Shown here: positions 1 through 64,000 of the stretch, piece by piece
Position numbering within the stretch: position 1 is the stretch's first letter
Layout of the letters: each line of letters opens with the position of its first letter
Origin: Lyngbya sp. HA4199-MV5
Lineage (GTDB): Bacteria; Cyanobacteriota; Cyanobacteriia; Leptolyngbyales; Leptolyngbyaceae
Direction: 5' to 3'
Assembly (NCBI GenBank): GCA_019359375.1
Contig: JAHHHL010000009.1
Location: 62,001 to 126,000 of the forward strand
Length of the DNA stretch: 64,000 nucleotides
Made by a program: the position numbers and the translations under genes
The notes under the pieces: model-generated
Seen by the model: only the letters and a program-made list of their open reading frames with translations
Told to the model about the DNA's origin: nothing
Database searches by the model: none

Positions 1-2
1 AG

Positions 3-206
3 GGGCAGTCGTTTTTTGCCACGCTGAAGGTGCAGGACTGGCTGAAGGAACGGAATGAGAATCCTGCTACCTATGACATTTTGTTTCACCAAAAACCTGC
101 ACTGCCTGGATCGGGACAGGTCATGGTCATAGACATTGAACTTCGCCGTAAAGATGGACAGCCTGTAGACACTTGGTTGCAGGAAGAAGTGAATCGTCAC
201 GGTTAA
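3..206 (+). CDS. 3' end of a CDS entering from the left (unknown product)
   Basis: Open frame from the window edge: ...GQSFFATLKVQDWLKERNENPATYDILFHQKPALPGSGQVMVIDIELRRKDGQPVDTWLQEEVNRHG*. Confidence 0.6.
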   Translation, partial: GQSFFATLKVQDWLKERNENPATYDILFHQKPALPGSGQVMVIDIELRRKDGQPVDTWLQEEVNRHG

Positions 207-430
207 GGATCGTGGATTAAATAAGTTCAACAACCTCAACCGTTGACCTGTAAGGGCGCGTCATGCGGTCAACCGTCGTTGCCATTGACCGAATTCCTTC
301 TCCCAACAAATGTTCCGCTGCTTTACCCGCAAAGAATGGCTCAAACAGATACAGGGGTGCAGACACAAGCCCTAATCCTTCAAAGGGCGCAATATCGGCA
401 CCAAACACTGCGCCCAGCGATCGATGCTGC

Positions 431-877
431 TCACTCTAACTGGCTTTGCCTTCCTTCTCCGGTCTTGTTTAATCCACTATCCTTAGCACTCAATAGAGCT
501 TGAGCCGTTCGTAAGATCTCATCTAACCCGCAATCTTTGGGCATGACGATATCTGCCTGCATACTCAACGTGTGATCCAGGGTGAGATCGCTACGACTGA
601 TAAAGGCTGAGGTGAGAATGGCAAGGGGTGGGTGCTTGAGTTGCGTTTTTAACTGGTGAATGATTTCGATGCCGTTGGTCGCCGTTTCATGACGATGGTT
701 AGGCGCGATCGTAAAATCGATCATGACCAGATCGTAGGATTCAAGCGGAGAATTCAAAAAACTCTGGACATCCGTAAAGGTCGTAACATCAAAACTCGCC
801 CTAAAAAAGCGCTGGATGGCAAGGCACCAGTTTTCGTCATCGTCCAGTACAGCTACTTTGGGTTTTGAATCAGTCAT
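431..877 (-). CDS. Response-regulator receiver-like protein
   Basis: N-terminal VAVLDDDENW and DLVMIDFTIAP resemble the acidic pocket and phospho-Asp strand of REC domains; LAILTS strand follows. Confidence 0.65.
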   Translation of the reverse strand: MTDSKPKVAVLDDDENWCLAIQRFFRASFDVTTFTDVQSFLNSPLESYDLVMIDFTIAPNHRHETATNGIEIIHQLKTQLKHPPLAILTSAFISRSDLTLDHTLSMQADIVMPKDCGLDEILRTAQALLSAKDSGLNKTGEGRQSQLE

Positions 878-1198
878 CGTTGCGATGTATAACTTAGCTT
901 GCGATCGAGACGGTTGAGCGCATCAACACATCTCACGCGAAGCGATGATGTGCTGTCATCACAGGAAGCAAGCCACCGCATCGCACTAAAAGACTACCAG
1001 CCCAGTAATGACTCAGCGCACTGTATCTACGCACTGTACCTGTAGATTGGTAGGCTGCAACGGCGTGTGTCTACACGCAATGGCTCACGTTGCTATCGTA
1101 CTGCGATCGAGTCGCCACAAACTTCAGCTTTTATTAATCAGCATCTTGATCAACGTTTGCTAGCATCTTGACGAACAGCAACCTGAGGCACGTTTGAT

Positions 1199-1585
1199 AT
1201 GGCACCTGCAACTGTATTGCGATTCATGCAAAAGACTGCCCAAGACGAAGCGCTCCGTCAACAGCTTGAAACCTTGCTTGGGGTTGGTGATGGCAACATT
1301 AGCAGTGAAGCTGAGCTAGATGCCGATGAAACCGAAGTGCTGAAAGGCGAACGCGCTCCCGTCGTTGCGGCTTTTGCGACTCAGCATGGCTTTGCCTTCT
1401 CTGCCGATGATCTCGTCACCGTGGTGGAAGCCTTCCAGAAGCACCAGTTCGGTGAGTTATCTGATGCTGAGTTTGCGACCTTAGTAGGTGTAGCAACGCC
1501 TGAGGACGTAACGCTCAAAGCAACGGCAAACCCGCTCAAGCGTTTATCACGCTATTTGGGTGAAACCTATCTCGGCATTCGGTAG
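1199..1585 (+). CDS. Nif11-like domain protein
   Basis: MAPATVLRFMQKTAQDEALRQQLE...GFAFSADDLVTVVEAFQKHQFGELSDAEFA resembles the Nif11 pattern (F..K...D..LR..L ... GF.F...DL ... ELSD.E). Confidence 0.6.
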   Translation: MAPATVLRFMQKTAQDEALRQQLETLLGVGDGNISSEAELDADETEVLKGERAPVVAAFATQHGFAFSADDLVTVVEAFQKHQFGELSDAEFATLVGVATPEDVTLKATANPLKRLSRYLGETYLGIR

Positions 1586-1604
1586 GTCGCGATCGCTGTG
1601 TGAG

Positions 1605-2216
1605 TCACGACACCCGATCTTCGGTTAAAACTTCCGAGGTTTGCGTAAATTCTATGACACTGTTTGCCTGCGGAAACTTAGTGTTGCTGGTCTCTGCGCC
1701 AGCAAGGTTAACCCCAATCAGTACCGCATCGGTGAGGTTGGCTCCGCTGAGAATGGCATCGGTCAAGTCAGCGTTGGTCAAATTGGCACGCTGTAGGTTT
1801 GCGTACCGTAGATTGGCGCTGCGTAGAACGGCGTTGGTGAGGTTAGCATCGCTCAAATCAATGCCGATGAGGTTTGCGCCAATGAGGTTAGCATCGGTGA
1901 GGTCAGCTCCACGGAGATTCGCGCCAATGAGGTTAGCTCCACGGAGTTCGGCATCGGTGAGGTCGTCACCCGTCATCTGAACGCCAGTGAGGTTGCTACC
2001 GCTGAGGTTCGCGCTGTGCAGATTGGCACCGCTGAAATTATCACCACTAAAATTAGAACCGCTGAGATCGGCGGACTCCAAGTCAGCATGGCTGAGATCA
2101 ATATGGCTCAAATTGACTCCAACAAGGTTTGGAGCCACATGACCATGAGCCTGCCGCCATTGATTCCACACGCTCACCCCCTGTTTCAGCAGGCTAAGCT
2201 GCGATTCATCTGCCAC
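1605..2216 (-). CDS. Pentapeptide-repeat protein
   Basis: Many tandem A(D/N)L(S/T/R)(D/G) repeats: LSHADLESADLSGSNFSGDNFSGANLHSANL... Confidence 0.9.
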   Translation of the reverse strand: MADESQLSLLKQGVSVWNQWRQAHGHVAPNLVGVNLSHIDLSHADLESADLSGSNFSGDNFSGANLHSANLSGSNLTGVQMTGDDLTDAELRGANLIGANLRGADLTDANLIGANLIGIDLSDANLTNAVLRSANLRYANLQRANLTNADLTDAILSGANLTDAVLIGVNLAGAETSNTKFPQANSVIEFTQTSEVLTEDRVS

Positions 2217-2273
2217 GATCGCTATCTCCTCGTTGATGGCGCGATCGCTCTGCGCGTTGACTACTCAGAGCAA

Positions 2274-3077
2274 TCAAAGATTACTGCCATTGCCATTTAG
2301 CCCGGTTTCGGTCTGGTCGGTTGAGATCAGTTCACCCAGGGTTTCGTTCAGCGCTTTTGGATCCATGAAGATAATCTTGGAGTTGTCACTTTCGCTGAGT
2401 TTTACATTGGCATCCACGTATTTCTGGGCGATCAGGTACTGTAACACCGCTTGAGAATTGGGCTGATTCTGTAAAGCGAGAGAAATACGCCGGATCGATT
2501 CTACCATTCCCTCGGTTTCCGACATGGTTGCCTTGCGCCGACTTTCTGCCGATCGCTCCAGTTCTAAAGACTCCAGAATGGTTTTCGACGGCGCGAGTTC
2601 TTGCACTTCAACCCGCATAATTTTCACGCCCCAGCTTTCGGTTGCTTCATCAAGCTGATGGAGGAGCGTTTGGTTAATTTTGTTGCGACCCGAAACAGTT
2701 TCGCGCAAATCCATTTGACCAATCTCACCACGCAAAGCTGTGACAACGAGGTTGGTCAGCGCTGATTCCAGGTCTTCTACACCGTAGTACGCTTTTTGGA
2801 CATCCAGAATTTTCCAAAACATCACGGCATCCACCGTGAGCGGCACATTGTCGCGCGTAATCGTTTGCTGCGGATCGATGTCCAGAATTTGCTCACGGGT
2901 TGATTCAACCAGCACCGTATCAAACACTGGAATGACAAAATTGAGTCCCGGCTTTAGACTGCGGCGATACTGCCCCAGACGCTCCACGAGACCCTCGTTG
3001 CCCTCGTTAATGATTTTGACCGAACCAGCGATGTAGCCAACCGTAGCTAACACAAGGGCGGCAATCAAAGATTCCAT
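2274..3077 (-). CDS. SPFH/Band 7 (stomatin/prohibitin-like) protein
   Basis: GNEGLVERLGQYRRSLKPGLNFVIPVFD...TRDNVPLTVDAVMFWKI...ELAPSKTILESLELERSAESRRKATMSETEG; start moved from ORF 3125 to the internal Met (MESLIAAL). Confidence 0.88.
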   Translation of the reverse strand: MESLIAALVLATVGYIAGSVKIINEGNEGLVERLGQYRRSLKPGLNFVIPVFDTVLVESTREQILDIDPQQTITRDNVPLTVDAVMFWKILDVQKAYYGVEDLESALTNLVVTALRGEIGQMDLRETVSGRNKINQTLLHQLDEATESWGVKIMRVEVQELAPSKTILESLELERSAESRRKATMSETEGMVESIRRISLALQNQPNSQAVLQYLIAQKYVDANVKLSESDNSKIIFMDPKALNETLGELISTDQTETGLNGNGSNL

Positions 3078-3329
3078 CGGTATTGCTCCTGCGGGTGCGC
3101 AGCGTTCACGAGTGCGCTGATTCAATTGTATTCCCAGTCTTGCGAGTCGGCAGGAAATGAGGGAAAGAGTGAGGGAGGCAGGAGGCAGGAGGCAGGAGGA
3201 GGCAGGAGTCGAGTTAAAGGCTCAAAAGCTGACCGCTGACCGTTGACCGCTTAAAAGCTAGTCCTTCATACTTCATCCCTCATTCCTCATCCTTCTGCCC
3301 TCTGCCCCCTGCCCTCTGCCTTCTGCCTT

Positions 3330-4988
3330 CTAATCATCTTCCAGCGTCAGCAGTTGTTGGTCGATCGCCTGCACACGCGATCGCACCACGTCTTCTGACA
3401 GCACGCGCTTGCGGAGAGCTTCATTGAGGGCATCTTTTTCTGCCAGCAACAACCGACGACGGATGGCATCCAGGCGTGCAACTCTGCCACTGGCAGCGGT
3501 GAGTTGATCAGGGCGGCGGTTGTAAAAATCGCGCAGGGAGCGTTCGGCAGCGGCAATGCGGATCTGATAGCTGGCACGCATTTCTTCGTAAACGGCTTTG
3601 GGCAGCACGCCTGTTTTCAGCAGGGTATCCAATTCATCCTGGGCGGCTTTGGCGGTGATGAGTTGGGATTGCAGCGATTCGATCCACTGCTGCGATTCGG
3701 AGGTGTGAGAAAGGTTGAGGCGGCGCACGAGCCAGGGTAAGCTGACTCCCTGACCTACAAGCGACACCAAAACAGTACCAAACACCAGGGCAATGAGCGC
3801 TTCACGGTTGGGCAGTGTGCTGGGCAGGCTGAGTGCCAGTGCCATCGACAGCGAGCCTTTAATATTGCCGAGAAACAGGACGTGCTGCCAGCGCAAAGGT
3901 AAGTTGCGATCGACCCGCTTGACGATCGCCAGCATGGGATACACCGACAGAAAGCGCCCAACTTGATAGGCAAGCACCGCTAGAAGCACGGCAGGCAGGG
4001 TTTTGAGCAGCGTTTCAAGGTTGATTTCGATGCCAATCAACAAAAAGATGAAGGTGTTGACCCCAAAGCCTGCATATTCCCAGAAGCTCAGCACCGTCAG
4101 ACGGCTGGAGGCAGACACGGTTTGAGAACGTTCTAAATTGCCAACGACTAAGCCTGCAACCACGACGGCAACGACCCCAGACATGCCAAAAAACTGACTG
4201 AGCTGGAACGTGCCCAGCGCGATCGCCACCGTTAACAAGATGTTGCTGAGAGAGTCGTTCGATCGCGCATACAGCCCCACGCCCAGGTAGCCGAGCGCCA
4301 AACCGACTAAACCGCCGCCCAAAATCACCACCAGCAATTCTTTAATGCCGTCCGCAAAGGTCAGTGACCCTGTAGCATTCACTTTCAAAATCAGGCTGAA
4401 CAACACCAGTGCGATGCCATCGTTAAACAGGCTTTCTCCTTCGACGATCGTGATCAGACGGGGTGGCACTGTAACTTCCTTGAAAACCGCAATCACTGAA
4501 ACAGTGTCGGTAATCGCCAGGATCACGCCCACTAACAGCGCCGAAATCCAGGGTAAGCCCAAACCAAACTTCAAAATGACGGCAGTCACCCCTGAGGCAA
4601 TCACCACACCAGGTCCTGCCAGTAGGGTAACGGGCTTGATCGTACTGCGAAGGCGACTAATATCGGTGTTGATCGCCGCTTCAAAGAGCAGAATGGGCAA
4701 GAAAAGATTCAAGATCAACGCCGAATCCAGCCCAATGCGCCGAGGCAGCAGTTCGGTAATGGCTAAACCCGCGACCACCAGACCTGTAACATAGGGAATG
4801 CGAAACTGCCGCGAGACCAGTGCCACACCTGTTGCCACCAGAAGCAAGATGATCAGCACCGTGACCAGTTGAGCGGCATCTGATTGCTCACCGCCAACGA
4901 CTGCAAAGAGAGATGTCATAGGAACTTGACTTGAAAGCCAGTACAGAGCGCTGGCAAATGGATAAGCTATAGTCAGGAACAGTGCCAT
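3330..4988 (-). CDS. Na+/H+ antiporter, CPA1 family
   Basis: Multi-TM protein with ALLVGVILAITDTVSVIAVFKE and VEGESLFNDGIALVLFSLIL motifs; cytoplasmic C-terminal tail. Confidence 0.9.
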   Translation of the reverse strand: MALFLTIAYPFASALYWLSSQVPMTSLFAVVGGEQSDAAQLVTVLIILLLVATGVALVSRQFRIPYVTGLVVAGLAITELLPRRIGLDSALILNLFLPILLFEAAINTDISRLRSTIKPVTLLAGPGVVIASGVTAVILKFGLGLPWISALLVGVILAITDTVSVIAVFKEVTVPPRLITIVEGESLFNDGIALVLFSLILKVNATGSLTFADGIKELLVVILGGGLVGLALGYLGVGLYARSNDSLSNILLTVAIALGTFQLSQFFGMSGVVAVVVAGLVVGNLERSQTVSASSRLTVLSFWEYAGFGVNTFIFLLIGIEINLETLLKTLPAVLLAVLAYQVGRFLSVYPMLAIVKRVDRNLPLRWQHVLFLGNIKGSLSMALALSLPSTLPNREALIALVFGTVLVSLVGQGVSLPWLVRRLNLSHTSESQQWIESLQSQLITAKAAQDELDTLLKTGVLPKAVYEEMRASYQIRIAAAERSLRDFYNRRPDQLTAASGRVARLDAIRRRLLLAEKDALNEALRKRVLSEDVVRSRVQAIDQQLLTLEDD

Positions 4989-5138
4989 AGACTTGATTGC
5001 TCAGTCTTTGACGTTAAGCCACCCGCCATTCAGGTTTGCGACTCGACCCTTCCAGCAGTCTAGAGTCTAACGTCCACAGTCCTAAAGTCTAGAAAACACT
5101 CCTTCCCAGTTATTGTGTCAGTTTGAGGAGCTATTTCA

Positions 5139-6416
5139 GTGAGTCCAGAAGCGTTAGTTCAACCCCTACCCACGATCGCCACTCCATCGCTTGATGCAAC
5201 CAGTCCTTTTAGCCCAGAGGACTTTAACGCGCATGTAATGACGACCTACGCCCGCTACCCGATCGCTCTGGAGCGAGGAACTGGCTGCCGCGTATGGGAT
5301 ACGGATGGACGCGAATATCTGGATTTTGTTGCGGGGATTGCTACCTGTACGCTGGGACACGCTCATCCCGTAATGGTGCAGGCAGTGACGGAGCAAATTC
5401 AAACCTTGCATCACGTCTCGAACCTGTATTACGTGCCTCAGCAGGGTGCGCTGGCGAAATGGCTGGTTGAACATTCCTGCGCCGATCGTGCCTTCTTTTG
5501 TAACTCTGGAGCCGAAGCGAACGAAGGGGCGATCAAATTGGCGCGGAAGTACGCTCACGATGTGCGGCATATTGCTGATCCAGTTGTGATTACGGCACAC
5601 GCCAGCTTTCACGGACGCACCTTAGCCACCGTCACCGCGACCGGACAACCCAAGTATCAAAAAGGCTTTAGTCCGCTGGTGCCCGGTTTCTACTACGTCA
5701 CCTATAACGACATCGCCGCGCTAGAAGCTGCACTGGATGAACTGGATAGCAATGAACCGCGAGTCGCTGCCATCATGCTGGAAGCGCTGCAAGGCGAAGG
5801 CGGTGTGCGTCCGGGCGATCGCGCCTACTTCCAGCGGGTACGCCAACTCTGCGACGATCGCGGCATCCTCCTGATTCTCGACGAAGTACAGGTGGGGATG
5901 GGTCGCTCTGGGCACCTCTGGGGCTACGAAAACCTGGACATTGAACCGGATATCTTTACCTCTGCAAAAGGTCTCGGCGGCGGCATTCCCATTGGTGCCA
6001 TGCTCTGCAAAGCTTTCTGCAATGTCTTCCAACCCGGCGATCACGCCAGTACGTTTGGTGGCAATCCCTTTGCCTGTGGTGTCGCCCTTTCCGTTTGCGA
6101 AACCATTGAGCGCGAGAATTTACTTGAGAATGTGCGCGATCGGGGTAAGCAGTTAAGAGAAGGACTGAGTGCGATCGCGCAAACATTTCCCAACCACATC
6201 GCCGAAGTACGCGGCTGGGGACTCATCAACGGTCTTGAAATCAAAGCCGACTCGCCGCTTACCTCATCAGAGATTGTCAAAGTCACAATGGCAAACGGAC
6301 TATTGTTAGTGCCTGCGGGTCCCAAAGTTGTCCGTTTTGTGCCCCCGCTGATTGTCAATGAAGCTGAGATTAATCAGGCACTCCAGGCTGTTGAGCAAGC
6401 CTTTGCCTCTCTCTAG
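5139..6416 (+). CDS. argD: Acetylornithine aminotransferase
   Basis: Class III PLP aminotransferase motifs: FCNSGAEANEGAIKLARKYA, HGRTLATVTATGQPKYQKGF, LDEVQVGMGRSG, TSAKGLGGGIPIGAML. Confidence 0.92.
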   Translation: MSPEALVQPLPTIATPSLDATSPFSPEDFNAHVMTTYARYPIALERGTGCRVWDTDGREYLDFVAGIATCTLGHAHPVMVQAVTEQIQTLHHVSNLYYVPQQGALAKWLVEHSCADRAFFCNSGAEANEGAIKLARKYAHDVRHIADPVVITAHASFHGRTLATVTATGQPKYQKGFSPLVPGFYYVTYNDIAALEAALDELDSNEPRVAAIMLEALQGEGGVRPGDRAYFQRVRQLCDDRGILLILDEVQVGMGRSGHLWGYENLDIEPDIFTSAKGLGGGIPIGAMLCKAFCNVFQPGDHASTFGGNPFACGVALSVCETIERENLLENVRDRGKQLREGLSAIAQTFPNHIAEVRGWGLINGLEIKADSPLTSSEIVKVTMANGLLLVPAGPKVVRFVPPLIVNEAEINQALQAVEQAFASL

Positions 6417-6428
6417 CGTTGACCAGCA

Positions 6429-6674
6429 ATGCCAACAGTTTTGAGGTTAGGAGCTTACCGCTTTTACTTTTATAGCCATGAGCCGAATGAGCCACCGCAT
6501 ATTCATGTCGATCGTGATCATCAGTCGGCAAAGTTTTGGCTAAAGCCAGTGGCTCTGGCAAGCAACATTGGGTTCAATGCTAGAGAATTAAGAAAGCTGC
6601 AATCAATAGTCGCAGAGTATCAAACGCAATTCTTGGAGGTGTGGCATGGGCGTTTTGGCACCGAGAGCAGATGA
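6429..6674 (+). CDS. DUF4160-like protein
   Basis: MPTVLRLGAYRFYFYSHEPNEPPHIHVDRDHQSAKFWLKPVALA matches the DUF4160 pattern. Confidence 0.8.
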   Translation: MPTVLRLGAYRFYFYSHEPNEPPHIHVDRDHQSAKFWLKPVALASNIGFNARELRKLQSIVAEYQTQFLEVWHGRFGTESR

Positions 6675-6918
6675 GCGGGTTAAGGCTGTCCATTTTTCTG
6701 AAGACACGTTCAGCGTTGAGCTAATGGATGGTCGCACCATCACGGTTCCGCTTGCCTGGTATCCCAGACTGCTGAATGCAACCCCTGATCAGCTAACTCA
6801 ATGGGAAGTTTGTGGCGGCGGTTATGGCATCCATTGGGATGCACTGGACGAAGACCTCAGTACAGAAGGACTTTTGCGCGGCGCACCTGCTCCACGTCAG
6901 CCGTTGGGCGTGGAGTAG
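6646..6918 (+). CDS. DUF2442-like protein
   Basis: VHFSEDTFSVELMDGRTITVPLAWYPRLLNATPDQLTQWEVCGGGYGIHWDALDEDLSTEGLL; overlaps the DUF4160 ORF. Confidence 0.85.
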   Translation: MGVLAPRADERVKAVHFSEDTFSVELMDGRTITVPLAWYPRLLNATPDQLTQWEVCGGGYGIHWDALDEDLSTEGLLRGAPAPRQPLGVE

Positions 6919-7241
6919 GCGATCGTGGCTCTCTGAAACCTCAAATACCATAGAGCAGAGAAAAGCACATACGCTCGATCGCTGCACCAAACCTAAACAT
7001 ATGCGAAAAGATCCTGCTTATTCACTCAAAGGAGTATATTATGCAGAGAGACTTTTCCTATCCCTCCGATTTGGGGCGTTCTGTGGAACCTTCTGTATCA
7101 GCCGTTTCGCGGTGTTATACGGAAAGTTTCAGTCTAATAATCGTTAGACGTTTGGTTTCCATATCGAGTTCAGCAGATGAGTAACGGCAATGGCGGTAGT
7201 CAAATTCTCGAACCCAGGTTATTGTTGCTTTAGTTGGTTTG

Positions 7242-7577
7242 ATGAGTACGGTAAGTGTAGGGTTGTTTGCAAATTGGGATAAAGTGTTTCCCAATCAAAA
7301 GGTTCAGCCCTCCCCTTCACCACCACCCGTTAGCAAGTCAACAACATCACCTGTTTGGAAGTTGATGGGAACAGCATCAACGGGTGAAAGGGTTTATGTT
7401 GACACTGCCAGTATTGAAAAGTTAGCGGGAACGGCTGACTTTACATACAAAATTGGGAATGAGTTAGTTGATGCCCATGCAGATTGCCAGGGTAATCGCT
7501 GGTATGCCAATAAATATGGGTGGAACAGCCCTAAAAGCTCAGCTACTCAAGAAATGTTGGGATATGTTTGCAGGTAG
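7242..7577 (+). CDS. Small membrane-anchored or exported protein of unknown function
   Basis: Hydrophobic N-terminus then WKLMGTASTGERVYVDTASIEKLAGTADFTYKIGNE..; homologous in layout to the next ORF. Confidence 0.55.
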   Translation: MSTVSVGLFANWDKVFPNQKVQPSPSPPPVSKSTTSPVWKLMGTASTGERVYVDTASIEKLAGTADFTYKIGNELVDAHADCQGNRWYANKYGWNSPKSSATQEMLGYVCR

Positions 7578-7612
7578 AACTTTTTAACTTTAAGAAGGAA
7601 TCAAGGTTTCGG

Positions 7613-8146
7613 ATGATGAAAAACATAGGTCTGCTTGTAAGTCTCCCTTGTATGCTGGTAGCGCCTGCATTCTTTTTGCAACAAAACCCAGTTTTCGCTC
7701 AAACATGCAATTACTTCGCGGGAGCTGCGGTAACAGGGCAAAGTGTAAATGTAGATTTGTGTTCAATCAGCCCAGCCAGTCCTCGAAGCGTTGACTTTGT
7801 TTACTACTTAGGAAATGAGAAAGTTGTAAGTCAAGCTAACTGCGCTCAAGGAACTTGGATTTCATTTCCAGAGAGGCGGGTCAATCGTCCTCAATCCCAA
7901 GCTACACAGAGGATGCTTGAGGTTGTTTGTAGTTATCGAGTTTACAGCCCACGCCGCACTTCTAGAGTTGGAGCAGCCATTGTTTTCAATCCGCCATCGA
8001 ATGTGAGAGCTTCTCCGAATGGTGACATTCTTTGTTCAGTTAGAGAGCGTAGCACAATCAATATCTACGGTTCTGTTGGTTCTTGGTATTACACCAATGT
8101 ATGCGGCAAGATGGGAGTAATACACTCTGGTCAAATCAGATTTTAG
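7613..8146 (+). CDS. Secreted protein with a C-terminal SH3-like region
   Basis: MMKNIGLLVSLPCMLVAPAFFLQQNPVFAQ signal peptide; ...NVRASPNGDILCSVRERSTINIYGSVGSWYYTNVCGKMGVIHSGQIRF resembles bacterial SH3. Confidence 0.65.
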   Translation: MMKNIGLLVSLPCMLVAPAFFLQQNPVFAQTCNYFAGAAVTGQSVNVDLCSISPASPRSVDFVYYLGNEKVVSQANCAQGTWISFPERRVNRPQSQATQRMLEVVCSYRVYSPRRTSRVGAAIVFNPPSNVRASPNGDILCSVRERSTINIYGSVGSWYYTNVCGKMGVIHSGQIRF

Positions 8147-8431
8147 GAAGTGTAAACTTCAATCTAGACTAAATTCAGAGCAGAAAGTAGGGTGAGCAAT
8201 GCCCATCCACTATGTTCATTCGATATGACGTAACCGTTCATAGGAGTGGCGTAGCGATCGATCCCCAGCGCACACAAGCAATCCTTCTAAACTGTGAGGT
8301 TACCTGTGATCGTCGGACGATCGCCCTAGTAATTGCTCGTTCACTACTGTAATCTACGAAGCTAAGTTCAATCATTGAGCCAGGTGAACTCGCTATAATG
8401 CTTCCAGAAAGCTAACCTGCTGCAAACTCCT

Positions 8432-8644
8432 ATGACCTCCCAACAGCTTGAAGAACGATCGCATCAACTCGAAGCGCGTGTCGAAACGTTAGAGACCGAG
8501 CTAGCACAAGTGAGGCAAATGCTGTCTGAGCTTCTTCAGCAAAAGAATCCTTGGTGGCTAAAAGTTGCGGGTAGCTTTGAAGACGATTCCACATTCGATG
8601 AAGCCGTTCACCTTGGACAAGAATGGCGTAAGTCTGCTGGGTAG
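8432..8644 (+). CDS. Small coiled-coil protein, probable antitoxin partner of the PIN protein
   Basis: MTSQQLEERSHQLEARVETLETELAQVRQML... immediately upstream of a PIN-domain ORF. Confidence 0.65.
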   Translation: MTSQQLEERSHQLEARVETLETELAQVRQMLSELLQQKNPWWLKVAGSFEDDSTFDEAVHLGQEWRKSAG

Positions 8645-8661
8645 ATTGCGAATGCTCCACG

Positions 8662-9087
8662 ATGTACATTCTTGACACCGACCATCTCAGCCTTATCCAG
8701 CGCAACGGACAGGAGGGCAAGCGCATTCTGGCAAAGCTAACAGCCCTTGAAACGCTTGAAGTTGCGGTGACTGTGATTACTTACGAAGAACAAGTCAGAG
8801 GGCGACTTGGTGTGCTATCGAAAGCGAAAACGCTTGATGAACAAGTGCTTGCCTATCAAGGACTACAGCAACTTGTATCAAACTACCAGTCGATCGTTGT
8901 TGTTCCTTTTAGTCGTATAGCTGCTCTGGAGCATCAACGTTTACGAAAAGCTTATCCTCGTCTTGGCAATATGGATCTAAAAATTGCGGCGATCGCGTTG
9001 ACCAAGAACGCAATTTTACTCACTCGTAATGAGTCGGATTTTGGGCAAATTGTAGAACTGCAAACAGAAGACTGGACAACTGCGTAA
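8662..9087 (+). CDS. VapC-type PIN-domain toxin
   Basis: MYILDTDHLSLIQRN ... GNMDLKIAAIALTKNAILLTRNESDF: PIN acidic residues. Confidence 0.85.
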   Translation: MYILDTDHLSLIQRNGQEGKRILAKLTALETLEVAVTVITYEEQVRGRLGVLSKAKTLDEQVLAYQGLQQLVSNYQSIVVVPFSRIAALEHQRLRKAYPRLGNMDLKIAAIALTKNAILLTRNESDFGQIVELQTEDWTTA

Positions 9088-9219
9088 AAGTAGAAATTGC
9101 TTAGTGCATAGATTCACTTGTACGATCGCCATATCTGCTCAGTCGTTAGCACATCAAAGTGAGACTGTACGGACGATCGCATTACCTTTCTTGCCCAAAC
9201 GGAGGATAATGCTTGGCTA

Positions 9220-10110
9220 CTACGATCGCCTTACGTTCATACAGCACCAGTCCTGGCGTTTCCACAGGGCGGCGACGACCCAACCGTTTTCTTCAAGGGT
9301 GTCGGCGACGGGTTTTGCCTGATCGAGCAGAATGCCGCTGAAGATGCCCCAGGTGTGGGAATGGGCGATCGCGGTCATGTGGGGAATCAAGTCGATGATA
9401 ACTTCAGCGAGAATATTGCAGACAATGCCATCCACAGGGGCAGCGATGAGTTCAGCCACGCGATCGACGCTGCCTTGCTCTACGACCAGTTGTTCATCCT
9501 TAATCTCATTGAGGTCACGGCTTTCGCGGGCGGCTTTGACTGCGAGGGGGTCAGTATCTACGGCATAGGCTTTTTTAGCACCCAGCAGAATGGCACCGAT
9601 CGATAAAATACCTGAGCCACAGCCAATATCGGCAATGATAAGATCCGCCGCTTCGCTACCCAGGCGCATTTCAAGCGATTCGAGGCAGAGCTGCGTGGTG
9701 GCATGATCGCCTGTTCCAAAGGCAACCCCTGGCTCAAGCTGGAGAATGATGCGATCGGTGTTTTCGGGTGGCGGCAACCAGGCAGGATTGATGAGAAAGC
9801 GATCGCCAATTTCCTGCGGCTGCCAGTAGGCTTTCCAGGTCGTCGCCCAATCTTCTTCATCGATCAAATCCCACTGCACGGCGGGAATGGGCATGCCCAC
9901 ACACAGCGCATCTTGCCGTAGCGCCAGTGCCAGTGCTGCCAGATCCAACACATGCGCCTGCTCCTGTGGCAAGTAAGCCCCGATCAACGAGGCATACCCT
10001 TTGACCTCACTGGACATTCCACGACAGCCAAACAGCTCCAACCGCCAGAAGATCGTTTCTTCCAGCGCGGCATCACAAAGAATCTGAATTTCCCACCAGC
10101 TACTTGCCAT
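9220..10110 (-). CDS. prmA: Ribosomal protein L11 methyltransferase
   Basis: [63 protein letters not shown]. Confidence 0.92.
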
Positions 10111-10385
10111 AAGAGCGTTCAGCGTTCAGCGCTTAGGATCGTGGATTTAATAAAACCAGATTCTTGCGTAGGATGCGTTAGCCAGCGTAACGCATCGCCT
10201 CGGGAACCTGCGATGCGTTACGGTTAGCGCCTTTAGCAGAGCCATGCCGTAGGCTTTACACATCCGACAAAAGCCGATCTTATTTAATCTCTCATTCCTT
10301 AGCTATCAGCGTTTCTTTGTCGGTTAATTGGGTCGTTTACACCGTAGAGTTAAGCGGCTGACGGCTGATTGCTGACAGCTAATAG

Positions 10386-11966
10386 CTATAACGTTACCGT
10401 ATAAGCATCCCGAATCCCTGGCACTTTCAAAATCTCCTCCAGGATGTTGTCAGGAAGGGGATCGTCAATGCTGAGTACCATGACCGCATCGCCGCGCACG
10501 ATTTTGCGCCCCACCTGCATACTGGCAATGTTGACGTTAAAGTCACCTAGCAGCGAGCCGATTTTGCCAATGATCCCCGGCATATCGCGGTGGAGAGTAA
10601 AGAGCATGTAACGGTTGGGCGGCACGTTGACCGGAAACTCGTCTACATTCGTGATGCGAATTTCGGAATCGCCCAGCAGTGCGCCAGTTACGGAATGTTC
10701 GCCCAGGGAGCCTTTGGCAGACAGGTGGAGCGATCCGGCATAATCTTTGATGGAGGCATCACGGGTTTCGATGACGCGAATGCCGCGTTCCTTGGCTTCC
10801 AGACTGGCGTTGACGTAGTTGACCCGTTCTTGCAGGGCATGAGAGAGCAACCCTTTGAGAGCTGCAACCACGATCGGCTGACTTTGATTGGTCGCCAGCT
10901 CGCCCTGGAGCCGCACAGTGAGAGATTCCACCCGTCCCCCCGCCAGTTGTGCGACCAGATTGCCCAACGTTTCAGCCAGTTGCAGATAGGGGCGCAGCTT
11001 CTCCAGCAAATCGGGCTGCAAGCCAGGGATGTTGACCGCCGATCGCGCAGGCAATCCCAAGAGGACATCCCGAATTTGCTCTGCCACGTCGATCGCCACA
11101 TTTGCCTGTGCCTCTTCAGTGGACGCGCCCAGGTGAGGAGTCATCACCATTTCTTTACCGAGCGATCGCAACGGCGATTCACCCAATGGCTCTTGCTCGT
11201 AGACATCCAGCGCTGCCCCAGCGATTTTGCCGCTCTTCAGTGCCTCTGCCAGTGCTGCCTCGTCGATAATGCCACCACGGGCACAGTTGATAATCCGCGC
11301 AGTGGGCTTCATGCGGGCGATCGCGGCTTCGTTGATCAAATGAGTGGTTTCTGCCGTTTTCGGAATATGCAGCGTAATGTAGTCTGCCTGTTGCAGCAGC
11401 ACATCCATCTCGACAATCCGGCACCCCAACTGCTCTGCCCGTTCGTGGGAAATGAAGGGATCGTATGCCAACAGCTTCATCCCCATCGCGCGGGCAACGG
11501 TTGCCACATGCGCTCCAATTTTGCCTAGCCCAACAATGCCCAGCGTTTTTTTGTAAACCTCAACGCCCGTGTAGTGCTTGCGATCCCACTTGCTGGCTTT
11601 CACCGCCTGGTTTGCATCGGGGATGTAGCGGGACATTGCCATCATCATGGCTAACGTATGCTCGGCAGCGGCGATCGTGTTGCCTTCGGGCGAATTTACA
11701 ACGACAATGCCTTTCCGGGTGGCTGCCAGCACATCGACGTTATCGACACCCACACCCGCACGACCAATAATTTTAAGTTGATTGCCTGCCTCAATGACTG
11801 CCTGTGTGACGCGAGTACCAGAGCGGATCATCAGCGCATCGTAAGCAGGAATGATTTTAATCAAGTCATCCGGCGACAAGTCCGTTTTTACGTCAACCTG
11901 CGCCACTTGAGAGAGGATATCGATCCCCACCTGGTCGATCGGATCAGAAACAAGAACTTTAGGCAT
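10386..11966 (-). CDS. serA: D-3-phosphoglycerate dehydrogenase
   Basis: [61 protein letters not shown]-terminal ACT domain ([16 protein letters not shown]). Confidence 0.95.
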
Positions 11967-12197
11967 AGCAACCAGTCAGGGTTAAACGCAGAGCGCTCTA
12001 GAACAACAGGGGTGTTTTAAGGTTCAGCCATCCCATACCGTCAAGCAGGAAGACGTAAAGGGTTCCCTTGCTCACTTAAGATGAAGATGGCTAACCAAAC
12101 AGACCATCTAGATTACGCCATTTTGCGTCGCGCGTTGGTTAAATCGCTTGGATTTTTTAATCTCTGTTCCTTTGTTATTCAGGTGTCTGTTATTCCC

Positions 12198-12719
12198 ATG
12201 AATTATCTTGTTGCCGTCTTGAGCGATCGCATTCAGGCAGAAGAAGCATACTCGGCGCTCGAACGTCAGGGTTTACCAATGACGAAGATTGCCATTTTGG
12301 GTAAGGGGTATAAAAGCGCCGATGAGTATGGCTTGCTCGACCCCAACCAGGAAGCGGGCAAGCAAGTGAAGCTCATGGCTGTATGGCTTGTACCCTTTGG
12401 CTTTGCGGCTGGCTATGTGTTTAACCTCATCACCAATCTCGATACCTTCGCTTGGGCGGGCGAGCTGGGTAGCCATATCATTGGCGGCGTGCTGGGAGCA
12501 GCATCGGGCGCTCTGGGCAGCATTTTTGTGGGAGGTGGCGTTGGGTTGGTAACGGGCAGTGGGGATGCACTTCCCTATCGGAATCGCCTCAACGCGGGAA
12601 AATATCTGGTTGTGGTGAAAGGGTCTGAAGCGCTGACTCGTCAGGCAACCACGATTCTGAGGCAGTTTGAGCCTGAGAACCTTCAGGGCTATGTGGATAC
12701 GTCGGAGGCTCAGGGATAA
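12198..12719 (+). CDS. Conserved cyanobacterial membrane protein with Gly-rich TM segment
   Basis: MNYLVAVLSDRIQAEEAYSALERQGLPMTKIAILGKGYKSADEYGLLDPN...GGVLGAASGALGSIFVGGGVGLVTG; start moved to internal Met. Confidence 0.7.
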   Translation: MNYLVAVLSDRIQAEEAYSALERQGLPMTKIAILGKGYKSADEYGLLDPNQEAGKQVKLMAVWLVPFGFAAGYVFNLITNLDTFAWAGELGSHIIGGVLGAASGALGSIFVGGGVGLVTGSGDALPYRNRLNAGKYLVVVKGSEALTRQATTILRQFEPENLQGYVDTSEAQG

Positions 12720-12765
12720 ACGCGGAGGCGCGGAGGGCGCGGAGAGGGGTGACTTAAAAATTAAA

Positions 12766-12805
12766 AGCTGCTGTTCGATCGGTTAAGCCAATCTAAACAG
12801 CAGCT
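12766..12805 (-). terminator. Rho-independent terminator-like hairpin 3' of the Hli gene
   Basis: Perfect 10-bp inverted repeat AGCTGCTGTT / AACAGCAGCT, followed on the minus strand by TTTAATTTTT. Confidence 0.6.
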
Positions 12806-12854
12806 AGAGAAGGGAGATATATTGCCTAAATCACTCGACGGGATGGGAGAAGCT

Positions 12855-13040
12855 TTACAGCAAACCCCAGAAATGCAGAACGCCTTGACCGGAATACAGT
12901 TCAAGCAGTAGCGCTGCCAGGAAGCCAATCATGGCAAGACGACCGTTCCACAACTCTGCCTGAGGCGTAAAGCCAAATTTCCAGGCGTTGCGATCGGTTT
13001 CAACGATAGGAGTGGTCACTTTTGGTGTGGCGTTAGTCAT
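12855..13040 (-). CDS. High-light-inducible / CAB-like single-helix protein
   Basis: [44 protein letters not shown]: ExxNxRxAMxGF-like chlorophyll-binding helix. Confidence 0.88.
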
Positions 13041-13635
13041 GGTTATTGCTCCAATTACTTCAAAACGGTAGAGGTTACGGATCAACGAACTAGCGCTATC
13101 AGAGGAAGTGGAAAACCACCGATGAAGCTTCGTTAAACTATGTAAACTAATATAACAAAAGATTTTGAAGATGACCAGGTAGCAGCGGAAGATCTTTTCA
13201 AAGGGGCAGAAGTGTGCATGGGGGAGAAGGGAGTGGGAAGCCGGGGAGGCAGGGGAAGCTGGGGAGGCAGGGGAAGCTGGGGGAGTAGCAAGGGGAGTCG
13301 GGAGTGGGGTCGGGATCAGGAAAGTCAGAACGATCTGCCACTAACGATTGCGTTCAGCGGATGCAAGTAACATCAAACTAAGCCCCGAAAGCTTTATCCA
13401 TTCCGTTGCAACGCACTTGTTATACAGTGCTTGCCACCGACGGTTAATCAAGCCATATTCCTTATTTCTCAAATATTTTAGATTGATACGATATGCCCAC
13501 GTAAACAGCATTATTATGGATAATTTCATTCTTCTCACACATGGCGACCCTATTAACCTGTTCAAAGACTTTGTAGTATCAGATAATGTGGCACAAATCA
13601 ACAGCCTACTTGATTCTTTTTAGCACTTCAGTGTA

Positions 13636-14262
13636 TTGATGCGCCCCCTTTCGGCAGACTTAGCTCTTGGGTGTCAAGAAAAACAATATGGTTATTTTGA
13701 AAGCACAGTTAGACCGCCTTTTAGTAGCTGGCACATACGTGCCTTGCCTACTGACAATACAGCTATCGAACCACTACCACGGGACACCCAATGCTCAGAG
13801 ACTCCTCAGTTGACTCCGGAAGTTTTAAGTAAATGGATATCTCAAGCACTTGATCAGGATTGTGGTTGCTTGTCAACAACACATAGGGTTGATTGGAAGT
13901 TCATCGAATTTCTATCTATTCAAGCAAAGCTACCAAATATAGAAACCTTCTCAAATCAAGATTCCCTTCGTGTTGGTTGGAAGAACAGTGAGTTCACAGT
14001 TCCGATCACAAGAGAGAATGATCAGCTATGGGTTTTTGGAACTATGTTCAGGTCATCCACTTATCCTGCTAAATCTCCCTTCTATGTAATTTTTAGTCAA
14101 GAGTGTGGAAGGATTACGTTGGATATACAAATCTACTGGTCACTCTGGACACATCCAAATTCTGCTGGATATCCAGTTATGTATGAGATAATTCAACAGC
14201 TTCTACAGCTTGGTTGGCAAGCATCTTACTTACCTACGCAATTCAAGGCGGATTTTCGCTAA
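13636..14262 (+). CDS. Hypothetical protein
   Basis: 208-aa open frame, no recognised motif. Confidence 0.4.
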   Translation: MMRPLSADLALGCQEKQYGYFESTVRPPFSSWHIRALPTDNTAIEPLPRDTQCSETPQLTPEVLSKWISQALDQDCGCLSTTHRVDWKFIEFLSIQAKLPNIETFSNQDSLRVGWKNSEFTVPITRENDQLWVFGTMFRSSTYPAKSPFYVIFSQECGRITLDIQIYWSLWTHPNSAGYPVMYEIIQQLLQLGWQASYLPTQFKADFR

Positions 14263-14337
14263 AACTTCCTTAAATCGAGCTGTATAACAACTTCTTCAAC
14301 TCAAAACTCAAAACTCATCCTGCCTTTCCCCGCCTTC

Positions 14338-15327
14338 TCACTTCCAACTGAACAGAAGCCAGATGCCGCCAAGGGCTAGGAGTACGCCGACGATCGCTCT
14401 CACGCTAACCTTTTCGTCGATCGCAAGCGCAATCGGGATAACGAACAAAGGACTGGTAGCGCTGAGGGATTGGGCAATGCCAGCAGCAGTGTATTTCAGC
14501 GAGACTTGCTGGAGCCAGATGGCGAGATAGGTACTGGCAAAGGCTGTTAAGGTAAGAATTGCCAGGAAACGGGGCGATTGCAGTGGTTTGAGGTCTTGAA
14601 TGGTACGTCGCTGGAATAGCAACCAGACCACCAGCACAAAACCTCCTGCCACTAATCGAAGCAACGCACTCCACAGCGGATCGATCGTGGTGTTTGCCAG
14701 TGCCGCTCTGGATAGTACCGCTCCACTTGCCTGCCCCAGTGCTGCCAGTAAGCCAAAGACTGTCCCTCGCCACAGATGCCGTTGGGGTTGCAGGGTTTCG
14801 TGGGTTCGTTCAACCACAACCCATGTGACACCCGCGATCGTCAACGCAATGCCAGCCCAGGCACCGATCGCCAGCCGTTCCTGTAAGAAAAGCAGCGCCA
14901 TCACAGCCGCTAACGGTGGTGCGATTGATTCCAGTACCAAAGCTCGGCGTGCGCCTAAACGGTTGAGCGCTGTAAAGTAAGCCGTGTCGCCAAACCCAAT
15001 GCCAACAACGCCGCTGAGGGCAAGTAGACCAATCGCGCTCAGGCTGACTTGAGGCAGTAGTTCGCCTTTGAGCAGCAGCGTGAGGATGAGGAGTGCGATC
15101 GCAATCAATCCCTTCGCCAAATTCAACACCAGTGGCGAAAGCTGTCGCCCAATGCCGATGTAGATGACAGATGCGATCGCCCAGATCAACGCTGCACTGA
15201 GCGCTGCCAGTTCGCCACGAAAATCGCTAAACAATGATAGAGCCACGATGTTTTGCTTGAGTCCAACGCTTACAAACGTTCCTCGTACGCCAATGGATGA
15301 CAAACGCTTCTCATAGCGGCTCTTCAT
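14338..15327 (-). CDS. EamA/DMT-family transporter
   Basis: Ten-TM duplicated EamA pattern (ALIWAIASVIYIGIGRQ..., LGARRALVLESIAPPLAAVMALLFLQERL). Confidence 0.85.
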   Translation of the reverse strand: MKSRYEKRLSSIGVRGTFVSVGLKQNIVALSLFSDFRGELAALSAALIWAIASVIYIGIGRQLSPLVLNLAKGLIAIALLILTLLLKGELLPQVSLSAIGLLALSGVVGIGFGDTAYFTALNRLGARRALVLESIAPPLAAVMALLFLQERLAIGAWAGIALTIAGVTWVVVERTHETLQPQRHLWRGTVFGLLAALGQASGAVLSRAALANTTIDPLWSALLRLVAGGFVLVVWLLFQRRTIQDLKPLQSPRFLAILTLTAFASTYLAIWLQQVSLKYTAAGIAQSLSATSPLFVIPIALAIDEKVSVRAIVGVLLALGGIWLLFSWK

Positions 15328-15766
15328 ACATCAGAGAGTCGGACGGCAGCATTCCTAATGCCTGATAAACCGCTTGTGCTTTGACGTTGCCTTGATACAC
15401 ATAGAGACGCAACCCACACACGTTCGATCGATCTGCTTGAGTTTTCAGAGATTGATAGAGCGTGCGAAAAATGCCCTGCTGACGGTGGCTTGGTTCTACA
15501 TAAACATCCTGTAGCCACCAAAACCAGGCGTTTCTAAAATCGCTCCATTCAAACGTGACTAACACGGCTGCAACAACTCTATTTTCAATTTCAGCAACGG
15601 TATAAAAGCCTCGATCGCCATCATTGAGAACGGCTTGAACACCTTTCTGAAGCGTTGTGGCATCCAGTTCTTTCCCTCTCGCCTCTTTGACTAAAGACAA
15701 ATTAAATCGGACGATCGTTGCCAGGTCTTCAGACTTTGCTCTACGAATCACTGGAGCGATCGTCAT
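15311..15766 (-). CDS. GNAT-family N-acetyltransferase
   Basis: IRRAKSEDLATIVRFNLSL ... LQDVYVEPSHRQQGIFRTLYQSL ... LRLYVYQGNVKAQAVYQALGM. Confidence 0.88.
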   Translation of the reverse strand: MTIAPVIRRAKSEDLATIVRFNLSLVKEARGKELDATTLQKGVQAVLNDGDRGFYTVAEIENRVVAAVLVTFEWSDFRNAWFWWLQDVYVEPSHRQQGIFRTLYQSLKTQADRSNVCGLRLYVYQGNVKAQAVYQALGMLPSDSLMYEEPL

Positions 15767-15997
15767 GATGGAATAGTAGGACTAAATTACAGAGGCATTT
15801 CATTCTAAACACAGAGATCGATAGCAACAGATTTGGTAACGGATGAAGCGGATACGTTGTTTACGAAGGCTGAAAGAATCATCTGTTTCATCTGTTCCCA
15901 TCCGCTGCTCACCACTTCTTCGACAGGATGAAATAGCCCTGGAATGATTATGGTTGCTCCTGATGACATCAAGCAGCATCATATCGGTCTGTTTAGG

Positions 15998-17533
15998 TTA
16001 GAGCGATCGCTGGTTTAGCAATTCTACTGTTTGCTTTGGCTCTACTAACGTGTTGGCGCACAAAATCCCAGACGCAGCAACCGCAGGAACCCCAATTCCA
16101 GGCATCGTACTGTCTCCAACGCGATACAAACCGGAGATGGGCGTTTGGGTGCTGGGAAACATGCCCTGACCAGCAGCAATGGCGGGACCATAGGTTCCCT
16201 GATGGCGACGCAGATAGCGGGCATGGGTCAGCGGTGTGCCAATGAGTTCCAGCACGATGCGCGATCGCACGTCTGGAATCACCTTTTCCAACGCCCGAAA
16301 CAGGGGTTCTGCGCGTTCTCGCTTCCGTTCTGCATAAGCGCTGTCTCGCTGCCAGTTTGCATAAGGTTCCAGCGTATAGGCATGAACGACATGATGACCC
16401 GATGGCGCAAGACTGGCATCCCAAACCGAGGGAATGGAAATCATGCAGGTGTTACCCGGAACGGTGATGTCCTGATGAGCATCGTGCAGGACGACGTGAT
16501 GTCCCGTGAGATGCTTCAATCCGTCTGATCGAATGCCCAAATGCAAATGCATGAAACTATCGACAGCAGGTGTTTCTAAGGCGTTTTGACGATAGTTGGC
16601 GGGTAGATCGTCCGGTTTCAACAGGTGATTGTACGTGTCCCAGATAGTGGCGTTGGAGATAACGATCGCCGCCTTCAACCTTTCGCCATTTCGCAAGCGC
16701 ACCCCCACCGCTCTGCCAGATTCCACGAGAATCTGTTCCACATGAGCGCCTAACCGCAATGTGCCGCCCCATTTTTGCAAGCCACGCACTAATGCCTGCA
16801 CGATCGCCCCACTGCCACCGATGGGATAATCGATGATCGATCGTGTTCGCTCACCAAACATAAAGGCAACTTCAGGCGCGATCGTCCCCTCCGCTTTCAG
16901 CCCAGACAGCAGAAAACACTCCAGATCAATCAACCGTCGCAGCCAGGGGTCGTGCAAATCGCGCATCAAATCGGCAACGGAACTTTGGACGGCTCCCAGT
17001 TGGGGCAAGAGCTTAATCAGGGCAGGCAAATAGCGACTCAAAAGGACAGGCACCAGCTTGAAGTCTGCCCGTAGCGCCAGGGTAGGAATCCCTCGCAGCG
17101 CCTCATACAAGCCCAGCAGTCGTTTCTCTAGCCGCGCCAGTTCTGCTGCACCTTGAGGCGTAATTTGCGCGATCGCCGCCCGATAGCGATCGACATTGCC
17201 ATAAACCGGAAACATGCCTTCGGGAAAGTGGTAGTGTCCCATCGGGTCGTAGGCGATCGCGGGCACTGGCTCTTCCAACACATCTAGCACCTGCCGCAAT
17301 GGGTTGAGTGAGTGGCGATCGCTCAGCCCACAGTAAAACGACGGTCCCGAATCAAACTCGAACCCCTGCCGTGAAAAACTGTGCGCCGCTCCGCCCGGAA
17401 TGGTGTGGCTTTCACAAATCAGAACCCGTTTGCCGTAACGAGCCAGCAGCGCACCTGCCACCAGACCACCAATCCCGCTGCCAATGACGATGACATCGAA
17501 CTCGTCAGGACTCATCTGTTTTGACACGCTCAA
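15998..17533 (-). CDS. NAD(P)/FAD-dependent oxidoreductase, phytoene desaturase / carotenoid isomerase-like
   Basis: DVIVIGSGIGGLVAGALLARYGKRVLICESHTIPGGAAHSFSRQGFEFDSGPSF; C-terminal GLYRVGDSTMPGIGVPAVAASG. Confidence 0.85.
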   Translation of the reverse strand: MSVSKQMSPDEFDVIVIGSGIGGLVAGALLARYGKRVLICESHTIPGGAAHSFSRQGFEFDSGPSFYCGLSDRHSLNPLRQVLDVLEEPVPAIAYDPMGHYHFPEGMFPVYGNVDRYRAAIAQITPQGAAELARLEKRLLGLYEALRGIPTLALRADFKLVPVLLSRYLPALIKLLPQLGAVQSSVADLMRDLHDPWLRRLIDLECFLLSGLKAEGTIAPEVAFMFGERTRSIIDYPIGGSGAIVQALVRGLQKWGGTLRLGAHVEQILVESGRAVGVRLRNGERLKAAIVISNATIWDTYNHLLKPDDLPANYRQNALETPAVDSFMHLHLGIRSDGLKHLTGHHVVLHDAHQDITVPGNTCMISIPSVWDASLAPSGHHVVHAYTLEPYANWQRDSAYAERKRERAEPLFRALEKVIPDVRSRIVLELIGTPLTHARYLRRHQGTYGPAIAAGQGMFPSTQTPISGLYRVGDSTMPGIGVPAVAASGILCANTLVEPKQTVELLNQRSL

Positions 17534-17553
17534 TTCATCCCGTTAAGTACCGC

Positions 17554-18783
17554 TAAGTACAACTCGTCGCTGAAGGGGTCGGAAATCGTTAGGATCAGCA
17601 TAAAGCTGTGGATGACCTATGCGTGGACGTACTTCTCAGATCAAGATCAGTCTAAGCGGGGAATAACGTGAAAGCTTGGAAAGTTTGCTGCGCCGACAGA
17701 AGACCCCTGTTGGGCTGGCAAAACGTGCGCGTGCAATATTGCTCTTAGCCGAGAGAGAGAGGTTTAACCAAACAGCCGAACGGGTGGGCTTGGGAGAACG
17801 CCATCTGCGGAAGTGGGCAAGACGCTTTCTGGCGCAGGGAGTCGAGGGTTTACAAGATCGACCACGACCGGGCAGAGTCCCGGTTTCCCCCCCCTCAAGT
17901 CGCCTTGTACCTGGTTAAAATTGCGTGTGAACTGCCCGATACTCAAGGTCGGTCTCTGTCTCAATGGGATTGCACCAAGTTAGCCCGACAGGTGGTAGTA
18001 GCAGGGTTGGTGGGCAGCATCTCTGCGTCTACGGTCCGCCGGATTTTGAACCACCATCAGCTGAAACCTTGGCGACAGCATCTGTGGTTATCCCCCAAAG
18101 TGCCACGCGACAAAGCCTTTGTCAAATCCATTCGCGAAATGAGCCGCCTCTCTATCCGCAAGCTCAAAGCGCACGAAAGGGTGCTTTGCCTGGATGAGAA
18201 AACCGCTTTGCAGCCCCGTCCACGCAAAGCGGCAACCTTACCATCGAGACCGCAGTCCATCATGAAAGTTGAGCATGAGTATGAACGCCAAGGGGCACTC
18301 AATCTGCTTGCAGCCTTTGATAGTCGTACAGGTAAGGTGTGGGGGCAAACCTATGAACGCAAGCGACAAGTCGAGTTAATCGCCTTTTTGGAGTATCTGG
18401 ACAAACAGATTCCCGTAACCATCACCCAGATTCATGTTGTGCTCGACCATCTCAAGAGGCACAAAGGCAGAAAGGTGCAAGCTTGGTTAGCCCAACATCC
18501 CCGGTTGGTCTTTCGTTTTCCACCCGTGCATTGCTCTTGGATGAATCAAGTAGAACAGTGGTTGAGTATCCTGCAACGCAAGCGCTTGAAAATTGCCAAC
18601 TTTAAGGACAAGCAAGCTTTAGCAGAACGTCTGCAAGCCTTCATCGCCGAGTGGAATGCTCATGCCCACCCCTTGCATTGGACAACCAAGTCAGTCGCAA
18701 AAATCATGGCAAAATGTGATCCTCAACCAACGCCTGCCAAAGCCGCTTGATTGCCGTATCCCTCTGACGGTGGCCTGTACTTA
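17554..18783 (+). mobile_element. IS630-family insertion sequence, apparently flanked by TA
   Basis: Inverted termini CTAAGTACA (17553-17561) and TGTACTTAG (18776-18784), each with TA; encloses an IS630-type HTH + DDE transposase. Confidence 0.7.
17619..18750 (+). pseudogene. IS630-family transposase, disrupted
   Basis: Reading from ATG 17619: MRGRTSQIKISLSGE*RESLESLLRRQKTPVGLAKRARAILLLAE...; in-frame TAA at 17664-17666 and frame change at the C8 run 17887-17894; DDE half (LCLDEKT, HVVLDHLKRHKG, PVHCSWMNQVEQW) open in the next frame. Confidence 0.85.
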
Positions 18784-19154
18784 GGAACGCGATCGTCTCG
18801 TTACTTCTATATAAAGTGCGATCGCGCTTCTAAAATGTCGTCAGGGGCGATCGCTGGCTATCTAAAATACTCGCTTTCATCGTCTGTTCTTATTGGTATC
18901 TGCGGTTGGGCGATCGTTCCGCTGACTAGGAATGCGATCGCACGTCCGACTATAAACTACAATCACTAAATGTTTGAACTTGAAGATGTGACCGCACTTT
19001 CCATTTAAGAAAAAGAGTGGTTACACGGCAACTTTTTATCAATAAGCTCAACTTTTACTGTCCCAATAGATTCTTCTGAGTAGTAATGAGAATTGACTTT
19101 AAGGCATTCTCACTTAAAAGGGAGATTAGATTTGAGACACCTACTGTACAGATA

Positions 19155-19577
19155 TCAACATAGACTTGTTTCGCAAAGACCCGTGGGTCTTAGTGTTCCA
19201 GCTTTGTCTTTAGAATGTTTACGTTCTTGATGTTCCCTTTCAATTTTTTTCAAGATTTCTCTAATTTCTTGAAATTTCCCTTTAGTTGATGCATCTGAAA
19301 TCGAAATGCATGAATCAAGAGAATCTTGCAAATTTATGTATAACTCTTTTGCAGCTTTTTCCAACTCATTTTCGATCGGCTGTCCAATTTCTTCAAGCGA
19401 AAGTGTAATACTTTCAAGCATATCTATACTTTTCAATATGACTAGACTTGCTCTTTCGTTACCTAATGTTTTACTATCAGACACAAGAGTTTTAGATAAA
19501 GCTGAACGTAACAGGTTTATGTTCACTTCTACAAAATCCAAAGAATCTTCCAAAGCTTTTTGTACTTGAGTATCCAT
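19155..19577 (-). CDS. Small predicted all-helical protein, unknown
   Basis: 140 aa, Leu/Ser/Glu-rich heptad-like pattern; same strand as and downstream of the caspase/STAND gene. Confidence 0.5.
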   Translation of the reverse strand: MDTQVQKALEDSLDFVEVNINLLRSALSKTLVSDSKTLGNERASLVILKSIDMLESITLSLEEIGQPIENELEKAAKELYINLQDSLDSCISISDASTKGKFQEIREILKKIEREHQERKHSKDKAGTLRPTGLCETSLC

Positions 19578-19713
19578 AATAAATTCCTAATCAGTTCTCT
19601 CGAGAGTTGCTAGTAGACACTGTATCCAACGCTTGAATCGGGAAACATATACTTGATGAACTTGTTGGCGGAATTGTGCATCGCCAAATTCGTATATCAA
19701 ACATTATCACATA

Positions 19714-22700
19714 TCAAATATTATCGCAAATTTGACGTTCATCTTGGGTCAACTTAAGATTATTTTTTAGATAGAACTTTATCCAGTTGCAGCTCAATAT
19801 TATTGAATCAGCCAGATTTGAGTGGCTATTAATAGAGTCTAAATTCCATATTCTTATTGTTTTGTCATCACTTGCAGAAATTATCAAATTGTTTTTTCGA
19901 TTGAAGCTTACGCTATTTACTGAATTAGAATGCCCACTAATTTTTGTAATAAGTTTTCCATCCATGACTTTCCAAACGTTAATTCCTTGCTCTCCTCCAG
20001 AAGCCAGCATTTGACCATTTGAGCTAAAGCTGATGCTGTAAACTTTGCTTTTGTGCTGAAAAGTTCTTAATTCTTTACCATCAAAAATCCTCCACAACTT
20101 GACAGATGTATCCCAACTAGCAGAAGCGAGTATTTGACCATCAGGACTGAAGCTCACATCCTGAACTCGGTCTTTATGATAAAATATTTTTAGCAATTTG
20201 CCATCAGCAACTCTCCATAATCTAACTGTCTTGTCTGCGCTAGCGGAAGCAATCATCTGACCATCAGGACTAAAACTTACTCCGTACACTCGCTTAGACT
20301 GCTGAAAGCTTTTTAGAAGTTTTCCATCTGCTACACGCCAAAGCTTTACATGCTTATCCCAATCTCCTGTAGCAATTATTTTATTGTCGGAACTAAATTT
20401 AACATTCAAGATAGCAGTATCCTCTCTAAGAGGACGTGGATTTATTTCTTTGATCAGGTTCCCTTTAGTATCCCAAAGCCTGATAGTTTCACCTAAGCCA
20501 ACAGAAGCTATTGTTCTGCTGTCTGAACTAAATGTCACTCCTTGAACACCCTTTCCAGGATTATTACTACTTGATAATAGCTTGCCATCCTGATTCCAAA
20601 TTTTAATAGTGTCATCGAAACTGCCAGATGCAATAATTTTTCCGTCAGGACTAAAACTAGCATCGTTTACTTCTCTAGTGTGTCCCTCTAGACGATTGAC
20701 CTCTTGAGTTTCAGTAATGACTCTTTGAAGTTCACCTGGTGTTTCGTGCTGTCTTTCTCGCAATTGCTTTAAGACTTTTACAGTTGCTATAAGTGCTTTA
20801 AGTTGGTCATTTGTGCCAGCGACTGCCTCAGAATAAGCTATTAGTGCCTTAATTTCTTTTGCTTGTGCGTTTCGTTTTTCAGTTTGAGCCGATAGTGCCG
20901 ATAGGGTTGTTATGGCTGCCAGCACAACAAGTAATGCTCCTGCTACTGTGGCAATCCGAGTTTTTTGTTTCTCAGCTTTTACTCTTGCCACAGATTCATT
21001 AGATCTTTCTGCTTCCGCTTCGGCTCTTGCTTCGGCTTCAATTTTCTCCCCAATCTCTGCTAGCTCTCTTCCCTCTGCTTCTTCTCTCAACCTCCGCTCC
21101 TGCTCCAGTTGCGCCTGAAACTGTCGATCGCGCCTTCTCCTACTCTCCTCAATAAACTCCTGATCAACAGGCATCAGGCGGGGTTGTTTCTTTTCCATCC
21201 ATTCATCGATCGCGGCTAATCTGCCAGCATCGAGGAGGTAGTTTTCGGAGCGATCGTGGTCTTGCCATTCGTGGCGGTAGATTTCCAGGCGTTGTTGGAG
21301 GCGAATGTCGTCCCGGTTTTCGTCAATCCAGCCTTGAATAAGTTTGGATTCGGATAAGAGTGCCTCATGTGCTACTTCAACCGTTTTGTCATCGGCTACG
21401 AGGAGGCGTTGATAGATGAGGCTACCGATGATGCGATTGAGTTGTTCTTGTGAGGTGGCGATCGCGCGTAGGCGTTCCCAGTTTGCGCGTCGGCGAGTGA
21501 CTTCGCCGGCATCCCCAATCTGGACTAATTCGCTAATCAGGTCTCGGACAAAGGTTTGGTCGGTAGGAGAAAGGCTGGTGTAAAACTGGTCTGCCCAACG
21601 CTGTAAAGCACCTTTTACGCCGTCGATCGCGTTGTAGCTTTGAAGCGTCAGCAGTCGCGATCTGCCATCCGTTGAAATGCAATTGTCCCAAAGCTGCATT
21701 AGAGCATATTGCAACAGCGGCATTGCGCCCGGTTGGTTCACCACATCATTTACAATGCGCGATACCAGTCCTGGTTCAAAGCTTACTTCATGCAGTGCCG
21801 CTGGACAAATAATCGAATCCTCCAGTTCTGCCACCAGTTTGGCTTCAGTGAGAGGCGTGACCATATAGGTTGTCGGGGCGGTACTGTTGATCAGGTCAGC
21901 AGATTCTTGAAACTTGGCGCACCGATCGAGAAAATCGCCGCGCATGGCAACAATGATGCGAGTTTGCCTGGTAGGGTTGTTGGTTTCGTCGTTCAACCGC
22001 TTGATAAAGGTGCGCTGCTCTTCCTCATTGGGGCAGAGGGTAAACAGTTCCTCAAATTGATCGACAAACAGCACAACAGGCTTGTCGTTTGAGTGCAGTT
22101 GTTCCAGCGTCTGGGTTAGAACCTGGAGGGGATACTGTCCCGGTGTGATGATTTTGATCTGCCAGTCGTGACTACCGGGAAGACGATCGCCCTCCAGTTC
22201 AGGCAGCAGTCCCGCTTTGACCAGTGACGATTTGCCGCAGCCAGAGGGACCAATCACGGATAGGAAACGGTTTTTATCCAGGCGATCGAGCAATGCCCTT
22301 ACTGCCTGTCCGCGTCCAAAAAAGTAGTCTGCCTGATACTGCTCAAACGCTTTCAACCCCATATAAGGATTGGCAGGGTTGAATGTAGATTCCGGGGTTG
22401 GCACAGGTTGCCGTTGCTTGTAGCGCACCAGCGTAATGGAGCGTCCCCAGCCCATCCGCAGCGGTTCCTGGCGCGAGTTTTGCAGTTCATCCCCAATCAC
22501 GTCGAAGAGGCGATCGCCACTAATCCAACCGCTTCCCGACGTAACGCTAGCGGGAGAGAGTCCTTTCAGCACGGCAGCCGTGAGTAAGCTGTGGTGCTCA
22601 CCCTCGTAAGCCTTGCTAGAGCCGCGACAGGCGGTAATCAGGTAATAGTCACGCTCATAGCCAAAGGTAAAATCTCGCCGTACCATGTCGCTTTCGAGAA

Positions 22701-23181
22701 AGGCACCAGAGTTGCAGCAGTCTAAAATCACGACCAGACTGCTGAATTTGTGGTGATTGATGAGCTTGTTTAGATCAGCCAGAGAAATGCCGTTTTTTTC
22801 AGCGATGACTTGCCCTGCGGCATTCAATTCGACCTGGCAATCCGACGGCGCGAGATACCCTTCTGACGTGCCAGAGAGTGGCTGCACTTTGCTAAACCCG
22901 TGCCCGCTGTAATAAAGCAGCACTTCACTACCAGCCGCATCTTGTAGAAATTTTTGGAGTTCACGCACCAGAGTTTCGTTAGTCAGCGGTTTGCGAATGA
23001 CGTTGCCCAGATCTTTTTGTCCTGCTTCGCGCCGGAAGGGCAGCCGCATCACTTGATTAAATTCGCCGTATTGGTCGAGAATGTCTGCGATCGCGTTGGC
23101 ATTCTGAACGGGCGATTCTAAACTCTGGAAGGACGCGGTTGTATACTCAGCGATGCCAATAATCAGGGCGTAACGGGCCAT
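19714..23181 (-). CDS. Caspase-like peptidase (C14) + STAND-type P-loop NTPase + TM segment + WD40 repeats
   Basis: His/Cys dyad motifs LLYYSGHGF and VVILDCCNSGAF; Walker A SVIGPSGCGKSSLVKAG; Walker B-like PVVLFVDQFEELF; TM TRIATVAGALLVVLAAITTLSAL; at least six WD40 units (VNDASFSPDGKIIASGSFDDTIKIWN etc.). Confidence 0.92.
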   Translation of the reverse strand: MARYALIIGIAEYTTASFQSLESPVQNANAIADILDQYGEFNQVMRLPFRREAGQKDLGNVIRKPLTNETLVRELQKFLQDAAGSEVLLYYSGHGFSKVQPLSGTSEGYLAPSDCQVELNAAGQVIAEKNGISLADLNKLINHHKFSSLVVILDCCNSGAFLESDMVRRDFTFGYERDYYLITACRGSSKAYEGEHHSLLTAAVLKGLSPASVTSGSGWISGDRLFDVIGDELQNSRQEPLRMGWGRSITLVRYKQRQPVPTPESTFNPANPYMGLKAFEQYQADYFFGRGQAVRALLDRLDKNRFLSVIGPSGCGKSSLVKAGLLPELEGDRLPGSHDWQIKIITPGQYPLQVLTQTLEQLHSNDKPVVLFVDQFEELFTLCPNEEEQRTFIKRLNDETNNPTRQTRIIVAMRGDFLDRCAKFQESADLINSTAPTTYMVTPLTEAKLVAELEDSIICPAALHEVSFEPGLVSRIVNDVVNQPGAMPLLQYALMQLWDNCISTDGRSRLLTLQSYNAIDGVKGALQRWADQFYTSLSPTDQTFVRDLISELVQIGDAGEVTRRRANWERLRAIATSQEQLNRIIGSLIYQRLLVADDKTVEVAHEALLSESKLIQGWIDENRDDIRLQQRLEIYRHEWQDHDRSENYLLDAGRLAAIDEWMEKKQPRLMPVDQEFIEESRRRRDRQFQAQLEQERRLREEAEGRELAEIGEKIEAEARAEAEAERSNESVARVKAEKQKTRIATVAGALLVVLAAITTLSALSAQTEKRNAQAKEIKALIAYSEAVAGTNDQLKALIATVKVLKQLRERQHETPGELQRVITETQEVNRLEGHTREVNDASFSPDGKIIASGSFDDTIKIWNQDGKLLSSSNNPGKGVQGVTFSSDSRTIASVGLGETIRLWDTKGNLIKEINPRPLREDTAILNVKFSSDNKIIATGDWDKHVKLWRVADGKLLKSFQQSKRVYGVSFSPDGQMIASASADKTVRLWRVADGKLLKIFYHKDRVQDVSFSPDGQILASASWDTSVKLWRIFDGKELRTFQHKSKVYSISFSSNGQMLASGGEQGINVWKVMDGKLITKISGHSNSVNSVSFNRKNNLIISASDDKTIRIWNLDSINSHSNLADSIILSCNWIKFYLKNNLKLTQDERQICDNI

Positions 23182-23306
23182 GTTGGTAGATACAAGAGGA
23201 GCTTAAACACTTCTAAGCTACTCAGATATACTGAGAGCGTCCAGAAATCACATAAAAATTTGTTAAAGAGTAAAATTCGTCCTAACAAATTCTACTGAGG
23301 TAGCTA

Positions 23307-23672
23307 ATGTCTGATGTAAAGCGTTTCCAATTTGAGGAGAACGGTGAGGCATTCGAGATTTTTATTGAAGCAACATCATCGACGGACATTCCGGCGCGGG
23401 CGATCGATGATGACGATCCTGGCGGCATGGGCGTTGTCAATGATATCAGTGTCAGAATGCAACAAGCACAGAGCATGATTCGAGGCTACACGCTCTATGC
23501 ACTCAATGCCTTTAAGAATTTGGGTGATGCCAATGTGGAAGAAATCAGCCTGAAGTTTGGCTTGAAAATTGGCGGTAAAACGGGTATTCCTTACATCACA
23601 GAAGGGTCTGCCGATTGCAATCTCGAAGTTTCAGTGAAATGCTCCTTTCCGAGCAAAAATAATTCGCTTTGA
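23307..23672 (+). CDS. Trypco1 (trypsin-co-occurring domain 1 / CU044_2847-type) protein
   Basis: VKRFQFEENGEAFEIFIEA ... FKNLGDANVEEISLKFGLKIGGKTGIPYITEGSADCNLEVSVKCSF fits the Trypco1 pattern (LKFGLK...G......A.L.V...). Confidence 0.75.
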   Translation: MSDVKRFQFEENGEAFEIFIEATSSTDIPARAIDDDDPGGMGVVNDISVRMQQAQSMIRGYTLYALNAFKNLGDANVEEISLKFGLKIGGKTGIPYITEGSADCNLEVSVKCSFPSKNNSL

Positions 23673-23746
23673 AGAACACTGATCAACGCTTTGAAAGGCA
23701 GCAAAGAAGATCTACCGCTGTGTAGGGCATAAGGGCAAAGGTACTA

Positions 23747-24652
23747 TCATTTAACCGTTTGTGGCTGTGCGATCGAGAAGTTGGCAAAATCAATGGTAAC
23801 TTCTTTGGGCGTTGCCCAGGATGGATCATTGCCACCAAAGAATGTGGAGAAGAAAATGCCTTCAATCTTGAGTGTTTTGGTGGTACGAAATTGAAGGTTG
23901 TTTTGATCCAAGACTTTCTTTCCATCCAGCCACACTTGCAGGCGACCATTGTTCTTTTGAGGATCATTCAGGTCAACCTGTTGTTCTAAACGATGCCAGG
24001 TGCCGGGGGTAAAGACCCAGTTGCCACGCCCGATCGAGGTGCCATATTTAGCGCTGGTGGGTAAATAGGCATACACTTCTCCCTGTCCCCCTTTGCGCCA
24101 CATGAATCGGGTCGAAAAGCCGTTTGTGCCGTCGGGCTTTTTGCCACCGCTGGTTTCTGTGCCGCCAAAAAAGCCGGGTAGTTTGCCCCCTTTCACAAAG
24201 TTGAAATTTTTAGAGAAGCGCACGTCATAGCTGAGGCGTAAAGAGTCCTGGGGTGCAAACGGCAACGTTGTGTAAAATTGCGCTCCACCAAGCGGAGCAC
24301 CTGTTTTACGCTTCACGGCTGGACTGGCAGATCCGGCTGGATAACGCACTCTAAGAGCCGTTGAAAATTGAGGGTCTGCAATGGTGGCTGTATTCTGCCA
24401 ACCCCAATCACCTTGCTTGCGGATGTGCCATTGCGATCGCCAATTCGAGTCCGAAAAATTCCCTGCCCACAGACGTTTTCCAGCAGCCGAGCGTTCGCTT
24501 ATCTTTGATGGATCACTAGACTCCGATCGCACCAGTGGATCAACAGCCTCAGGAGCGGTCATGGAACTTAGCTGACGACAACTACTAACAATGTGAGTAG
24601 AACTTAGCAGCGCCAAGAGCCATAGACAAGCATGCACAAGGCTAGATTTCAT
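23747..24652 (-). CDS. Secreted polysaccharide lyase-like (alginate-lyase / PL14-like jelly-roll) protein
   Basis: Signal/lipoprotein-like N-terminus (LLALLSSTHIVSSC); YDVRFSKNFNFVKGGKLPGFFGG ... FSTRFMWRKGGQGEVYAYLP ... WHRLEQQVDLN ... GIFFSTFFGGNDPSWATPK. Confidence 0.75.
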   Translation of the reverse strand: MKSSLVHACLWLLALLSSTHIVSSCRQLSSMTAPEAVDPLVRSESSDPSKISERSAAGKRLWAGNFSDSNWRSQWHIRKQGDWGWQNTATIADPQFSTALRVRYPAGSASPAVKRKTGAPLGGAQFYTTLPFAPQDSLRLSYDVRFSKNFNFVKGGKLPGFFGGTETSGGKKPDGTNGFSTRFMWRKGGQGEVYAYLPTSAKYGTSIGRGNWVFTPGTWHRLEQQVDLNDPQKNNGRLQVWLDGKKVLDQNNLQFRTTKTLKIEGIFFSTFFGGNDPSWATPKEVTIDFANFSIAQPQTVK

Positions 24653-24833
24653 GGCTGATGCAAGGGATAGGGGTGCAAAAGAGCTTGAATTTGAACGTTG
24701 CGTCTCCTGCTCAGTAGCTGTGTTGACTCATTCGGTTACTCAAAAGAGGTGGCGCGTGACGCTGAAGTTTTTCTTTAATGGCGAAGCCCATACAGCACCC
24801 TACGCAGCTAATGTTTTGCATCATTACAAGTGG

Positions 24834-27008
24834 CTACTTTGCGCTGCGATCGAGTTCGCTACCAACGGCATCATTCATCACAATTTTACTGTGGTCAACC
24901 TCATCTTCTGCCGTGACGTATTGCGTGACCACATGCTGCGATCGCGTCAGCACAAACGGATAGCGAATGCCATGTTCTAAATGCAGGTTGCTAACCGTTG
25001 CTTGAGTCACATCATCTAAAATCAAACCATTGCTGGGTTGTTTCGCCAGGTCTGGTTTGGACGGGCTATAGCGCAATGTAAAGCCACTAATCTGTACGTC
25101 TTGAACGGGTTTTTGTTCTGGGTTTGCTGTTGTCTGGACATCCGCTACCAGCTCTGGCTGACCCGCCCTCAGCGCAGACACCATCAGCATAGCCGTATCA
25201 GCCGTAGCGTTAAAGTGAGCTTGCAGAATGGTTCGATTTACACCCTGCCCTTTGAGACGGAGATGACTGCGATCGAGGCTAAGCGGCTCAAACAAATCCA
25301 GTTCACCAATGGGAAGATTGATTTGAATGGTTTTGTCGAGGGGTTGGCGATCGATTAATGCCTGGAGAACAGCGGCATCATCGTTGCCATCACTGGGCAC
25401 AATACCGTGGTCAATGGCATCAATCTCTTGCACAACGGCTTGTTGGGCGGCAGTGAATTTTAGGTGTAACCCCTCTAAATCCCACAAAGGATTAAGGATG
25501 CCATTCAACCACAGCAGAAAGATGGCAAAACTAAACACCTGACTCGCCAGCAGAAAGCGAGAAATTCCCAGTTTCGCAAGGCGTTCTCTGCCCGTTCCTT
25601 CAGCCGAAAGACTCTGATTGTCTCGATTTGCCCATCGTTGTTTTGCCAGGTTCATCTGTGTCCAGATTTTGACCAATGATGAACTCCATTGCGTCACCAG
25701 CAAAATGGGTAAATGAATAGGTTTTGGATCAGCCGCTCTACCCTGAAAAAGCAGCAGCAGCATAAACGAGCGGCTAAACAAAATCCACGACGCAATAATG
25801 CCCGCTGCAATGAAATGACCTTGAAGGAGAGACAGGAGTAAACAGCTAGGGCTAATAAGCGATGTCCAAATACTAATGCGCTGATCGAGCAAGCCATACC
25901 AGAGGTAGTAACCCGTTACGTTGGGACCAAGCGCAAGGGCACGACTGTTGTTGCGGAGCATGTTGCCATACCACCGTCGCATATTGTCATAGGCACGATC
26001 GACCGCTGACCCCGAAAGCGTCTCAATAGAATAAACCAACGCATCGGGGACGTAAAGCATGTCGTAACCACGACGCAGCAGCCAAAACCAGGTACTTTTA
26101 TCATCACCAGACAGAAACTTAAAGCGCCCCCACAGCCAATCGTCCAGGCTATCGTTCTCTAACTGCTCACAGAAGGATGGTTGCAGCACGGCTTCTGACC
26201 GAAACAGTGAAAAGCGTCCGGTTAAACACATCACTTTCCCAGAAAGCGAATCGGCACACATTTGCTGGTGTCGTTGAGCAAACCGCATCTGAAACCATTC
26301 CGAAAACAGGTAAGAATCTTTCACGACAGGCAGTTCGTCGGTGGTAAGTGCTCCCAGGCGAGGAAACAACCGAAAGAAGGGCAAGCATTGACGCAGCACA
26401 CCAGGCGCTAATTCCGAATCACCATCCATGAGGGCAATGACAGTATCCGCAGGAAGATTGTGGCGAGCTAACGCGCGTAAGCCATCTGCCATCGCTTGGC
26501 GCTTGCCATCGTGTTGCACCATTTGAATCAGATGGATCGATCGCAACTCTGGATCTTCAGACTCCAACACCTGACGAATAAACGCGTTTTCTTCATCACT
26601 ACTGCTGTTTGTTAGTAGAACAATCGGCTGAGCCAGCGTTTTGGCTTCTTGCACGATCGCTCGAAAGACACGCTCGGTAATCCAGGGCTTCTCTTTATAC
26701 GTTGGCACCAGCAAGCATACGAGCGGAAGTTGCTCTACTGCAATGGCATCAGCGCGTCGCCGCCAGCGTGGAAACGTCCAATTTAAATAAAGGCGAGAGC
26801 GAATCCCTCTCAGTAAAAACAGGCTCCAGCGCCAGGTTCCGACAATACCAAGGCTAATGAGTGCAAAGACATCCCACACGGCAATGTGCTTTGAACTGTG
26901 AGCAAAATACAACAAAGCAAAGCCAAAAGCTGTAATGCTCAAACACGCAAACCAATTCAGTTGAGACGTTAGCGTTCTTTGAGGGGCAGAAGCACTGGCG
27001 ATGGGCAT
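24834..27008 (-). CDS. GT2-family processive glycosyltransferase, Alg8/mannuronan-synthase-like, with a C-terminal pectate-lyase-like beta-helix region
   Basis: LVPTYKEKPWITERVFRAI, IALMDGDSELAPG, DDKSTWFWLLRRGYDMLYVPDALVYSIE, NMRRWYGNMLRNNSRALALGP; C-terminus VPSDGNDDAAVLQALID...INLPIGELDLFEPLSLDRSHLRLKGQGVNRTILQ. Confidence 0.8.
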   Translation of the reverse strand: MPIASASAPQRTLTSQLNWFACLSITAFGFALLYFAHSSKHIAVWDVFALISLGIVGTWRWSLFLLRGIRSRLYLNWTFPRWRRRADAIAVEQLPLVCLLVPTYKEKPWITERVFRAIVQEAKTLAQPIVLLTNSSSDEENAFIRQVLESEDPELRSIHLIQMVQHDGKRQAMADGLRALARHNLPADTVIALMDGDSELAPGVLRQCLPFFRLFPRLGALTTDELPVVKDSYLFSEWFQMRFAQRHQQMCADSLSGKVMCLTGRFSLFRSEAVLQPSFCEQLENDSLDDWLWGRFKFLSGDDKSTWFWLLRRGYDMLYVPDALVYSIETLSGSAVDRAYDNMRRWYGNMLRNNSRALALGPNVTGYYLWYGLLDQRISIWTSLISPSCLLLSLLQGHFIAAGIIASWILFSRSFMLLLLFQGRAADPKPIHLPILLVTQWSSSLVKIWTQMNLAKQRWANRDNQSLSAEGTGRERLAKLGISRFLLASQVFSFAIFLLWLNGILNPLWDLEGLHLKFTAAQQAVVQEIDAIDHGIVPSDGNDDAAVLQALIDRQPLDKTIQINLPIGELDLFEPLSLDRSHLRLKGQGVNRTILQAHFNATADTAMLMVSALRAGQPELVADVQTTANPEQKPVQDVQISGFTLRYSPSKPDLAKQPSNGLILDDVTQATVSNLHLEHGIRYPFVLTRSQHVVTQYVTAEDEVDHSKIVMNDAVGSELDRSAK

Positions 27009-27115
27009 AGAACGTCACTCTTGCAATGAAAACGGTAAATCAATGCTCAACCAGGCACGATCGCTCGATCGACAGGCTGAGAACAGGCACCCAATGAACC
27101 TCGATCGCACCCTCT

Positions 27116-28387
27116 TTAGCGTGTGCCAAAGGTGATGCTTGCCGACTGACCAACCCCACAAAAGCGATGAGACTGCGCTTGCTGTTGGGATGGTGGAATT
27201 TTAACCGTGACCCTTACCAGCGGTTGATCGCTCAGGTAAGAAGGGGTTGCTGGCGTAATCGCCTGAGTTTGTTGCTTGATCGTTTCAATATTGCTGACCG
27301 ATTCAATGAGATCTACGTCTCCCGTCAAGGTTTTTGGATCACCCAACAATTGCACCCGCACGGGTTGCTGACGATCGATGCGGTTTGCCTGTTCTACACT
27401 CACCAGCATTTCAACCCAGAGCGCGTTGCAATCCAGCATGGTCAATAAAGTACCGGGACGATTTACCTGCTCACCCTGCTCTTGCTCGGTGCGATAAATC
27501 ACCCCACCAAACGGAGCCGTGATAGTCATATCTTTGCGAGCCGTATAAACAGCTTGAGCTTGAGCAAGGAGACTTTTCTTCGTAGCCAGTTGCGCTCCTA
27601 ATGTTTTGATCTGCGTTAATTGAGCTTGCATCGCCTGTGTCAAGCTGACCCGCTGATTCAACAAACGATCGGATGCTTTGAGGGCAGTCCCCGCTTTCAA
27701 GGCGGTGTGAGCTGTGCGAGCAGAATCTAAATCAGCCTGTGCCTGTCTAATTTCGGCTTCGCTTGACTGCCAAATTGCTTTTAATTGATCAACTTTTTGT
27801 TGAGTGATTGCACCTTCAGACACCAGTTGGCGATTACGTTGATAATCTAACCGTGCAGACTGAGCTTTTGCTTTTGCTTCATCTACCGCGGCTTGATAGC
27901 GACGCACATCATTGCCTGCCAGTTCAATATTGGCACCCTGAATCGATTGATCCTGAGTCTCCAAACCGCTTAGTTGCTGTTGCAGCAGAGCCAGTGCTTG
28001 CTGACTCGCCGCTAGCTGGGCAACCATCGCATTGATCTCACCTTGAAGTTGTAAAACTTGCTGACCTTCTTGAGGAGTGGGAGCAATACGAGCCAGCACT
28101 TGCCCTTGCTTAACCACCACTCCTGGCTGGGCGTAGAACTCTTTAATGGTGCCGTCGATCGGCGCTTGAAGCCGCACTGACCGAGCATTAATCAAACCGT
28201 TATCAATGGTCAAATGCGTCAAGCGATACCCAATCGAAGAAAGCCCAAACGCTACTGCTGTAGCACCTAAAGAGACCAATGCCAGCGTCAAAAACAACCG
28301 ACGTTTTTGAGACGGTCTTGGGACAACATCAAGGGGCACCCCGATCGTGCGGTCAGAATGAGATGGCTTAGCGGGAATTTCTAGCAT
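27116..28387 (-). CDS. HlyD/Alg44-like membrane-fusion (biotinyl-lipoyl-like) protein
   Basis: Single TM; SVRLQAPIDGTIKEFYAQPGVVVKQGQVLARI, long coiled coil, ITAPFGGVIYRTEQEQGEQVNRPGTLLTML. Confidence 0.88.
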   Translation of the reverse strand: MLEIPAKPSHSDRTIGVPLDVVPRPSQKRRLFLTLALVSLGATAVAFGLSSIGYRLTHLTIDNGLINARSVRLQAPIDGTIKEFYAQPGVVVKQGQVLARIAPTPQEGQQVLQLQGEINAMVAQLAASQQALALLQQQLSGLETQDQSIQGANIELAGNDVRRYQAAVDEAKAKAQSARLDYQRNRQLVSEGAITQQKVDQLKAIWQSSEAEIRQAQADLDSARTAHTALKAGTALKASDRLLNQRVSLTQAMQAQLTQIKTLGAQLATKKSLLAQAQAVYTARKDMTITAPFGGVIYRTEQEQGEQVNRPGTLLTMLDCNALWVEMLVSVEQANRIDRQQPVRVQLLGDPKTLTGDVDLIESVSNIETIKQQTQAITPATPSYLSDQPLVRVTVKIPPSQQQAQSHRFCGVGQSASITFGTR

Positions 28388-28899
28388 TCACGACGTTCTC
28401 CGCGTTAAAGCGTATACAAAAGTACAGAATTGCAAAGAGATAAATGCCGAAACATCGGCACGACATTGCTGTTGTATAACTCTTGCAGCCAAGCTTAAAC
28501 GTAGAAACTACTGAATTTATAAATTTATGATAAAACCTTCATGAAGCGAAAATAAATGGTCAGGAAAAATTATTCCGTTAACGCTTAATATCTGTTATAC
28601 TCTCTGCGCTTAAATGTAGCAAGGAAGACATCCAGTATCTGTAGTATTACTGGCACTTTGCCGTAATTGCTCTCATTGCCTGGTTCTGAATCCCAAAGAA
28701 GGTATACACCGTTGAACCGAGAGGATTTTGGGGCTGTATGATCGACCGCGGACGAGGAGCAGATGAAACGGATAGCGCCTAAATGCAACCGGACGTTAAC
28801 CCAAAATTTACCGTCTGCACTCTCTAGCTTTCGAGCCGTTGCCGATCGATAAACGCTACTCCACCTGTGTCGCGTTGGTAAAGCAACCAAGATCGTTGT

Positions 28900-29030
28900 C
28901 TAGGGCGTGTCATCAATTAGCTCCGAAACCTTGCAATATCAGCAGTGTCACGCCCGTCTCAACACACCAGGCTAGGGGCTGGAACCCTTGCTGCAAGCAA
29001 TGTGTAGTCGTAATTGATGACAGCCCCTAG
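28900..29030 (-). repeat. 131-bp MITE-like element, copy A (inverted orientation)
   Basis: CTAGGGCGTGTCATCAATTA...TAATTGATGACAGCCCCTAG. Confidence 0.85.
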
Positions 29031-29446
29031 CGTTAGAAAGCGCAATGGCAGGTAAGAAGTGCGCTGGCGTAGTCAAGCTTTCTTTACAACCCTCCTATGT
29101 GATTACTACCAGTTCATTCTCTGGTAAGAGGACGATGAGGCTCTGTACTGGCATGATTGAACGATGATACGCTGTGCAGGAGAAGCATTAAGGCTAAAGA
29201 GGATCAGGGCTGAAGAGGGGTTAACCTGCCTGATTATTGCTTTGTCAGATCAGTGTAGAGTAAAGATGTGTGTTCTTCCCAACATCGGCGCTCACCCTGT
29301 TGCATCCTTTCCTTGGGGTTTCGCTTCGCTTTTAGAGCGCTGAATTTAGTTTCTTAACGTTGACCAACGAGTTTGAAGAGGTTCCGATTTTGGGCACGTT
29401 ACTCGTGTAGTCGCCAACGGACGCTTCAATTTCCAGGAGGCAAACA

Positions 29447-29875
29447 ATGAATAAACTTTTTTCTACCTTTTTTCTCATGGCTGCTATGGTGATCGCTGCC
29501 CCAGCAAGCGCTGAAAACCCTAGCCACGTCAAACAGTTGCTTGAGACGCGATCGTGCGTTGGCTGTGATCTTTCAGGAGCCAACATACCCGCTGCCTATC
29601 TGGTGGGTGCCGACTTGAGGAAAGCCAACCTGCAAGGCGCAAATTTGACCGATGCCAATCTCGAAGGGGCTGATCTTACCAGCGCCAATCTGCAAAATGC
29701 CAATTTGACGAGAGCTTTTGCCAGCAATGTGAGTCTAAATCTGGCGAACTTGAAGAACGCCAACTTGAAGAACGCGAATGTCAGCAATGCCGAAACTACA
29801 GGTGCCCAAATGAATGGGGTTGATATTACGGGTGCGTTGGTAGAAGGCAGCGGTATCAGCGTTGGAGGAGATTGA
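29447..29875 (+). CDS. Secreted pentapeptide-repeat protein
   Basis: Signal peptide MNKLFSTFFLMAAMVIAAPASA; LLETRSCVGCDLSGANI...ADLRKANLQGANLTDANLEGADL. Confidence 0.9.
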   Translation: MNKLFSTFFLMAAMVIAAPASAENPSHVKQLLETRSCVGCDLSGANIPAAYLVGADLRKANLQGANLTDANLEGADLTSANLQNANLTRAFASNVSLNLANLKNANLKNANVSNAETTGAQMNGVDITGALVEGSGISVGGD

Positions 29876-29955
29876 GTCGGGTTTAGTTGCTGATTGTTCG
29901 TTGTTAGGGATTACGATCGCCCTTAATCAAACACAAGCAACGAATTGGAGCATTG

Positions 29956-30639
29956 ATGTCAAAGCTGATTGTCATTACGGGTGTGAGCCGTGGTCTGGGG
30001 CTAGCGATGACGCAGGGGTTTGCCGCAAAGGGACATACCGTCTTGGGTTGTGCGCGATCGGTCGAGTCGATTACAGAACTACGCAAGCAGTTTGACTCTC
30101 CCCATGCATTTGAAACAGTGGATGTGTCAGACGAGGTCCAGGTACAAGCCTGGGCAAGCCGTTTGCTGAATGAGTATCCGCCGCCAGATTTACTCATCAA
30201 CAACGCGGCAATTATTAATGCCCTGGCTCCTTTATGGGAAGTCCCCTCTGAAGATTTCTCGACCTTGATTGATATCAACATCAAGGGGGTCGCCAACGTC
30301 ATCCGTCATGTTGTCCCAGCGATGCTTGCGAAGCGTCATGGCATCATTGTGAACTTGAGTTCGGGTTGGGGGCGATCGACCTCACCCAATGTTGCGTCTT
30401 ACTGTGCCTCTAAATGGGCGATCGAAGGTTTGACCCGCGCTCTGGCTCAAGAACTCCCTCCAGGCATGGTAGCCATTCCTCTCAGCCCTGGTATTGTGCA
30501 TACCGAAATGCTAGAAATCTGCTACGGCGATGATGCGGCTAACTTTACAGCGCTCAAAGACTGGACGGTCAAGGCGATTCCCTTCTTACTGAACCTGAAG
30601 CCAGAACAGAATGGTCAGCCGTTGACGGTGCCGAATTAA
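29956..30639 (+). CDS. SDR-family oxidoreductase
   Basis: ITGVSRGLGLAMTQGFAAKGH, LINNAAIIN, SSGWGRST..ASYCASKWAIEGLTRALA. Confidence 0.88.
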   Translation: MSKLIVITGVSRGLGLAMTQGFAAKGHTVLGCARSVESITELRKQFDSPHAFETVDVSDEVQVQAWASRLLNEYPPPDLLINNAAIINALAPLWEVPSEDFSTLIDINIKGVANVIRHVVPAMLAKRHGIIVNLSSGWGRSTSPNVASYCASKWAIEGLTRALAQELPPGMVAIPLSPGIVHTEMLEICYGDDAANFTALKDWTVKAIPFLLNLKPEQNGQPLTVPN

Positions 30640-30704
30640 AGTTATGGCGGGAGTGGGGAGTGGGGAGTGGGGGATGGACTTCATAGCGGTGCAATCGGCT
30701 GAGT

Positions 30705-32258
30705 TTAGCACGATCGTAGCCGCGTCAGTACCAGCACCATCTCATCAACGGCACTTCTTACTGAGGCGGTTGAAGCACCAGAGTAATTGGTAAGAATGCT
30801 CAGCGCCAGGTCGGGATGGTTAATAGGCGTAAGATAGCCAGAAAGCGCTACGACACCTGAAATGGTGCCCGTTTTGCCTTGAAGCTTGCCTTGTGCTGCC
30901 GTGTTGCGAAAGCGATTTTTGAGCGTCCCGTTGATGCCTGCTACGGCTAACGAGTTCCGAAAAACCGACGCATTAGAAGATTGGGACATGGCTTGTAGGG
31001 TTTGTACCAACGCTTCGGGAGTGGCGCGATCGCGGCTTGCCAGACCTGACCCATCCACCATGCGATAGCCTGCGGGGTTTACGCCTAAGGGGGTTAGGGT
31101 CGTCCTTACAGCCTCAATGCCGCTAGCAGTTGCATCCTGGCTATTGGCAGCTTGGGTTGCGCCCAGGGTCTTCAGCAGCGCTTCAGCATAGGTGTTGTTG
31201 CTCTCGCGGTTGGTTTCAATGAGCAGTTGCGCCAGGGGAGCCGATTCAACAGCGGCAAGTTCGGTCAGACCGGGTGGTGCAGGGGTTGCTTTCACGACGG
31301 TCGTGCGCTGGATTGGGATACTGGCATTGATGAGCGCCGTGCGGAATTTATCGATCAAATAGTTGCCAGGATTGGGAATAGACACGGCGATCGTCTCGGC
31401 TTCTGACCCAACCCGCAATTGTCCGCTAACCTGAATCACTCGTGCTGTGCGTACCGCATCCACATATTCACCACTGCTGGCAGAAACCGTCACGGACTGA
31501 TTCCGAAGGCTCCAGCTATTGGCATCGGTTGGATCATCCCACTGGATGCGCAGGGGTTGTCCCACGCGTTGGGGAAACAGCGTCAGTCCAATGCCATTCT
31601 GGTTGAGCATCAAGCTATTTACAGGCGCACCGTAGCCCTGGAGAGTATCGTCTGCGTCCCAGTTCGGGTTAGTAGCAGCACCACGAAAGTAGGTATCGTC
31701 CCCAATCAATTGCTCTACCTGCTGCACCCCTTTCTGGCGCAACTGCTGGGCAACGGTGGTAAGTTGTGCCGTGGTCAAGCTAGGGTCTCCACGTCCAACA
31801 ATGCGTAAGGTTGTCAGGTTGGGTTGAGTGCTGTCGCCATAGACTCCTGTACGAAAGCGGTATGCAGCTCCCAGTGCAGTCAGTGCAGCGGCGGTTGTCA
31901 ACAGTTTGTTGTTGGAGGCTGGGGCAAGGAGTGTCGTCGCGTTCCGGGCAACCAGCGTTTTACGATTTGCAGGGTTCGCTAGCGTTTGTACGACAATGCC
32001 CCAACGGACTCCAGCCAATGCTTTTCGTTGGGTGATGCGATCGATCGCACTGCTCAATTGCGCTGGGCACACGGTATTTGCGGTGGCTTGCGCTAAAGAC
32101 GTTGCTCGTACAGAAGCACTGCTGGTTGAAACGGTTGGCGCAAGGCTTGTGTAAGCAACACTCGGTTGCACTGGCATTAATTGCACCAGCGGCAGGAAAG
32201 CTGCAAGGACTAGCTTTAAGCGGTTAACAAAGGGTGCATTCATGCGATCGGCTGTCAA
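30705..32258 (-). CDS. dacB: D-alanyl-D-alanine carboxypeptidase/endopeptidase (PBP4/S13 family)
   Basis: LLAPASNNKLLTTAAALTALG (SxxK), ESNNTYAEALLKTLG (SNN-like), GKLQGKTGTISGVVALSGYL (KTG). Confidence 0.9.
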   Translation of the reverse strand: MTADRMNAPFVNRLKLVLAAFLPLVQLMPVQPSVAYTSLAPTVSTSSASVRATSLAQATANTVCPAQLSSAIDRITQRKALAGVRWGIVVQTLANPANRKTLVARNATTLLAPASNNKLLTTAAALTALGAAYRFRTGVYGDSTQPNLTTLRIVGRGDPSLTTAQLTTVAQQLRQKGVQQVEQLIGDDTYFRGAATNPNWDADDTLQGYGAPVNSLMLNQNGIGLTLFPQRVGQPLRIQWDDPTDANSWSLRNQSVTVSASSGEYVDAVRTARVIQVSGQLRVGSEAETIAVSIPNPGNYLIDKFRTALINASIPIQRTTVVKATPAPPGLTELAAVESAPLAQLLIETNRESNNTYAEALLKTLGATQAANSQDATASGIEAVRTTLTPLGVNPAGYRMVDGSGLASRDRATPEALVQTLQAMSQSSNASVFRNSLAVAGINGTLKNRFRNTAAQGKLQGKTGTISGVVALSGYLTPINHPDLALSILTNYSGASTASVRSAVDEMVLVLTRLRSC

Positions 32259-32441
32259 TTAGCATTACTTATCCATCTTTTTCATGGCTTCTTTGAGCGT
32301 GTGCATGAAGCGAAAGTTCCATATACACCTGTCTAAAGAAGCGCCTTTTTTCTCTCTGACGGTAGAGGATTTCTTTTTGTGCAAATGGAACGCTAGTATA
32401 GCCCAGTTAGCTCTGTAGCTTAGCACTACAACGTTTGCTCT

Positions 32442-33134
32442 ATGAGAACCCGCAATCCTCAAGCAACGGACAAGGACGCGATCGTCTACGCTCGACGATC
32501 GCATGGTCATGCAGGACTTTCGTTCTTGACAACACTGGCATTTCTTCTCTCGCTATTGAGTTTGGGGGTTAGTGGCTTCCTGGCGTACCGCTTCCTGGAT
32601 GTGCAGCAGACTATTTCAGCAGTGACAAATGCTCTCAACCAAAACCAAGCCCAGCAGCCCACCTCAGAAGCATCGCCAACGGCAAAGCAGCCAGCCACTA
32701 ACCCAACACCTGAGTCTGCTCAGGCACCCGCTAGTAGCTTTGGGCAACCAGGGACAACTCAACCTGCGATCGATAACAAAGCACAGGTCGAGATCATTGC
32801 CGTGAACCGGATTCAAAACCCAAACACGAAGCTACGTGACTTTGTTAACATCCAGTTTCGGGTGCGTCGAGTGGCTCCCAAAACTGACGCGATTGGGTAT
32901 GAACAGGGCGTGATTTATCCCGGTAGCACTACCGCACGCAACCCAACCACGGGCGAAACGTATCAGGCGGTCGATCGCATCAACCGGGCAACCAGCAATA
33001 TCTCGGTGAGCGATTTGAATCAAAATGCAAGCGCTGATGCCTATGTGTGGATGCAAATTCCCGAAAGCACAAACGGCATTGATATTCTGATTCCCAAGAC
33101 GCAAGCGTTCAAGAACGTGACGATCGCCAACTAA
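32442..33134 (+). CDS. Single-TM hypothetical protein
   Basis: FLTTLAFLLSLLSLGVSGFLAYRFLD TM helix, Pro/Gln-rich linker, soluble C-terminal domain. Confidence 0.6.
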   Translation: MRTRNPQATDKDAIVYARRSHGHAGLSFLTTLAFLLSLLSLGVSGFLAYRFLDVQQTISAVTNALNQNQAQQPTSEASPTAKQPATNPTPESAQAPASSFGQPGTTQPAIDNKAQVEIIAVNRIQNPNTKLRDFVNIQFRVRRVAPKTDAIGYEQGVIYPGSTTARNPTTGETYQAVDRINRATSNISVSDLNQNASADAYVWMQIPESTNGIDILIPKTQAFKNVTIAN

Positions 33135-33199
33135 CGCTGCTGTCCATCAACAAAATGACCCTGTTGATTGTTCCCTTGCTAAATTCGCTCCGGTAGTGC

Positions 33200-34303
33200 A
33201 TGGCTAACGTTGTCATCGTCGGTTGTGGCGTGGTTGGAGCCGCGATCGCCTATGAATTAAGCCAGATTGAACGTCTCAATGTTACAGTGGTCGATCGCCA
33301 CCAGCCCGCTCAAGCCGCTACAGGAGCCGCGCTGGGTGTGCTGATGGGAGCCATTAGTACAAAACTGAAGGGCAACAATTTACGGATGCGGCTCACGGGG
33401 ATCGATCGCTACAACGCCTGGGTGCCCGAACTGGAGGCAATCACTGGACAACCCATTCTGTTCAACCGACAAGGCATTTTGCGCCTTTGCTGTGACAACG
33501 AGCCGCTGGAACGATGGCATGAGTTAGCAGAAGTGCGTCGATCGCAGGGTTGGCGGCTAGAAATACTCGATCGCGCTCAGATCGCAGCTACCTATCCCCA
33601 ACTGAATTTAGAACGGATCACAGCGGCGATTTATTCACCGGACGATCGCCAGGTTGATCCAACAGCGCTCACTCAGGCGTTGGTAATGGCAGCCGCCCAA
33701 AAAGGCGTGACATTTCAGTTTGATACCGCTGTGGTTGGGGTGGAGCCGTGCGATCGAATCGATGAGTCTGCCTTGCAAGCCTGTCAGCAGGTGCAAACGA
33801 CTGCCGGAACGCTGGCGATCGACTGGCTAGTAATCGCCGCAAGTTTAGGATCAACACCGCTCACAGCATTGCTCCAACAGCCCGTTGATCTTCGTCCTGT
33901 GCTGGGGCAAGCAGTCCATGTACGCTTACCAGAGCCGTTACATCTACAGCCGCAGCCTGTCATAACGGGGGAAGATGTCCATATCGTTCCCTTGGGCGGC
34001 GGCGACTACTGGGTTGGCGCAACAGTAGAATTTCCGATCGGCTCCTCTGCCCCCCTACCCGATACCGTTGCCTTAGAGACCGTGATGCAGCAGGCGATCG
34101 CGTTTTGCCCCAGGCTTGCCGATACCACGATCGTTCGTACCTGGTCAGGCTTACGCCCCCGTCCTGAAGGTCGCCCTGCCCCAATCGTGGAACCACTTCC
34201 CGGCTACAGCAATGTACTGCTCGCAACGGGGCACTACCGTAACGGCGTACTTCTAGCACCTGCCACTGCACAAAAAATTCGAGAACTGATTGATCCAGTG
34301 TAG
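33200..34303 (+). CDS. FAD-dependent oxidoreductase, DAO / glycine-oxidase-like
   Basis: VVIVGCGVVGAAIAYELSQIERLNVTVVDRHQPAQAATGAA...; C-terminal TWSGLRPRPEGRPAPIVEPLPGYSNVLLATGHYRNGVLLAPATA. Confidence 0.88.
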   Translation: MANVVIVGCGVVGAAIAYELSQIERLNVTVVDRHQPAQAATGAALGVLMGAISTKLKGNNLRMRLTGIDRYNAWVPELEAITGQPILFNRQGILRLCCDNEPLERWHELAEVRRSQGWRLEILDRAQIAATYPQLNLERITAAIYSPDDRQVDPTALTQALVMAAAQKGVTFQFDTAVVGVEPCDRIDESALQACQQVQTTAGTLAIDWLVIAASLGSTPLTALLQQPVDLRPVLGQAVHVRLPEPLHLQPQPVITGEDVHIVPLGGGDYWVGATVEFPIGSSAPLPDTVALETVMQQAIAFCPRLADTTIVRTWSGLRPRPEGRPAPIVEPLPGYSNVLLATGHYRNGVLLAPATAQKIRELIDPV

Positions 34304-34525
34304 GGTTGGGTTTTTAGATAGACTAGGATTGTCTCGACCGTATGCTCCATCCATCCGAGAGCGATTCATTCAAGATGACTACGAAGCGTGAGCCGATATT
34401 TTTGCTTGTGAGTAGAACATGATGATTGATTTACTTGAAAGCGCCATTGCGAAGCTTAAAACGTTGCTTGCTAGCAAATAGGACGCGATCAAGGAACGTA
34501 GAGGTTTTTTGGGGAGGTCACTCTT

Positions 34526-34783
34526 ATGACGATTCGTGAAACTGCCATTGCCAAATTGCAGCAATTACCTGAATCACTCTTGCAGGAAGTCAGCGACTTT
34601 ATCGACCTTTTGGTTATCGAAAAAAGTAATATACCTATTAACCATCCTGAAAGTGAACGTGCTAAAAAATGGGCACGATGGTTTGAGTCTCTTGAACAGG
34701 TGGAAATTAAACCAACCGAGCCAATTAGCGACTATCAAGAATTTCTGCTAGACAAATATCGGCAACAGGGTTTAGAGCTATGA
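34526..34783 (+). CDS. VapB-like (DUF2281-type) antitoxin
   Basis: AIAKLQQLPESLLQEVSDFIDLLVIEK; overlaps the PIN ORF by 4 nt. Confidence 0.75.
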   Translation: MTIRETAIAKLQQLPESLLQEVSDFIDLLVIEKSNIPINHPESERAKKWARWFESLEQVEIKPTEPISDYQEFLLDKYRQQGLEL

Positions 34784-35190
34784 TTCTTTGCGATTCAGGA
34801 GTCTTGCTTTGCCTGGTCAATCTCACTCAATCTCAACATAAAGCCTACAAACAGGCAGTTAAACAGCTTGATCCCACTCTGCTTACAACCTGGTCTTGCT
34901 TAGCGGAAGCCATGTATTTAGCTTTCCGGCGAGGCGGTTGGAGACTTCAAAAAGATTTAAGGCAACTGCTCCTGGACAAACTGTTGATGGCCTACGAAAT
35001 TCAGGAGCAGGATTACAGGCGTTTGTTCGAGTTGATGGAGCAATATCGCGATCGCCCGATGGACTTGGCAGATGCAACACTTGTTCTCGCAGCGGAGAGA
35101 ACGGGCGCTCGGCAAATCCTTACGCTCGACTCAGACTTTTTGTTTTATCGCATTGAAAATCGAGATACCTTTAACGTCATTCAAGTTTGA
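34780..35190 (+). CDS. VapC-type PIN-domain toxin
   Basis: MILCDSGVLLCLVN ... MDLADATLVLAAERTGARQILTLDSDFLFYR. Confidence 0.85.
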   Translation: MILCDSGVLLCLVNLTQSQHKAYKQAVKQLDPTLLTTWSCLAEAMYLAFRRGGWRLQKDLRQLLLDKLLMAYEIQEQDYRRLFELMEQYRDRPMDLADATLVLAAERTGARQILTLDSDFLFYRIENRDTFNVIQV

Positions 35191-35236
35191 TATTTGAATT
35201 CATGAGCCAAACCGCTGGGTAACAAGTTAGATAACC

Positions 35237-37780
35237 TTATTGGGCAAAGGAAAACCCCTTGCGAGTAGAACGTGTTTTCTGCGCTTGCACTTCAAACTGA
35301 ACGCGATCGCGCTCATCGCCACGTTTCACCTCTAGCACCCAGTTTCCTGGTTTCGGTACCCAAAATACAGAGTCAGACGTTTTTGATGACAATAATTGCC
35401 CATTCAGCCGCCATTCCACAGTTTTGGACGTACCTGCCAGCTTAAATTGAAGCCGCTGAGCCGAGTCGGTTCCTTCTGGCTCTAATAAAAAGACATCACC
35501 ATTGCGGGGCGCGAGAATCCTTAAACCCGCTGTTGCTACTGGCAGAGACGGCTGCATGGCTAACCATTCGTTGTATTCGGACGGTAGCTTGAGGCGATAG
35601 GTCTGTTTCCCTTTACTATCCGTCACGGTTTGGTAGAAGGGATCAGGCTGGCGATCGTACTCCCCCAAATCTTGCGGTTCAAAATACTCCTGCACAACCA
35701 CAGGGCAAGCAGGCGTAGGACGGGCACCCGACAGCGCACAGATGGGACGCTTGACCATGCCGTCTGGGTGTGGAAACGCATCCGGTTCGTGACGTTCATG
35801 CAAGTGCAGCATAATCCGGTTCCACAGCGGAGCCGCACCCGTCACCCCCGAAACCTGTCGCATCGGGTCGCCATCAAAATTGCCCACCCACACTGCAACG
35901 GTGTAATCCCGTGTGAACCCAACCGTCCACGTATCCCGAAAATCTGACGACGTACCCGTTTTGACCGCTGTAGGAAAGGGCAAACTCAGCAGCGACTCCA
36001 CCCCAAAGGCTTTTGCACGCGCATGGGAGTCGCTGAGCATGTCGGTGATGAGAGACCAAGAGGCGAGAAAGGATGAAGGATGAAGGATAAGGGATGAAAA
36101 GGGTTTTGAGTTTTGAGTTAAATTTCTGTCTTCCCCTGCTTCCCCTGCTTCCCTAGCTTCCTCCGCCTCCTGGCTCCTGACTCCTGACTCCTCTCTCCTC
36201 ACCCCTCTCCCCTCTCCCCTCTCTCCTCTCTCCCCTCCTCCATTCGCCAAAACCAAATATGCCCGCGCCAATTCCCACAGGCTGACTTCGCCGCCGCCGA
36301 GCGCGAGACCTAACCCGTAGTAGTCAGGGGTTTGGGTCAGGTGGGTAAAGCCAAGTTGATGGAGGCGATCGAGAAACGTTTTCACGCCGACTTTCTCCAA
36401 AACCCTCACGGCTGGTACGTTGAGGGAATTTGCCAGCGCTACCCTTACCCGCACAGGGCCTTGAAAGGTTTCGCTGTAGTCTGAGGGAGTATAGAGCTTG
36501 GCACCGGGAATGGCATACCGGGTAGGAATGTCAGCCAGAATAGTATTGGGACGAATGACGCGTTGCTCTAAAGCCAGTTCGTAGAGAAAGGGTTTGAGGG
36601 TAGAACCGGGCTGGCGGAGAGCCTGTACGCCATCATTGCGCCCACTTTGAGCATCGGCAAAATAATTGGGCGACCCAACGTAGGCAAGCACATCGCCAGA
36701 GCGGTTATCCAACACCAAAGCCGCTGCATGGTGGACGTTGTGGGGTGCCAGGGTTTGAATGACTTGCTGAACTTGAGCCTCAACAAATTGCTGAAGGGGA
36801 CGATCGAGCGTGGTACGTACTTGAGCCGGATGGGTCGATCGCTGTGCCGCTAACCAAAACAAGAAGTGCGGCGCGGCGATGAGACCTTGCTGTCGCGGTT
36901 GGAGAGACAATTTTTCCGCAAAGGCACGATCGGCATCTGCACGGCTCAGGTAGCGATCTTGCACCATCCGGTTTAGAACATAGGTCTGCCGTTTTTTGAG
37001 AGCCTGCCAGCGATCGTAGGGGTTGAGGTCATTGGGGTCGTTGGGCAGCCCTGCCAGCAAACTCGCTTGCGCCGCATTCAAATCCCTGGCAGGAATGCCG
37101 AAGTAAAGGCGAGCCGACGCTTCAATGCCATAGATATTGCCACCCATCGGTAGGCGATTCACATAGGCTGCAAGAATTTCATCTTTGCTCATGCCAGCCG
37201 CGAGCCGCCACGAAAGCCAGATTTCTTTGACTTTTGCAGGCAATGTGCGGGGTGATGGTTCCAGCATCCGGGCAAGCTGCATGGTAATGGTAGAGGCACC
37301 GCTGACCACCTGGCGGGCTTGCATCGCTTCTAACACGGCACGGACGATCGCCCGACCATCCAACGCACCATGCTGATAAAAGCGTCCATCTTCTGCCGCG
37401 ACGATCGCCTGCTTAAAGGGCACCGATACCTGCGCCAGTGGAATAGTGACCGTGTGTTCCTGATCGCGGGTGAGGACGGTTCCTAGCGGTAGCCCGTTGC
37501 GATCGACAAAGGCGATCGCCTGCTGGTCTTGCGCCAGGTCAACGGCACGAATGGGAGCCAGATAGGGCAGCGATCGCACCCCCAGGCAGAGCACGACCAA
37601 AGTTAAGACCAAACTCCAGGGCGATCGTCGAACGTACCAGCGATGGAGCGATCGTACCTGATGGGGTAAGCGATCGCGCGATCGCTGCACCATTCTCAAT
37701 AGTTTTTCTAACAACAGGGTTGGCGTAAAAGCAAGCCACTTGTGCTGACGCATATACAGTCCTCTGGTCAGCGATTCCAC
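35237..37780 (-). CDS. pbpC: Penicillin-binding protein 1C
   Basis: GT51 motifs (AAEDGRFYQHGALDGRAIVRAVLEAM, GASTITMQLARML), transpeptidase (QPGSTLKPFLYELAL, AVKTGTSSDFRDTWTVGFT), C-terminal PBP1C-type domain. Confidence 0.92.
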   Translation of the reverse strand: MESLTRGLYMRQHKWLAFTPTLLLEKLLRMVQRSRDRLPHQVRSLHRWYVRRSPWSLVLTLVVLCLGVRSLPYLAPIRAVDLAQDQQAIAFVDRNGLPLGTVLTRDQEHTVTIPLAQVSVPFKQAIVAAEDGRFYQHGALDGRAIVRAVLEAMQARQVVSGASTITMQLARMLEPSPRTLPAKVKEIWLSWRLAAGMSKDEILAAYVNRLPMGGNIYGIEASARLYFGIPARDLNAAQASLLAGLPNDPNDLNPYDRWQALKKRQTYVLNRMVQDRYLSRADADRAFAEKLSLQPRQQGLIAAPHFLFWLAAQRSTHPAQVRTTLDRPLQQFVEAQVQQVIQTLAPHNVHHAAALVLDNRSGDVLAYVGSPNYFADAQSGRNDGVQALRQPGSTLKPFLYELALEQRVIRPNTILADIPTRYAIPGAKLYTPSDYSETFQGPVRVRVALANSLNVPAVRVLEKVGVKTFLDRLHQLGFTHLTQTPDYYGLGLALGGGEVSLWELARAYLVLANGGGERGERGEGRGVRREESGVRSQEAEEAREAGEAGEDRNLTQNSKPFSSLILHPSSFLASWSLITDMLSDSHARAKAFGVESLLSLPFPTAVKTGTSSDFRDTWTVGFTRDYTVAVWVGNFDGDPMRQVSGVTGAAPLWNRIMLHLHERHEPDAFPHPDGMVKRPICALSGARPTPACPVVVQEYFEPQDLGEYDRQPDPFYQTVTDSKGKQTYRLKLPSEYNEWLAMQPSLPVATAGLRILAPRNGDVFLLEPEGTDSAQRLQFKLAGTSKTVEWRLNGQLLSSKTSDSVFWVPKPGNWVLEVKRGDERDRVQFEVQAQKTRSTRKGFSFAQ
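36062..36240 (-). repeat. Low-complexity G+A-rich repeat lying in frame inside pbpC
   Basis: Encodes GERGERGEGRGVRREESGVRSQEAEEAREAGEAGEDRNLTQNSKPFSSLILHPSSFLAS; DNA resembles intergenic repeats at ~3170-3330 and ~42915-43115. Confidence 0.8.
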
Positions 37781-37975
37781 CGCTTCATCATGCCGCTTTT
37801 AGCAAGCCTGGAAGGGAATCGTAATGAACGTTCAAGCTGACTACACGGGTGTTGAGGGCTGATCCGGCAAGTGGCGCAGTTAAGCCGTTATTCGCTCAAA
37901 TTCTCTGGGAAAGCTTAAATAGGCAAAATCAGGCTACGGTTTTGCCTTTCGTAATCTGTATCTACTACCGTTGTT

Positions 37976-38548
37976 ATGGCTCACTATTCCAGTAAACTTC
38001 TCACACAAACGATCGCATCCTCCTCAAAACTTGAACCACACTCGTCTGACAGGGGTTTTACACTGCTTGAACTGATCGTGATTGTTTTGATTATCAGCCT
38101 TCTCTTTGCTTTTGCAGCTTCTACATGGGGTGGATTCTTAACAGCACAACGGCTCAACGCTGGACAGGAACGTGTACACCAAGCCATGCGTGATGCCCAG
38201 AGTCGTGCCAAACAGAATCGGATTGTGTGGCAAGCCAGCTTTCAAGAGACGAGCGGCATTGTGCAGTGGGCTGTGCATCCAGTCAATAGCACACCAACAG
38301 CTTCTGCGTGGAGCAGCCTTGACTCAGCTATTCAAATCGATGCTGAAACAACGCTTCAGCAGTTGGGAGGTATTCGCAGAGTACAGTTTGATCATGAGGG
38401 ACACGTCAACGGGCAGTTAGGACGGCTCACCCTTTCTGGCAAAGCGGGTGGCAAAACCAAACGCTGCGTGATTGTGTCTACTCTACTGGGAGCCATCCGC
38501 ACGGGAAGCGAACACTCAACCTTGCAGGATGGGAAGTCTTGTTACTAG
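37976..38548 (+). CDS. Type IV pilin-like / GspH-FimT-like minor pseudopilin
   Basis: Prepilin motif RGFTLLELIVIVLIISLLFAFAAS. Confidence 0.85.
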   Translation: MAHYSSKLLTQTIASSSKLEPHSSDRGFTLLELIVIVLIISLLFAFAASTWGGFLTAQRLNAGQERVHQAMRDAQSRAKQNRIVWQASFQETSGIVQWAVHPVNSTPTASAWSSLDSAIQIDAETTLQQLGGIRRVQFDHEGHVNGQLGRLTLSGKAGGKTKRCVIVSTLLGAIRTGSEHSTLQDGKSCY

Positions 38549-38676
38549 GGGCTGTCATCAATTAAGACTGCACACACCTTGCAGCGAGGGTTTCAGCCCC
38601 TAGCCTTGTTCGTTGACACGGACGCGACAATGCTGATACCGCAAGGTTTTGGAGCTGAACTGATGACGCGCCCTAG
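38545..38676 (+). repeat. MITE-like element, copy B
   Basis: CTAGGGGCTGTCATCAATTA...GAACTGATGACGCGCCCTAG. Confidence 0.85.
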
Positions 38677-40973
38677 TCATTCTCGCCTTGCAGCGCTTTT
38701 TGGGTTTTGACGCGATCGAGCTTCAAAATCAACGTACCCAATGGCGGCAAGCACAGGTCGATGGAATAGGGCTGGTTGTGGTACGCCCATTCATCCGTCC
38801 ACTTGCCCCCCAGGTTGCCCATATTGCTGCCGCCATACTCCCGCGAATCGCTGTTCAACAACTCGGTATAGAAGCCAAGCTCTGGTACGCCAACCCGGTA
38901 GTGAGAATGGGGTTGAGGCGTGAAATTACACACCACGACGACAAACTCATCCGAATCCTTGGCTCTGCGAATAAAGGACACCACGCTATGGCGGTTATCG
39001 CTACAGTCGATCCACTCAAAGCCTTCCTGCCCAAAGTCCTGGGTATAGAGCGCAGGCTCATGGCGATAAAGCTGGTTTAAGACCGACATGAATTGCTTCA
39101 GCTTTTGGTGCGTTTCATACTGGAGTAAATGCCACTCCAAATCCGCCCAAACGTTCCATTCGCTCCACTGCCCAAACTCCATGCTCATAAAGAGCGTCTT
39201 TTTACCCGGGTGGGTAAACATGAAGGCGTAGAGGCAACGCAGGTTAGCAAATTTCTGCCATTCGTCACCGGGCATTTTTCCCGGCATGTTGCTCTTGCCA
39301 TGCACAATCTCGTCATGAGAAAGCGCCAGCATGAAGTTTTCGCTGTGGTTGTACCACATGCTAAAGGTGACGTTGTTTTGGTGAAACTGGCGGAACCACG
39401 GATCCATGTGGAAGTAGTCCAACATGTCGTGCATCCAGCCCATGTTCCACTTCAGGTTGAAGCCCAACCCACCTACATAGGTCGGCCAGGACACCATTGG
39501 CCAGGACGTGGATTCTTCGGCGATCGACAGCACGCCTGGGAAATAGCTAAAGATGACGTGGTTCATCTGGCGCAGAAAGTCTGCCGCCTCAATATTCTCG
39601 CGCCCGCCGTACTGGTTTGTGACCCATTCACCCGGTTCGCGGCAGTAGTCGAGGTAGAGCATCGACGCAACTGCATCCACCCGAATGCCGTCGATGTGGT
39701 ACTTGTCAAACCAGAACAAGGCATTGGCAACCAGGTAATTCCGCACTTCATTGCGGGCATAGTTAAAGACTAGTGTGCCCCACTCTTTATGCTCTCCTTT
39801 GCGGGGATCAGCGTGTTCATACAGATGGGTGCCGTCAAAGAACGCCAGCCCATGCCCATCTTTTGGGAAGTGACCCGGTACCCAATCCACAATGACCCCA
39901 ATGCCATTGGCGTGGCACTGATCCACAAAGTACATAAAGTCTTGAGGACTGCCAAAGCGAGACGTACAGGCGTAGTGCCCAACGACCTGGTAGCCCCAGG
40001 AACCGTCGAAGGGATGTTCGGCGATCGGTAAAAGCTCAATGTGTGTGAAGCCCAACTCCTTCACATAAGGAATCAGTTTGGCGGCAAGCTCTCGATAGGT
40101 GAGAAATCTGGCTCCGGGCTTGAGTTCGGAGACGACAACGACGGGTTCAGGTTCACCATTCGGCAGCAGGGCGGGTTCGCTCGAAGCCGCGTGTAGCCAG
40201 GATCCTAGATGGCATTCGTAGACCGAAATCGGCTTGGTGAGGGGTTCATTATGGCGACGGTGCGCCATCCACTCATCGTCGTTCCAGGCGTAAGTATCCA
40301 GGTCAGTGACGATCGATGCCGTTTTGGGTCGCGGCTCCTGCTGAAAGCCGTAGGGATCAGATTTCTCGTAAATATGACCGTCTTGATTTTTGATTTCGTA
40401 CTTGTAGGAATCACCAGGCTTAACTTCAGGAATGAAGAGATCCCAGATACCATCGCCGATCTTCCGCATCTGGTGTTTCCGACCATCCCAGTGGTTGAAA
40501 TCCCCTAGCACAGAGGCATTCCGGGCGTTTGGTGCCCAGACCGCAAAATAAACGCCCTGCACGCCATTCATGGTCGTCACATGGGCACCCATCTTTTCGT
40601 AGATACGGTGGTGGTTACCTTCTGCAAAAAGATGAACATCGAACTCGGTCAGGTAGGGCGATCGAAAGGCATAGGGATCATAAATAAACCGCTCATGATC
40701 GCCTTCTTTGAGGCGAAATTGGTAGTTTGTCAGGTCGGCAAGATCAAGCGTGCATTCAAAAAAGTGAGGGTGGTGGGTTGCTTGCATGGGATATTCTGCC
40801 CGCTGCTCTGGCAGCACCAACCAAACGGCATCGGCAGTTGGTTGGTAAGCGCGCACAATCCAGGCGGGTTGACCATGTTTCTCAAAGGGGTGGGGTCCCA
40901 GCACCTCGAATGGATCGTGATGCTGGTTCCAAACAATCCGCTCTACCTGGTCGGGCGTAATGGTCATGGTCAT
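38673..40973 (-). CDS. glgB: 1,4-alpha-glucan branching enzyme
   Basis: GH13/CBM48: [86 protein letters not shown]. Confidence 0.96.
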
Positions 40974-41196
40974 GAAGCTACCTGCCTAAACAAATGTATC
41001 AATGCGCGAAGTATTTTAGACTGCAAAAATATAAACAATGCGTTACCAACTTTCATAAACCGTAGCAAATCATGACCAAAGTCTCAAATTTATTTGCCTT
41101 GGTACGTAATCATGCGTAGAACAGTCATCACATTGCAAAGATGCCTATGAGAATACCGCTTGGCGGTGGAATCTAGGTATCTCTGCTCAGTAAATC

Positions 41197-41303
41197 CGAT
41201 CGTAAGGGCTTAGCATACCCTACGGGAAGCAAGCTACGGCAGGTATGCTTTCGGTTATGGCAGAGATTTTCGCTCGAATGCTAAGCCCCTACGGAATGAT
41301 CGG
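41197..41303. repeat. Small inverted-repeat element 5' of glgB
   Basis: CCGATCGTAAGGGCTTAGCAT ... ATGCTAAGCCCCTACGGAATGATCGG imperfect inverted arms. Confidence 0.6.
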
Positions 41304-41466
41304 TTTTGTTTTGTTCGTGTTCCGAAGGGGCTTCAATACAAAACACGCCCTAACTCTATCATTTACAAGTCAGGGCGGTTCGACCTCTTGATCAGCTTTT
41401 AGGCTTACTCAAGCGTTGTATAGTCAAAGAAATCGCAACGCGCTTACGCCATAGGGATTACAAGCG

Positions 41467-41596
41467 CTAGGGGCTGTGATCAATGACTACTACACACTAC
41501 TGGCAGCAAGAGTTCCATCCCCTGGCTTGGTCGTTGGGGTGGGTGCGATTATGCTGATACCGCAAGGTTTTAGAGGTAATTGATGACGCACCCTGG
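41467..41596 (+). repeat. MITE-like element, copy C (divergent)
   Basis: CTAGGGGCTGTGATCAATGACTAC...GGTAATTGATGACGCACCCTGG. Confidence 0.8.
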
Positions 41597-41599
41597 CGT

Positions 41600-41911
41600 T
41601 TAGGCGCTACCCGTAAACGTGACCTCTGGAAACTTTGCCTGAGCCTCTGCCATCGGTCGTCGCTTGCCTTCTTCTTGCCAGTAATTGATGACCTCGGTTG
41701 CCTGGTTCAACAACTCGACGCGATCGATTTCAGAGATCCAGTGCTTTGCTTCCATCTCAGTCTTCAACTGCTCCCACGCATCATTGCGAGGCCAAAAAAA
41801 GTATGAGGTTAAAGGGCTGGTACCTTTCCCCACGACCTGATCAACCGCCAGGGCAACATTCTCATCTAACCAGAGAACCTTTAAAATAAACTTCGACAAC
41901 CCAACCTCCAT
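41600..41911 (-). CDS. ycf65: Plastid-specific ribosomal protein 3 (PSRP-3/Ycf65) homologue
   Basis: [76 protein letters not shown]. Confidence 0.85.
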
Positions 41912-42113
41912 CGTGTCCCAAACTGTTTAGTACTGTACTTGCGAAACCCGTTGCAGCATTATATCGCTCTGCAATTTCCTATTCTATCGCAGTGTTGAGG
42001 GAAGTACCAGCGACAGGATGGATGGGGGTGGGGGGTGGGGGGTGGGGTGGGGTGTAGTGCAGGATGAGGACAGTAGAGGCAGAGCTAGCGGACGTTTCAG
42101 TAGGGGTGAGGGC

Positions 42114-42932
42114 GTGAGTTCGATCGTGATTTTTGATATTGACGGGGTGATTCGGGATGTGGGCGGGTCGTATCGACGAGCGCTGGCTGATACCGTCGAA
42201 CATTTTACCGAGGGAGCCTATCGTCCGTCACAGTGGGACATTGATACGCTCAAAGCAGAAGGCATCTGGAACAACGATTGGGAAGCCTCACAAGAATTGG
42301 TCTACCGCTATTTTGAGGCACAGGGACGTTCGCGTAGCGTCTCTGAAAGAGAATCGCAGGATGCCACGGCTGACAATGCCATCATGCTTGATTATGAGAA
42401 ACTGGTTGCTTTTTTTCAATCGCGCTATCGCGGCACCGATCCAACCAACTGGACAGGCTACATCTGTCAGGAACCCCTGCTACTTCAGCCAAGTTATCTA
42501 GACGAGTTAACGGAGGCGGGCATTCAGTGGGGCTTCTTTAGCGGTGCAACGACTGGCTCAGCCCGCTACATCCTAGAAAAACGGCTGGGGTTGCGATCGC
42601 CCGTTCTCGTTGCAATGGAAGATGCACCCGGTAAGCCTGACCCGACAGGGCTTTTGGACACAATACGCTTGTTAAATGGCGCTGATACGGCTCCCGTCCT
42701 CTATGTGGGCGATACGGTGGCAGATATGCACACGATCGTCCATGCCCGTCAGGTTCAACCCGATCGTCGTTGGATTGCCGTTGGTGTGCTGCCACCTCAC
42801 GTCTTGGAAACCCTAGAACGTCGTCAAGCCTATGCCCAAACGCTGGAGCAGGCAGGCGCACAGATCGTGTTGGGGAATGTGCAGGAGTTGGGCGTAGAGG
42901 CGATCGAGGAATTAGTGAGGGGAGAGGAGTGA
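42114..42932 (+). CDS. HAD-superfamily hydrolase (TIGR01548-like)
   Basis: SSIVIFDIDGVIRDVGGSYRRALADTV ... GFFSGATTGSARYILEKRLGL ... VLYVGDTVADMHTI; GTG start at 42114 preferred because the ORF-track start lies in a poly-G tract. Confidence 0.82.
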   Translation: MSSIVIFDIDGVIRDVGGSYRRALADTVEHFTEGAYRPSQWDIDTLKAEGIWNNDWEASQELVYRYFEAQGRSRSVSERESQDATADNAIMLDYEKLVAFFQSRYRGTDPTNWTGYICQEPLLLQPSYLDELTEAGIQWGFFSGATTGSARYILEKRLGLRSPVLVAMEDAPGKPDPTGLLDTIRLLNGADTAPVLYVGDTVADMHTIVHARQVQPDRRWIAVGVLPPHVLETLERRQAYAQTLEQAGAQIVLGNVQELGVEAIEELVRGEE

Positions 42933-43117
42933 GGGGAGAGGGGAAGAGAGTTAATGGTTTTGAGTTGAGTAGCTATCAGCAGTCAGGGGTCAGCTTTTTA
43001 GCCTACCCGTTAGGAAGCAAGCTACAGCGTTCAGATTTCAGCTTTTTATCCTTTAGCCTTTATCTTTTATCCTTCTGACTCCTCTCCCCTTACACCTCTC
43101 TCCTCTCTCCTTCCCCC

Positions 43118-44008
43118 CTACGCCTTCAGCTTCAAAAACTTCTCCATTGCCGCGACCATTTCTGGGGGCCAGCGGCGGTTGTTTTTGAGCCAGTTCACGT
43201 CCTTGTAGCGTGAGTCCAAGCCCACAGCAGAAACCCACTGACTTTCGGCTTCACCCTGTTTTCCCTGTGTCCAGAGTGCGGCGGTGAGGGCGGCACGCAT
43301 GTCGGCAAATTGGGGATACTTGCGGACTAAATTCCGCATTTTACGGATGGCTTCGTCTTGTTTGCCAAGCTGATAGAGGGCGAGGGCATAGTTGGCGTTG
43401 GCAAAGGCGTAGTCGCTTACCAGTTGAGTCGCTTGCTTGTAGTCAGCAGCGGCTTCTTCCCACTGTCCCAATCCGGCTTTGGCGTTACCGCGATTGTTGA
43501 AGGCGGCAGGATCTTTAGGATCGAGTTCTAAAACATGGTTGTAGTCTGCGATCGCCTCATCCCATTTGCCTAATCCTTCAAGGGCAGTGCCACGGTTGAG
43601 GTAGGGATCTGGGGCTTCGGGGGCGAGTTCGATCGCTTTGGCATAGTCTGCCAGCGCACTTTGCAGTTTATTTTGGCTCACTTTGGCGTTGCCGCGATTG
43701 CTCCAGGCAGCCGCCGTTTGGGGCAACTTTTCAATGATTTGCGTCCAGTATTCTTCGGCGGTGCGGAAATCGCCTGCATTCGTCGCTTTGAAGGCTTTAT
43801 CGGCGATCGTGTCTAACTGCTTATACAAGTCCAAAACCGTCGATTGAGTCTTGGTTGAAGCTTCTGGCTGGGGCGTTTCTGGTTTAGCGATGGTGGACGC
43901 TGTAGGAGCCGCTAATGGAGCTTGCCCAGCAGCCAGCACTAAGTCAGGTGACCCAAGCAAGAGGCTAGAAAGCAAAACGCTGAAGAGAGCGAGAAGGAAC
44001 CGAATCAT
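43118..44008 (-). CDS. Secreted TPR-repeat protein
   Basis: Signal peptide; repeats AAAWSNRGNAKVSQNKLQSALADYAKAIELAPEAPDPYLNRGTALEGLGKWDEAIADYNHVLELDP. Confidence 0.88.
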   Translation of the reverse strand: MIRFLLALFSVLLSSLLLGSPDLVLAAGQAPLAAPTASTIAKPETPQPEASTKTQSTVLDLYKQLDTIADKAFKATNAGDFRTAEEYWTQIIEKLPQTAAAWSNRGNAKVSQNKLQSALADYAKAIELAPEAPDPYLNRGTALEGLGKWDEAIADYNHVLELDPKDPAAFNNRGNAKAGLGQWEEAAADYKQATQLVSDYAFANANYALALYQLGKQDEAIRKMRNLVRKYPQFADMRAALTAALWTQGKQGEAESQWVSAVGLDSRYKDVNWLKNNRRWPPEMVAAMEKFLKLKA

Positions 44009-44097
44009 AAAAGCTACTCAATGAACAGCAATGTCAGCCGCGTGATGGTCAGAGATTGATCGGAACCAGTGAACGATGAGAAACGGAGCGAACCCGA

Positions 44098-44931
44098 TTA
44101 CGCATGTTTTCTCAGCACAAGCACCATTTCGTCTTTATTTTTCAGAAACAGTTCAACGTCAAAGGGAAAATGAAGAGTTTTCTGTAAGGTTACCAGGAGT
44201 TCCAAAATCTCGGTTTGAGTCCAGACGTGATAGTGAATGCTGTAGTCTTGCTCCATGAAGCGGGTGGCTTCGGCTTCGATGCGCGGATCGTTCAGCCCTT
44301 CACTCTCACTGGTATACCCCAGGGTTGGAAATTTTGCCCATTCGAGAAAGTGCTGCTTTCTGGACCACTCTGCCCCCTCACGATAGTCCCTTAACAGATG
44401 AGCGATGTCTGTAACGGGACGGTGAACATCGAAGGTGTAGCGTTTATCTGGTATGCCTACGTAAAGAATGCCCTCTGGCTTCAGCACTCTTAACATGCTG
44501 TGAATGGTTTGGATGGGGTTCTGGCAATGTTCTAAAAAATGGTTGGCAATCACAAAATCCTGCGATGTTGATGGGATGGAGGTTAGCGTTTCACCATCTT
44601 CTACAAGATCGACGTTCACGAGCGGCAGATCTTTTTGTTCGGGGTAGTGGGCTTTGAGGTCGGTCACGGTCATCCGATCGACATAACGCACCGTTGCCTT
44701 ACCCGAAACATTGAGAGGATTATGTAACGCGCCAATCTCAATGCCGTTGCCTTTGAGGTAATAATGGGTGGCAATGCCTCGGCGATCGAACACCTCGTTC
44801 CGCACCGTCCAAAACGCCGTCGAAGCCAGACGAAGCCCATGCTTGATGATACTTTTCACCCTGATCAGCAAGGGATTCGATGACGTTAAACGGTGGTTCA
44901 TGCCTGCGATCGTTTCCTTCTCAACATACAT
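44098..44931 (-). CDS. SAM-dependent methyltransferase (type 11-like)
   Basis: GNGIEIGALHNPLNVSGKATVRYVDRM ... DFVIANHFLEHCQNPIQTIHSMLRVLKPEGILYVGIPD; start moved from 45108 because the extension lies in a low-complexity repeat. Confidence 0.78.
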   Translation of the reverse strand: MYVEKETIAGMNHRLTSSNPLLIRVKSIIKHGLRLASTAFWTVRNEVFDRRGIATHYYLKGNGIEIGALHNPLNVSGKATVRYVDRMTVTDLKAHYPEQKDLPLVNVDLVEDGETLTSIPSTSQDFVIANHFLEHCQNPIQTIHSMLRVLKPEGILYVGIPDKRYTFDVHRPVTDIAHLLRDYREGAEWSRKQHFLEWAKFPTLGYTSESEGLNDPRIEAEATRFMEQDYSIHYHVWTQTEILELLVTLQKTLHFPFDVELFLKNKDEMVLVLRKHA

Positions 44932-44963
44932 AGCATTTCTTAGGCAAGTGAGCCGCGATTGCG

Positions 44964-45053
44964 CAAGGCAGAAGGCAGAGGGCAGAGGGCAGAAGTGAAG
45001 AGAACAAGGGGTTTCCTTCTGCCTCCTGCCTCCTGCCCTCTGCCTCAAATGCA
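44964..45053. repeat. GGCAGAAGGCAGAGGGCAGA / complementary arm hairpin repeat
   Basis: aaggcagaaggcagagggcagagggcagaag...cttctgcctcctgcctcctgccctctgcct. Confidence 0.7.
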
Positions 45054-45117
45054 AACGCTTGTACCGTACTGAGATGAAAACCGCTATACACTCTCGTCTC
45101 GCTAGCAAATTAAAGGA

Positions 45118-46242
45118 TCAAAGCACAGAAAGCTGGGTATTGGGCGGTGGATAGCCCAGATGTTTCCAGGCGGCAGGGGTGGCAATGCGACCACGAGCCG
45201 TGCGGTTGAGGTAGCCAATTTGCAGCAGGTAGGGTTCATAGACCTCTTCGATCGTCTGAGCATCTTCACCGGTCACGGCTGCCATCGTTTCTAACCCAAC
45301 GGGTCCACCACCAAACTGCTCGATCATGACAGTCAGCAAGCGGCGATCTGTCCAGTCTAAGCCACAGGGGTCAACATTGAAGCGTTCCAGTGCTTCCGCC
45401 GCGATCGGCTGGTCGATCGTGCCCATTGCTTTGACCTGCACATAGTCACGCACTCGTTTCAGCAGCCGATTAGCCACGCGAGGGGTGCCGCGTGAACGTC
45501 GGGCAATTTCAGCAGCGCCTTCGGATGTTACATCAGTCGTGAGCAGCTTTGCCGTTCGCAGCACGATTTGCGTGAGTTCGTCGAGTTCGTAAAAGCGCAG
45601 GCGTTGAATCAGTCCAAAGCGATCGCGTAGGGGAGACGTGAGGGCACCCACCCGCGTCGTTGCACCCACCAGCGTAAACGGCTGAAGCTTGAGCGATCGG
45701 GTACGAGCACTGGAGCCTTGCCCGATCGTCAAATCGACCCGAAAGTCTTCCATCGCTGGATACAACAGTTCTTCACTCACCTTATTCAGGCGATGGATTT
45801 CGTCAATAAAGAGAACGTCTCCAGGCTGCAGGTTGACGAGCAGCCCCACGATGTCTTTGGGACGCTCTAGCGCTGGCGCACTGGTGATTTTGCACTGAAC
45901 GCCCATTTCTGTGGCTAAAATCAGCGACATGGTAGTTTTGCCTAACCCCGGAGGTCCGTAGAGCAAGAGATGATCCAGCGTTTCACTTCGAGCTTTGGCA
46001 GCACGGATGGCGATGTCGAGAATTTCCTTCAAATCCTTTTGCCCTACGTACTCTGCCAGCCGTTGGGGACGCAACCGTTCTTCCTGCTTCCCCCGTTCTT
46101 CCGGTTCGGCTTCGGGTTGCAGCAGGTCTGCTTTGGGTGGCTTTGCGGGTGCAGGCGCGATCGCCTCCTCTAGCGGCAGGGCACCGTTCTGATCCTGTCC
46201 ATCCGACTTTGAAGGCTGTTTCTTAGAAGAGATTATTGCCAT
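45118..46242 (-). CDS. ruvB: Holliday junction branch migration helicase RuvB
   Basis: [56 protein letters not shown]. Confidence 0.96.
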
Positions 46243-46331
46243 ACTTAGGAAAAACGGTCAGCGGTCAGTGGTCGGCAGACATTGCAGCACTGCTAATCGC
46301 TTTGTTCATCATATCGATAGAATCTGAGAAG

Positions 46332-46904
46332 ATGGCAGTTGAATTTGGTTTCACCATTCCGGATGCGGTGAGTTTTACAGAAGCGATCGCTCTGTCTCAG
46401 GCGCTTTTAGACCAGCTTGAACACGGCAACATTTCGACGACCGTCTTGGAAGCAACAGTGCAAGCGCTGGCTAGCAGTGAAAATGGGGCGCGGGGCTTCT
46501 TTGTAACGTATTTGAGCGACGATCGTCCGCTGGCAGATCAGCCAGAACCAGCCATTCTCAAAGCGCTGCAAACTTCACCGGCGATCGTCGCACCGTTGCT
46601 GGTGAAAAATTTGGCGATGTCTACCGCCATGGCAATCACCCATCGTCGCAATCAGGATCACGCGATGGCACAAGGGTCAGACCGGGTGCGATCGCGGACG
46701 TTGCAGTTAATTCAACGGCTGCAATTGCCTCAAGTACAGGTAGAAGCGCAACAACTGGCTCAAACCATTGAGACTGGGGCAGGAACGTATCACCCCTTTT
46801 TAAGCCGCTGGGGGTACGACCTGGAGCAGCAACAAGCCATTCAGCAAGCTCTGTACGAAAGCGGCATGGTTGAGCTGGCTGTCAGGTCAGAGCAAGAGCG
46901 CTAG
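46332..46904 (+). CDS. Conserved hypothetical protein
   Basis: MAVEFGFTIPDAVSFTEAIALSQALLDQLEHGNISTTVLEATVQALASSENGARGFFVTYLSDDRPLAD...; internal Met chosen. Confidence 0.65.
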   Translation: MAVEFGFTIPDAVSFTEAIALSQALLDQLEHGNISTTVLEATVQALASSENGARGFFVTYLSDDRPLADQPEPAILKALQTSPAIVAPLLVKNLAMSTAMAITHRRNQDHAMAQGSDRVRSRTLQLIQRLQLPQVQVEAQQLAQTIETGAGTYHPFLSRWGYDLEQQQAIQQALYESGMVELAVRSEQER

Positions 46905-47031
46905 GGGCTGTCATCAACTAATACTACACATTTCTTGGAGCAAGGGTTCCAGCCCCTAGCCTGGTGTGTTGGGACGGGCGTGACACTGCTGATATTGCAA
47001 GGTTTCGGAGCTAATTGATGACACGCCCTAG
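46901..47031 (+). repeat. MITE-like element, copy D
   Basis: CTAGGGGCTGTCATCAACTA...TAATTGATGACACGCCCTAG. Confidence 0.88.
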
Positions 47032-47330
47032 AACCAGTTGTCTGGAGTATGACGACCTCCAAGGCAGTGAATAACCAGCACCATGAAGAAACAGTGTTTG
47101 GCATGGTCCACGCTCCTTCAACGCTCAGCTTATGATGGAACCTCGTAACCATTTCTGTCGTCAACGATGCCTAGTGTGAAGCAGACGCAGCTTACGCTCT
47201 AGCATTTACCTTCCTACGCTCCTGGACGCGATCGTCTCAAAACAACGTGCCGAATGGTTGACATTAGCACCAATTCCAGGGAATTTAGATTAGCAATAGC
47301 AAGCAGACATTCGTTCGGTTTTACTTAAAC

Positions 47331-48206
47331 ATGGCAATCTCCATTCAGAAAAACCTGTCCCGTTCTGAGGCACAGCGGTATTGGGAGTTGCTTCGTGTTT
47401 TGGTAGAGCGCAACCTGAGCGCTCGCTACCGTGGTTCCGTTCTAGGGGTTTTCTGGTCGCTGCTCAACCCACTAACGATGACGTTGCTGTACACGGCTAT
47501 TTTTGGCGGTGTCTTTGCAGCCCAGTACGGCGGTTCGCTGTTTCGGTATGCCATGTCTGCGTTTACAGGGCTGACGATCATTAACTTCTTTTCAGCCGCG
47601 ACATCGCAATCTCTCACCAGCGTTGTTGGCAATGGACCACTGCTCAATAAGATTCGTTTGCCGCTCAGTGTTTTCCCAGTGTCGGTGAATGCGGCGAACG
47701 TTTTTCAGTTTCTGGTCGGTCCAATGCCGTTGCTGGTGATCGTCACGATTATTAATGCGCGGCATCATGTGTTGAGCAACCTGACGGCTCCTGTGCCGCT
47801 TGTAGAGTTGGTTGCCACGATCGCCAAAAATAGCTTGATAAACCTACTTATTTTTCCACTGCCGCTGTTGGCTCTCACACTGGTCTGTTTAGGCGTTGGG
47901 TTTCTGGTGAGCGCATTGTTCGTGTTCTTTCGAGACTTGCCTTACTTCTATGAGCTAGTCGTTTTTGTGCTGTGGGTTAGTAGTCCCGTGTTTTATCCCG
48001 CATCCATTGTGCCAGCTCGAATTAGACCGTTTTTAAACCTGAATCCACTTGTGCCCATTATTGAAAGCACTCGCCAAATTGTGCTTTCAGGTGAGCCTCC
48101 TGAACCGATGATGCTGGCGCAAGCGCTGCTGAGCGGTTTGGTCATCTTTGGGCTGGGTTGGAGTTGCTTCAGATGGTGGCGACCGCAGTTTATGGACTTA
48201 CTTTAG
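47331..48206 (+). CDS. Polysaccharide/polyol-phosphate ABC exporter permease (Wzm/TagG-like)
   Basis: LLRVLVERNLSARYRGSVLGVFWSLLNPLTMTLLYTAIFG ... FYPASIVPARIRPFLNLNPLVPIIESTRQIVL. Confidence 0.9.
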   Translation: MAISIQKNLSRSEAQRYWELLRVLVERNLSARYRGSVLGVFWSLLNPLTMTLLYTAIFGGVFAAQYGGSLFRYAMSAFTGLTIINFFSAATSQSLTSVVGNGPLLNKIRLPLSVFPVSVNAANVFQFLVGPMPLLVIVTIINARHHVLSNLTAPVPLVELVATIAKNSLINLLIFPLPLLALTLVCLGVGFLVSALFVFFRDLPYFYELVVFVLWVSSPVFYPASIVPARIRPFLNLNPLVPIIESTRQIVLSGEPPEPMMLAQALLSGLVIFGLGWSCFRWWRPQFMDLL

Positions 48207-48971
48207 ATGGAAGTGATTCGCCTCGATCAGGTATCGCTTTTACGACGAACTCAGGAAGAGTTTTCGTATGACTTAAAAAAGACATTGCTCTCGTTTGTAG
48301 AGGGCAAGTATCGGAAGCCTGCTCGTAAATTGGTGTTGGACAACATTAACCTGTCGATCGCTCCCGGCGAGAAGGTTGGTATTATTGGCGCAAATGGCTC
48401 TGGTAAGTCAACCTTGCTGAAGCTCATTTCGGGCATTTTGCAGCCAACCCGCGGCTCTTTGCGAGTTAGAGGACAGATTGCGCCCCTCATCGAGCTGGGT
48501 GCAGGCTTCGATAGCGAGATGAGCGTGATGGCAAATATTGTTCTCTATGGCGTGCTGCTGGGCTTTCGGCGAGATGAAATGCTGGAAAGAGCACCCTCTA
48601 TTTTGGAGTTTGCGGAGCTAGAAGACTATGAATCGGCCCCTGTAAAAGCGCTGTCATCTGGTATGACCGCTCGCCTGGGGTTTGCGATCGCCACAGACGT
48701 ACAGCCCGATATTTTAATTTTGGATGAAGTGCTGTCGGTGGGCGATGAAAGCTTTAGGCAAAAGTGCAAGCAGCGCATGGAGCAGCTATGGGACGGTAAT
48801 GCGACTGTACTGCTGGTTTCTCACAGCATGGAAGACATCCATCGCTCCTGCGATCGGGCGATCTGGATCGATCGCGGTCGCATTCGCGCAATGGGCGGTG
48901 CTGACGAAACCGCTGCTGCCTATTTGAGTGCGGTCGATCGCAAGCTAGATATGGGGCTACGTCACGCTTAG
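48207..48971 (+). CDS. Polysaccharide ABC exporter ATPase (Wzt/TagH-like)
   Basis: PGEKVGIIGANGSGKSTLLKLISGILQPTRGSLRVRGQIAPLIELGAGFDSEMS, LSSGMTARLGFAIATDVQPDILILDEVLSVGDESF. Confidence 0.93.
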   Translation: MEVIRLDQVSLLRRTQEEFSYDLKKTLLSFVEGKYRKPARKLVLDNINLSIAPGEKVGIIGANGSGKSTLLKLISGILQPTRGSLRVRGQIAPLIELGAGFDSEMSVMANIVLYGVLLGFRRDEMLERAPSILEFAELEDYESAPVKALSSGMTARLGFAIATDVQPDILILDEVLSVGDESFRQKCKQRMEQLWDGNATVLLVSHSMEDIHRSCDRAIWIDRGRIRAMGGADETAAAYLSAVDRKLDMGLRHA

Positions 48972-49169
48972 GATCACGGATTAATTAAAATCGACATGTT
49001 GCTTGCAGGTAGGGGGAACGGTCACGACATTTCGTTGAGTTCGGACTCTTTCATAAATTTAAGTGATGGTTATAACAGTAAAGAGTGTTTGCTTTAATGG
49101 TCTGTCAGCAATTAGGCTAAAGGAAGCAATGGTGCTTATGTAACAAAAAAGTTTTAGAGGCTTTCTCCT

Positions 49170-49424
49170 ATGTCAACCAATATGACTATCCAGAATCTTG
49201 ACTGGAGCACAATTTTGAGCAAAATGCAGCCTCCAAATGAGCATAGCCTGCCTGTTTATCCGGGTGATTTGAAGACAGCATTGCTACAACACACTCAACT
49301 GAGCAAGCATCCCAAAGCAGAGATGGTTTATCAGCTTGCTAGCGACATTGCCCGCCTGACAACTCACTGCGATCCAGAAATTGTCTACTGGTTCTCCCGA
49401 CTGCTGCCGCTAGTAGAAGCCTGA
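49170..49424 (+). CDS. Small hypothetical protein
   Basis: 84-aa ORF, compact start region with upstream purine tract. Confidence 0.45.
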   Translation: MSTNMTIQNLDWSTILSKMQPPNEHSLPVYPGDLKTALLQHTQLSKHPKAEMVYQLASDIARLTTHCDPEIVYWFSRLLPLVEA

Positions 49425-49446
49425 ACTGAGCGATCGTGGCTTGAAT

Positions 49447-50007
49447 CTACGCTTGTTCTAGATCCTCAATCCATTGCCACCAGCGATTTAAGGGAAAGTA
49501 GACGACGGGTGCCCACAGGCTGCTGAGAATGGCAGAACTTAAGGCAATCAGTTGATGATACGTCCAGATCTCCACCAGAGAGCGATCGGCTTGAAAGCTG
49601 TACTGAATCGCCATGACCGTTTCAGCAATCACAGCCGTACCGAAGGCAATGAGTGCAACAGAGATAAAGTCTTCTTGAATGTAGCGACCTTTGCGTAAGC
49701 GTGCCGTCAGAACGCCAACGACCATGAGGCTCAAGATATGAGTCGGGACAGGCGATGTCATACCGTCTTGAATTAACCCCAGCACTAACCCAGCCAGCGC
49801 TCCCTGAAACATGGTGCGGTTAACGCTCCACGCAACCACCCAAATCAGTAGCCAGTTCGGTCCAATACCAGCCAGTTCCATACCAGGCAACCGAGTCGGC
49901 AAAATCAGCAGACACAGGATTAACGAGCCAACCGTGACAGCGCCATTGACTAGAAGCCGTTGCAGTGGGTTTTCTCGCCAGGTGCTTGCTAACGACTCAC
50001 TTTTCAT
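49447..50007 (-). CDS. mreD: Rod shape-determining protein MreD
   Basis: TM-rich protein, ATGA overlap with mreC; MKSESLASTWRENPLQRLLVNGAVTVGSLILCLLILP. Confidence 0.8.
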   Translation of the reverse strand: MKSESLASTWRENPLQRLLVNGAVTVGSLILCLLILPTRLPGMELAGIGPNWLLIWVVAWSVNRTMFQGALAGLVLGLIQDGMTSPVPTHILSLMVVGVLTARLRKGRYIQEDFISVALIAFGTAVIAETVMAIQYSFQADRSLVEIWTYHQLIALSSAILSSLWAPVVYFPLNRWWQWIEDLEQA

Positions 50008-50795
50008 GGCTGCTTTTGGGCTGGCGCTGGGGTAGGTGAAACTGTGGGTTGAGCCGTTTGGTCGTGGGCATACACCACTGCCCATTCTAAAAAGCTGACT
50101 GGAGCCGAAAGCTCGATCGTGGCTTCGGGGGCAGGGCTTTTGTTGAGATTGACAGACTCTACCCGACCAACAGGCATTCCAGCGGGGAAGAGCTGGCTTA
50201 AGGTAGACGTAGAAACCACATCACCCCGGCGAACATCCGGCACTTTATCAAAAAACTCCATGACAGCGTGGCTCGTCGATTGTCCGCGCATGTAACCCAT
50301 ATAGCGGCTACGACTGATCGTGGCACCAATGCGGCTGGAGGGATCGCTCAACAACAAAACGCGACTTGTATTCGGCGTAACGCTTGTGATACGCCCAACG
50401 ACCCCCCCCGGAGCCATCACCACATAGCCTACCTTAATCTTGTCGTTGCTGCCTCGCCCCAAAATAAGCTGCTGCCACCAGTGATCGGCACTCCGTCCAA
50501 CGACGGGTGCTGTAATACCAGGCTGTTTGCCTTCCGATACGTAGCCGAGTAGCTCGCGCAACCGCTGGTTCTGACTCTCTAATTCAGTGAGTCTCTGCTG
50601 CAACTCTTGAAATTGAGCATTCTCAAGCAGCGTTTGTTTCGCTAGATTTGGCTGGAAAGCACGGGAGAGTAGTTGATAAACCTCAAACAAAGGTGTCGCT
50701 TGAGTTTGCCGAATCAGCAAAGCAGAGCCGACAGCCATGCTCGCTAGAATAATTCTAAGCCGGTGACGATCCCACCAGCGGCGCAAGGTATACAT
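50004..50795 (-). CDS. mreC: Rod shape-determining protein MreC
   Basis: N-terminal TM and coiled coil, APVVGRSADHWWQQLILGRGSNDKIKVGYVVMAPGGVVGRI. Confidence 0.88.
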   Translation of the reverse strand: MYTLRRWWDRHRLRIILASMAVGSALLIRQTQATPLFEVYQLLSRAFQPNLAKQTLLENAQFQELQQRLTELESQNQRLRELLGYVSEGKQPGITAPVVGRSADHWWQQLILGRGSNDKIKVGYVVMAPGGVVGRITSVTPNTSRVLLLSDPSSRIGATISRSRYMGYMRGQSTSHAVMEFFDKVPDVRRGDVVSTSTLSQLFPAGMPVGRVESVNLNKSPAPEATIELSAPVSFLEWAVVYAHDQTAQPTVSPTPAPAQKQP

Positions 50796-50934
50796 GCAGG
50801 CAATTAGGCGTTAAGCGAGCGTTAACTGAATCCAGCCATTGATGAAGGAAAACACAGACGACTCAGGATAGGTTGAACATGAAAACAAAAAACCAATGTG
50901 ACGAACTTAAGGGTCGGGAGATCAGGGTTTGGCA

Positions 50935-51972
50935 TTAAAAATTTCGCGATCGCCCACTGAAGACGCGCTCCAGTTGCTTGAAGTTTTCCAAGACACGCCC
51001 TGTACCTAGCACAACACAGCTCAAGGGATCGGCTGCCACATGAACAACAATGCCTGTTTCGTGGCTAATGAGGGTATCAATTCCTTTCAAAAGCGCACCC
51101 CCACCTGCCAACATAATACCTCGATCGATAATATCTGCGGCTAATTCTGGCGGAGTCCGTTCCAGGGTGCGCTTGACTGCATCCACAATCACGGCTAGCG
51201 GCTCTGACATACTTTCGCGAATTTCGGGCGCTTTCACTGCAACGGTGCGAGGCAAGCCAGAGAGCAGGTGCAAGCCTCGCACTTCCATCGTGGTGTCATC
51301 GTCAACGGGATAGGCAGACCCGATCGTGATTTTAATTTCTTCAGACGTGCGTTCTCCAATCACCAGGTTATGCACTTTTTTCATGTACTGGGCGATCGAC
51401 TCGCTCAGTTCATCGCCAGCGACCCGCACAGATTCACTGAGCACCGTTCCCTGCAAGCTCAACACAGCCACTTCAGTGGTACCGCCACCAATGTCGATGA
51501 TCATATTGCCCGTTGGCTCAGCGACGGGTAAACCAGCGCCGATCGCGGCAGCCACTGGCTCATCAATCAGATAGACATCTCTGGCTCCTGCTTGAGAAGC
51601 GGCATCCATCACGGCTCGGCGCTCAACGCCCGTGACACCACTGGGGATACCAATGACAATCCGAGGTGATACGAGCGTCTTGCCTTCATGCACCCGTGTA
51701 ATGAAGTGCTTCAGCATCAGTTCGGCAGTGTCAAAGTCAGCAATCACACCGTCACGCAGTGGGCGCAGTGCAATGACATTGCCAGGAGTCCGCCCAAGCA
51801 TGCGCTTGGCATCTTCTCCAACCGCTAACGGCAATTTTGAATCCTGGTCCATCGCAACAACAGATGGCTCTTGTAGGACAATGCCTTTGCCCGATACATA
51901 CACCAATGTATTTGCTGTTCCAAGGTCAATGCCCATATCCCGCGAAAGGGAAAAGCGACTAAAAAGTCCCAC
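50935..51972 (-). CDS. mreB: Rod shape-determining protein MreB
   Basis: SRDMGIDLGTANTLVYVSGKGIVLQEPSVVA, MIIDIGGGTTEVAVLSLQGTV. Confidence 0.97.
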   Translation of the reverse strand: MGLFSRFSLSRDMGIDLGTANTLVYVSGKGIVLQEPSVVAMDQDSKLPLAVGEDAKRMLGRTPGNVIALRPLRDGVIADFDTAELMLKHFITRVHEGKTLVSPRIVIGIPSGVTGVERRAVMDAASQAGARDVYLIDEPVAAAIGAGLPVAEPTGNMIIDIGGGTTEVAVLSLQGTVLSESVRVAGDELSESIAQYMKKVHNLVIGERTSEEIKITIGSAYPVDDDTTMEVRGLHLLSGLPRTVAVKAPEIRESMSEPLAVIVDAVKRTLERTPPELAADIIDRGIMLAGGGALLKGIDTLISHETGIVVHVAADPLSCVVLGTGRVLENFKQLERVFSGRSRNF

Positions 51973-52259
51973 TAGCCTCTATGCCTCTCAAATAACTTTC
52001 GTATGACTGATGCTGCCGTATACAACTATAGATGCAATCAAGGTTGGATCTTATTATGTTTTTAGCTGTGCGTCCAGTCAGCCTAACATCTTCATCAACG
52101 ATGTGGAGCGGCTCAAAAAGGAGGTAACTATCGTTAAACGTAGGATGGTTAGGCGCACCGCAAGACATCACTCCCTTAATCAGCAGGGGTTGCGCGATCG
52201 CCTTTCTCGCATACCAGAACAGTTTTACATATCCTACTCGATAGCACATTTTAATTTCA

Positions 52260-52390
52260 CTAGGGGCTGTCATCAATTAATACTACACATTGCTTGCAGC
52301 AAGGGTGCCAGCCCCTAGCCTGGTGTGTTGGGACGGGCGTGACACTGCTGATATTGCAAGGTTTCGGAGCTAATTGATGACACGCCCTAG
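52260..52390 (+). repeat. MITE-like element, copy E
   Basis: Differs from copy D at about four positions over 131 bp. Confidence 0.88.
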
Positions 52391-52525
52391 AGCTTACGCA
52401 AACCTCGGAGGTTTCAACCAAGCATCAAGCATCGCATTAACGTTATGGCTTAAACCTCCGAGGGTTTAGTCAAAATGCGTAATCGTTGTAAGTTGATTTT
52501 GGCGCAAATCCAAAACTTAACTCGT

Positions 52526-54202
52526 CTAACGTCTGAAAAACTTTTGCTTGAGCCGATCGACCACGTAATTTACCTCTGGCAGTCTAAGTTGAGCGGCAAT
52601 CAGCGCAAAGACAGCTATCCCAACAATTCCAGCAAGACATAGCTGTGTCAGCAAGAGCCACAAACCGTCGCGTCCCCAGAGGTGTTCGCTTGCCTGCAAT
52701 GTTCCCCAGGCTGCCCCTCCTGCGATCGCGCTACCGATTGTCAGCCCTGCTACCGAAAGCGACCACGATCGCACGGGCAAGCCACCCAGACGACGGTTTA
52801 AGATCCACAGCATTGCCACCATTGAAATGGCATTGACCGCGACCGTTGCCAGCACTAGACCGATCGCTCCCAGCGGTTTCACTAGAAAGAAATCGAGGAG
52901 CGCATTGAGAAAAATATTGACAACGCTAATCCGAAAGGGCGTATCGCCGTCTTCTAACGCATAAAAGACCCGCACCAGCACGTCCCGCGCTAGATAGAAG
53001 AACATCCCCAGCGCGTAGGCAACCATGACTGAAGCGGTCAGGTACGAGTCTTCGATTTTAAAGGCATAGCGTTCATACACCACCCGTGAGAGGGGAAACG
53101 CCAGCGCTATCATCAACGCACTAATAGGCAGCATGGTAACAGCAGTCGTCAGTAGCCCTTGACGAATGCGTACCTTCAGTTCAGACCAGTTTTCGGGTGC
53201 AGCGAGTTTTGCAAAGGCAGGCAGAAGTGGCACCAAAATGGCGTTAGAGAGAATGCCCAATGGCGTGAGCACCAGCAGTCCAGCGTAGCCCATTGCCGAA
53301 ACAGCAGCAGCAGCGTTAGGAATGAATGACGCAAAAAAGAGGTCAGTCCAAACGTTGATCTGCATCATCCCAGACGAAAAAGTCGCTGGTCCCATAATTT
53401 TGATCACTTCCTGCACTTCCGGTTCACGGAAGTTGAAGCGCAACCGAAAGCCGCCCATCCCAGACTTCCACTGAGCTGGAAGCTGGACAAGCCACTGCAA
53501 AACGGCTCCTGCTAACGTTGACCAGGCTAAAACGGCACCGCCGAGAGCGGCATATTGTGGCAACGCCGCTTTGTCACCCAGGTAAAGGGCTAGCCCTCCC
53601 AACCCAATCAACATGGTCACGCTAGAAAACAGTGGGCTGATGGACGGCAACCAATACTGGTCGGCAGCGTTGAGTGCTCCAAACCCGATGCCAATGAGAC
53701 CTGCCAGCACTGCCATCGGTGCCATAATGCGAAATTGCTGAATGGCAATGTCCTTCGTTTGTTGCAGCACTTGAAATGTTGCTGTGTCCATGCCTTGTGC
53801 AGCAGCCTGAGCAGGCGTGATGTATAGCCCTGGTGCAACCAGATGCATTAAGGGATGAGCAAAGACCACCAACCCGATCGTGACCAGCAGCAAAAGACCG
53901 ACCACCAGCGTTGTGATGCTCTCCATAATAGGGGCGACTTCATCTTGCTTGCGCTTGGCGAGAACGCTGACGATCGCGCTATGAAACGGTCCATTGATCC
54001 CACCCAGCAGGATGAGCAAAAACCCTGGAATGACATAGGCAAAGTTGTATGCGCCGTAGGCAGGACCAACTCCAAAGGCAGCCGCGATCGCCTGCTGTCG
54101 CACCAGTCCAAAAACTTTACTAATGAGAGTGGCGATCGCCACAATGCCAGCAATGCCTGCCAGGGAACGGGTTGATTTCGATTCAGTCACGCAGACAGAC
54201 AC
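52526..54202 (-). CDS. murJ: Lipid II flippase MurJ (MviN)
   Basis: GIVAIATLISKVFGLVRQQAIAAAFGVGPAYGAYNFAYVIPGFL; 14-TM-like protein. Confidence 0.93.
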   Translation of the reverse strand: MSVCVTESKSTRSLAGIAGIVAIATLISKVFGLVRQQAIAAAFGVGPAYGAYNFAYVIPGFLLILLGGINGPFHSAIVSVLAKRKQDEVAPIMESITTLVVGLLLLVTIGLVVFAHPLMHLVAPGLYITPAQAAAQGMDTATFQVLQQTKDIAIQQFRIMAPMAVLAGLIGIGFGALNAADQYWLPSISPLFSSVTMLIGLGGLALYLGDKAALPQYAALGGAVLAWSTLAGAVLQWLVQLPAQWKSGMGGFRLRFNFREPEVQEVIKIMGPATFSSGMMQINVWTDLFFASFIPNAAAAVSAMGYAGLLVLTPLGILSNAILVPLLPAFAKLAAPENWSELKVRIRQGLLTTAVTMLPISALMIALAFPLSRVVYERYAFKIEDSYLTASVMVAYALGMFFYLARDVLVRVFYALEDGDTPFRISVVNIFLNALLDFFLVKPLGAIGLVLATVAVNAISMVAMLWILNRRLGGLPVRSWSLSVAGLTIGSAIAGGAAWGTLQASEHLWGRDGLWLLLTQLCLAGIVGIAVFALIAAQLRLPEVNYVVDRLKQKFFRR

Positions 54203-54395
54203 AGTGAAACAGCTTCATCTATTTAAGCTTGAATCGGGAGCGTCTTAAGCTTGAATCGGGAGCATCAGCTTTGACCAGTCGTGCCCATCCCTTGGGTTGA
54301 TACCAGTGAGCAATCAGGTCATCAGAGGGAAGTAAGGTGATGACTGCTAACTACGTCGCTAAGCATGAGCAAAATGCAGGTGCGTTCAATTGTTT

Positions 54396-54587
54396 CTAAA
54401 CAGCAAGCGTTGGCTGAGTTCCTAGCAAGTTAGTCAAATTTGATGGACGCGAAAATTCGTAGCGAATCTTAATCTTATCCAGCGTTAAAACGGGCATTTC
54501 TTGCCAGCAATGGGTACAGAACCAGTAAACGCCAGTATGGCGAGCATGGCGTAACAACACTTCACCGCAGCAAGGACATGCACTCAT
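54396..54587 (-). CDS. Small zinc-ribbon-like protein
   Basis: MSACPCCGEVLLRHARHTGVYWFCTHCWQEMPVL: two CxxC pairs. Confidence 0.6.
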   Translation of the reverse strand: MSACPCCGEVLLRHARHTGVYWFCTHCWQEMPVLTLDKIKIRYEFSRPSNLTNLLGTQPTLAV

Positions 54588-54945
54588 ATAACACCTCTTA
54601 TTTAAGCGGGTAAAGAACCGTGAGGTTCTAAAAAGACAAATTGAAAAACGATTCTGAAAAGGTTAGGGAACTGAAAAGGCTTAGAAAATTAAAAAGATGA
54701 GGGAACTGACAAGGTTAGGGAACTGTCTACCAGGATATGAGACAGAAAAAGTGGAGACAAGGGTTCACCTTGCCGATGCACCGTAAAAACTCTGGTCTTT
54801 TTACTTTTAGGTAGTATCAAATGCTACCACCCATAAACCAGTAGCCAACACTGGCTATAGATAGCTCTAGTCTTTACGGCTAAAAACGATATGAGAGGCG
54901 TTTCCTTAAAGATTTATTTTGCTTAAACAATCGTTGCTGATTGCA

Positions 54946-56169
54946 TTATTTGTTTGTAGTTTGATTTAGTTCTTCACGTAGCAAAACTGCGATCGCAGAC
55001 GCTAGACTCTCGTACTGCTCCAGTTGATTGTAAAGCTGTGCCGAAACCCGGACGAGCCGACTGCAAGCAGTTGGATAGGGCACGATCGGCACTTCAATCT
55101 GGTAGTGCTCCAGCAAAGCATCTTGCAGCCATTGCGGGTTGCCCTCTGGTAAGGGAACAACCGCTAAGGAGCCAAGCATTTCATCAGGGCAGGGTGGTGC
55201 GATCGCCAGCGTTTCGCACAGACGACGACGAGCCGCGATCGCCAGCGCATGATTGGCTGCCATCACCTCATCCCATCCCCCTGACAGCAGCGATCCCATC
55301 ACGCGAATGGCGGCGGGAACAGACAGATAAGCCGTTGGATCATCCGTTCCCATCCAGTCAAATTCCAGCCGAAAGCGACTGCGATCGGTGCGGGTTGCGT
55401 TGGCACCGTGGCTAATCGTCAGCGGACGGATGACAGATTGACGATCGCGCTGTACAACCAAGAAAGCGGCTCCTTTCGGGGCACAGAGCCATTTATGGCA
55501 ATTCCCTGTGTAATAGGTAGCCCCGATCGCGCGCAGATTCAACGGCACCATTCCTGGCGCATGAGCACCGTCTACCAGGGTCTCAACTCCTTGCTGTGTG
55601 AGCACCTGCACCAACTCCGCGATGGGAAAGACCAGTCCCGTCTGACTCACCACATGATCCAGCAGAGCCAGCCGAGTACGCGCCGAAATGCAGCCGACGA
55701 TCGCATCCATCACTTGCTGTGGAGACTCAATCGGAAAGGGTATGTCTGCAACCACGATTTTCAAGCCATACCGCTCTGCCACGTAGTTCAAAGCATTCCG
55801 GCAGGCATTATATTCCTGGTTGGTTGTAAGCAATTCGTCGCCTGGTGCAAAAACGAGCGATCGCAGCACGGTGTTAATGGCTGTTGTGGCATTAGGCACA
55901 AAGGCAAGGTCGTCTGCATCAGCGCCAACAAAGACCGCTAACTCAACACGAGCCTCATCCAGCAAAACTTCCAGGTCGCGCCCAAAAAACTGGAGCGGTT
56001 GTTGTTCCATGCGTGCCCGAAACTGCTGTTGTACAGCCAGCACAGCTAAAGGGCACGCGCCAAACGACCCGTGATTTAAGAAGGTAATCGAGCGATCAAG
56101 CGACCAATGTTGCAGAAATTGAGACTCAGACACAGGCAAGGCTTCAAGCACGGCTTTGGGGCGCAGCAA
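54946..56169 (-). CDS. Class V PLP aminotransferase / isopenicillin-N-epimerase-like
   Basis: FLNHGSFGACPLAVLAVQQQFRARMEQQPLQFF, TNQEYNACRNALNYVAERYG, VDGAHAPGMVPLNLRAIGATYYTGNCHKWLCAPKGAAFL. Confidence 0.88.
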   Translation of the reverse strand: MLRPKAVLEALPVSESQFLQHWSLDRSITFLNHGSFGACPLAVLAVQQQFRARMEQQPLQFFGRDLEVLLDEARVELAVFVGADADDLAFVPNATTAINTVLRSLVFAPGDELLTTNQEYNACRNALNYVAERYGLKIVVADIPFPIESPQQVMDAIVGCISARTRLALLDHVVSQTGLVFPIAELVQVLTQQGVETLVDGAHAPGMVPLNLRAIGATYYTGNCHKWLCAPKGAAFLVVQRDRQSVIRPLTISHGANATRTDRSRFRLEFDWMGTDDPTAYLSVPAAIRVMGSLLSGGWDEVMAANHALAIAARRRLCETLAIAPPCPDEMLGSLAVVPLPEGNPQWLQDALLEHYQIEVPIVPYPTACSRLVRVSAQLYNQLEQYESLASAIAVLLREELNQTTNK

Positions 56170-56197
56170 ATTGGACGCGTACCTCGATGAGTCTAAC

Positions 56198-56722
56198 TCA
56201 ATCCCCGTCTTCTCCTGCCTGGTAATCTCCCGACTTGCCGCCTGTTTTGCTCACCAGATGGATGTTTTCAATGTGCATGGCTTTCTCCAGTGCCTTTGCC
56301 ATGTCATAGAGCGTTAGAGCCGTCACAGAAACCGCCGTCAGGGCTTCCATTTCAACACCCGTCTCCGCTTTCGTTTTGACCAGCGCTTGAATGCGATACC
56401 CCGGTAAGTCAGCATCTGGATGCAGGGTTACTTCAACTTTATGCAGCGGCAACGGGTGACAGAGCGGAATCAGTTGTGCCGTTTGCTTAGCTGCCATGAT
56501 GCCCGCCAATCTAGCTGTAGCCAGTACGTCGCCTTTGGGCGTATTGCCCGCAATAATCGCCGCCAATGTTTCTGATCGCATTCGCACCTGCCCGACTGCG
56601 ATCGCCTCCCGGACGGTCTGCTGCTTGGCAGAAACATCGACCATGTGTGCCTGACCCTGGGCATCCAGATGGGTTAGGGGAGGGCTGTCGATCGAAGGAG
56701 TATCAGAGAAATTTTGTGTCAT
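56198..56722 (-). CDS. moaC: Cyclic pyranopterin monophosphate synthase MoaC
   Basis: [73 protein letters not shown]. Confidence 0.95.
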
Positions 56723-56756
56723 TCTGAGCCAATGTGATAGTATGGAATCCGTGCAA

Positions 56757-56830
56757 GGGCTTGTAGCTCAGTGGACTAGAGCACGTGGCTACGGACCACG
56801 GTGTCGGGGGTTCGAATCCCTCCTAGCCCG
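56757..56830 (+). tRNA. trnR-ACG: tRNA-Arg (anticodon ACG)
   Basis: GGGCTTGTAGCTCAGTGGACTAGAGCACGTGGCTACGGACCACGGTGTCGGGGGTTCGAATCCCTCCTAGCCCG folds as a cloverleaf; anticodon stem CGTGG/CCACG. Confidence 0.92.
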
Positions 56831-57086
56831 TCTAAGGACGGTATTTTTGAAAAGTTTATCGCTAAAGAGCCAGCGCTGACGCATGATTGAGCAGCGCTTG
56901 GTTAGAGCTTAAATTCTTTGCAGAATGCCTCTCTCTGAGACGCTACGGTTTGGGAAATTTCTGTTTTCATCAACGCTGCTAGATTCTACGATGAAACGGT
57001 CGATCGGTGCTTTTGGGCGATCGGCTATGATCCACACAGGTTGACATCCATCAAATCTTGCCACCACAGCAGGGGCAAGTCGCGTC

Positions 57087-57512
57087 ATGATCCACGTTTT
57101 TGTCTACGGCACGCTGAAGCCAGGTGAAAAAAACCACCAGATTTGTGCCAGTTACGTGGTTGCATCAAAGCCTGCCAGCGCGAACGGTCGTCTGTATGCA
57201 CTACCATTTGGCTACCCTGCCATGACGCTTGAGGAGGGGACAGTGCATGGCACGGTGCTATCGTTTGTTGATGAAATTGCCCTGGAAGCACTGGATGCCT
57301 ACGAGCGGCATGATCCGGCAGAATTCTATGCCTACGTGCCCGATCAACACCTGGAACAGAACGAGTACGATCGCCAAAAGATCACCGTTTACGACCAGGC
57401 GCAACAAGAAAGCGGTCAAGCCTGGACATATCTGATGACCAAAGAGCAAGTGCAGCGGTTGAGCGGCGTTTTCCTCCCCGATGGGCAATGGGTCCAGCAG
57501 TCAACCGCGTGA
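57087..57512 (+). CDS. Gamma-glutamylcyclotransferase-like (AIG2/GGCT) protein
   Basis: MIHVFVYGTLKPGEKNHQICASYVVASKPASANGRLYALPFGYPAM ... LDAYERHDPAEFYAY. Confidence 0.88.
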   Translation: MIHVFVYGTLKPGEKNHQICASYVVASKPASANGRLYALPFGYPAMTLEEGTVHGTVLSFVDEIALEALDAYERHDPAEFYAYVPDQHLEQNEYDRQKITVYDQAQQESGQAWTYLMTKEQVQRLSGVFLPDGQWVQQSTA

Positions 57513-57524
57513 TTTTGGAATCAT

Positions 57525-58223
57525 CTACTGGCGCGCAGTCGGCTTAGAGCTATTGGGAGTGGTTGCATTCTTGAAAGCACCATTGTTCGGCACAGCAACC
57601 GGAGTTTTCGGAATATCAACCAATGGCTTATCCAGTGCGACTAGCAGCACCTCATTGGCATTCGTTTGAGGAGCTTCGATCGCAGGCTGTTGAGACCCTT
57701 TCGCAAGCTGAGGCGCTGAAGGCTGACTACCAGGTAAGATATTGCTGGCAAGGGCACCTACAAACAGCGCCGCAATCGCCGCACCACCCCAGACCAATGA
57801 TAGCTTCGGCTTACGCTCTAACCGATCAAACACCTGATGGGCAGTCTGCTCGGCTGTTTGTGTGGCGGCTGGCACAGGCATGTTTTGTAACCCATGGCGC
57901 AGCTTAAGCAAGCGACTATAGAGACGCTGCACGGCTGGATCGTTGGCTAGCCATGCCTCAACCACTTTACGTTCGGCTGCGGTGACTTCGCCGTCCAGAT
58001 AAGCACTCAGCAACTCAAAGCGATCGCGCTGCATCAAGTTAGACGAGGATGAGGACGAGTTTTGACCATTCATAGAAGGCGGCTGTTGAGGATCGTTGGG
58101 AGTATTAAAGTTGGAGGTCATGTCGGCACCACGTCGTGTGTTGAAACACACTGGTATGAGAAGTGTACAGAAGAAGCAAGCAAAGATCAGGGGCAAGTAT
58201 GAAGCAAACTCGTAAGCCAGCAA
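57525..58223 (-). CDS. Anti-sigma-factor-like membrane protein
   Basis: FELLSAYLDGEVTAAERKVVEAWLANDPAVQRLYSRLLKLR + TM segment; just downstream of an ECF sigma gene; true start possibly internal. Confidence 0.78.
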   Translation of the reverse strand: MLAYEFASYLPLIFACFFCTLLIPVCFNTRRGADMTSNFNTPNDPQQPPSMNGQNSSSSSSNLMQRDRFELLSAYLDGEVTAAERKVVEAWLANDPAVQRLYSRLLKLRHGLQNMPVPAATQTAEQTAHQVFDRLERKPKLSLVWGGAAIAALFVGALASNILPGSQPSAPQLAKGSQQPAIEAPQTNANEVLLVALDKPLVDIPKTPVAVPNNGAFKNATTPNSSKPTARQ

Positions 58224-58336
58224 ACGCAGCCACTTAACCTAATCATTAGTAAACCTTGAATGCCCCAAAGATGCGAGAGTCTTAACGAAAAAATAGTCTT
58301 AACACGGTCTTGACCTGGTGTGATCGACATCAGGTA

Positions 58337-59002
58337 TCAATCGCCATCCAGATACCGTTGAAGCTGAGACTGTAACCGTAACCGTGCCCTGGCAATCCTC
58401 GATTTTACAGTTCCTAACGAAACGCCTGTCATCTCAGCAATTTCTTCATACGCCATCCCCTGAATTTCGCGGAGGACGATCGTGGTGCGAAACACTTCAG
58501 GCAGATCCGCGATCGCCGATCGCAACTGATCATAAAACTCTCTAGTGGTCAAATCCTCTTCTGGTCCAGGGGTTTCGGAAGCAATTTCCCAGTCCATTTC
58601 ACCATCCTCAACGGTCAACCGGGCATCCAGCGATAACGGATAGCTGTTGCGCTTACGTTTGCGCAGTTCATCGTAGAACAGATTGGTCGCAATCCGGCTG
58701 AGCCAACCTCGAAATTTGACGGGTTCCTGTAAGCGCTTGATGTGCCGATAGACGCGAATCCAAACTTCTTGTACGAGGTCAGAGCGATCCTGCCAGTCGG
58801 GCGCTAAGTGGTAGAGCACTCGTTCTACATGAGACTGATAGCGGCGGATCAGTTCTGCAAAAGCAGTTTTTTCTGGTCGCAGCCCAGCCTGACATTGCAA
58901 CACCAGATCAACGTTAGACAACTTTTCGACTGGTACTGGTGCATCAACAGCTTTGATGGATGCCCAGGATGCAGAAACAGACTGGTTCATGGATAACGTC
59001 AC
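58337..59002 (-). CDS. ECF-type RNA polymerase sigma factor
   Basis: LIRRYQSHVERVLYHLAPDWQDRSDLVQEVWIRVYRHI, FRGWLSRIATNLFYDELRKRKR, LREIQGMAYEEIAEMTGVSLGTVKSRIARARLRLQ. Confidence 0.93.
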   Translation of the reverse strand: MTLSMNQSVSASWASIKAVDAPVPVEKLSNVDLVLQCQAGLRPEKTAFAELIRRYQSHVERVLYHLAPDWQDRSDLVQEVWIRVYRHIKRLQEPVKFRGWLSRIATNLFYDELRKRKRNSYPLSLDARLTVEDGEMDWEIASETPGPEEDLTTREFYDQLRSAIADLPEVFRTTIVLREIQGMAYEEIAEMTGVSLGTVKSRIARARLRLQSQLQRYLDGD

Positions 59003-59061
59003 TCTTCAGACATTCCATGTTTTAGGACGCGTTCTACTTGAGTAAAGTTCCCTCAGAAGCA

Positions 59062-59191
59062 CTAGGGGCTGTCATCAATTACTCTACACATTGCTTGCAG
59101 TAAAGGTTCCACCCCCTAGCCTGGTGTGTTGGGACGGGCGCGACTATACTGATACCGCAAGGTTTTAGAGCTAATTAATGACGCGCCCTAG
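59062..59191 (+). repeat. MITE-like element, copy F
   Basis: CTAGGGGCTGTCATCAATTACTC...CTAATTAATGACGCGCCCTAG. Confidence 0.85.
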
Positions 59192-59239
59192 CGATATCTG
59201 ATACAAAAGCTGTTTAAAGGCATCACTTACTCAAACCAC

Positions 59240-59479
59240 TTACTGAAATAAACCCCGCAGTAAAGGACTCTCGTGCAGTGCTTTTGCAAGATAAACCGAC
59301 TGCTGTGTGGGTTGGGTCGCCGTTGCTTGAGTGTTCGTCGCTTGAGCCTTCGTTACTTGAGCGGTTGTTGTTTGGGCTGTGACTGTCGGCTGGTTTGCAG
59401 ACTGAACGCTCATCCCAATAAATAGATTGAGCGAAAATGTGATAGTTCCGGCTAGTAGTAATTTCTCAAACATAGTCAC
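59240..59479 (-). CDS. Small secreted Thr/Gln/Ala-rich protein
   Basis: Signal-like N-terminus then TVTAQTTTAQVTKAQATNTQATATQPTQQS. Confidence 0.45.
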   Translation of the reverse strand: MTMFEKLLLAGTITFSLNLFIGMSVQSANQPTVTAQTTTAQVTKAQATNTQATATQPTQQSVYLAKALHESPLLRGLFQ

Positions 59480-59872
59480 TCCTCTCGCATCCAGACTAAC
59501 CGTATGATTCTTCGCAGAAGTCAGCTTTAGTTACAGCACATTCAACAGGGATTCCAGAACCTTTCTATACCCTTTAACGAGATCTCTGCCCATATTGTGC
59601 CCATTCTGGTTGAAAAATCTAACCCCAAAAAATCAAGATAGTATAAAGTCTGTGTGCAAATTTTTGCTGTATGCGGCGAGGATAACGCGGTTTTAACGGG
59701 CAAGAGGCTGGGTAAGTCATGATCCCCGTCCCATGCTGGGAGATAAAAACTTGAAGTGAGCGTCTTGCCGTAAATCGGTGTTTTGGTAAGCGATCGATTG
59801 CAGTTTCCCTCTTGTTGATAAAAGTACGCCTCGATCGAGCCAGCAGAGGCAATTTAGATCAGATGGCACGGT

Positions 59873-61489
59873 TCATACCTGCTCTAGCCATACAGAAACC
59901 GAACCACCGCTACAAGCAAAGGCACCCCAACCGTCTGCATTGGTCTGTATAGGCGTTTTGATGTGTTCGGTTAAATCTGTAAAGGTGGTGTTGGGCTTGC
60001 CTACTTCCATCCATTTGCTCCCGCCTGCCCCGTTGCTCATGACAACCGCGATCGCCCCAGGATGAGCTTTATCGCCTAGCCGTGTCCAACCAATGAGGTT
60101 AGGGTGATCAAAATAGTCGTACTGTGCGCCGTAGGCTGCGTGCTGACGGGCATAAAGGAACTTGTCAAGCAGCCAGCGGTGGGTGTCTAGCCAGATTTCG
60201 TAGCCGCGATCGACGTAGTGTGCGCCGTAGTAATCGGCATAGAACACACATGGATAGCCTTCCTGTCGCAGCAAAATCAACGCATACGCCAGAGGCTTAA
60301 ACCAGGACTCCACCACAGATTCCAATGCTTGAAGTGGTTGCGAATCGTGATTTTCAACAAAGGTGACAGCCAGAGCGGGCTGCTGCTGCATCAGCGTTCC
60401 ATCGAAAATCTGACGCATATCGTAGGTGTCACCTGCTTTACTGGCGCGGCTGAAGTTGAAATGCAACGGCACATCAAACAGCGACATGCAGCCACCTGTA
60501 TTGCCGAGATACCAATGCAGCGAGGCAATATCAGCAGACCAGTATTCACCGATCACGGTTAAGTCGCGCTTGACGTGATCCCGCATAGCCTGGAGCCAGT
60601 CTACGTAGAACCAGGAAGAGATGTGTTTGACAGCATCAAGCCGAAACCCATCAACTCCGGTGGTGTCCAAATACCACTTGCCCCAGGCAGTGAGTTCATC
60701 GCGGACGGCTTCACTTTCCATGTCTAGGTCGCATCCCAGCAGGTAGGCAAAGTTGCCTTTCTCCAGGCTGACGAAGTTATCAAAGCTTTTGCCTTCCAAC
60801 ACGTAAACGGTGCTGCGATCGTCCGATTTATAATGGTTGTAGGTGACGGCATCAAAATGATACCAGTGCCATTCGAGAGCAGAATATTTGCCCTTCCGAC
60901 CGGTAAACTTAAACGAGGAGTAGGTGGAAATGTCCTCTAACCCACCTTTAGGCTGCAACCGATTTTCGCTATCAAACGGGGTTGCTTTTACGGTTTCTGT
61001 TGCATCGCCACCGTCTTTTTGGTTTAGAACCACATCGGCATAAACTTGAATGCCCACAGCTTGAAGTGCCTGGATAGCCGCAAGGTACTGCTCACGGGTG
61101 CCATATTTGGTGCGTACAGCGCCCTTCTGGTCAAACTCTCCCAGGTCGAATAAATCGTAGACCCCGTACCCCACATCGCTGATCCCACTGCTGCCTTTGT
61201 AGGCTGGTGGCAGCCAGAGCGCTGTAAATCCGGCTTTAGCCAACTCGTCTGCCTTGCTGGTAACCTCCTGCCAATGGTTCCCATCGTTGAGGGTGTACCA
61301 GTGAAAGTACTGCATGATCGTGCCATTCGTAGCGGTCATAGTGCGCCCTGGTTGTGAGAACGGTAGCAATTGTGAGGAAACGGTGTTGCGGTATGAGCCT
61401 GTTGCACGACGACCGATAGCGGTCAGCCAGACTCCTAAGCTGCCGATGAGGGAAACGATGTAGAGTAGCCACTGCCGTCGAGTCGTCAT
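59873..61489 (-). CDS. GH13 alpha-amylase (cytoplasmic/maltohexaosidase-like), possibly exported
   Basis: GTIMQYFHWYTLNDGNHWQEV, GIQVYADVVLNQKDGGD, GVDGFRLDAVKHI, FVENHDSQPLQ; N-terminal RRQWLLYIVSLIGSLGVWL. Confidence 0.9.
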   Translation of the reverse strand: MTTRRQWLLYIVSLIGSLGVWLTAIGRRATGSYRNTVSSQLLPFSQPGRTMTATNGTIMQYFHWYTLNDGNHWQEVTSKADELAKAGFTALWLPPAYKGSSGISDVGYGVYDLFDLGEFDQKGAVRTKYGTREQYLAAIQALQAVGIQVYADVVLNQKDGGDATETVKATPFDSENRLQPKGGLEDISTYSSFKFTGRKGKYSALEWHWYHFDAVTYNHYKSDDRSTVYVLEGKSFDNFVSLEKGNFAYLLGCDLDMESEAVRDELTAWGKWYLDTTGVDGFRLDAVKHISSWFYVDWLQAMRDHVKRDLTVIGEYWSADIASLHWYLGNTGGCMSLFDVPLHFNFSRASKAGDTYDMRQIFDGTLMQQQPALAVTFVENHDSQPLQALESVVESWFKPLAYALILLRQEGYPCVFYADYYGAHYVDRGYEIWLDTHRWLLDKFLYARQHAAYGAQYDYFDHPNLIGWTRLGDKAHPGAIAVVMSNGAGGSKWMEVGKPNTTFTDLTEHIKTPIQTNADGWGAFACSGGSVSVWLEQV

Positions 61490-61751
61490 GGCTTATCGCG
61501 GCACTATTTAAAGGCGATCCACAGCAAGCTCCGTGCTCACAGGGTCACCTAATTGACTCACCAACTATAGAAGAGGTCATGGAAAGAAAGTCTTAACAGA
61601 TAGTGAAAAATGGCGATCGTGCCAAGTGTTGGTGTTCTGAGGTCGATCGAGTTCTGCAGTAAAAAATGCTGGTTTTTTCTTTGAAGTTGTCAGCATCAGA
61701 GCCTATACTGGATATTCTGGCTAAAACTTTTAGACAATTAGAGGAAGTTAG

Positions 61752-62360
61752 ATGTCGCGATATCGAGGTCCGCGCCTGCGGATTGTGCGTCGGCTAGGAG
61801 ATTTACCTGGCTTGACCCGCAAAGCACCCAGACGGGCATATCCCCCTGGTCAGCATGGTCAAAACCGTAAAAAACGCTCCGAATATGCGGTGCGTTTAGA
61901 GGAGAAGCAAAAGCTCCGGTTCAACTATGGCTTAACCGAGCGTCAGCTTCTACGCTACGTGCGTAAGGCTCGTCGTGCTGCTGGTTCTACCGGGCAAACC
62001 CTGCTGCAATTGTTGGAGATGCGCCTGGATAATACCGTTTTTCGTTTGGGCATGGCACCGACGATCCCCGGTGCTCGGCAGTTGGTGAACCACGGGCATG
62101 TAACGGTGAATGGTCGCGTGGTGGATATTCCCAGCTATCAGTGCCGTCCTGGTGAAGTGATCGGTGTGAAAGATCAAGATCGTTCTCGCAAGATTGTGGA
62201 AACCAATTTGCAGTATCCAGGGTTGGCAAACTTGCCCAGTCATTTAGAGTTCGATAAGAACAAGCTGACAGGTAAGGTCAACAGTGTGATCGATCGCGAA
62301 TGGGTAGCACTGCAAATCAACGAACTGTTGGTGGTTGAGTACTACTCTCGACAAGCTTAA
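61752..62360 (+). CDS. rpsD: 30S ribosomal protein S4
   Basis: [24 protein letters not shown]...[44 protein letters not shown]4 domain. Confidence 0.97.
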
Positions 62361-62423
62361 CGCGCTACTTTTACGCTTCAGTTTCACCGCGGCATTTGAA
62401 ACAGCTAAAAGTAAAGCATTTTT

Positions 62424-62461
62424 GCAGCCTTCTGAACCCGTCAGTCAGGAGGCTGCTTTTT
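62424..62461 (+). terminator. Rho-independent terminator after rpsD
   Basis: GCAGCCTTCTGA...TCAGGAGGCTGC followed by TTTTT. Confidence 0.8.
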
Positions 62462-62502
62462 GCATGAGTGGTGAATGGGGAGAACGGAAAAAAGCCTCTT
62501 GC

Positions 62503-62877
62503 CTATCCCCAAGAATCCAGGTCTAATGCCTGAGAGCCGCCGCGCTCTAACTGGGTGAGAATTTTGCCCAGTTGTGACCAGATCAGCCAACCAATGAGAA
62601 CCGTCAACGGGAGCGCGATCGCATAGGATAGCTGGGTCGTAAAGCCAAAGACTTCCATGCCAGATGACAAAAACAGGCAAATGCCCAGAGAGATTCCCAA
62701 GAAGGGTAGAAAGAGCTGCATCCCTTGCAAGGTGGCTAGTGTGCGGGTCGATCGGTTTTTTGACCAGTCCTGAACCGATTTTTTCAAAACAGACTCAAAA
62801 GCAGCACCAGAGGTCAGGCTGATAAAGAGACCGAGAATCAGCAGTACGTATGGCGGTTCGGGAAGAGAATACATCAT
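62503..62877 (-). CDS. Conserved small membrane protein
   Basis: MMYSLPEPPYVLLILGLFISLTSGAAFESVLKKSVQDWSKNRSTRTLATLQGMQLFLPFLG; start moved to internal Met. Confidence 0.65.
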   Translation of the reverse strand: MMYSLPEPPYVLLILGLFISLTSGAAFESVLKKSVQDWSKNRSTRTLATLQGMQLFLPFLGISLGICLFLSSGMEVFGFTTQLSYAIALPLTVLIGWLIWSQLGKILTQLERGGSQALDLDSWG

Positions 62878-62971
62878 GAATGAACGCGATGAAATTTTGG
62901 ACATTGAGCGTCGAGTGAGCCGTACCACTCGTCAATCCTGACGTTTTCTAACCCTACACCGTTTCGGCGTT

Positions 62972-64000
62972 CTATGTTTTACGAATTGCGGTTAAAGCAG
63001 AGGGTATGAGAGCCGCTGTGCCTGCTGTAGAAAACTCAGTGAGCGCACCGATCGCAGCATTAAACAAGCGTGCAGGCTGAAGGTCGTCTTTGATCAAGTG
63101 CCACAAGCGCTGCACTTCTTCGGTATGAAGCCGATCGTCTTCTGTGAGAGCAATGATCAACTGCCGACGGAGAAACTTGCCTTCGTCCGACAGCAGAAAT
63201 TGCAAGCCCAGTTGTGCGGTAGGCAACAGGTCAAAGGACTGATCACTGCGAGCGATCGCAATCAAATTCTCCAGACGCTCCCATTGAAACTTTCCGTCTT
63301 TGAACAGCACTTCCAGCAAGCGGCGGCGTAGTGCAGGTGATTCGCCCGTCAGCAACCGTTGCGCCACATAGGGATAGGCAACATCGACAATCTTGAAGTT
63401 TGGATTGAGCGTCAGCGCCAGCCCCTCTTGCGTCACCAGCGATCGAATAATCAACGCAAACTTGGCAGGTAAGCGAAACGGATACTCGTACATGAGTTCC
63501 GAAAAGCGATCAGTAATCGTTTTGAAGTTGAAATCTTTCACGCTTTCGCCCACTATGTCTCCCAGGACGGCTTCTAAGGCTGGCACGATCGGCTGAATAT
63601 CTGTATCCGGGGTGAGAAAGCCCAGCTTTACAAAGTCTTTTGCCAGATCGACATAATCTTTGTTGATGAGGTGGACGACGGCATCGACGATCGTTTCCTT
63701 CGCAGACTCCTCAAGCTGATCCATCATCCCGAAGTCGATGTAAGCCATCTGAGCCGTTAGGGGATCACTGATCGCCCTGCCACCCTGAACATCACAATGG
63801 GGTGCCATCGCAAACAGATTACCGGGGTGAGGGTCGGCGTGGAAAAAGCCATACTCCAAAAGCTGACGCAATCCAGACGTAACCCCGATTTCAATCAAAG
63901 CATCCGTCCCCAGCCCAGCTTCACGAATTTTGTTGGTATCGGTCAGCTTAAAGCCGTGAATCCACTCCAGAACCAGCACATGCTGACTGCTGTAGCGCCA
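62972..64000 (-). CDS. AarF/ABC1/UbiB-family kinase-like protein (5' end outside window)
   Basis: VLEWIHGFKLTD ... LRQLLEYGFFHADPHPGNLF ... MAYIDFGMMDQL; frame open to the window edge. Confidence 0.92.
   Translation of the reverse strand, partial: WRYSSQHVLVLEWIHGFKLTDTNKIREAGLGTDALIEIGVTSGLRQLLEYGFFHADPHPGNLFAMAPHCDVQGGRAISDPLTAQMAYIDFGMMDQLEESAKETIVDAVVHLINKDYVDLAKDFVKLGFLTPDTDIQPIVPALEAVLGDIVGESVKDFNFKTITDRFSELMYEYPFRLPAKFALIIRSLVTQEGLALTLNPNFKIVDVAYPYVAQRLLTGESPALRRRLLEVLFKDGKFQWERLENLIAIARSDQSFDLLPTAQLGLQFLLSDEGKFLRRQLIIALTEDDRLHTEEVQRLWHLIKDDLQPARLFNAAIGALTEFSTAGTAALIPSALTAIRKT

What the first reader, a model, noticed from the sequence alone, without database searches (positions are those of the whole stretch)
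19714..23672. Divergent caspase-STAND-WD40 / Trypco1 pair: candidate conflict or programmed-death module
Seen: one 1155-aa ORF combines a caspase-like domain with His and Cys motifs (YYSGHGF, LDCCNSG), a Walker A/B NTPase, a TM segment and WD40 repeats. A 121-aa ORF starts 125 bp away on the opposite strand and has a Trypco1-type pattern. Established: caspase-STAND-WD40 proteins are common in filamentous cyanobacteria, and Trypco domains were described by comparative genomics as protease-linked components of NTP-dependent conflict systems. Inference: the WD40 and NTPase parts sense and oligomerise, and the small protein is a substrate, adaptor or inhibitor of the caspase domain.
Basis: partly seen in the sequence, partly recalled or inferred. 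Interest (0 to 1): 0.8.

Follow-up and report, generated by a model that had tools for sequence, protein, structure and literature searches.

The report
Swappable caspase cassette with fixed partner
Many cyanobacteria carry a caspase-like protease gene back to back with a small partner gene, and the two are inherited as a fixed unit while the sensor part of the protease gene is swapped out, which makes this a likely, but untested, cell-death or anti-invader device.

Summary
Window 19714-23181(-) encodes C14 caspase p20, nSTAND1 NTPase, one TM segment and seven WD40 repeats. Window 23307-23672(+), 125 bp away and divergent, is a true Trypco1 (65 bits, cut-off 24.6). The pairing is conserved: 74 of the 80 nearest Trypco1 relatives in GTDB genomes have a divergent caspase ORF (chance about 0.02), and so do all five plasmid copies found.

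The new part is modularity. Trypco1 and p20 form the constant unit; the STAND and C-terminal module behind p20 are exchanged (WD40, HisKA, cyclase, SpoIIE, FGE and others). Close relatives show at least 5 STAND exchanges and no Trypco1 exchange. Trypco1 distances track p20 (r 0.89) better than p20 tracks the STAND on its own chain (r 0.69). Catalytic His and Cys are invariant in 80/80.

Published text pairs Trypco1 with trypsin and treats trypsin and caspase pairings as mutually exclusive. Here one Trypco1 subfamily is caspase-linked and divergent, others trypsin-linked and co-directional. Most likely Trypco1 binds and controls the caspase domain; inhibitor, cofactor or substrate is not settled, and a defence role is inference. 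New variant of a known kind.

The parts
19714..23181 (-). Caspase(C14)-nSTAND1-TM-WD40 protein, 1155 aa
22447..23181 (-). Caspase p20 domain (aa 1-245), catalytic H94 (YYSGHG) and C156 (LDCCNSG); the exchange-resistant part
   Evidence: PF00656 59.1 bits; AF2 pLDDT 87.6; H94/C156/D154 invariant 80/80; PDB fold match MALT1/metacaspase
21244..22368 (-). nSTAND1 NTPase domain (aa 272-646) with Walker A GPSGCGKSS and Walker B VVLFVDQF
   Evidence: PF20703 358 bits
20899..20955 (-). Single hydrophobic (probable TM) segment, aa 743-761
   Evidence: Kyte-Doolittle 2.24 over 19 residues, net charge +3 before and +1 after
19804..20703 (-). WD40 propeller, seven repeats (about aa 827-1126)
   Evidence: PF00400, 7 stretches
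23182..23306 (.). 125-bp divergent intergenic region; block CAGATATACTGAG (23223-23235), holding a -10-like TATACT on the + strand, is identical in the window, L063 and L064
   Evidence: function not tested
23307..23672 (+). Trypco1 protein, 121 aa, caspase-linked subfamily (R59, Y61, A68-F69-K70, P95, C112)
   Evidence: PF19493 65.2 bits

Best explanation
The two divergent genes are one functional unit: a modular caspase-STAND switch whose constant head is the pair Trypco1 plus caspase p20. Shown by sequence: the pair is conserved, the two halves are inherited together, the protease active site is kept intact, and the NTPase and sensor behind it are repeatedly exchanged. Inferred: Trypco1 binds the p20 domain, most likely through the conserved helix face R59/Y61/F69/K70, and holds or sets its activity as a dedicated regulatory subunit (inhibitor, gate or cofactor). 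When the C-terminal module (here the WD40 propeller) meets its trigger, the nSTAND1 domain oligomerises, p20 molecules are brought together and released from Trypco1 control, and they cleave cell proteins after basic residues, or cleave Trypco1 itself, leading to dormancy or death of the infected or damaged cell. Trigger, oligomerisation, target and outcome are inference from known STAND and orthocaspase biology; none was tested.
For: 74 of 80 nearest Trypco1 relatives have a divergent caspase ORF. The six exceptions are three truncated Trypco1 remnants (L091, L149, L158), one at a contig end (L093), one broken locus (L150) and one intact orphan (L136). All 5 plasmid copies are paired. Trypco1-p20 distance correlation is 0.89 over 80 pairs, permutation p 0.0005, against Trypco1-STAND 0.78 and p20-STAND 0.69 on the 69 pairs with a STAND; the excess of T-p20 over p20-STAND is 0.14-0.26 by bootstrap. 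Among 88 locus pairs with p20 at least 85% identical, Trypco1 is below 70% in 0 and STAND in 20; minimum exchanges STAND 5, Trypco1 0. L162/L139 share a 1.3-kb, 90% identical DNA block that runs from the start of STAND to the end of Trypco1 and stops at both ends. Variable C-termini. Active site invariant 80/80. In both partner classes the Trypco1 gene abuts the peptidase-coding 5' end of its partner.
Against: No binding, cleavage or phenotype data exist. The Trypco1 model is weak (pLDDT 62) and has no significant PDB fold match. Physical linkage alone would give correlated trees, so correlation is not proof of contact. Two caspases of the same broad clade have no adjacent Trypco1 (L213, L214), and three genomes keep the ~1750-aa caspase without the cobD-type Trypco1, so Trypco1 is not strictly required for survival with such a caspase. 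No K/R position is conserved in both caspase-linked and trypsin-linked Trypco1, which speaks against one shared pseudosubstrate site.
Confidence: 0.6

Rival explanations
1. Trypco1 is the dedicated substrate or pro-effector: active p20 cleaves it and a released fragment signals or kills, as a pro-nuclease does in Canu and in Hachiman/AVAST.
For: Precedent of proteases with a fixed co-encoded substrate and of trypsin-caspase swapping around it (PMC12799240). Trypco1-p20 co-inheritance. Trypco1 and Pepco partner two unrelated protease folds; metacaspases and orthocaspases cut after basic residues as trypsins do.
Against: No enzyme-like, TM or toxin-like feature found; no K/R column common to both partner classes; the conserved R59 lies in a predicted helix. 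Weak Foldseek resemblances to hairpins of pore-forming toxins are not significant (E 0.5 or more).
Confidence: 0.22
2. Toxin-antitoxin-like pair: the protease is harmful and Trypco1 is its neutraliser, kept mainly to stabilise itself or the plasmid or locus that carries it.
For: Found on conjugative and mobilizable plasmids. Orphan copies of this subfamily are mostly truncated remnants, and the window locus is patchy inside the genus.
Against: The large STAND plus diverse C-terminal modules would be superfluous for simple addiction; caspases of the clade survive without an adjacent Trypco1.
Confidence: 0.12
3. The two genes only share a divergent promoter region and are neighbours by descent, with no physical interaction.
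For: Within well-sampled clades (Nostoc, Microcoleus) most pairs are inherited vertically.
Against: The pair sits in different flanks, on chromosomes and plasmids, in many genera; Trypco1 is never exchanged while the rest of the caspase gene is; a distant relative, Pepco, independently sits directly upstream of caspases, once in this same genome.
Confidence: 0.06

Closest known systems
Trypco1 in VMAP MoxR-vWA ternary conflict systems (Kaur et al. 2020, PMC7159879)
   Same: Same small domain (PF19493), encoded next to a gene whose N-terminal domain is a peptidase joined to regulatory or STAND parts.
   Different: There the partner is a trypsin-like peptidase and the caspase pairing is shown as mutually exclusive. 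Here the partner is a caspase, the genes are divergent, the Trypco1 subfamily is distinct, and no VMAP, vWA or MoxR gene was seen among the neighbours scanned.
EACC1-caspase two-gene system (Kaur et al. 2020, system 4) and EACC2 system (Kaur et al. 2021, PMC8195603)
   Same: Small constant gene plus a caspase with a highly variable C-terminal module; same logic.
   Different: EACC1 is a TM protein, mainly actinobacterial. Here the constant component is Trypco1, without TM, the genes are divergent, and the members found are cyanobacterial. The EACC1-type caspase model scores 80.6, below its cut-off of 140.
Canu (caspase-nuclease) and nuclease-trypsin pairs in Hachiman/AVAST (PMC12799240)
   Same: A fixed small partner travels with a protease that is a caspase in some systems and a trypsin in others; the protease is fused to other defence parts.
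   Different: The Canu partner is an MBL-type pro-nuclease; Trypco1 is not an enzyme by any profile.
Pepco-caspase pair (PF24393), present in this genome at G000:C4
   Same: Small domain distantly matching Trypco1, directly upstream of a caspase with variable C-terminus (FGE, GUN4).
   Different: Co-directional, nearly overlapping genes; caspase without nSTAND1; separate Pfam family.
Cyanobacterial orthocaspases with WD40 (PMC8283722)
   Same: The caspase protein itself belongs here; WD40 is the commonest accessory domain.
   Different: That survey does not mention Trypco1 (0 hits) or exchange behind the p20 domain.

Membership tests
Trypco1 (PF19493) | Profile score above the curated cut-off | tested here: met
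   65.2 bits, cut-off 24.6
Trypco1 (PF19493) | Encoded next to a trypsin-like peptidase | tested here: not met
   Partner is a C14 caspase; order-wide 24 trypsin-linked, 14 caspase-linked, 3 Pepco-caspase
VMAP MoxR-vWA ternary system | MoxR, vWA and VMAP genes nearby | tested here: not met
   None among the immediate neighbours or among ten larger window ORFs between 3.3 and 37.8 kb; smaller ORFs and the rest of the window were not scanned
EACC1-caspase system | Small TM-containing EACC1 gene upstream | tested here: not met
   Small gene is Trypco1; no hydrophobic segment in its sequence
EACC1-caspase system | Caspase with many alternative C-terminal domains | tested here: met
   More than ten C-terminal types across homologues
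Orthocaspase / C14 caspase | His-Cys dyad | tested here: met
   H94 and C156 in the window and in 80/80 paired homologues
Orthocaspase / C14 caspase | Two acidic S1-pocket residues (Asp95 and Asp211 of TbMCA2) | tested here: inconclusive
   D154, adjoining the catalytic Cys motif, invariant; D27, placed by alignment as the alpha1 acid, is N in the window and L063 but D in 77/79 (papers)
nSTAND1 NTPase | Profile match with Walker motifs | tested here: met
   PF20703 358 bits; Walker A and B in the sequence
Canu | Adjacent MBL-type pro-nuclease | tested here: not met
   None among the neighbours scanned
Anti-phage defence system | Protection against phage, or programmed death on infection | not testable with these tools
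   No experiment possible; PADLOC gives a caspase match only

The most novel reading that the evidence does not exclude
Trypco1 plus caspase p20 is a portable protease-with-its-own-control cassette that cyanobacteria plug onto interchangeable NTPases and sensors. Trypco1/Pepco proteins would then be a general class of dedicated protein regulators of both caspases and trypsins in bacterial immunity, with subfamilies matched to each protease fold.
Probability: 0.4. Interest if true: 0.78.

Novelty: new variant of a known kind. Interest (0 to 1): 0.62.

Why it matters
Cyanobacterial caspase homologues have been studied for years without a known natural partner. A small protein that stays fixed to the caspase domain while all else is exchanged is the obvious candidate for what holds these proteases in check or is cut by them, and it can be tested with two short genes. 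It also suggests that Trypco1 marks peptidases in general, not trypsins, and that the divergent arrangement may have kept the pair out of earlier neighbourhood surveys that required conserved gene direction.

Tried and rejected
(1) Pair split in trans: a cobD-adjacent Trypco1 (17 genomes) occurs only in genomes with the ~1750-aa caspase (17 of 20 against 0 of 22; genus level 9/9 against 0/10). On a SerA tree this is only 1-2 independent events, so it is not evidence of function; kept as a lead. (2) A shared pseudosubstrate Arg/Lys in Trypco1 for both protease classes: no such column. (3) Third gene: the 140-aa ORF 19155-19577 has no homologue in 41 related genomes and no family; not part of the system. 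(4) Trypco1 fold match: none significant. (5) Phage or viral copies: none in viral contigs or phages. (6) Recently duplicated, near-identical WD40 repeats as a diversification signal: no direct DNA repeats found. (7) Defence island around the window locus: the ten larger ORFs scanned are housekeeping, metabolic, transport and cell-wall genes or have no Pfam hit.
Full report
What was checked. The 1155-aa protein is a C14 caspase p20 domain (59.1 bits, cut-off 21.4), an nSTAND1 NTPase (358 bits), one hydrophobic segment (aa 743-761) and seven WD40 repeats. The 121-aa protein is a true Trypco1 (65.2 bits, cut-off 24.6; NCBIfam CU044_2847 family). The gap is 125 bp, divergent. The p20 model (AlphaFold2, pLDDT 87.6) has the clan CD fold, closest to MALT1 and metacaspases.

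Is the pairing more than chance? A scan of one genome for each of 85,462 prokaryote species with a Trypco1 alignment gave 270 relatives; the best 80 were fetched, all cyanobacterial. In 74 of them a caspase ORF lies divergently upstream, mostly 65-150 bp away. With about 6.5 caspases per 6.5-Mb genome, chance predicts about 0.02. The exceptions are three truncated Trypco1 remnants, one contig edge, one broken locus and one intact orphan. Caveats: the query alignment was built mostly from caspase-linked sequences, so 74/80 describes that subfamily, not Trypco1 at large; and many of the 80 are close relatives. The less biased count is that of the window's order. Among 69 Trypco1 or Pepco loci, 24 abut a trypsin gene, all co-directional; 14 abut a p20 caspase, 13 of them divergent; 3 Pepco-type abut a caspase co-directionally; 28 have neither, 17 of which are one orthologous group, several of them next to cobD. 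Partner type and orientation go together (Fisher p 3e-9). Five of five plasmid matches (Acaryochloris, Gloeothece, Nostoc), four of the plasmids typed conjugative or mobilizable, have the divergent caspase. None was found in viral or phage collections.

What is constant and what varies. Behind p20 the partner protein ends in WD40 (two forms: about 1150-1200 aa with one TM segment, or about 1400 aa without), HisKA-HATPase, guanylate cyclase, SpoIIE phosphatase, FGE-sulfatase domain, NfeD, pentapeptide repeats, a phycobilisome-like domain, TPR, GUN4, or NB-ARC instead of nSTAND1. On the p20 tree this needs at least 16 changes of C-terminal type, with labels partly assigned by length. In very close relatives the break lies just behind p20. 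L162 (WD40) and L139 (FGE) share Trypco1 at 94% and p20 at 95% but STAND at 45%; at DNA level the 90% identical block runs 1.3 kb, from the start of STAND to the end of Trypco1, and stops at both ends. L151 and L152 share Trypco1 98%, p20 97%, STAND 59%. Of 88 pairs of loci with p20 at least 85% identical, 20 have a STAND below 70% and none has a Trypco1 below 70%; minimum independent exchanges are 5 for STAND and 0 for Trypco1. Distance correlations agree: Trypco1-p20 0.89, Trypco1-STAND 0.78, p20-STAND 0.69, the excess of the first over the third being 0.14-0.26 by bootstrap. So Trypco1, on a separate gene, follows the caspase domain more closely than the NTPase on the same polypeptide does. 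Linkage is part of the reason. The divergent layout puts Trypco1 and p20 side by side and leaves the 3' part of the caspase gene free to recombine. The trypsin-linked class also has Trypco1 directly before the peptidase-coding end. Of nine genomes with two pairs, eight could be tested, and the paralogous Trypco1 proteins follow their own caspase in 14 of 16 comparisons; the two misses are near ties.

What Trypco1 may do. The catalytic His and Cys of p20 are invariant in 80/80, so the protease is under selection to stay active. In the caspase-linked subfamily R59, Y61, A68-F69-K70, G93, P95 and C112 are conserved; R59, Y61, A68-F69-K70, P95 and C112 are shared with the cobD-type group and not with the trypsin-linked group. 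This marks a caspase-specific face, mainly on the predicted helix 41-70 (low confidence). No basic residue is conserved in both partner classes, which speaks against one shared pseudosubstrate site. I therefore favour a regulatory subunit that binds p20 (inhibitor, gate or cofactor) over a dedicated substrate, but the margin is modest and no binding data exist. Metacaspases and orthocaspases cut after Arg/Lys through two Asp residues; the window protein keeps D154 but has Asn at the position aligned with the other, where 77 of 79 homologues have Asp, so its own P1 preference is open.

Locus history. On the lyase side, the sister species Stenomitos rutilans (G036) keeps only the C-terminal half of Trypco1 next to a transposase fragment, with no caspase; another sister (G038) has the lyase with neither gene. 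An IS630-like transposase also lies beside the caspase gene in the window. The pair is thus an accessory, mobile element. The 140-aa ORF at 19155-19577 is unique to this genome and not part of it.

Comparison with what is known. Kaur et al. 2020 named Trypco1 for its co-occurrence with trypsin in VMAP ternary systems and describe the Trypco-trypsin and hydrolase-caspase pairings as mutually exclusive; their EACC1 system has the same two-gene logic, constant small component plus caspase with variable C-terminus, but a different, membrane-spanning small component. A 2024 paper lists Trypco1 as an adapter and mentions trypsin- or caspase-like peptidases in adjacent genes at some DGR loci. Only these two papers in the library mention Trypco1. 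The 2021 follow-up states that its neighbourhood filter required conserved gene directionality, which would drop a divergent pair; whether the 2020 survey did the same was not checked, and its source tables could not be read, so an unremarked listing there is possible. Canu and the nuclease-trypsin pairs give an experimental precedent for a fixed partner that travels with either a caspase or a trypsin. In this genome a Pepco-caspase operon (G000:C4) is a second, distant instance of the same logic.

Verdict. This is a new variant of a known kind: a cyanobacterial, divergent Trypco1-caspase conflict-type module in which the Trypco1-p20 head is fixed and the NTPase and sensor are exchanged. Biochemistry, trigger and biological role remain untested.

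Noticed in passing
G000:C4:40795-41778(-), locus L211:6009-8336: Second small-domain/caspase pair in the same genome: Pepco (PF24393, 114.9 bits; Trypco1 23.8 bits, just below cut-off) directly upstream of a caspase-FGE protein, co-directional; same layout in two other Stenomitos genomes (L209, L210).
   Followed up: partly
G000:C16:73366-73881(+) and G000:C3:75249(+): A stand-alone Trypco1 orthologue (next to cobD in several genomes) occurs only in genomes with a ~1750-aa caspase-nSTAND1-WD40 encoded elsewhere: 17/20 against 0/22. The tree shows only 1-2 independent events.
   Followed up: yes
window 17676-18750: IS630-like transposase (DDE_3) directly beyond the caspase gene; a transposase fragment also sits at the decayed sister locus in Stenomitos rutilans (L091).
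   Followed up: partly
window 23223-23235: CAGATATACTGAG between the divergent genes is identical in the window, L063 and L064, although the rest of the spacer differs.
   Followed up: no
window p20 residue 27: The position aligned with the conserved S1-pocket acid of helix alpha1 is Asn in the window and L063, Asp in 77 of 79 homologues; possible change of cleavage specificity.
   Followed up: no
L086-L143, single-propeller WD40 and TPR variants: A single TM segment with more positive charge on its N-terminal side occurs in the WD40-1150-aa and TPR variants, and none in HisKA, cyclase, SpoIIE, FGE or long WD40 variants. The sensor may lie outside the cytoplasm in the first group.
   Followed up: partly
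L075:2019-6585: Trypsin-nSTAND1-WD40 protein with upstream Trypco1: the same architecture as the window protein with the caspase replaced by a trypsin.
   Followed up: partly

What the first reader, a model, noticed from the sequence alone, without database searches (positions are those of the whole stretch)
23747..28387. Compact alginate-like exopolysaccharide cluster (fusion protein, polymerase, lyase)
Seen: three consecutive minus-strand genes encode an HlyD-type periplasmic adaptor, a GT2 processive polymerase with Alg8-like features (NMRRWYGNMLRNNSRAL) and a secreted polysaccharide lyase-like protein. Established: Pseudomonas alginate synthesis needs Alg8 (polymerase), Alg44 (PilZ plus fusion-protein region) and AlgL (lyase). 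Inference: this is a reduced uronan or other EPS synthase system. I see no PilZ-like region in the adaptor, so regulation may differ from the c-di-GMP-controlled Alg44.
Basis: partly seen in the sequence, partly recalled or inferred. Interest (0 to 1): 0.72.

Follow-up and report, generated by a model that had tools for sequence, protein, structure and literature searches.

The report
Cyanobacterial polyuronate synthesis module, likely glucuronan
Three neighbouring cyanobacterial genes look like a compact machine that builds, exports and trims an acidic sugar chain; it resembles the machine that makes alginate, but the genome lacks the enzyme that makes alginate's building block, so the chain is more likely made of glucuronic acid, a polymer for which no biosynthetic genes had been reported as of 2023.

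Summary
On the minus strand lie an HlyD-type adaptor (27116-28387), a processive GT2 synthase (24834-27008) and a PL14 lyase with a lipobox (23747-24652). The trio recurs in a clade spread over several cyanobacterial families; GT2 is in 6 of 386 sampled genomes. The GT2 belongs to the family found in alginate operons (GMD, ManC, AlgG-like, AlgI-like, AlgX), but its fold is nearest hyaluronan synthase, and it carries a C-terminal truncated beta-helix resembling C5-epimerases. The complete genome has one UDP-glucose dehydrogenase and no GDP-mannose dehydrogenase (GMD). None was found in 18 other genomes of this clade checked. A sister cyanobacterial clade (3 loci) has GMD beside the GT2, so alginate is plausible there, not here. 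Halomonads pair the same GT2 and PL14 with UDP-glucose dehydrogenase and also lack GMD. These two GMD-less groups share five GT2 residues, all in one 11-residue stretch at the GKR motif. Best reading: synthase-dependent polyuronate, most likely polyglucuronate, made without PilZ control. In some relatives the adaptor carries an EAL-family or receiver domain where Alg44 has PilZ. Against: a blind test of one diagnostic residue fitted only 2 of 7 genomes, and no enzyme was assayed.

The parts
27116..28387 (-). HlyD-type periplasmic adaptor, 423 aa, one N-terminal TM near residues 31-49, only ~30 cytoplasmic residues, no PilZ/EAL/REC domain
   Evidence: Pfam HlyD_3 1.5e-18, HlyD_D23 3.5e-14; hydrophobicity scan
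24834..27008 (-). Processive membrane GT2 synthase, 724 aa, with C-terminal tail predicted periplasmic
   Evidence: Pfam; AlphaFold mean pLDDT 81, Foldseek best hyaluronan synthase 3.6e-15, BcsA 1.6e-10; tree
25962..26720 (-). GT2 catalytic domain (residues 97-349): DGD 195-197, GDD 301-303, RW 345-346
   Evidence: Pfam Glyco_tranf_2_3; invariant columns of A1
26490..26522 (-). Segment residues 163-173 (MVQHDGKRQAM): the only place where GMD-less cyanobacterial and UGDH-linked halomonad GT2s agree against both GMD-linked groups
24837..25436 (-). C-terminal GT2 tail (residues 525-724): truncated right-handed beta-helix, PF12708-like, fold resembling C5-epimerase/lyase domains; probably non-catalytic
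   Evidence: AF2 pLDDT 86, pTM 0.83; Foldseek AlgE4 A-module 8.7e-5, alginate epimerase/lyase 8jaz 2.1e-4; sub-threshold PF12708 in relatives
23747..24652 (-). PL14 polysaccharide lyase, 301 aa, predicted lipoprotein
   Evidence: Pfam PF21294 1.4e-66; PDB 5gmt 2.2e-35, vAL-1 3a0n 4.7e-6; conserved K157, R182, Y194, Y196
24578..24580 (-). Lipobox cysteine 25 (IVSSC); an equivalent Cys in most cyanobacterial copies
   Evidence: read from the alignment

Best explanation
A synthase-dependent polyuronate system. The GT2 polymerises a uronic acid from its nucleotide sugar in the cytoplasm and passes the chain through its own membrane channel. The HlyD protein holds the synthase to a TolC-like outer-membrane channel, the same plan as proposed for cyanobacterial cellulose (XcsAB-TolC). 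The PL14 lipoprotein degrades stray or overlong chains in the periplasm, as AlgL does for alginate. The beta-helix tail probably guides or binds the emerging chain. The only uronate donor pathway found is UDP-glucose dehydrogenase, so the product is most likely polyglucuronate (about 0.55), with little support for mannuronan/alginate. Shown by computation: gene content, linkage, family, predicted fold, absence of GMD. Inferred: product, export route, roles of tail and lyase.
For: Trio linkage across cyanobacterial families. Own genome: one UDPG/MGDP-dehydrogenase gene, best PDB match UDP-glucose DH 1.2e-121 versus GDP-mannose DH 3.6e-56. No GMD-type enzyme in the 18 other genomes of the GMD-less set. 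GMD at >=60% identity in only 2 of 386 cyanobacterial genomes, both directly beside this GT2. Halomonad/Thalassobaculum/L024 genomes with the same GT2 carry UGDH beside it; 29 of 30 listed dehydrogenase matches classified as UGDH and none as GMD. GMD-less cyanobacteria and UGDH-linked proteobacteria share M163, Q165, K166, D167, M173 against GMD-linked groups, including the nearer cyanobacterial GMD+ sister clade; five random columns of 475 fall within 11 with P about 1e-6. PL14 vAL-1 cleaves glucuronate chains (PMC8145301). One TolC-like gene in the genome. Foldseek nearest is hyaluronan synthase, a UDP-GlcA user.
Against: Genome-wide test on seven relatives without an adjacent dehydrogenase: the residue-173 rule fitted 2 of 7 (L030, L056); L025, L027 and L061 have M173 yet a GMD-like gene elsewhere, L041 and L069 have L173 but no GMD found. 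PL14 also occurs beside GMD in two cyanobacterial loci (L129, L130), so PL14 does not fix the sugar. UGDH is common and may serve other glycans. The two GMD-less groups give only about two independent evolutionary contrasts. K166/D167 lie in an indel region. Direct comparison with Pseudomonas Alg8 was not possible. No biochemistry.
Confidence: 0.55

Rival explanations
1. Alginate (polymannuronate) system: the GT2 uses GDP-mannuronate, as first proposed.
For: GT2 relatives sit in operons with GMD, ManC, AlgG-like, MBOAT and AlgX; a sister cyanobacterial clade has GMD beside the GT2, one member with a mannose-6-P isomerase cupin and a PL7 alginate lyase; nearest solved PL14 is an alginate lyase.
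Against: No GMD in the 100%-complete genome or in 18 other checked genomes of the clade; donor-site segment differs from all GMD-linked groups.
Confidence: 0.12
2. Mixed polymer containing glucuronic acid (hyaluronan-like single synthase using two UDP-sugars, or a heteropolysaccharide backbone).
For: Best structural neighbours are hyaluronan synthases; UGDH is present.
Against: Sequence family is the alginate-operon one; a PL14 lyase partner points to contiguous uronates.
Confidence: 0.18
3. Neutral glucan or amino-sugar polymer (cellulose-, chitin- or PNAG-like).
For: GT2 fold shared with BcsA and chitin synthase; weak NodC/PgaC matches far below cut-off; gene plan like XcsABC (PMC12430437).
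Against: Conserved polyuronate lyase rather than an endoglucanase; sequence family.
Confidence: 0.1
4. The three genes are not one system: the lyase is merely adjacent and serves degradation of foreign polyuronates.
For: PL14 is on the opposite strand in many relatives.
Against: Linkage kept across families and in proteobacteria; HlyD is directly upstream of GT2, or of GMD-GT2, in all cyanobacterial loci but L012, where the contig piece starts at the GT2.
Confidence: 0.05

Closest known systems
Alginate biosynthesis system of Pseudomonas/alphaproteobacteria (Alg8, Alg44, AlgL, AlgD)
   Same: GT2 of the family found in GMD/ManC/AlgG/AlgI/AlgX operons, HlyD-type co-protein, periplasmic lyase
   Different: No GMD, no AlgE; adaptor lacks PilZ; lyase is PL14, not the Pfam Alginate_lyase (AlgL) family; GT2 fused to a truncated beta-helix
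Cyanobacterial cellulose system XcsA-XcsB-XcsC (PMC12430437)
   Same: Three-gene plan: GT2 synthase, HlyD-like adaptor, polymer-cleaving enzyme, presumed TolC exit
   Different: XcsA has PilZ and makes cellulose, XcsC is an endoglucanase; here no PilZ and a polyuronate lyase
Halomonas/Salinicola UGDH-GT2-PilZ/HlyD-PL14-PF05426 lyase-Sel1 loci
   Same: GT2 (33-41% identity in the matched segment) and PL14 (about 40%), UGDH instead of GMD, shared donor-site residues
   Different: UGDH inside the locus, PilZ in the adaptor, extra PF05426 lyase and Sel1 (AlgK-like) genes
Glucuronan of Sinorhizobium meliloti M5N1CS and Peteryoungia rosettiformans
   Same: Predicted polymer
   Different: Their genes are unknown (PMC10180729); no evidence that they use this system

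Membership tests
Alginate biosynthesis system | Alg8-type GT2 synthase | tested here: met
   Same family as GT2s in GMD/ManC/AlgG/AlgI/AlgX operons; Pseudomonas Alg8 itself not compared
Alginate biosynthesis system | GDP-mannose 6-dehydrogenase (AlgD) in the genome | tested here: not met
   Only UGDH found
Alginate biosynthesis system | Alg44 with PilZ plus HlyD regions | tested here: not met
   HlyD only, ~30 cytoplasmic residues
Alginate biosynthesis system | AlgE outer-membrane porin | tested here: not met
   PF13372 absent from own genome
Alginate biosynthesis system | Periplasmic lyase acting on the product | not testable with these tools
   PL14 present with conserved K/S/R/Y/Y residues; activity unknown
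Polyglucuronate synthase (proposed) | UDP-GlcA supply without GDP-ManA supply | tested here: met
Polyglucuronate synthase (proposed) | GT2 donor specificity for UDP-GlcA | tested here: inconclusive
   Shared residues with UGDH-linked GT2s but blind test 2 of 7
Xcs cellulose system | GT2 with PilZ domain and endoglucanase partner | tested here: not met
   No PilZ; partner is PL14
PL14 family | PL14 Pfam model and conserved active-site residues | tested here: met
   PF21294 1.4e-66; alignments to 5gmt and 3a0n

The most novel reading that the evidence does not exclude
An unreported type of bacterial polyglucuronate synthase system, reached in cyanobacteria and in halomonads by separate changes of donor between GDP-mannuronate and UDP-glucuronate in alginate-type synthases. 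In the cyanobacterial version the adaptor's input domain is exchangeable (none, EAL-family or receiver, in place of PilZ), and the synthase carries a fused epimerase-like beta-helix.
Probability: 0.45. Interest if true: 0.75.

Novelty: new variant of a known kind. Interest (0 to 1): 0.6.

Why it matters
Genes for bacterial glucuronan were stated to be unknown in 2023 (PMC10180729), and no alginate-type synthase pathway had been confidently recognised in cyanobacteria (PMC4594306, PMC4971617). The locus gives a small, testable gene set for both. The paired cyanobacterial clades with and without GDP-mannose dehydrogenase form a natural comparison for how a processive GT2 chooses between GDP-mannuronate and UDP-glucuronate.

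Tried and rejected
(1) PL14 as marker of glucuronan: outside cyanobacteria PL14 goes with UGDH and GMD loci lack it, but L129 and L130 have both PL14 and GMD, so I dropped it as a discriminator. (2) Residue 173 as a general donor predictor: it holds for adjacent dehydrogenases, but only 2 of 7 in a blind genome-wide test; kept as weak evidence. (3) GT2 tail as an active C5-epimerase: predicted as a beta-helix, but 200 residues against ~375 in AlgE4 and variable in length (135-221 aa) among cyanobacteria; judged probably non-catalytic. (4) Profile search of the GT2 alignment against PDB sequences gave nothing. (5) Plasmid collection gave only distant rhizobial and roseobacter GT2s. (7) An NCBIfam scan of relatives failed on bad coordinates and was not repeated.

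Full report
Observation. The three ORFs are present as described. Pfam gives PL14 for 23747-24652 (1.4e-66), GT2 for 24834-27008 (2.9e-37) and HlyD for 27116-28387. The window is on contig C86 of a 6.9 Mb genome listed as 100% complete; its nearest relatives are Stenomitos and Leptolyngbya.

Conservation. Relatives of the GT2 were found in 19 cyanobacterial loci besides the window's own, usually with HlyD directly upstream and PL14 next to it, on either strand. In an even sample of 386 cyanobacterial genomes the GT2 occurs in six, and all six have HlyD and PL14 beside it. The linkage is therefore real but the system is rare.

Family of the synthase. The next relatives are in proteobacteria, Acidobacteria and Verrucomicrobia. 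In alphaproteobacteria the gene lies in an operon with GDP-mannose dehydrogenase (GMD); in the Roseibium locus L032 a ManC-type mannose-1-phosphate guanylyltransferase, an AlgG-like beta-helix protein, an MBOAT protein and AlgX are also there. By context these are alginate polymerases. In halomonads it lies with UDP-glucose dehydrogenase, a PilZ-HlyD protein, PL14, a PF05426 lyase and a Sel1 protein. NodC and PgaC models match far below their cut-offs. The AlphaFold model (pLDDT 81) is nearest hyaluronan synthase (3.6e-15), then BcsA (1.6e-10). It is thus a processive, membrane-channel GT2.

Which sugar. The own genome has one member of the UDP-glucose/GDP-mannose dehydrogenase family, next to a UDP-glucuronate decarboxylase-like gene (my reading of the sequence). 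Its best PDB match is UDP-glucose dehydrogenase, and its active-site motif is GWGGSCFPKD, not the RPGxxFGGSCLPKD of GMD. Nineteen further cyanobacterial genomes with the GT2 were searched; only the L018 genome has a GMD-type enzyme, and one (G016) showed no enzyme of the family over the cut-off. A GMD query over 386 cyanobacterial genomes gave two strong matches (60-66%), both immediately beside this GT2. The GMD+ cyanobacterial GT2s (L018, L129, L130) form a clade (99/92) sister to the GMD-less clade (90/81) containing the window. L018's enzyme matches GDP-mannose 6-dehydrogenase 1mfz at 1.4e-121. L129 also has a mannose-6-P isomerase cupin and a PL7-type (Alginate_lyase2) protein. Alginate is therefore plausible in the sister clade and implausible in the window.

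Site evidence. Columns in which GMD-less cyanobacteria agree with UGDH-linked halomonads, against both GMD-linked groups, number five, and all lie at residues 163-173 (M163, Q165, K166, D167, M173) around the GKR motif. Control patterns gave 2-4 columns each, scattered. Five random columns of 475 fall within 11 with probability about 1e-6. GMD is also absent from the dehydrogenase matches in 12 genomes with UGDH-linked GT2s. A blind extension to seven loci without an adjacent dehydrogenase fitted in only two, so this is supporting, not proving. Phylogenetic independence is low. That the GKR region lies at the donor site is from knowledge of GT2 structures, not tested here.

Lyase. PL14 aligns over its catalytic core with Aplysia alginate lyase 5gmt and chlorovirus vAL-1, with K157, R182, Y194 and Y196 invariant and S180 nearly so. 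That these positions correspond to known catalytic residues is from memory of the PL14 literature. vAL-1 cleaves glucuronate chains (PMC8145301). A lipobox is seen in most cyanobacterial copies. By analogy with AlgL, which clears periplasmic alginate (PMC8829089), its role is probably clearance.

Tail. Residues 525-724 of the GT2 form a confident beta-helix model (pLDDT 86). Foldseek matches include the mannuronan C5-epimerase AlgE4 (8.7e-5), an alginate epimerase/lyase (2.1e-4) and RbmB (2.1e-4), none at high TM-score for the whole target. Two alphaproteobacterial relatives (L024, L041) have a longer version of about 380 residues.

Adaptor and control. The window adaptor has only about 30 cytoplasmic residues. 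Relatives carry other N-terminal domains: EAL in L013, L127 and L130 (7.9e-47, 2.3e-48, 2.7e-54), a receiver domain in L018 (2e-27), PilZ outside cyanobacteria. The L013 EAL domain has DN in place of DD and D in place of the AEGVE glutamate and may be a receptor rather than an enzyme; L127 and L130 keep DD, and some later motifs were not found by my pattern search, so activity is open. One TolC-like gene exists in the genome and no AlgE. Export through TolC is an inference from the XcsAB model (PMC12430437), itself unproven.

Literature. Pereira et al. found no Alg44-type PilZ-HlyD protein and no confident AlgK or AlgE in cyanobacteria (PMC4594306). Glucuronan genes were unknown in 2023 (PMC10180729). 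One paper reports alginate from a Synechocystis isolate by chemistry (PMC10629183). I found no paper describing this trio in the open-access library searched; subscription papers could not be checked.

Verdict. A new variant of synthase-dependent polyuronate secretion: membership in the alginate system fails on GMD, PilZ and AlgE, while 'works like an alginate synthase system' stands. Product polyglucuronate at about 0.55.

Noticed in passing
window 28900-29030: 131-bp element with 20-nt terminal inverted repeats (90% complementary) and 42 matches in the genome, most at 94-99% identity: a MITE-like repeat upstream of the trio.
   Followed up: partly
window 19714-23181 and 23307-23672: Caspase-like/nSTAND1/WD40 protein of the EACC1-associated type beside a divergent Trypco1 (CU044_2847 family) protein, directly downstream of the lyase: a possible conflict or signalling system.
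   Followed up: no
L013 5763-7886; L127 5779-7896; L130 12069-14255; L018 489-2360: HlyD adaptors fused to an EAL domain (three) or a response-regulator receiver domain (one), in the position that PilZ has in Alg44.
   Followed up: partly
L129 (G087) 4318-15326; L130 (G387) 8454-15363; L018 489-6107: Candidate true alginate loci in cyanobacteria: GDP-mannose dehydrogenase directly beside the GT2; L129 also has a mannose-6-P isomerase cupin and a PL7-type lyase.
   Followed up: partly
L024 958-3705; L041 7673-10387: Alphaproteobacterial GT2s of 905-916 aa with a longer (~380 aa) beta-helix fused at the C-terminus: synthase-epimerase-like fusions.
   Followed up: partly
L085 5957-7369 (own genome C84): The organism's UDP-glucose dehydrogenase matches PF03721 in two pieces, suggesting an insertion of roughly 30 residues also seen in Stenomitos rutilans and ES-bin-22.
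   Followed up: no
window 17905-18750: DDE_3-type transposase, IS630-like.
   Followed up: no
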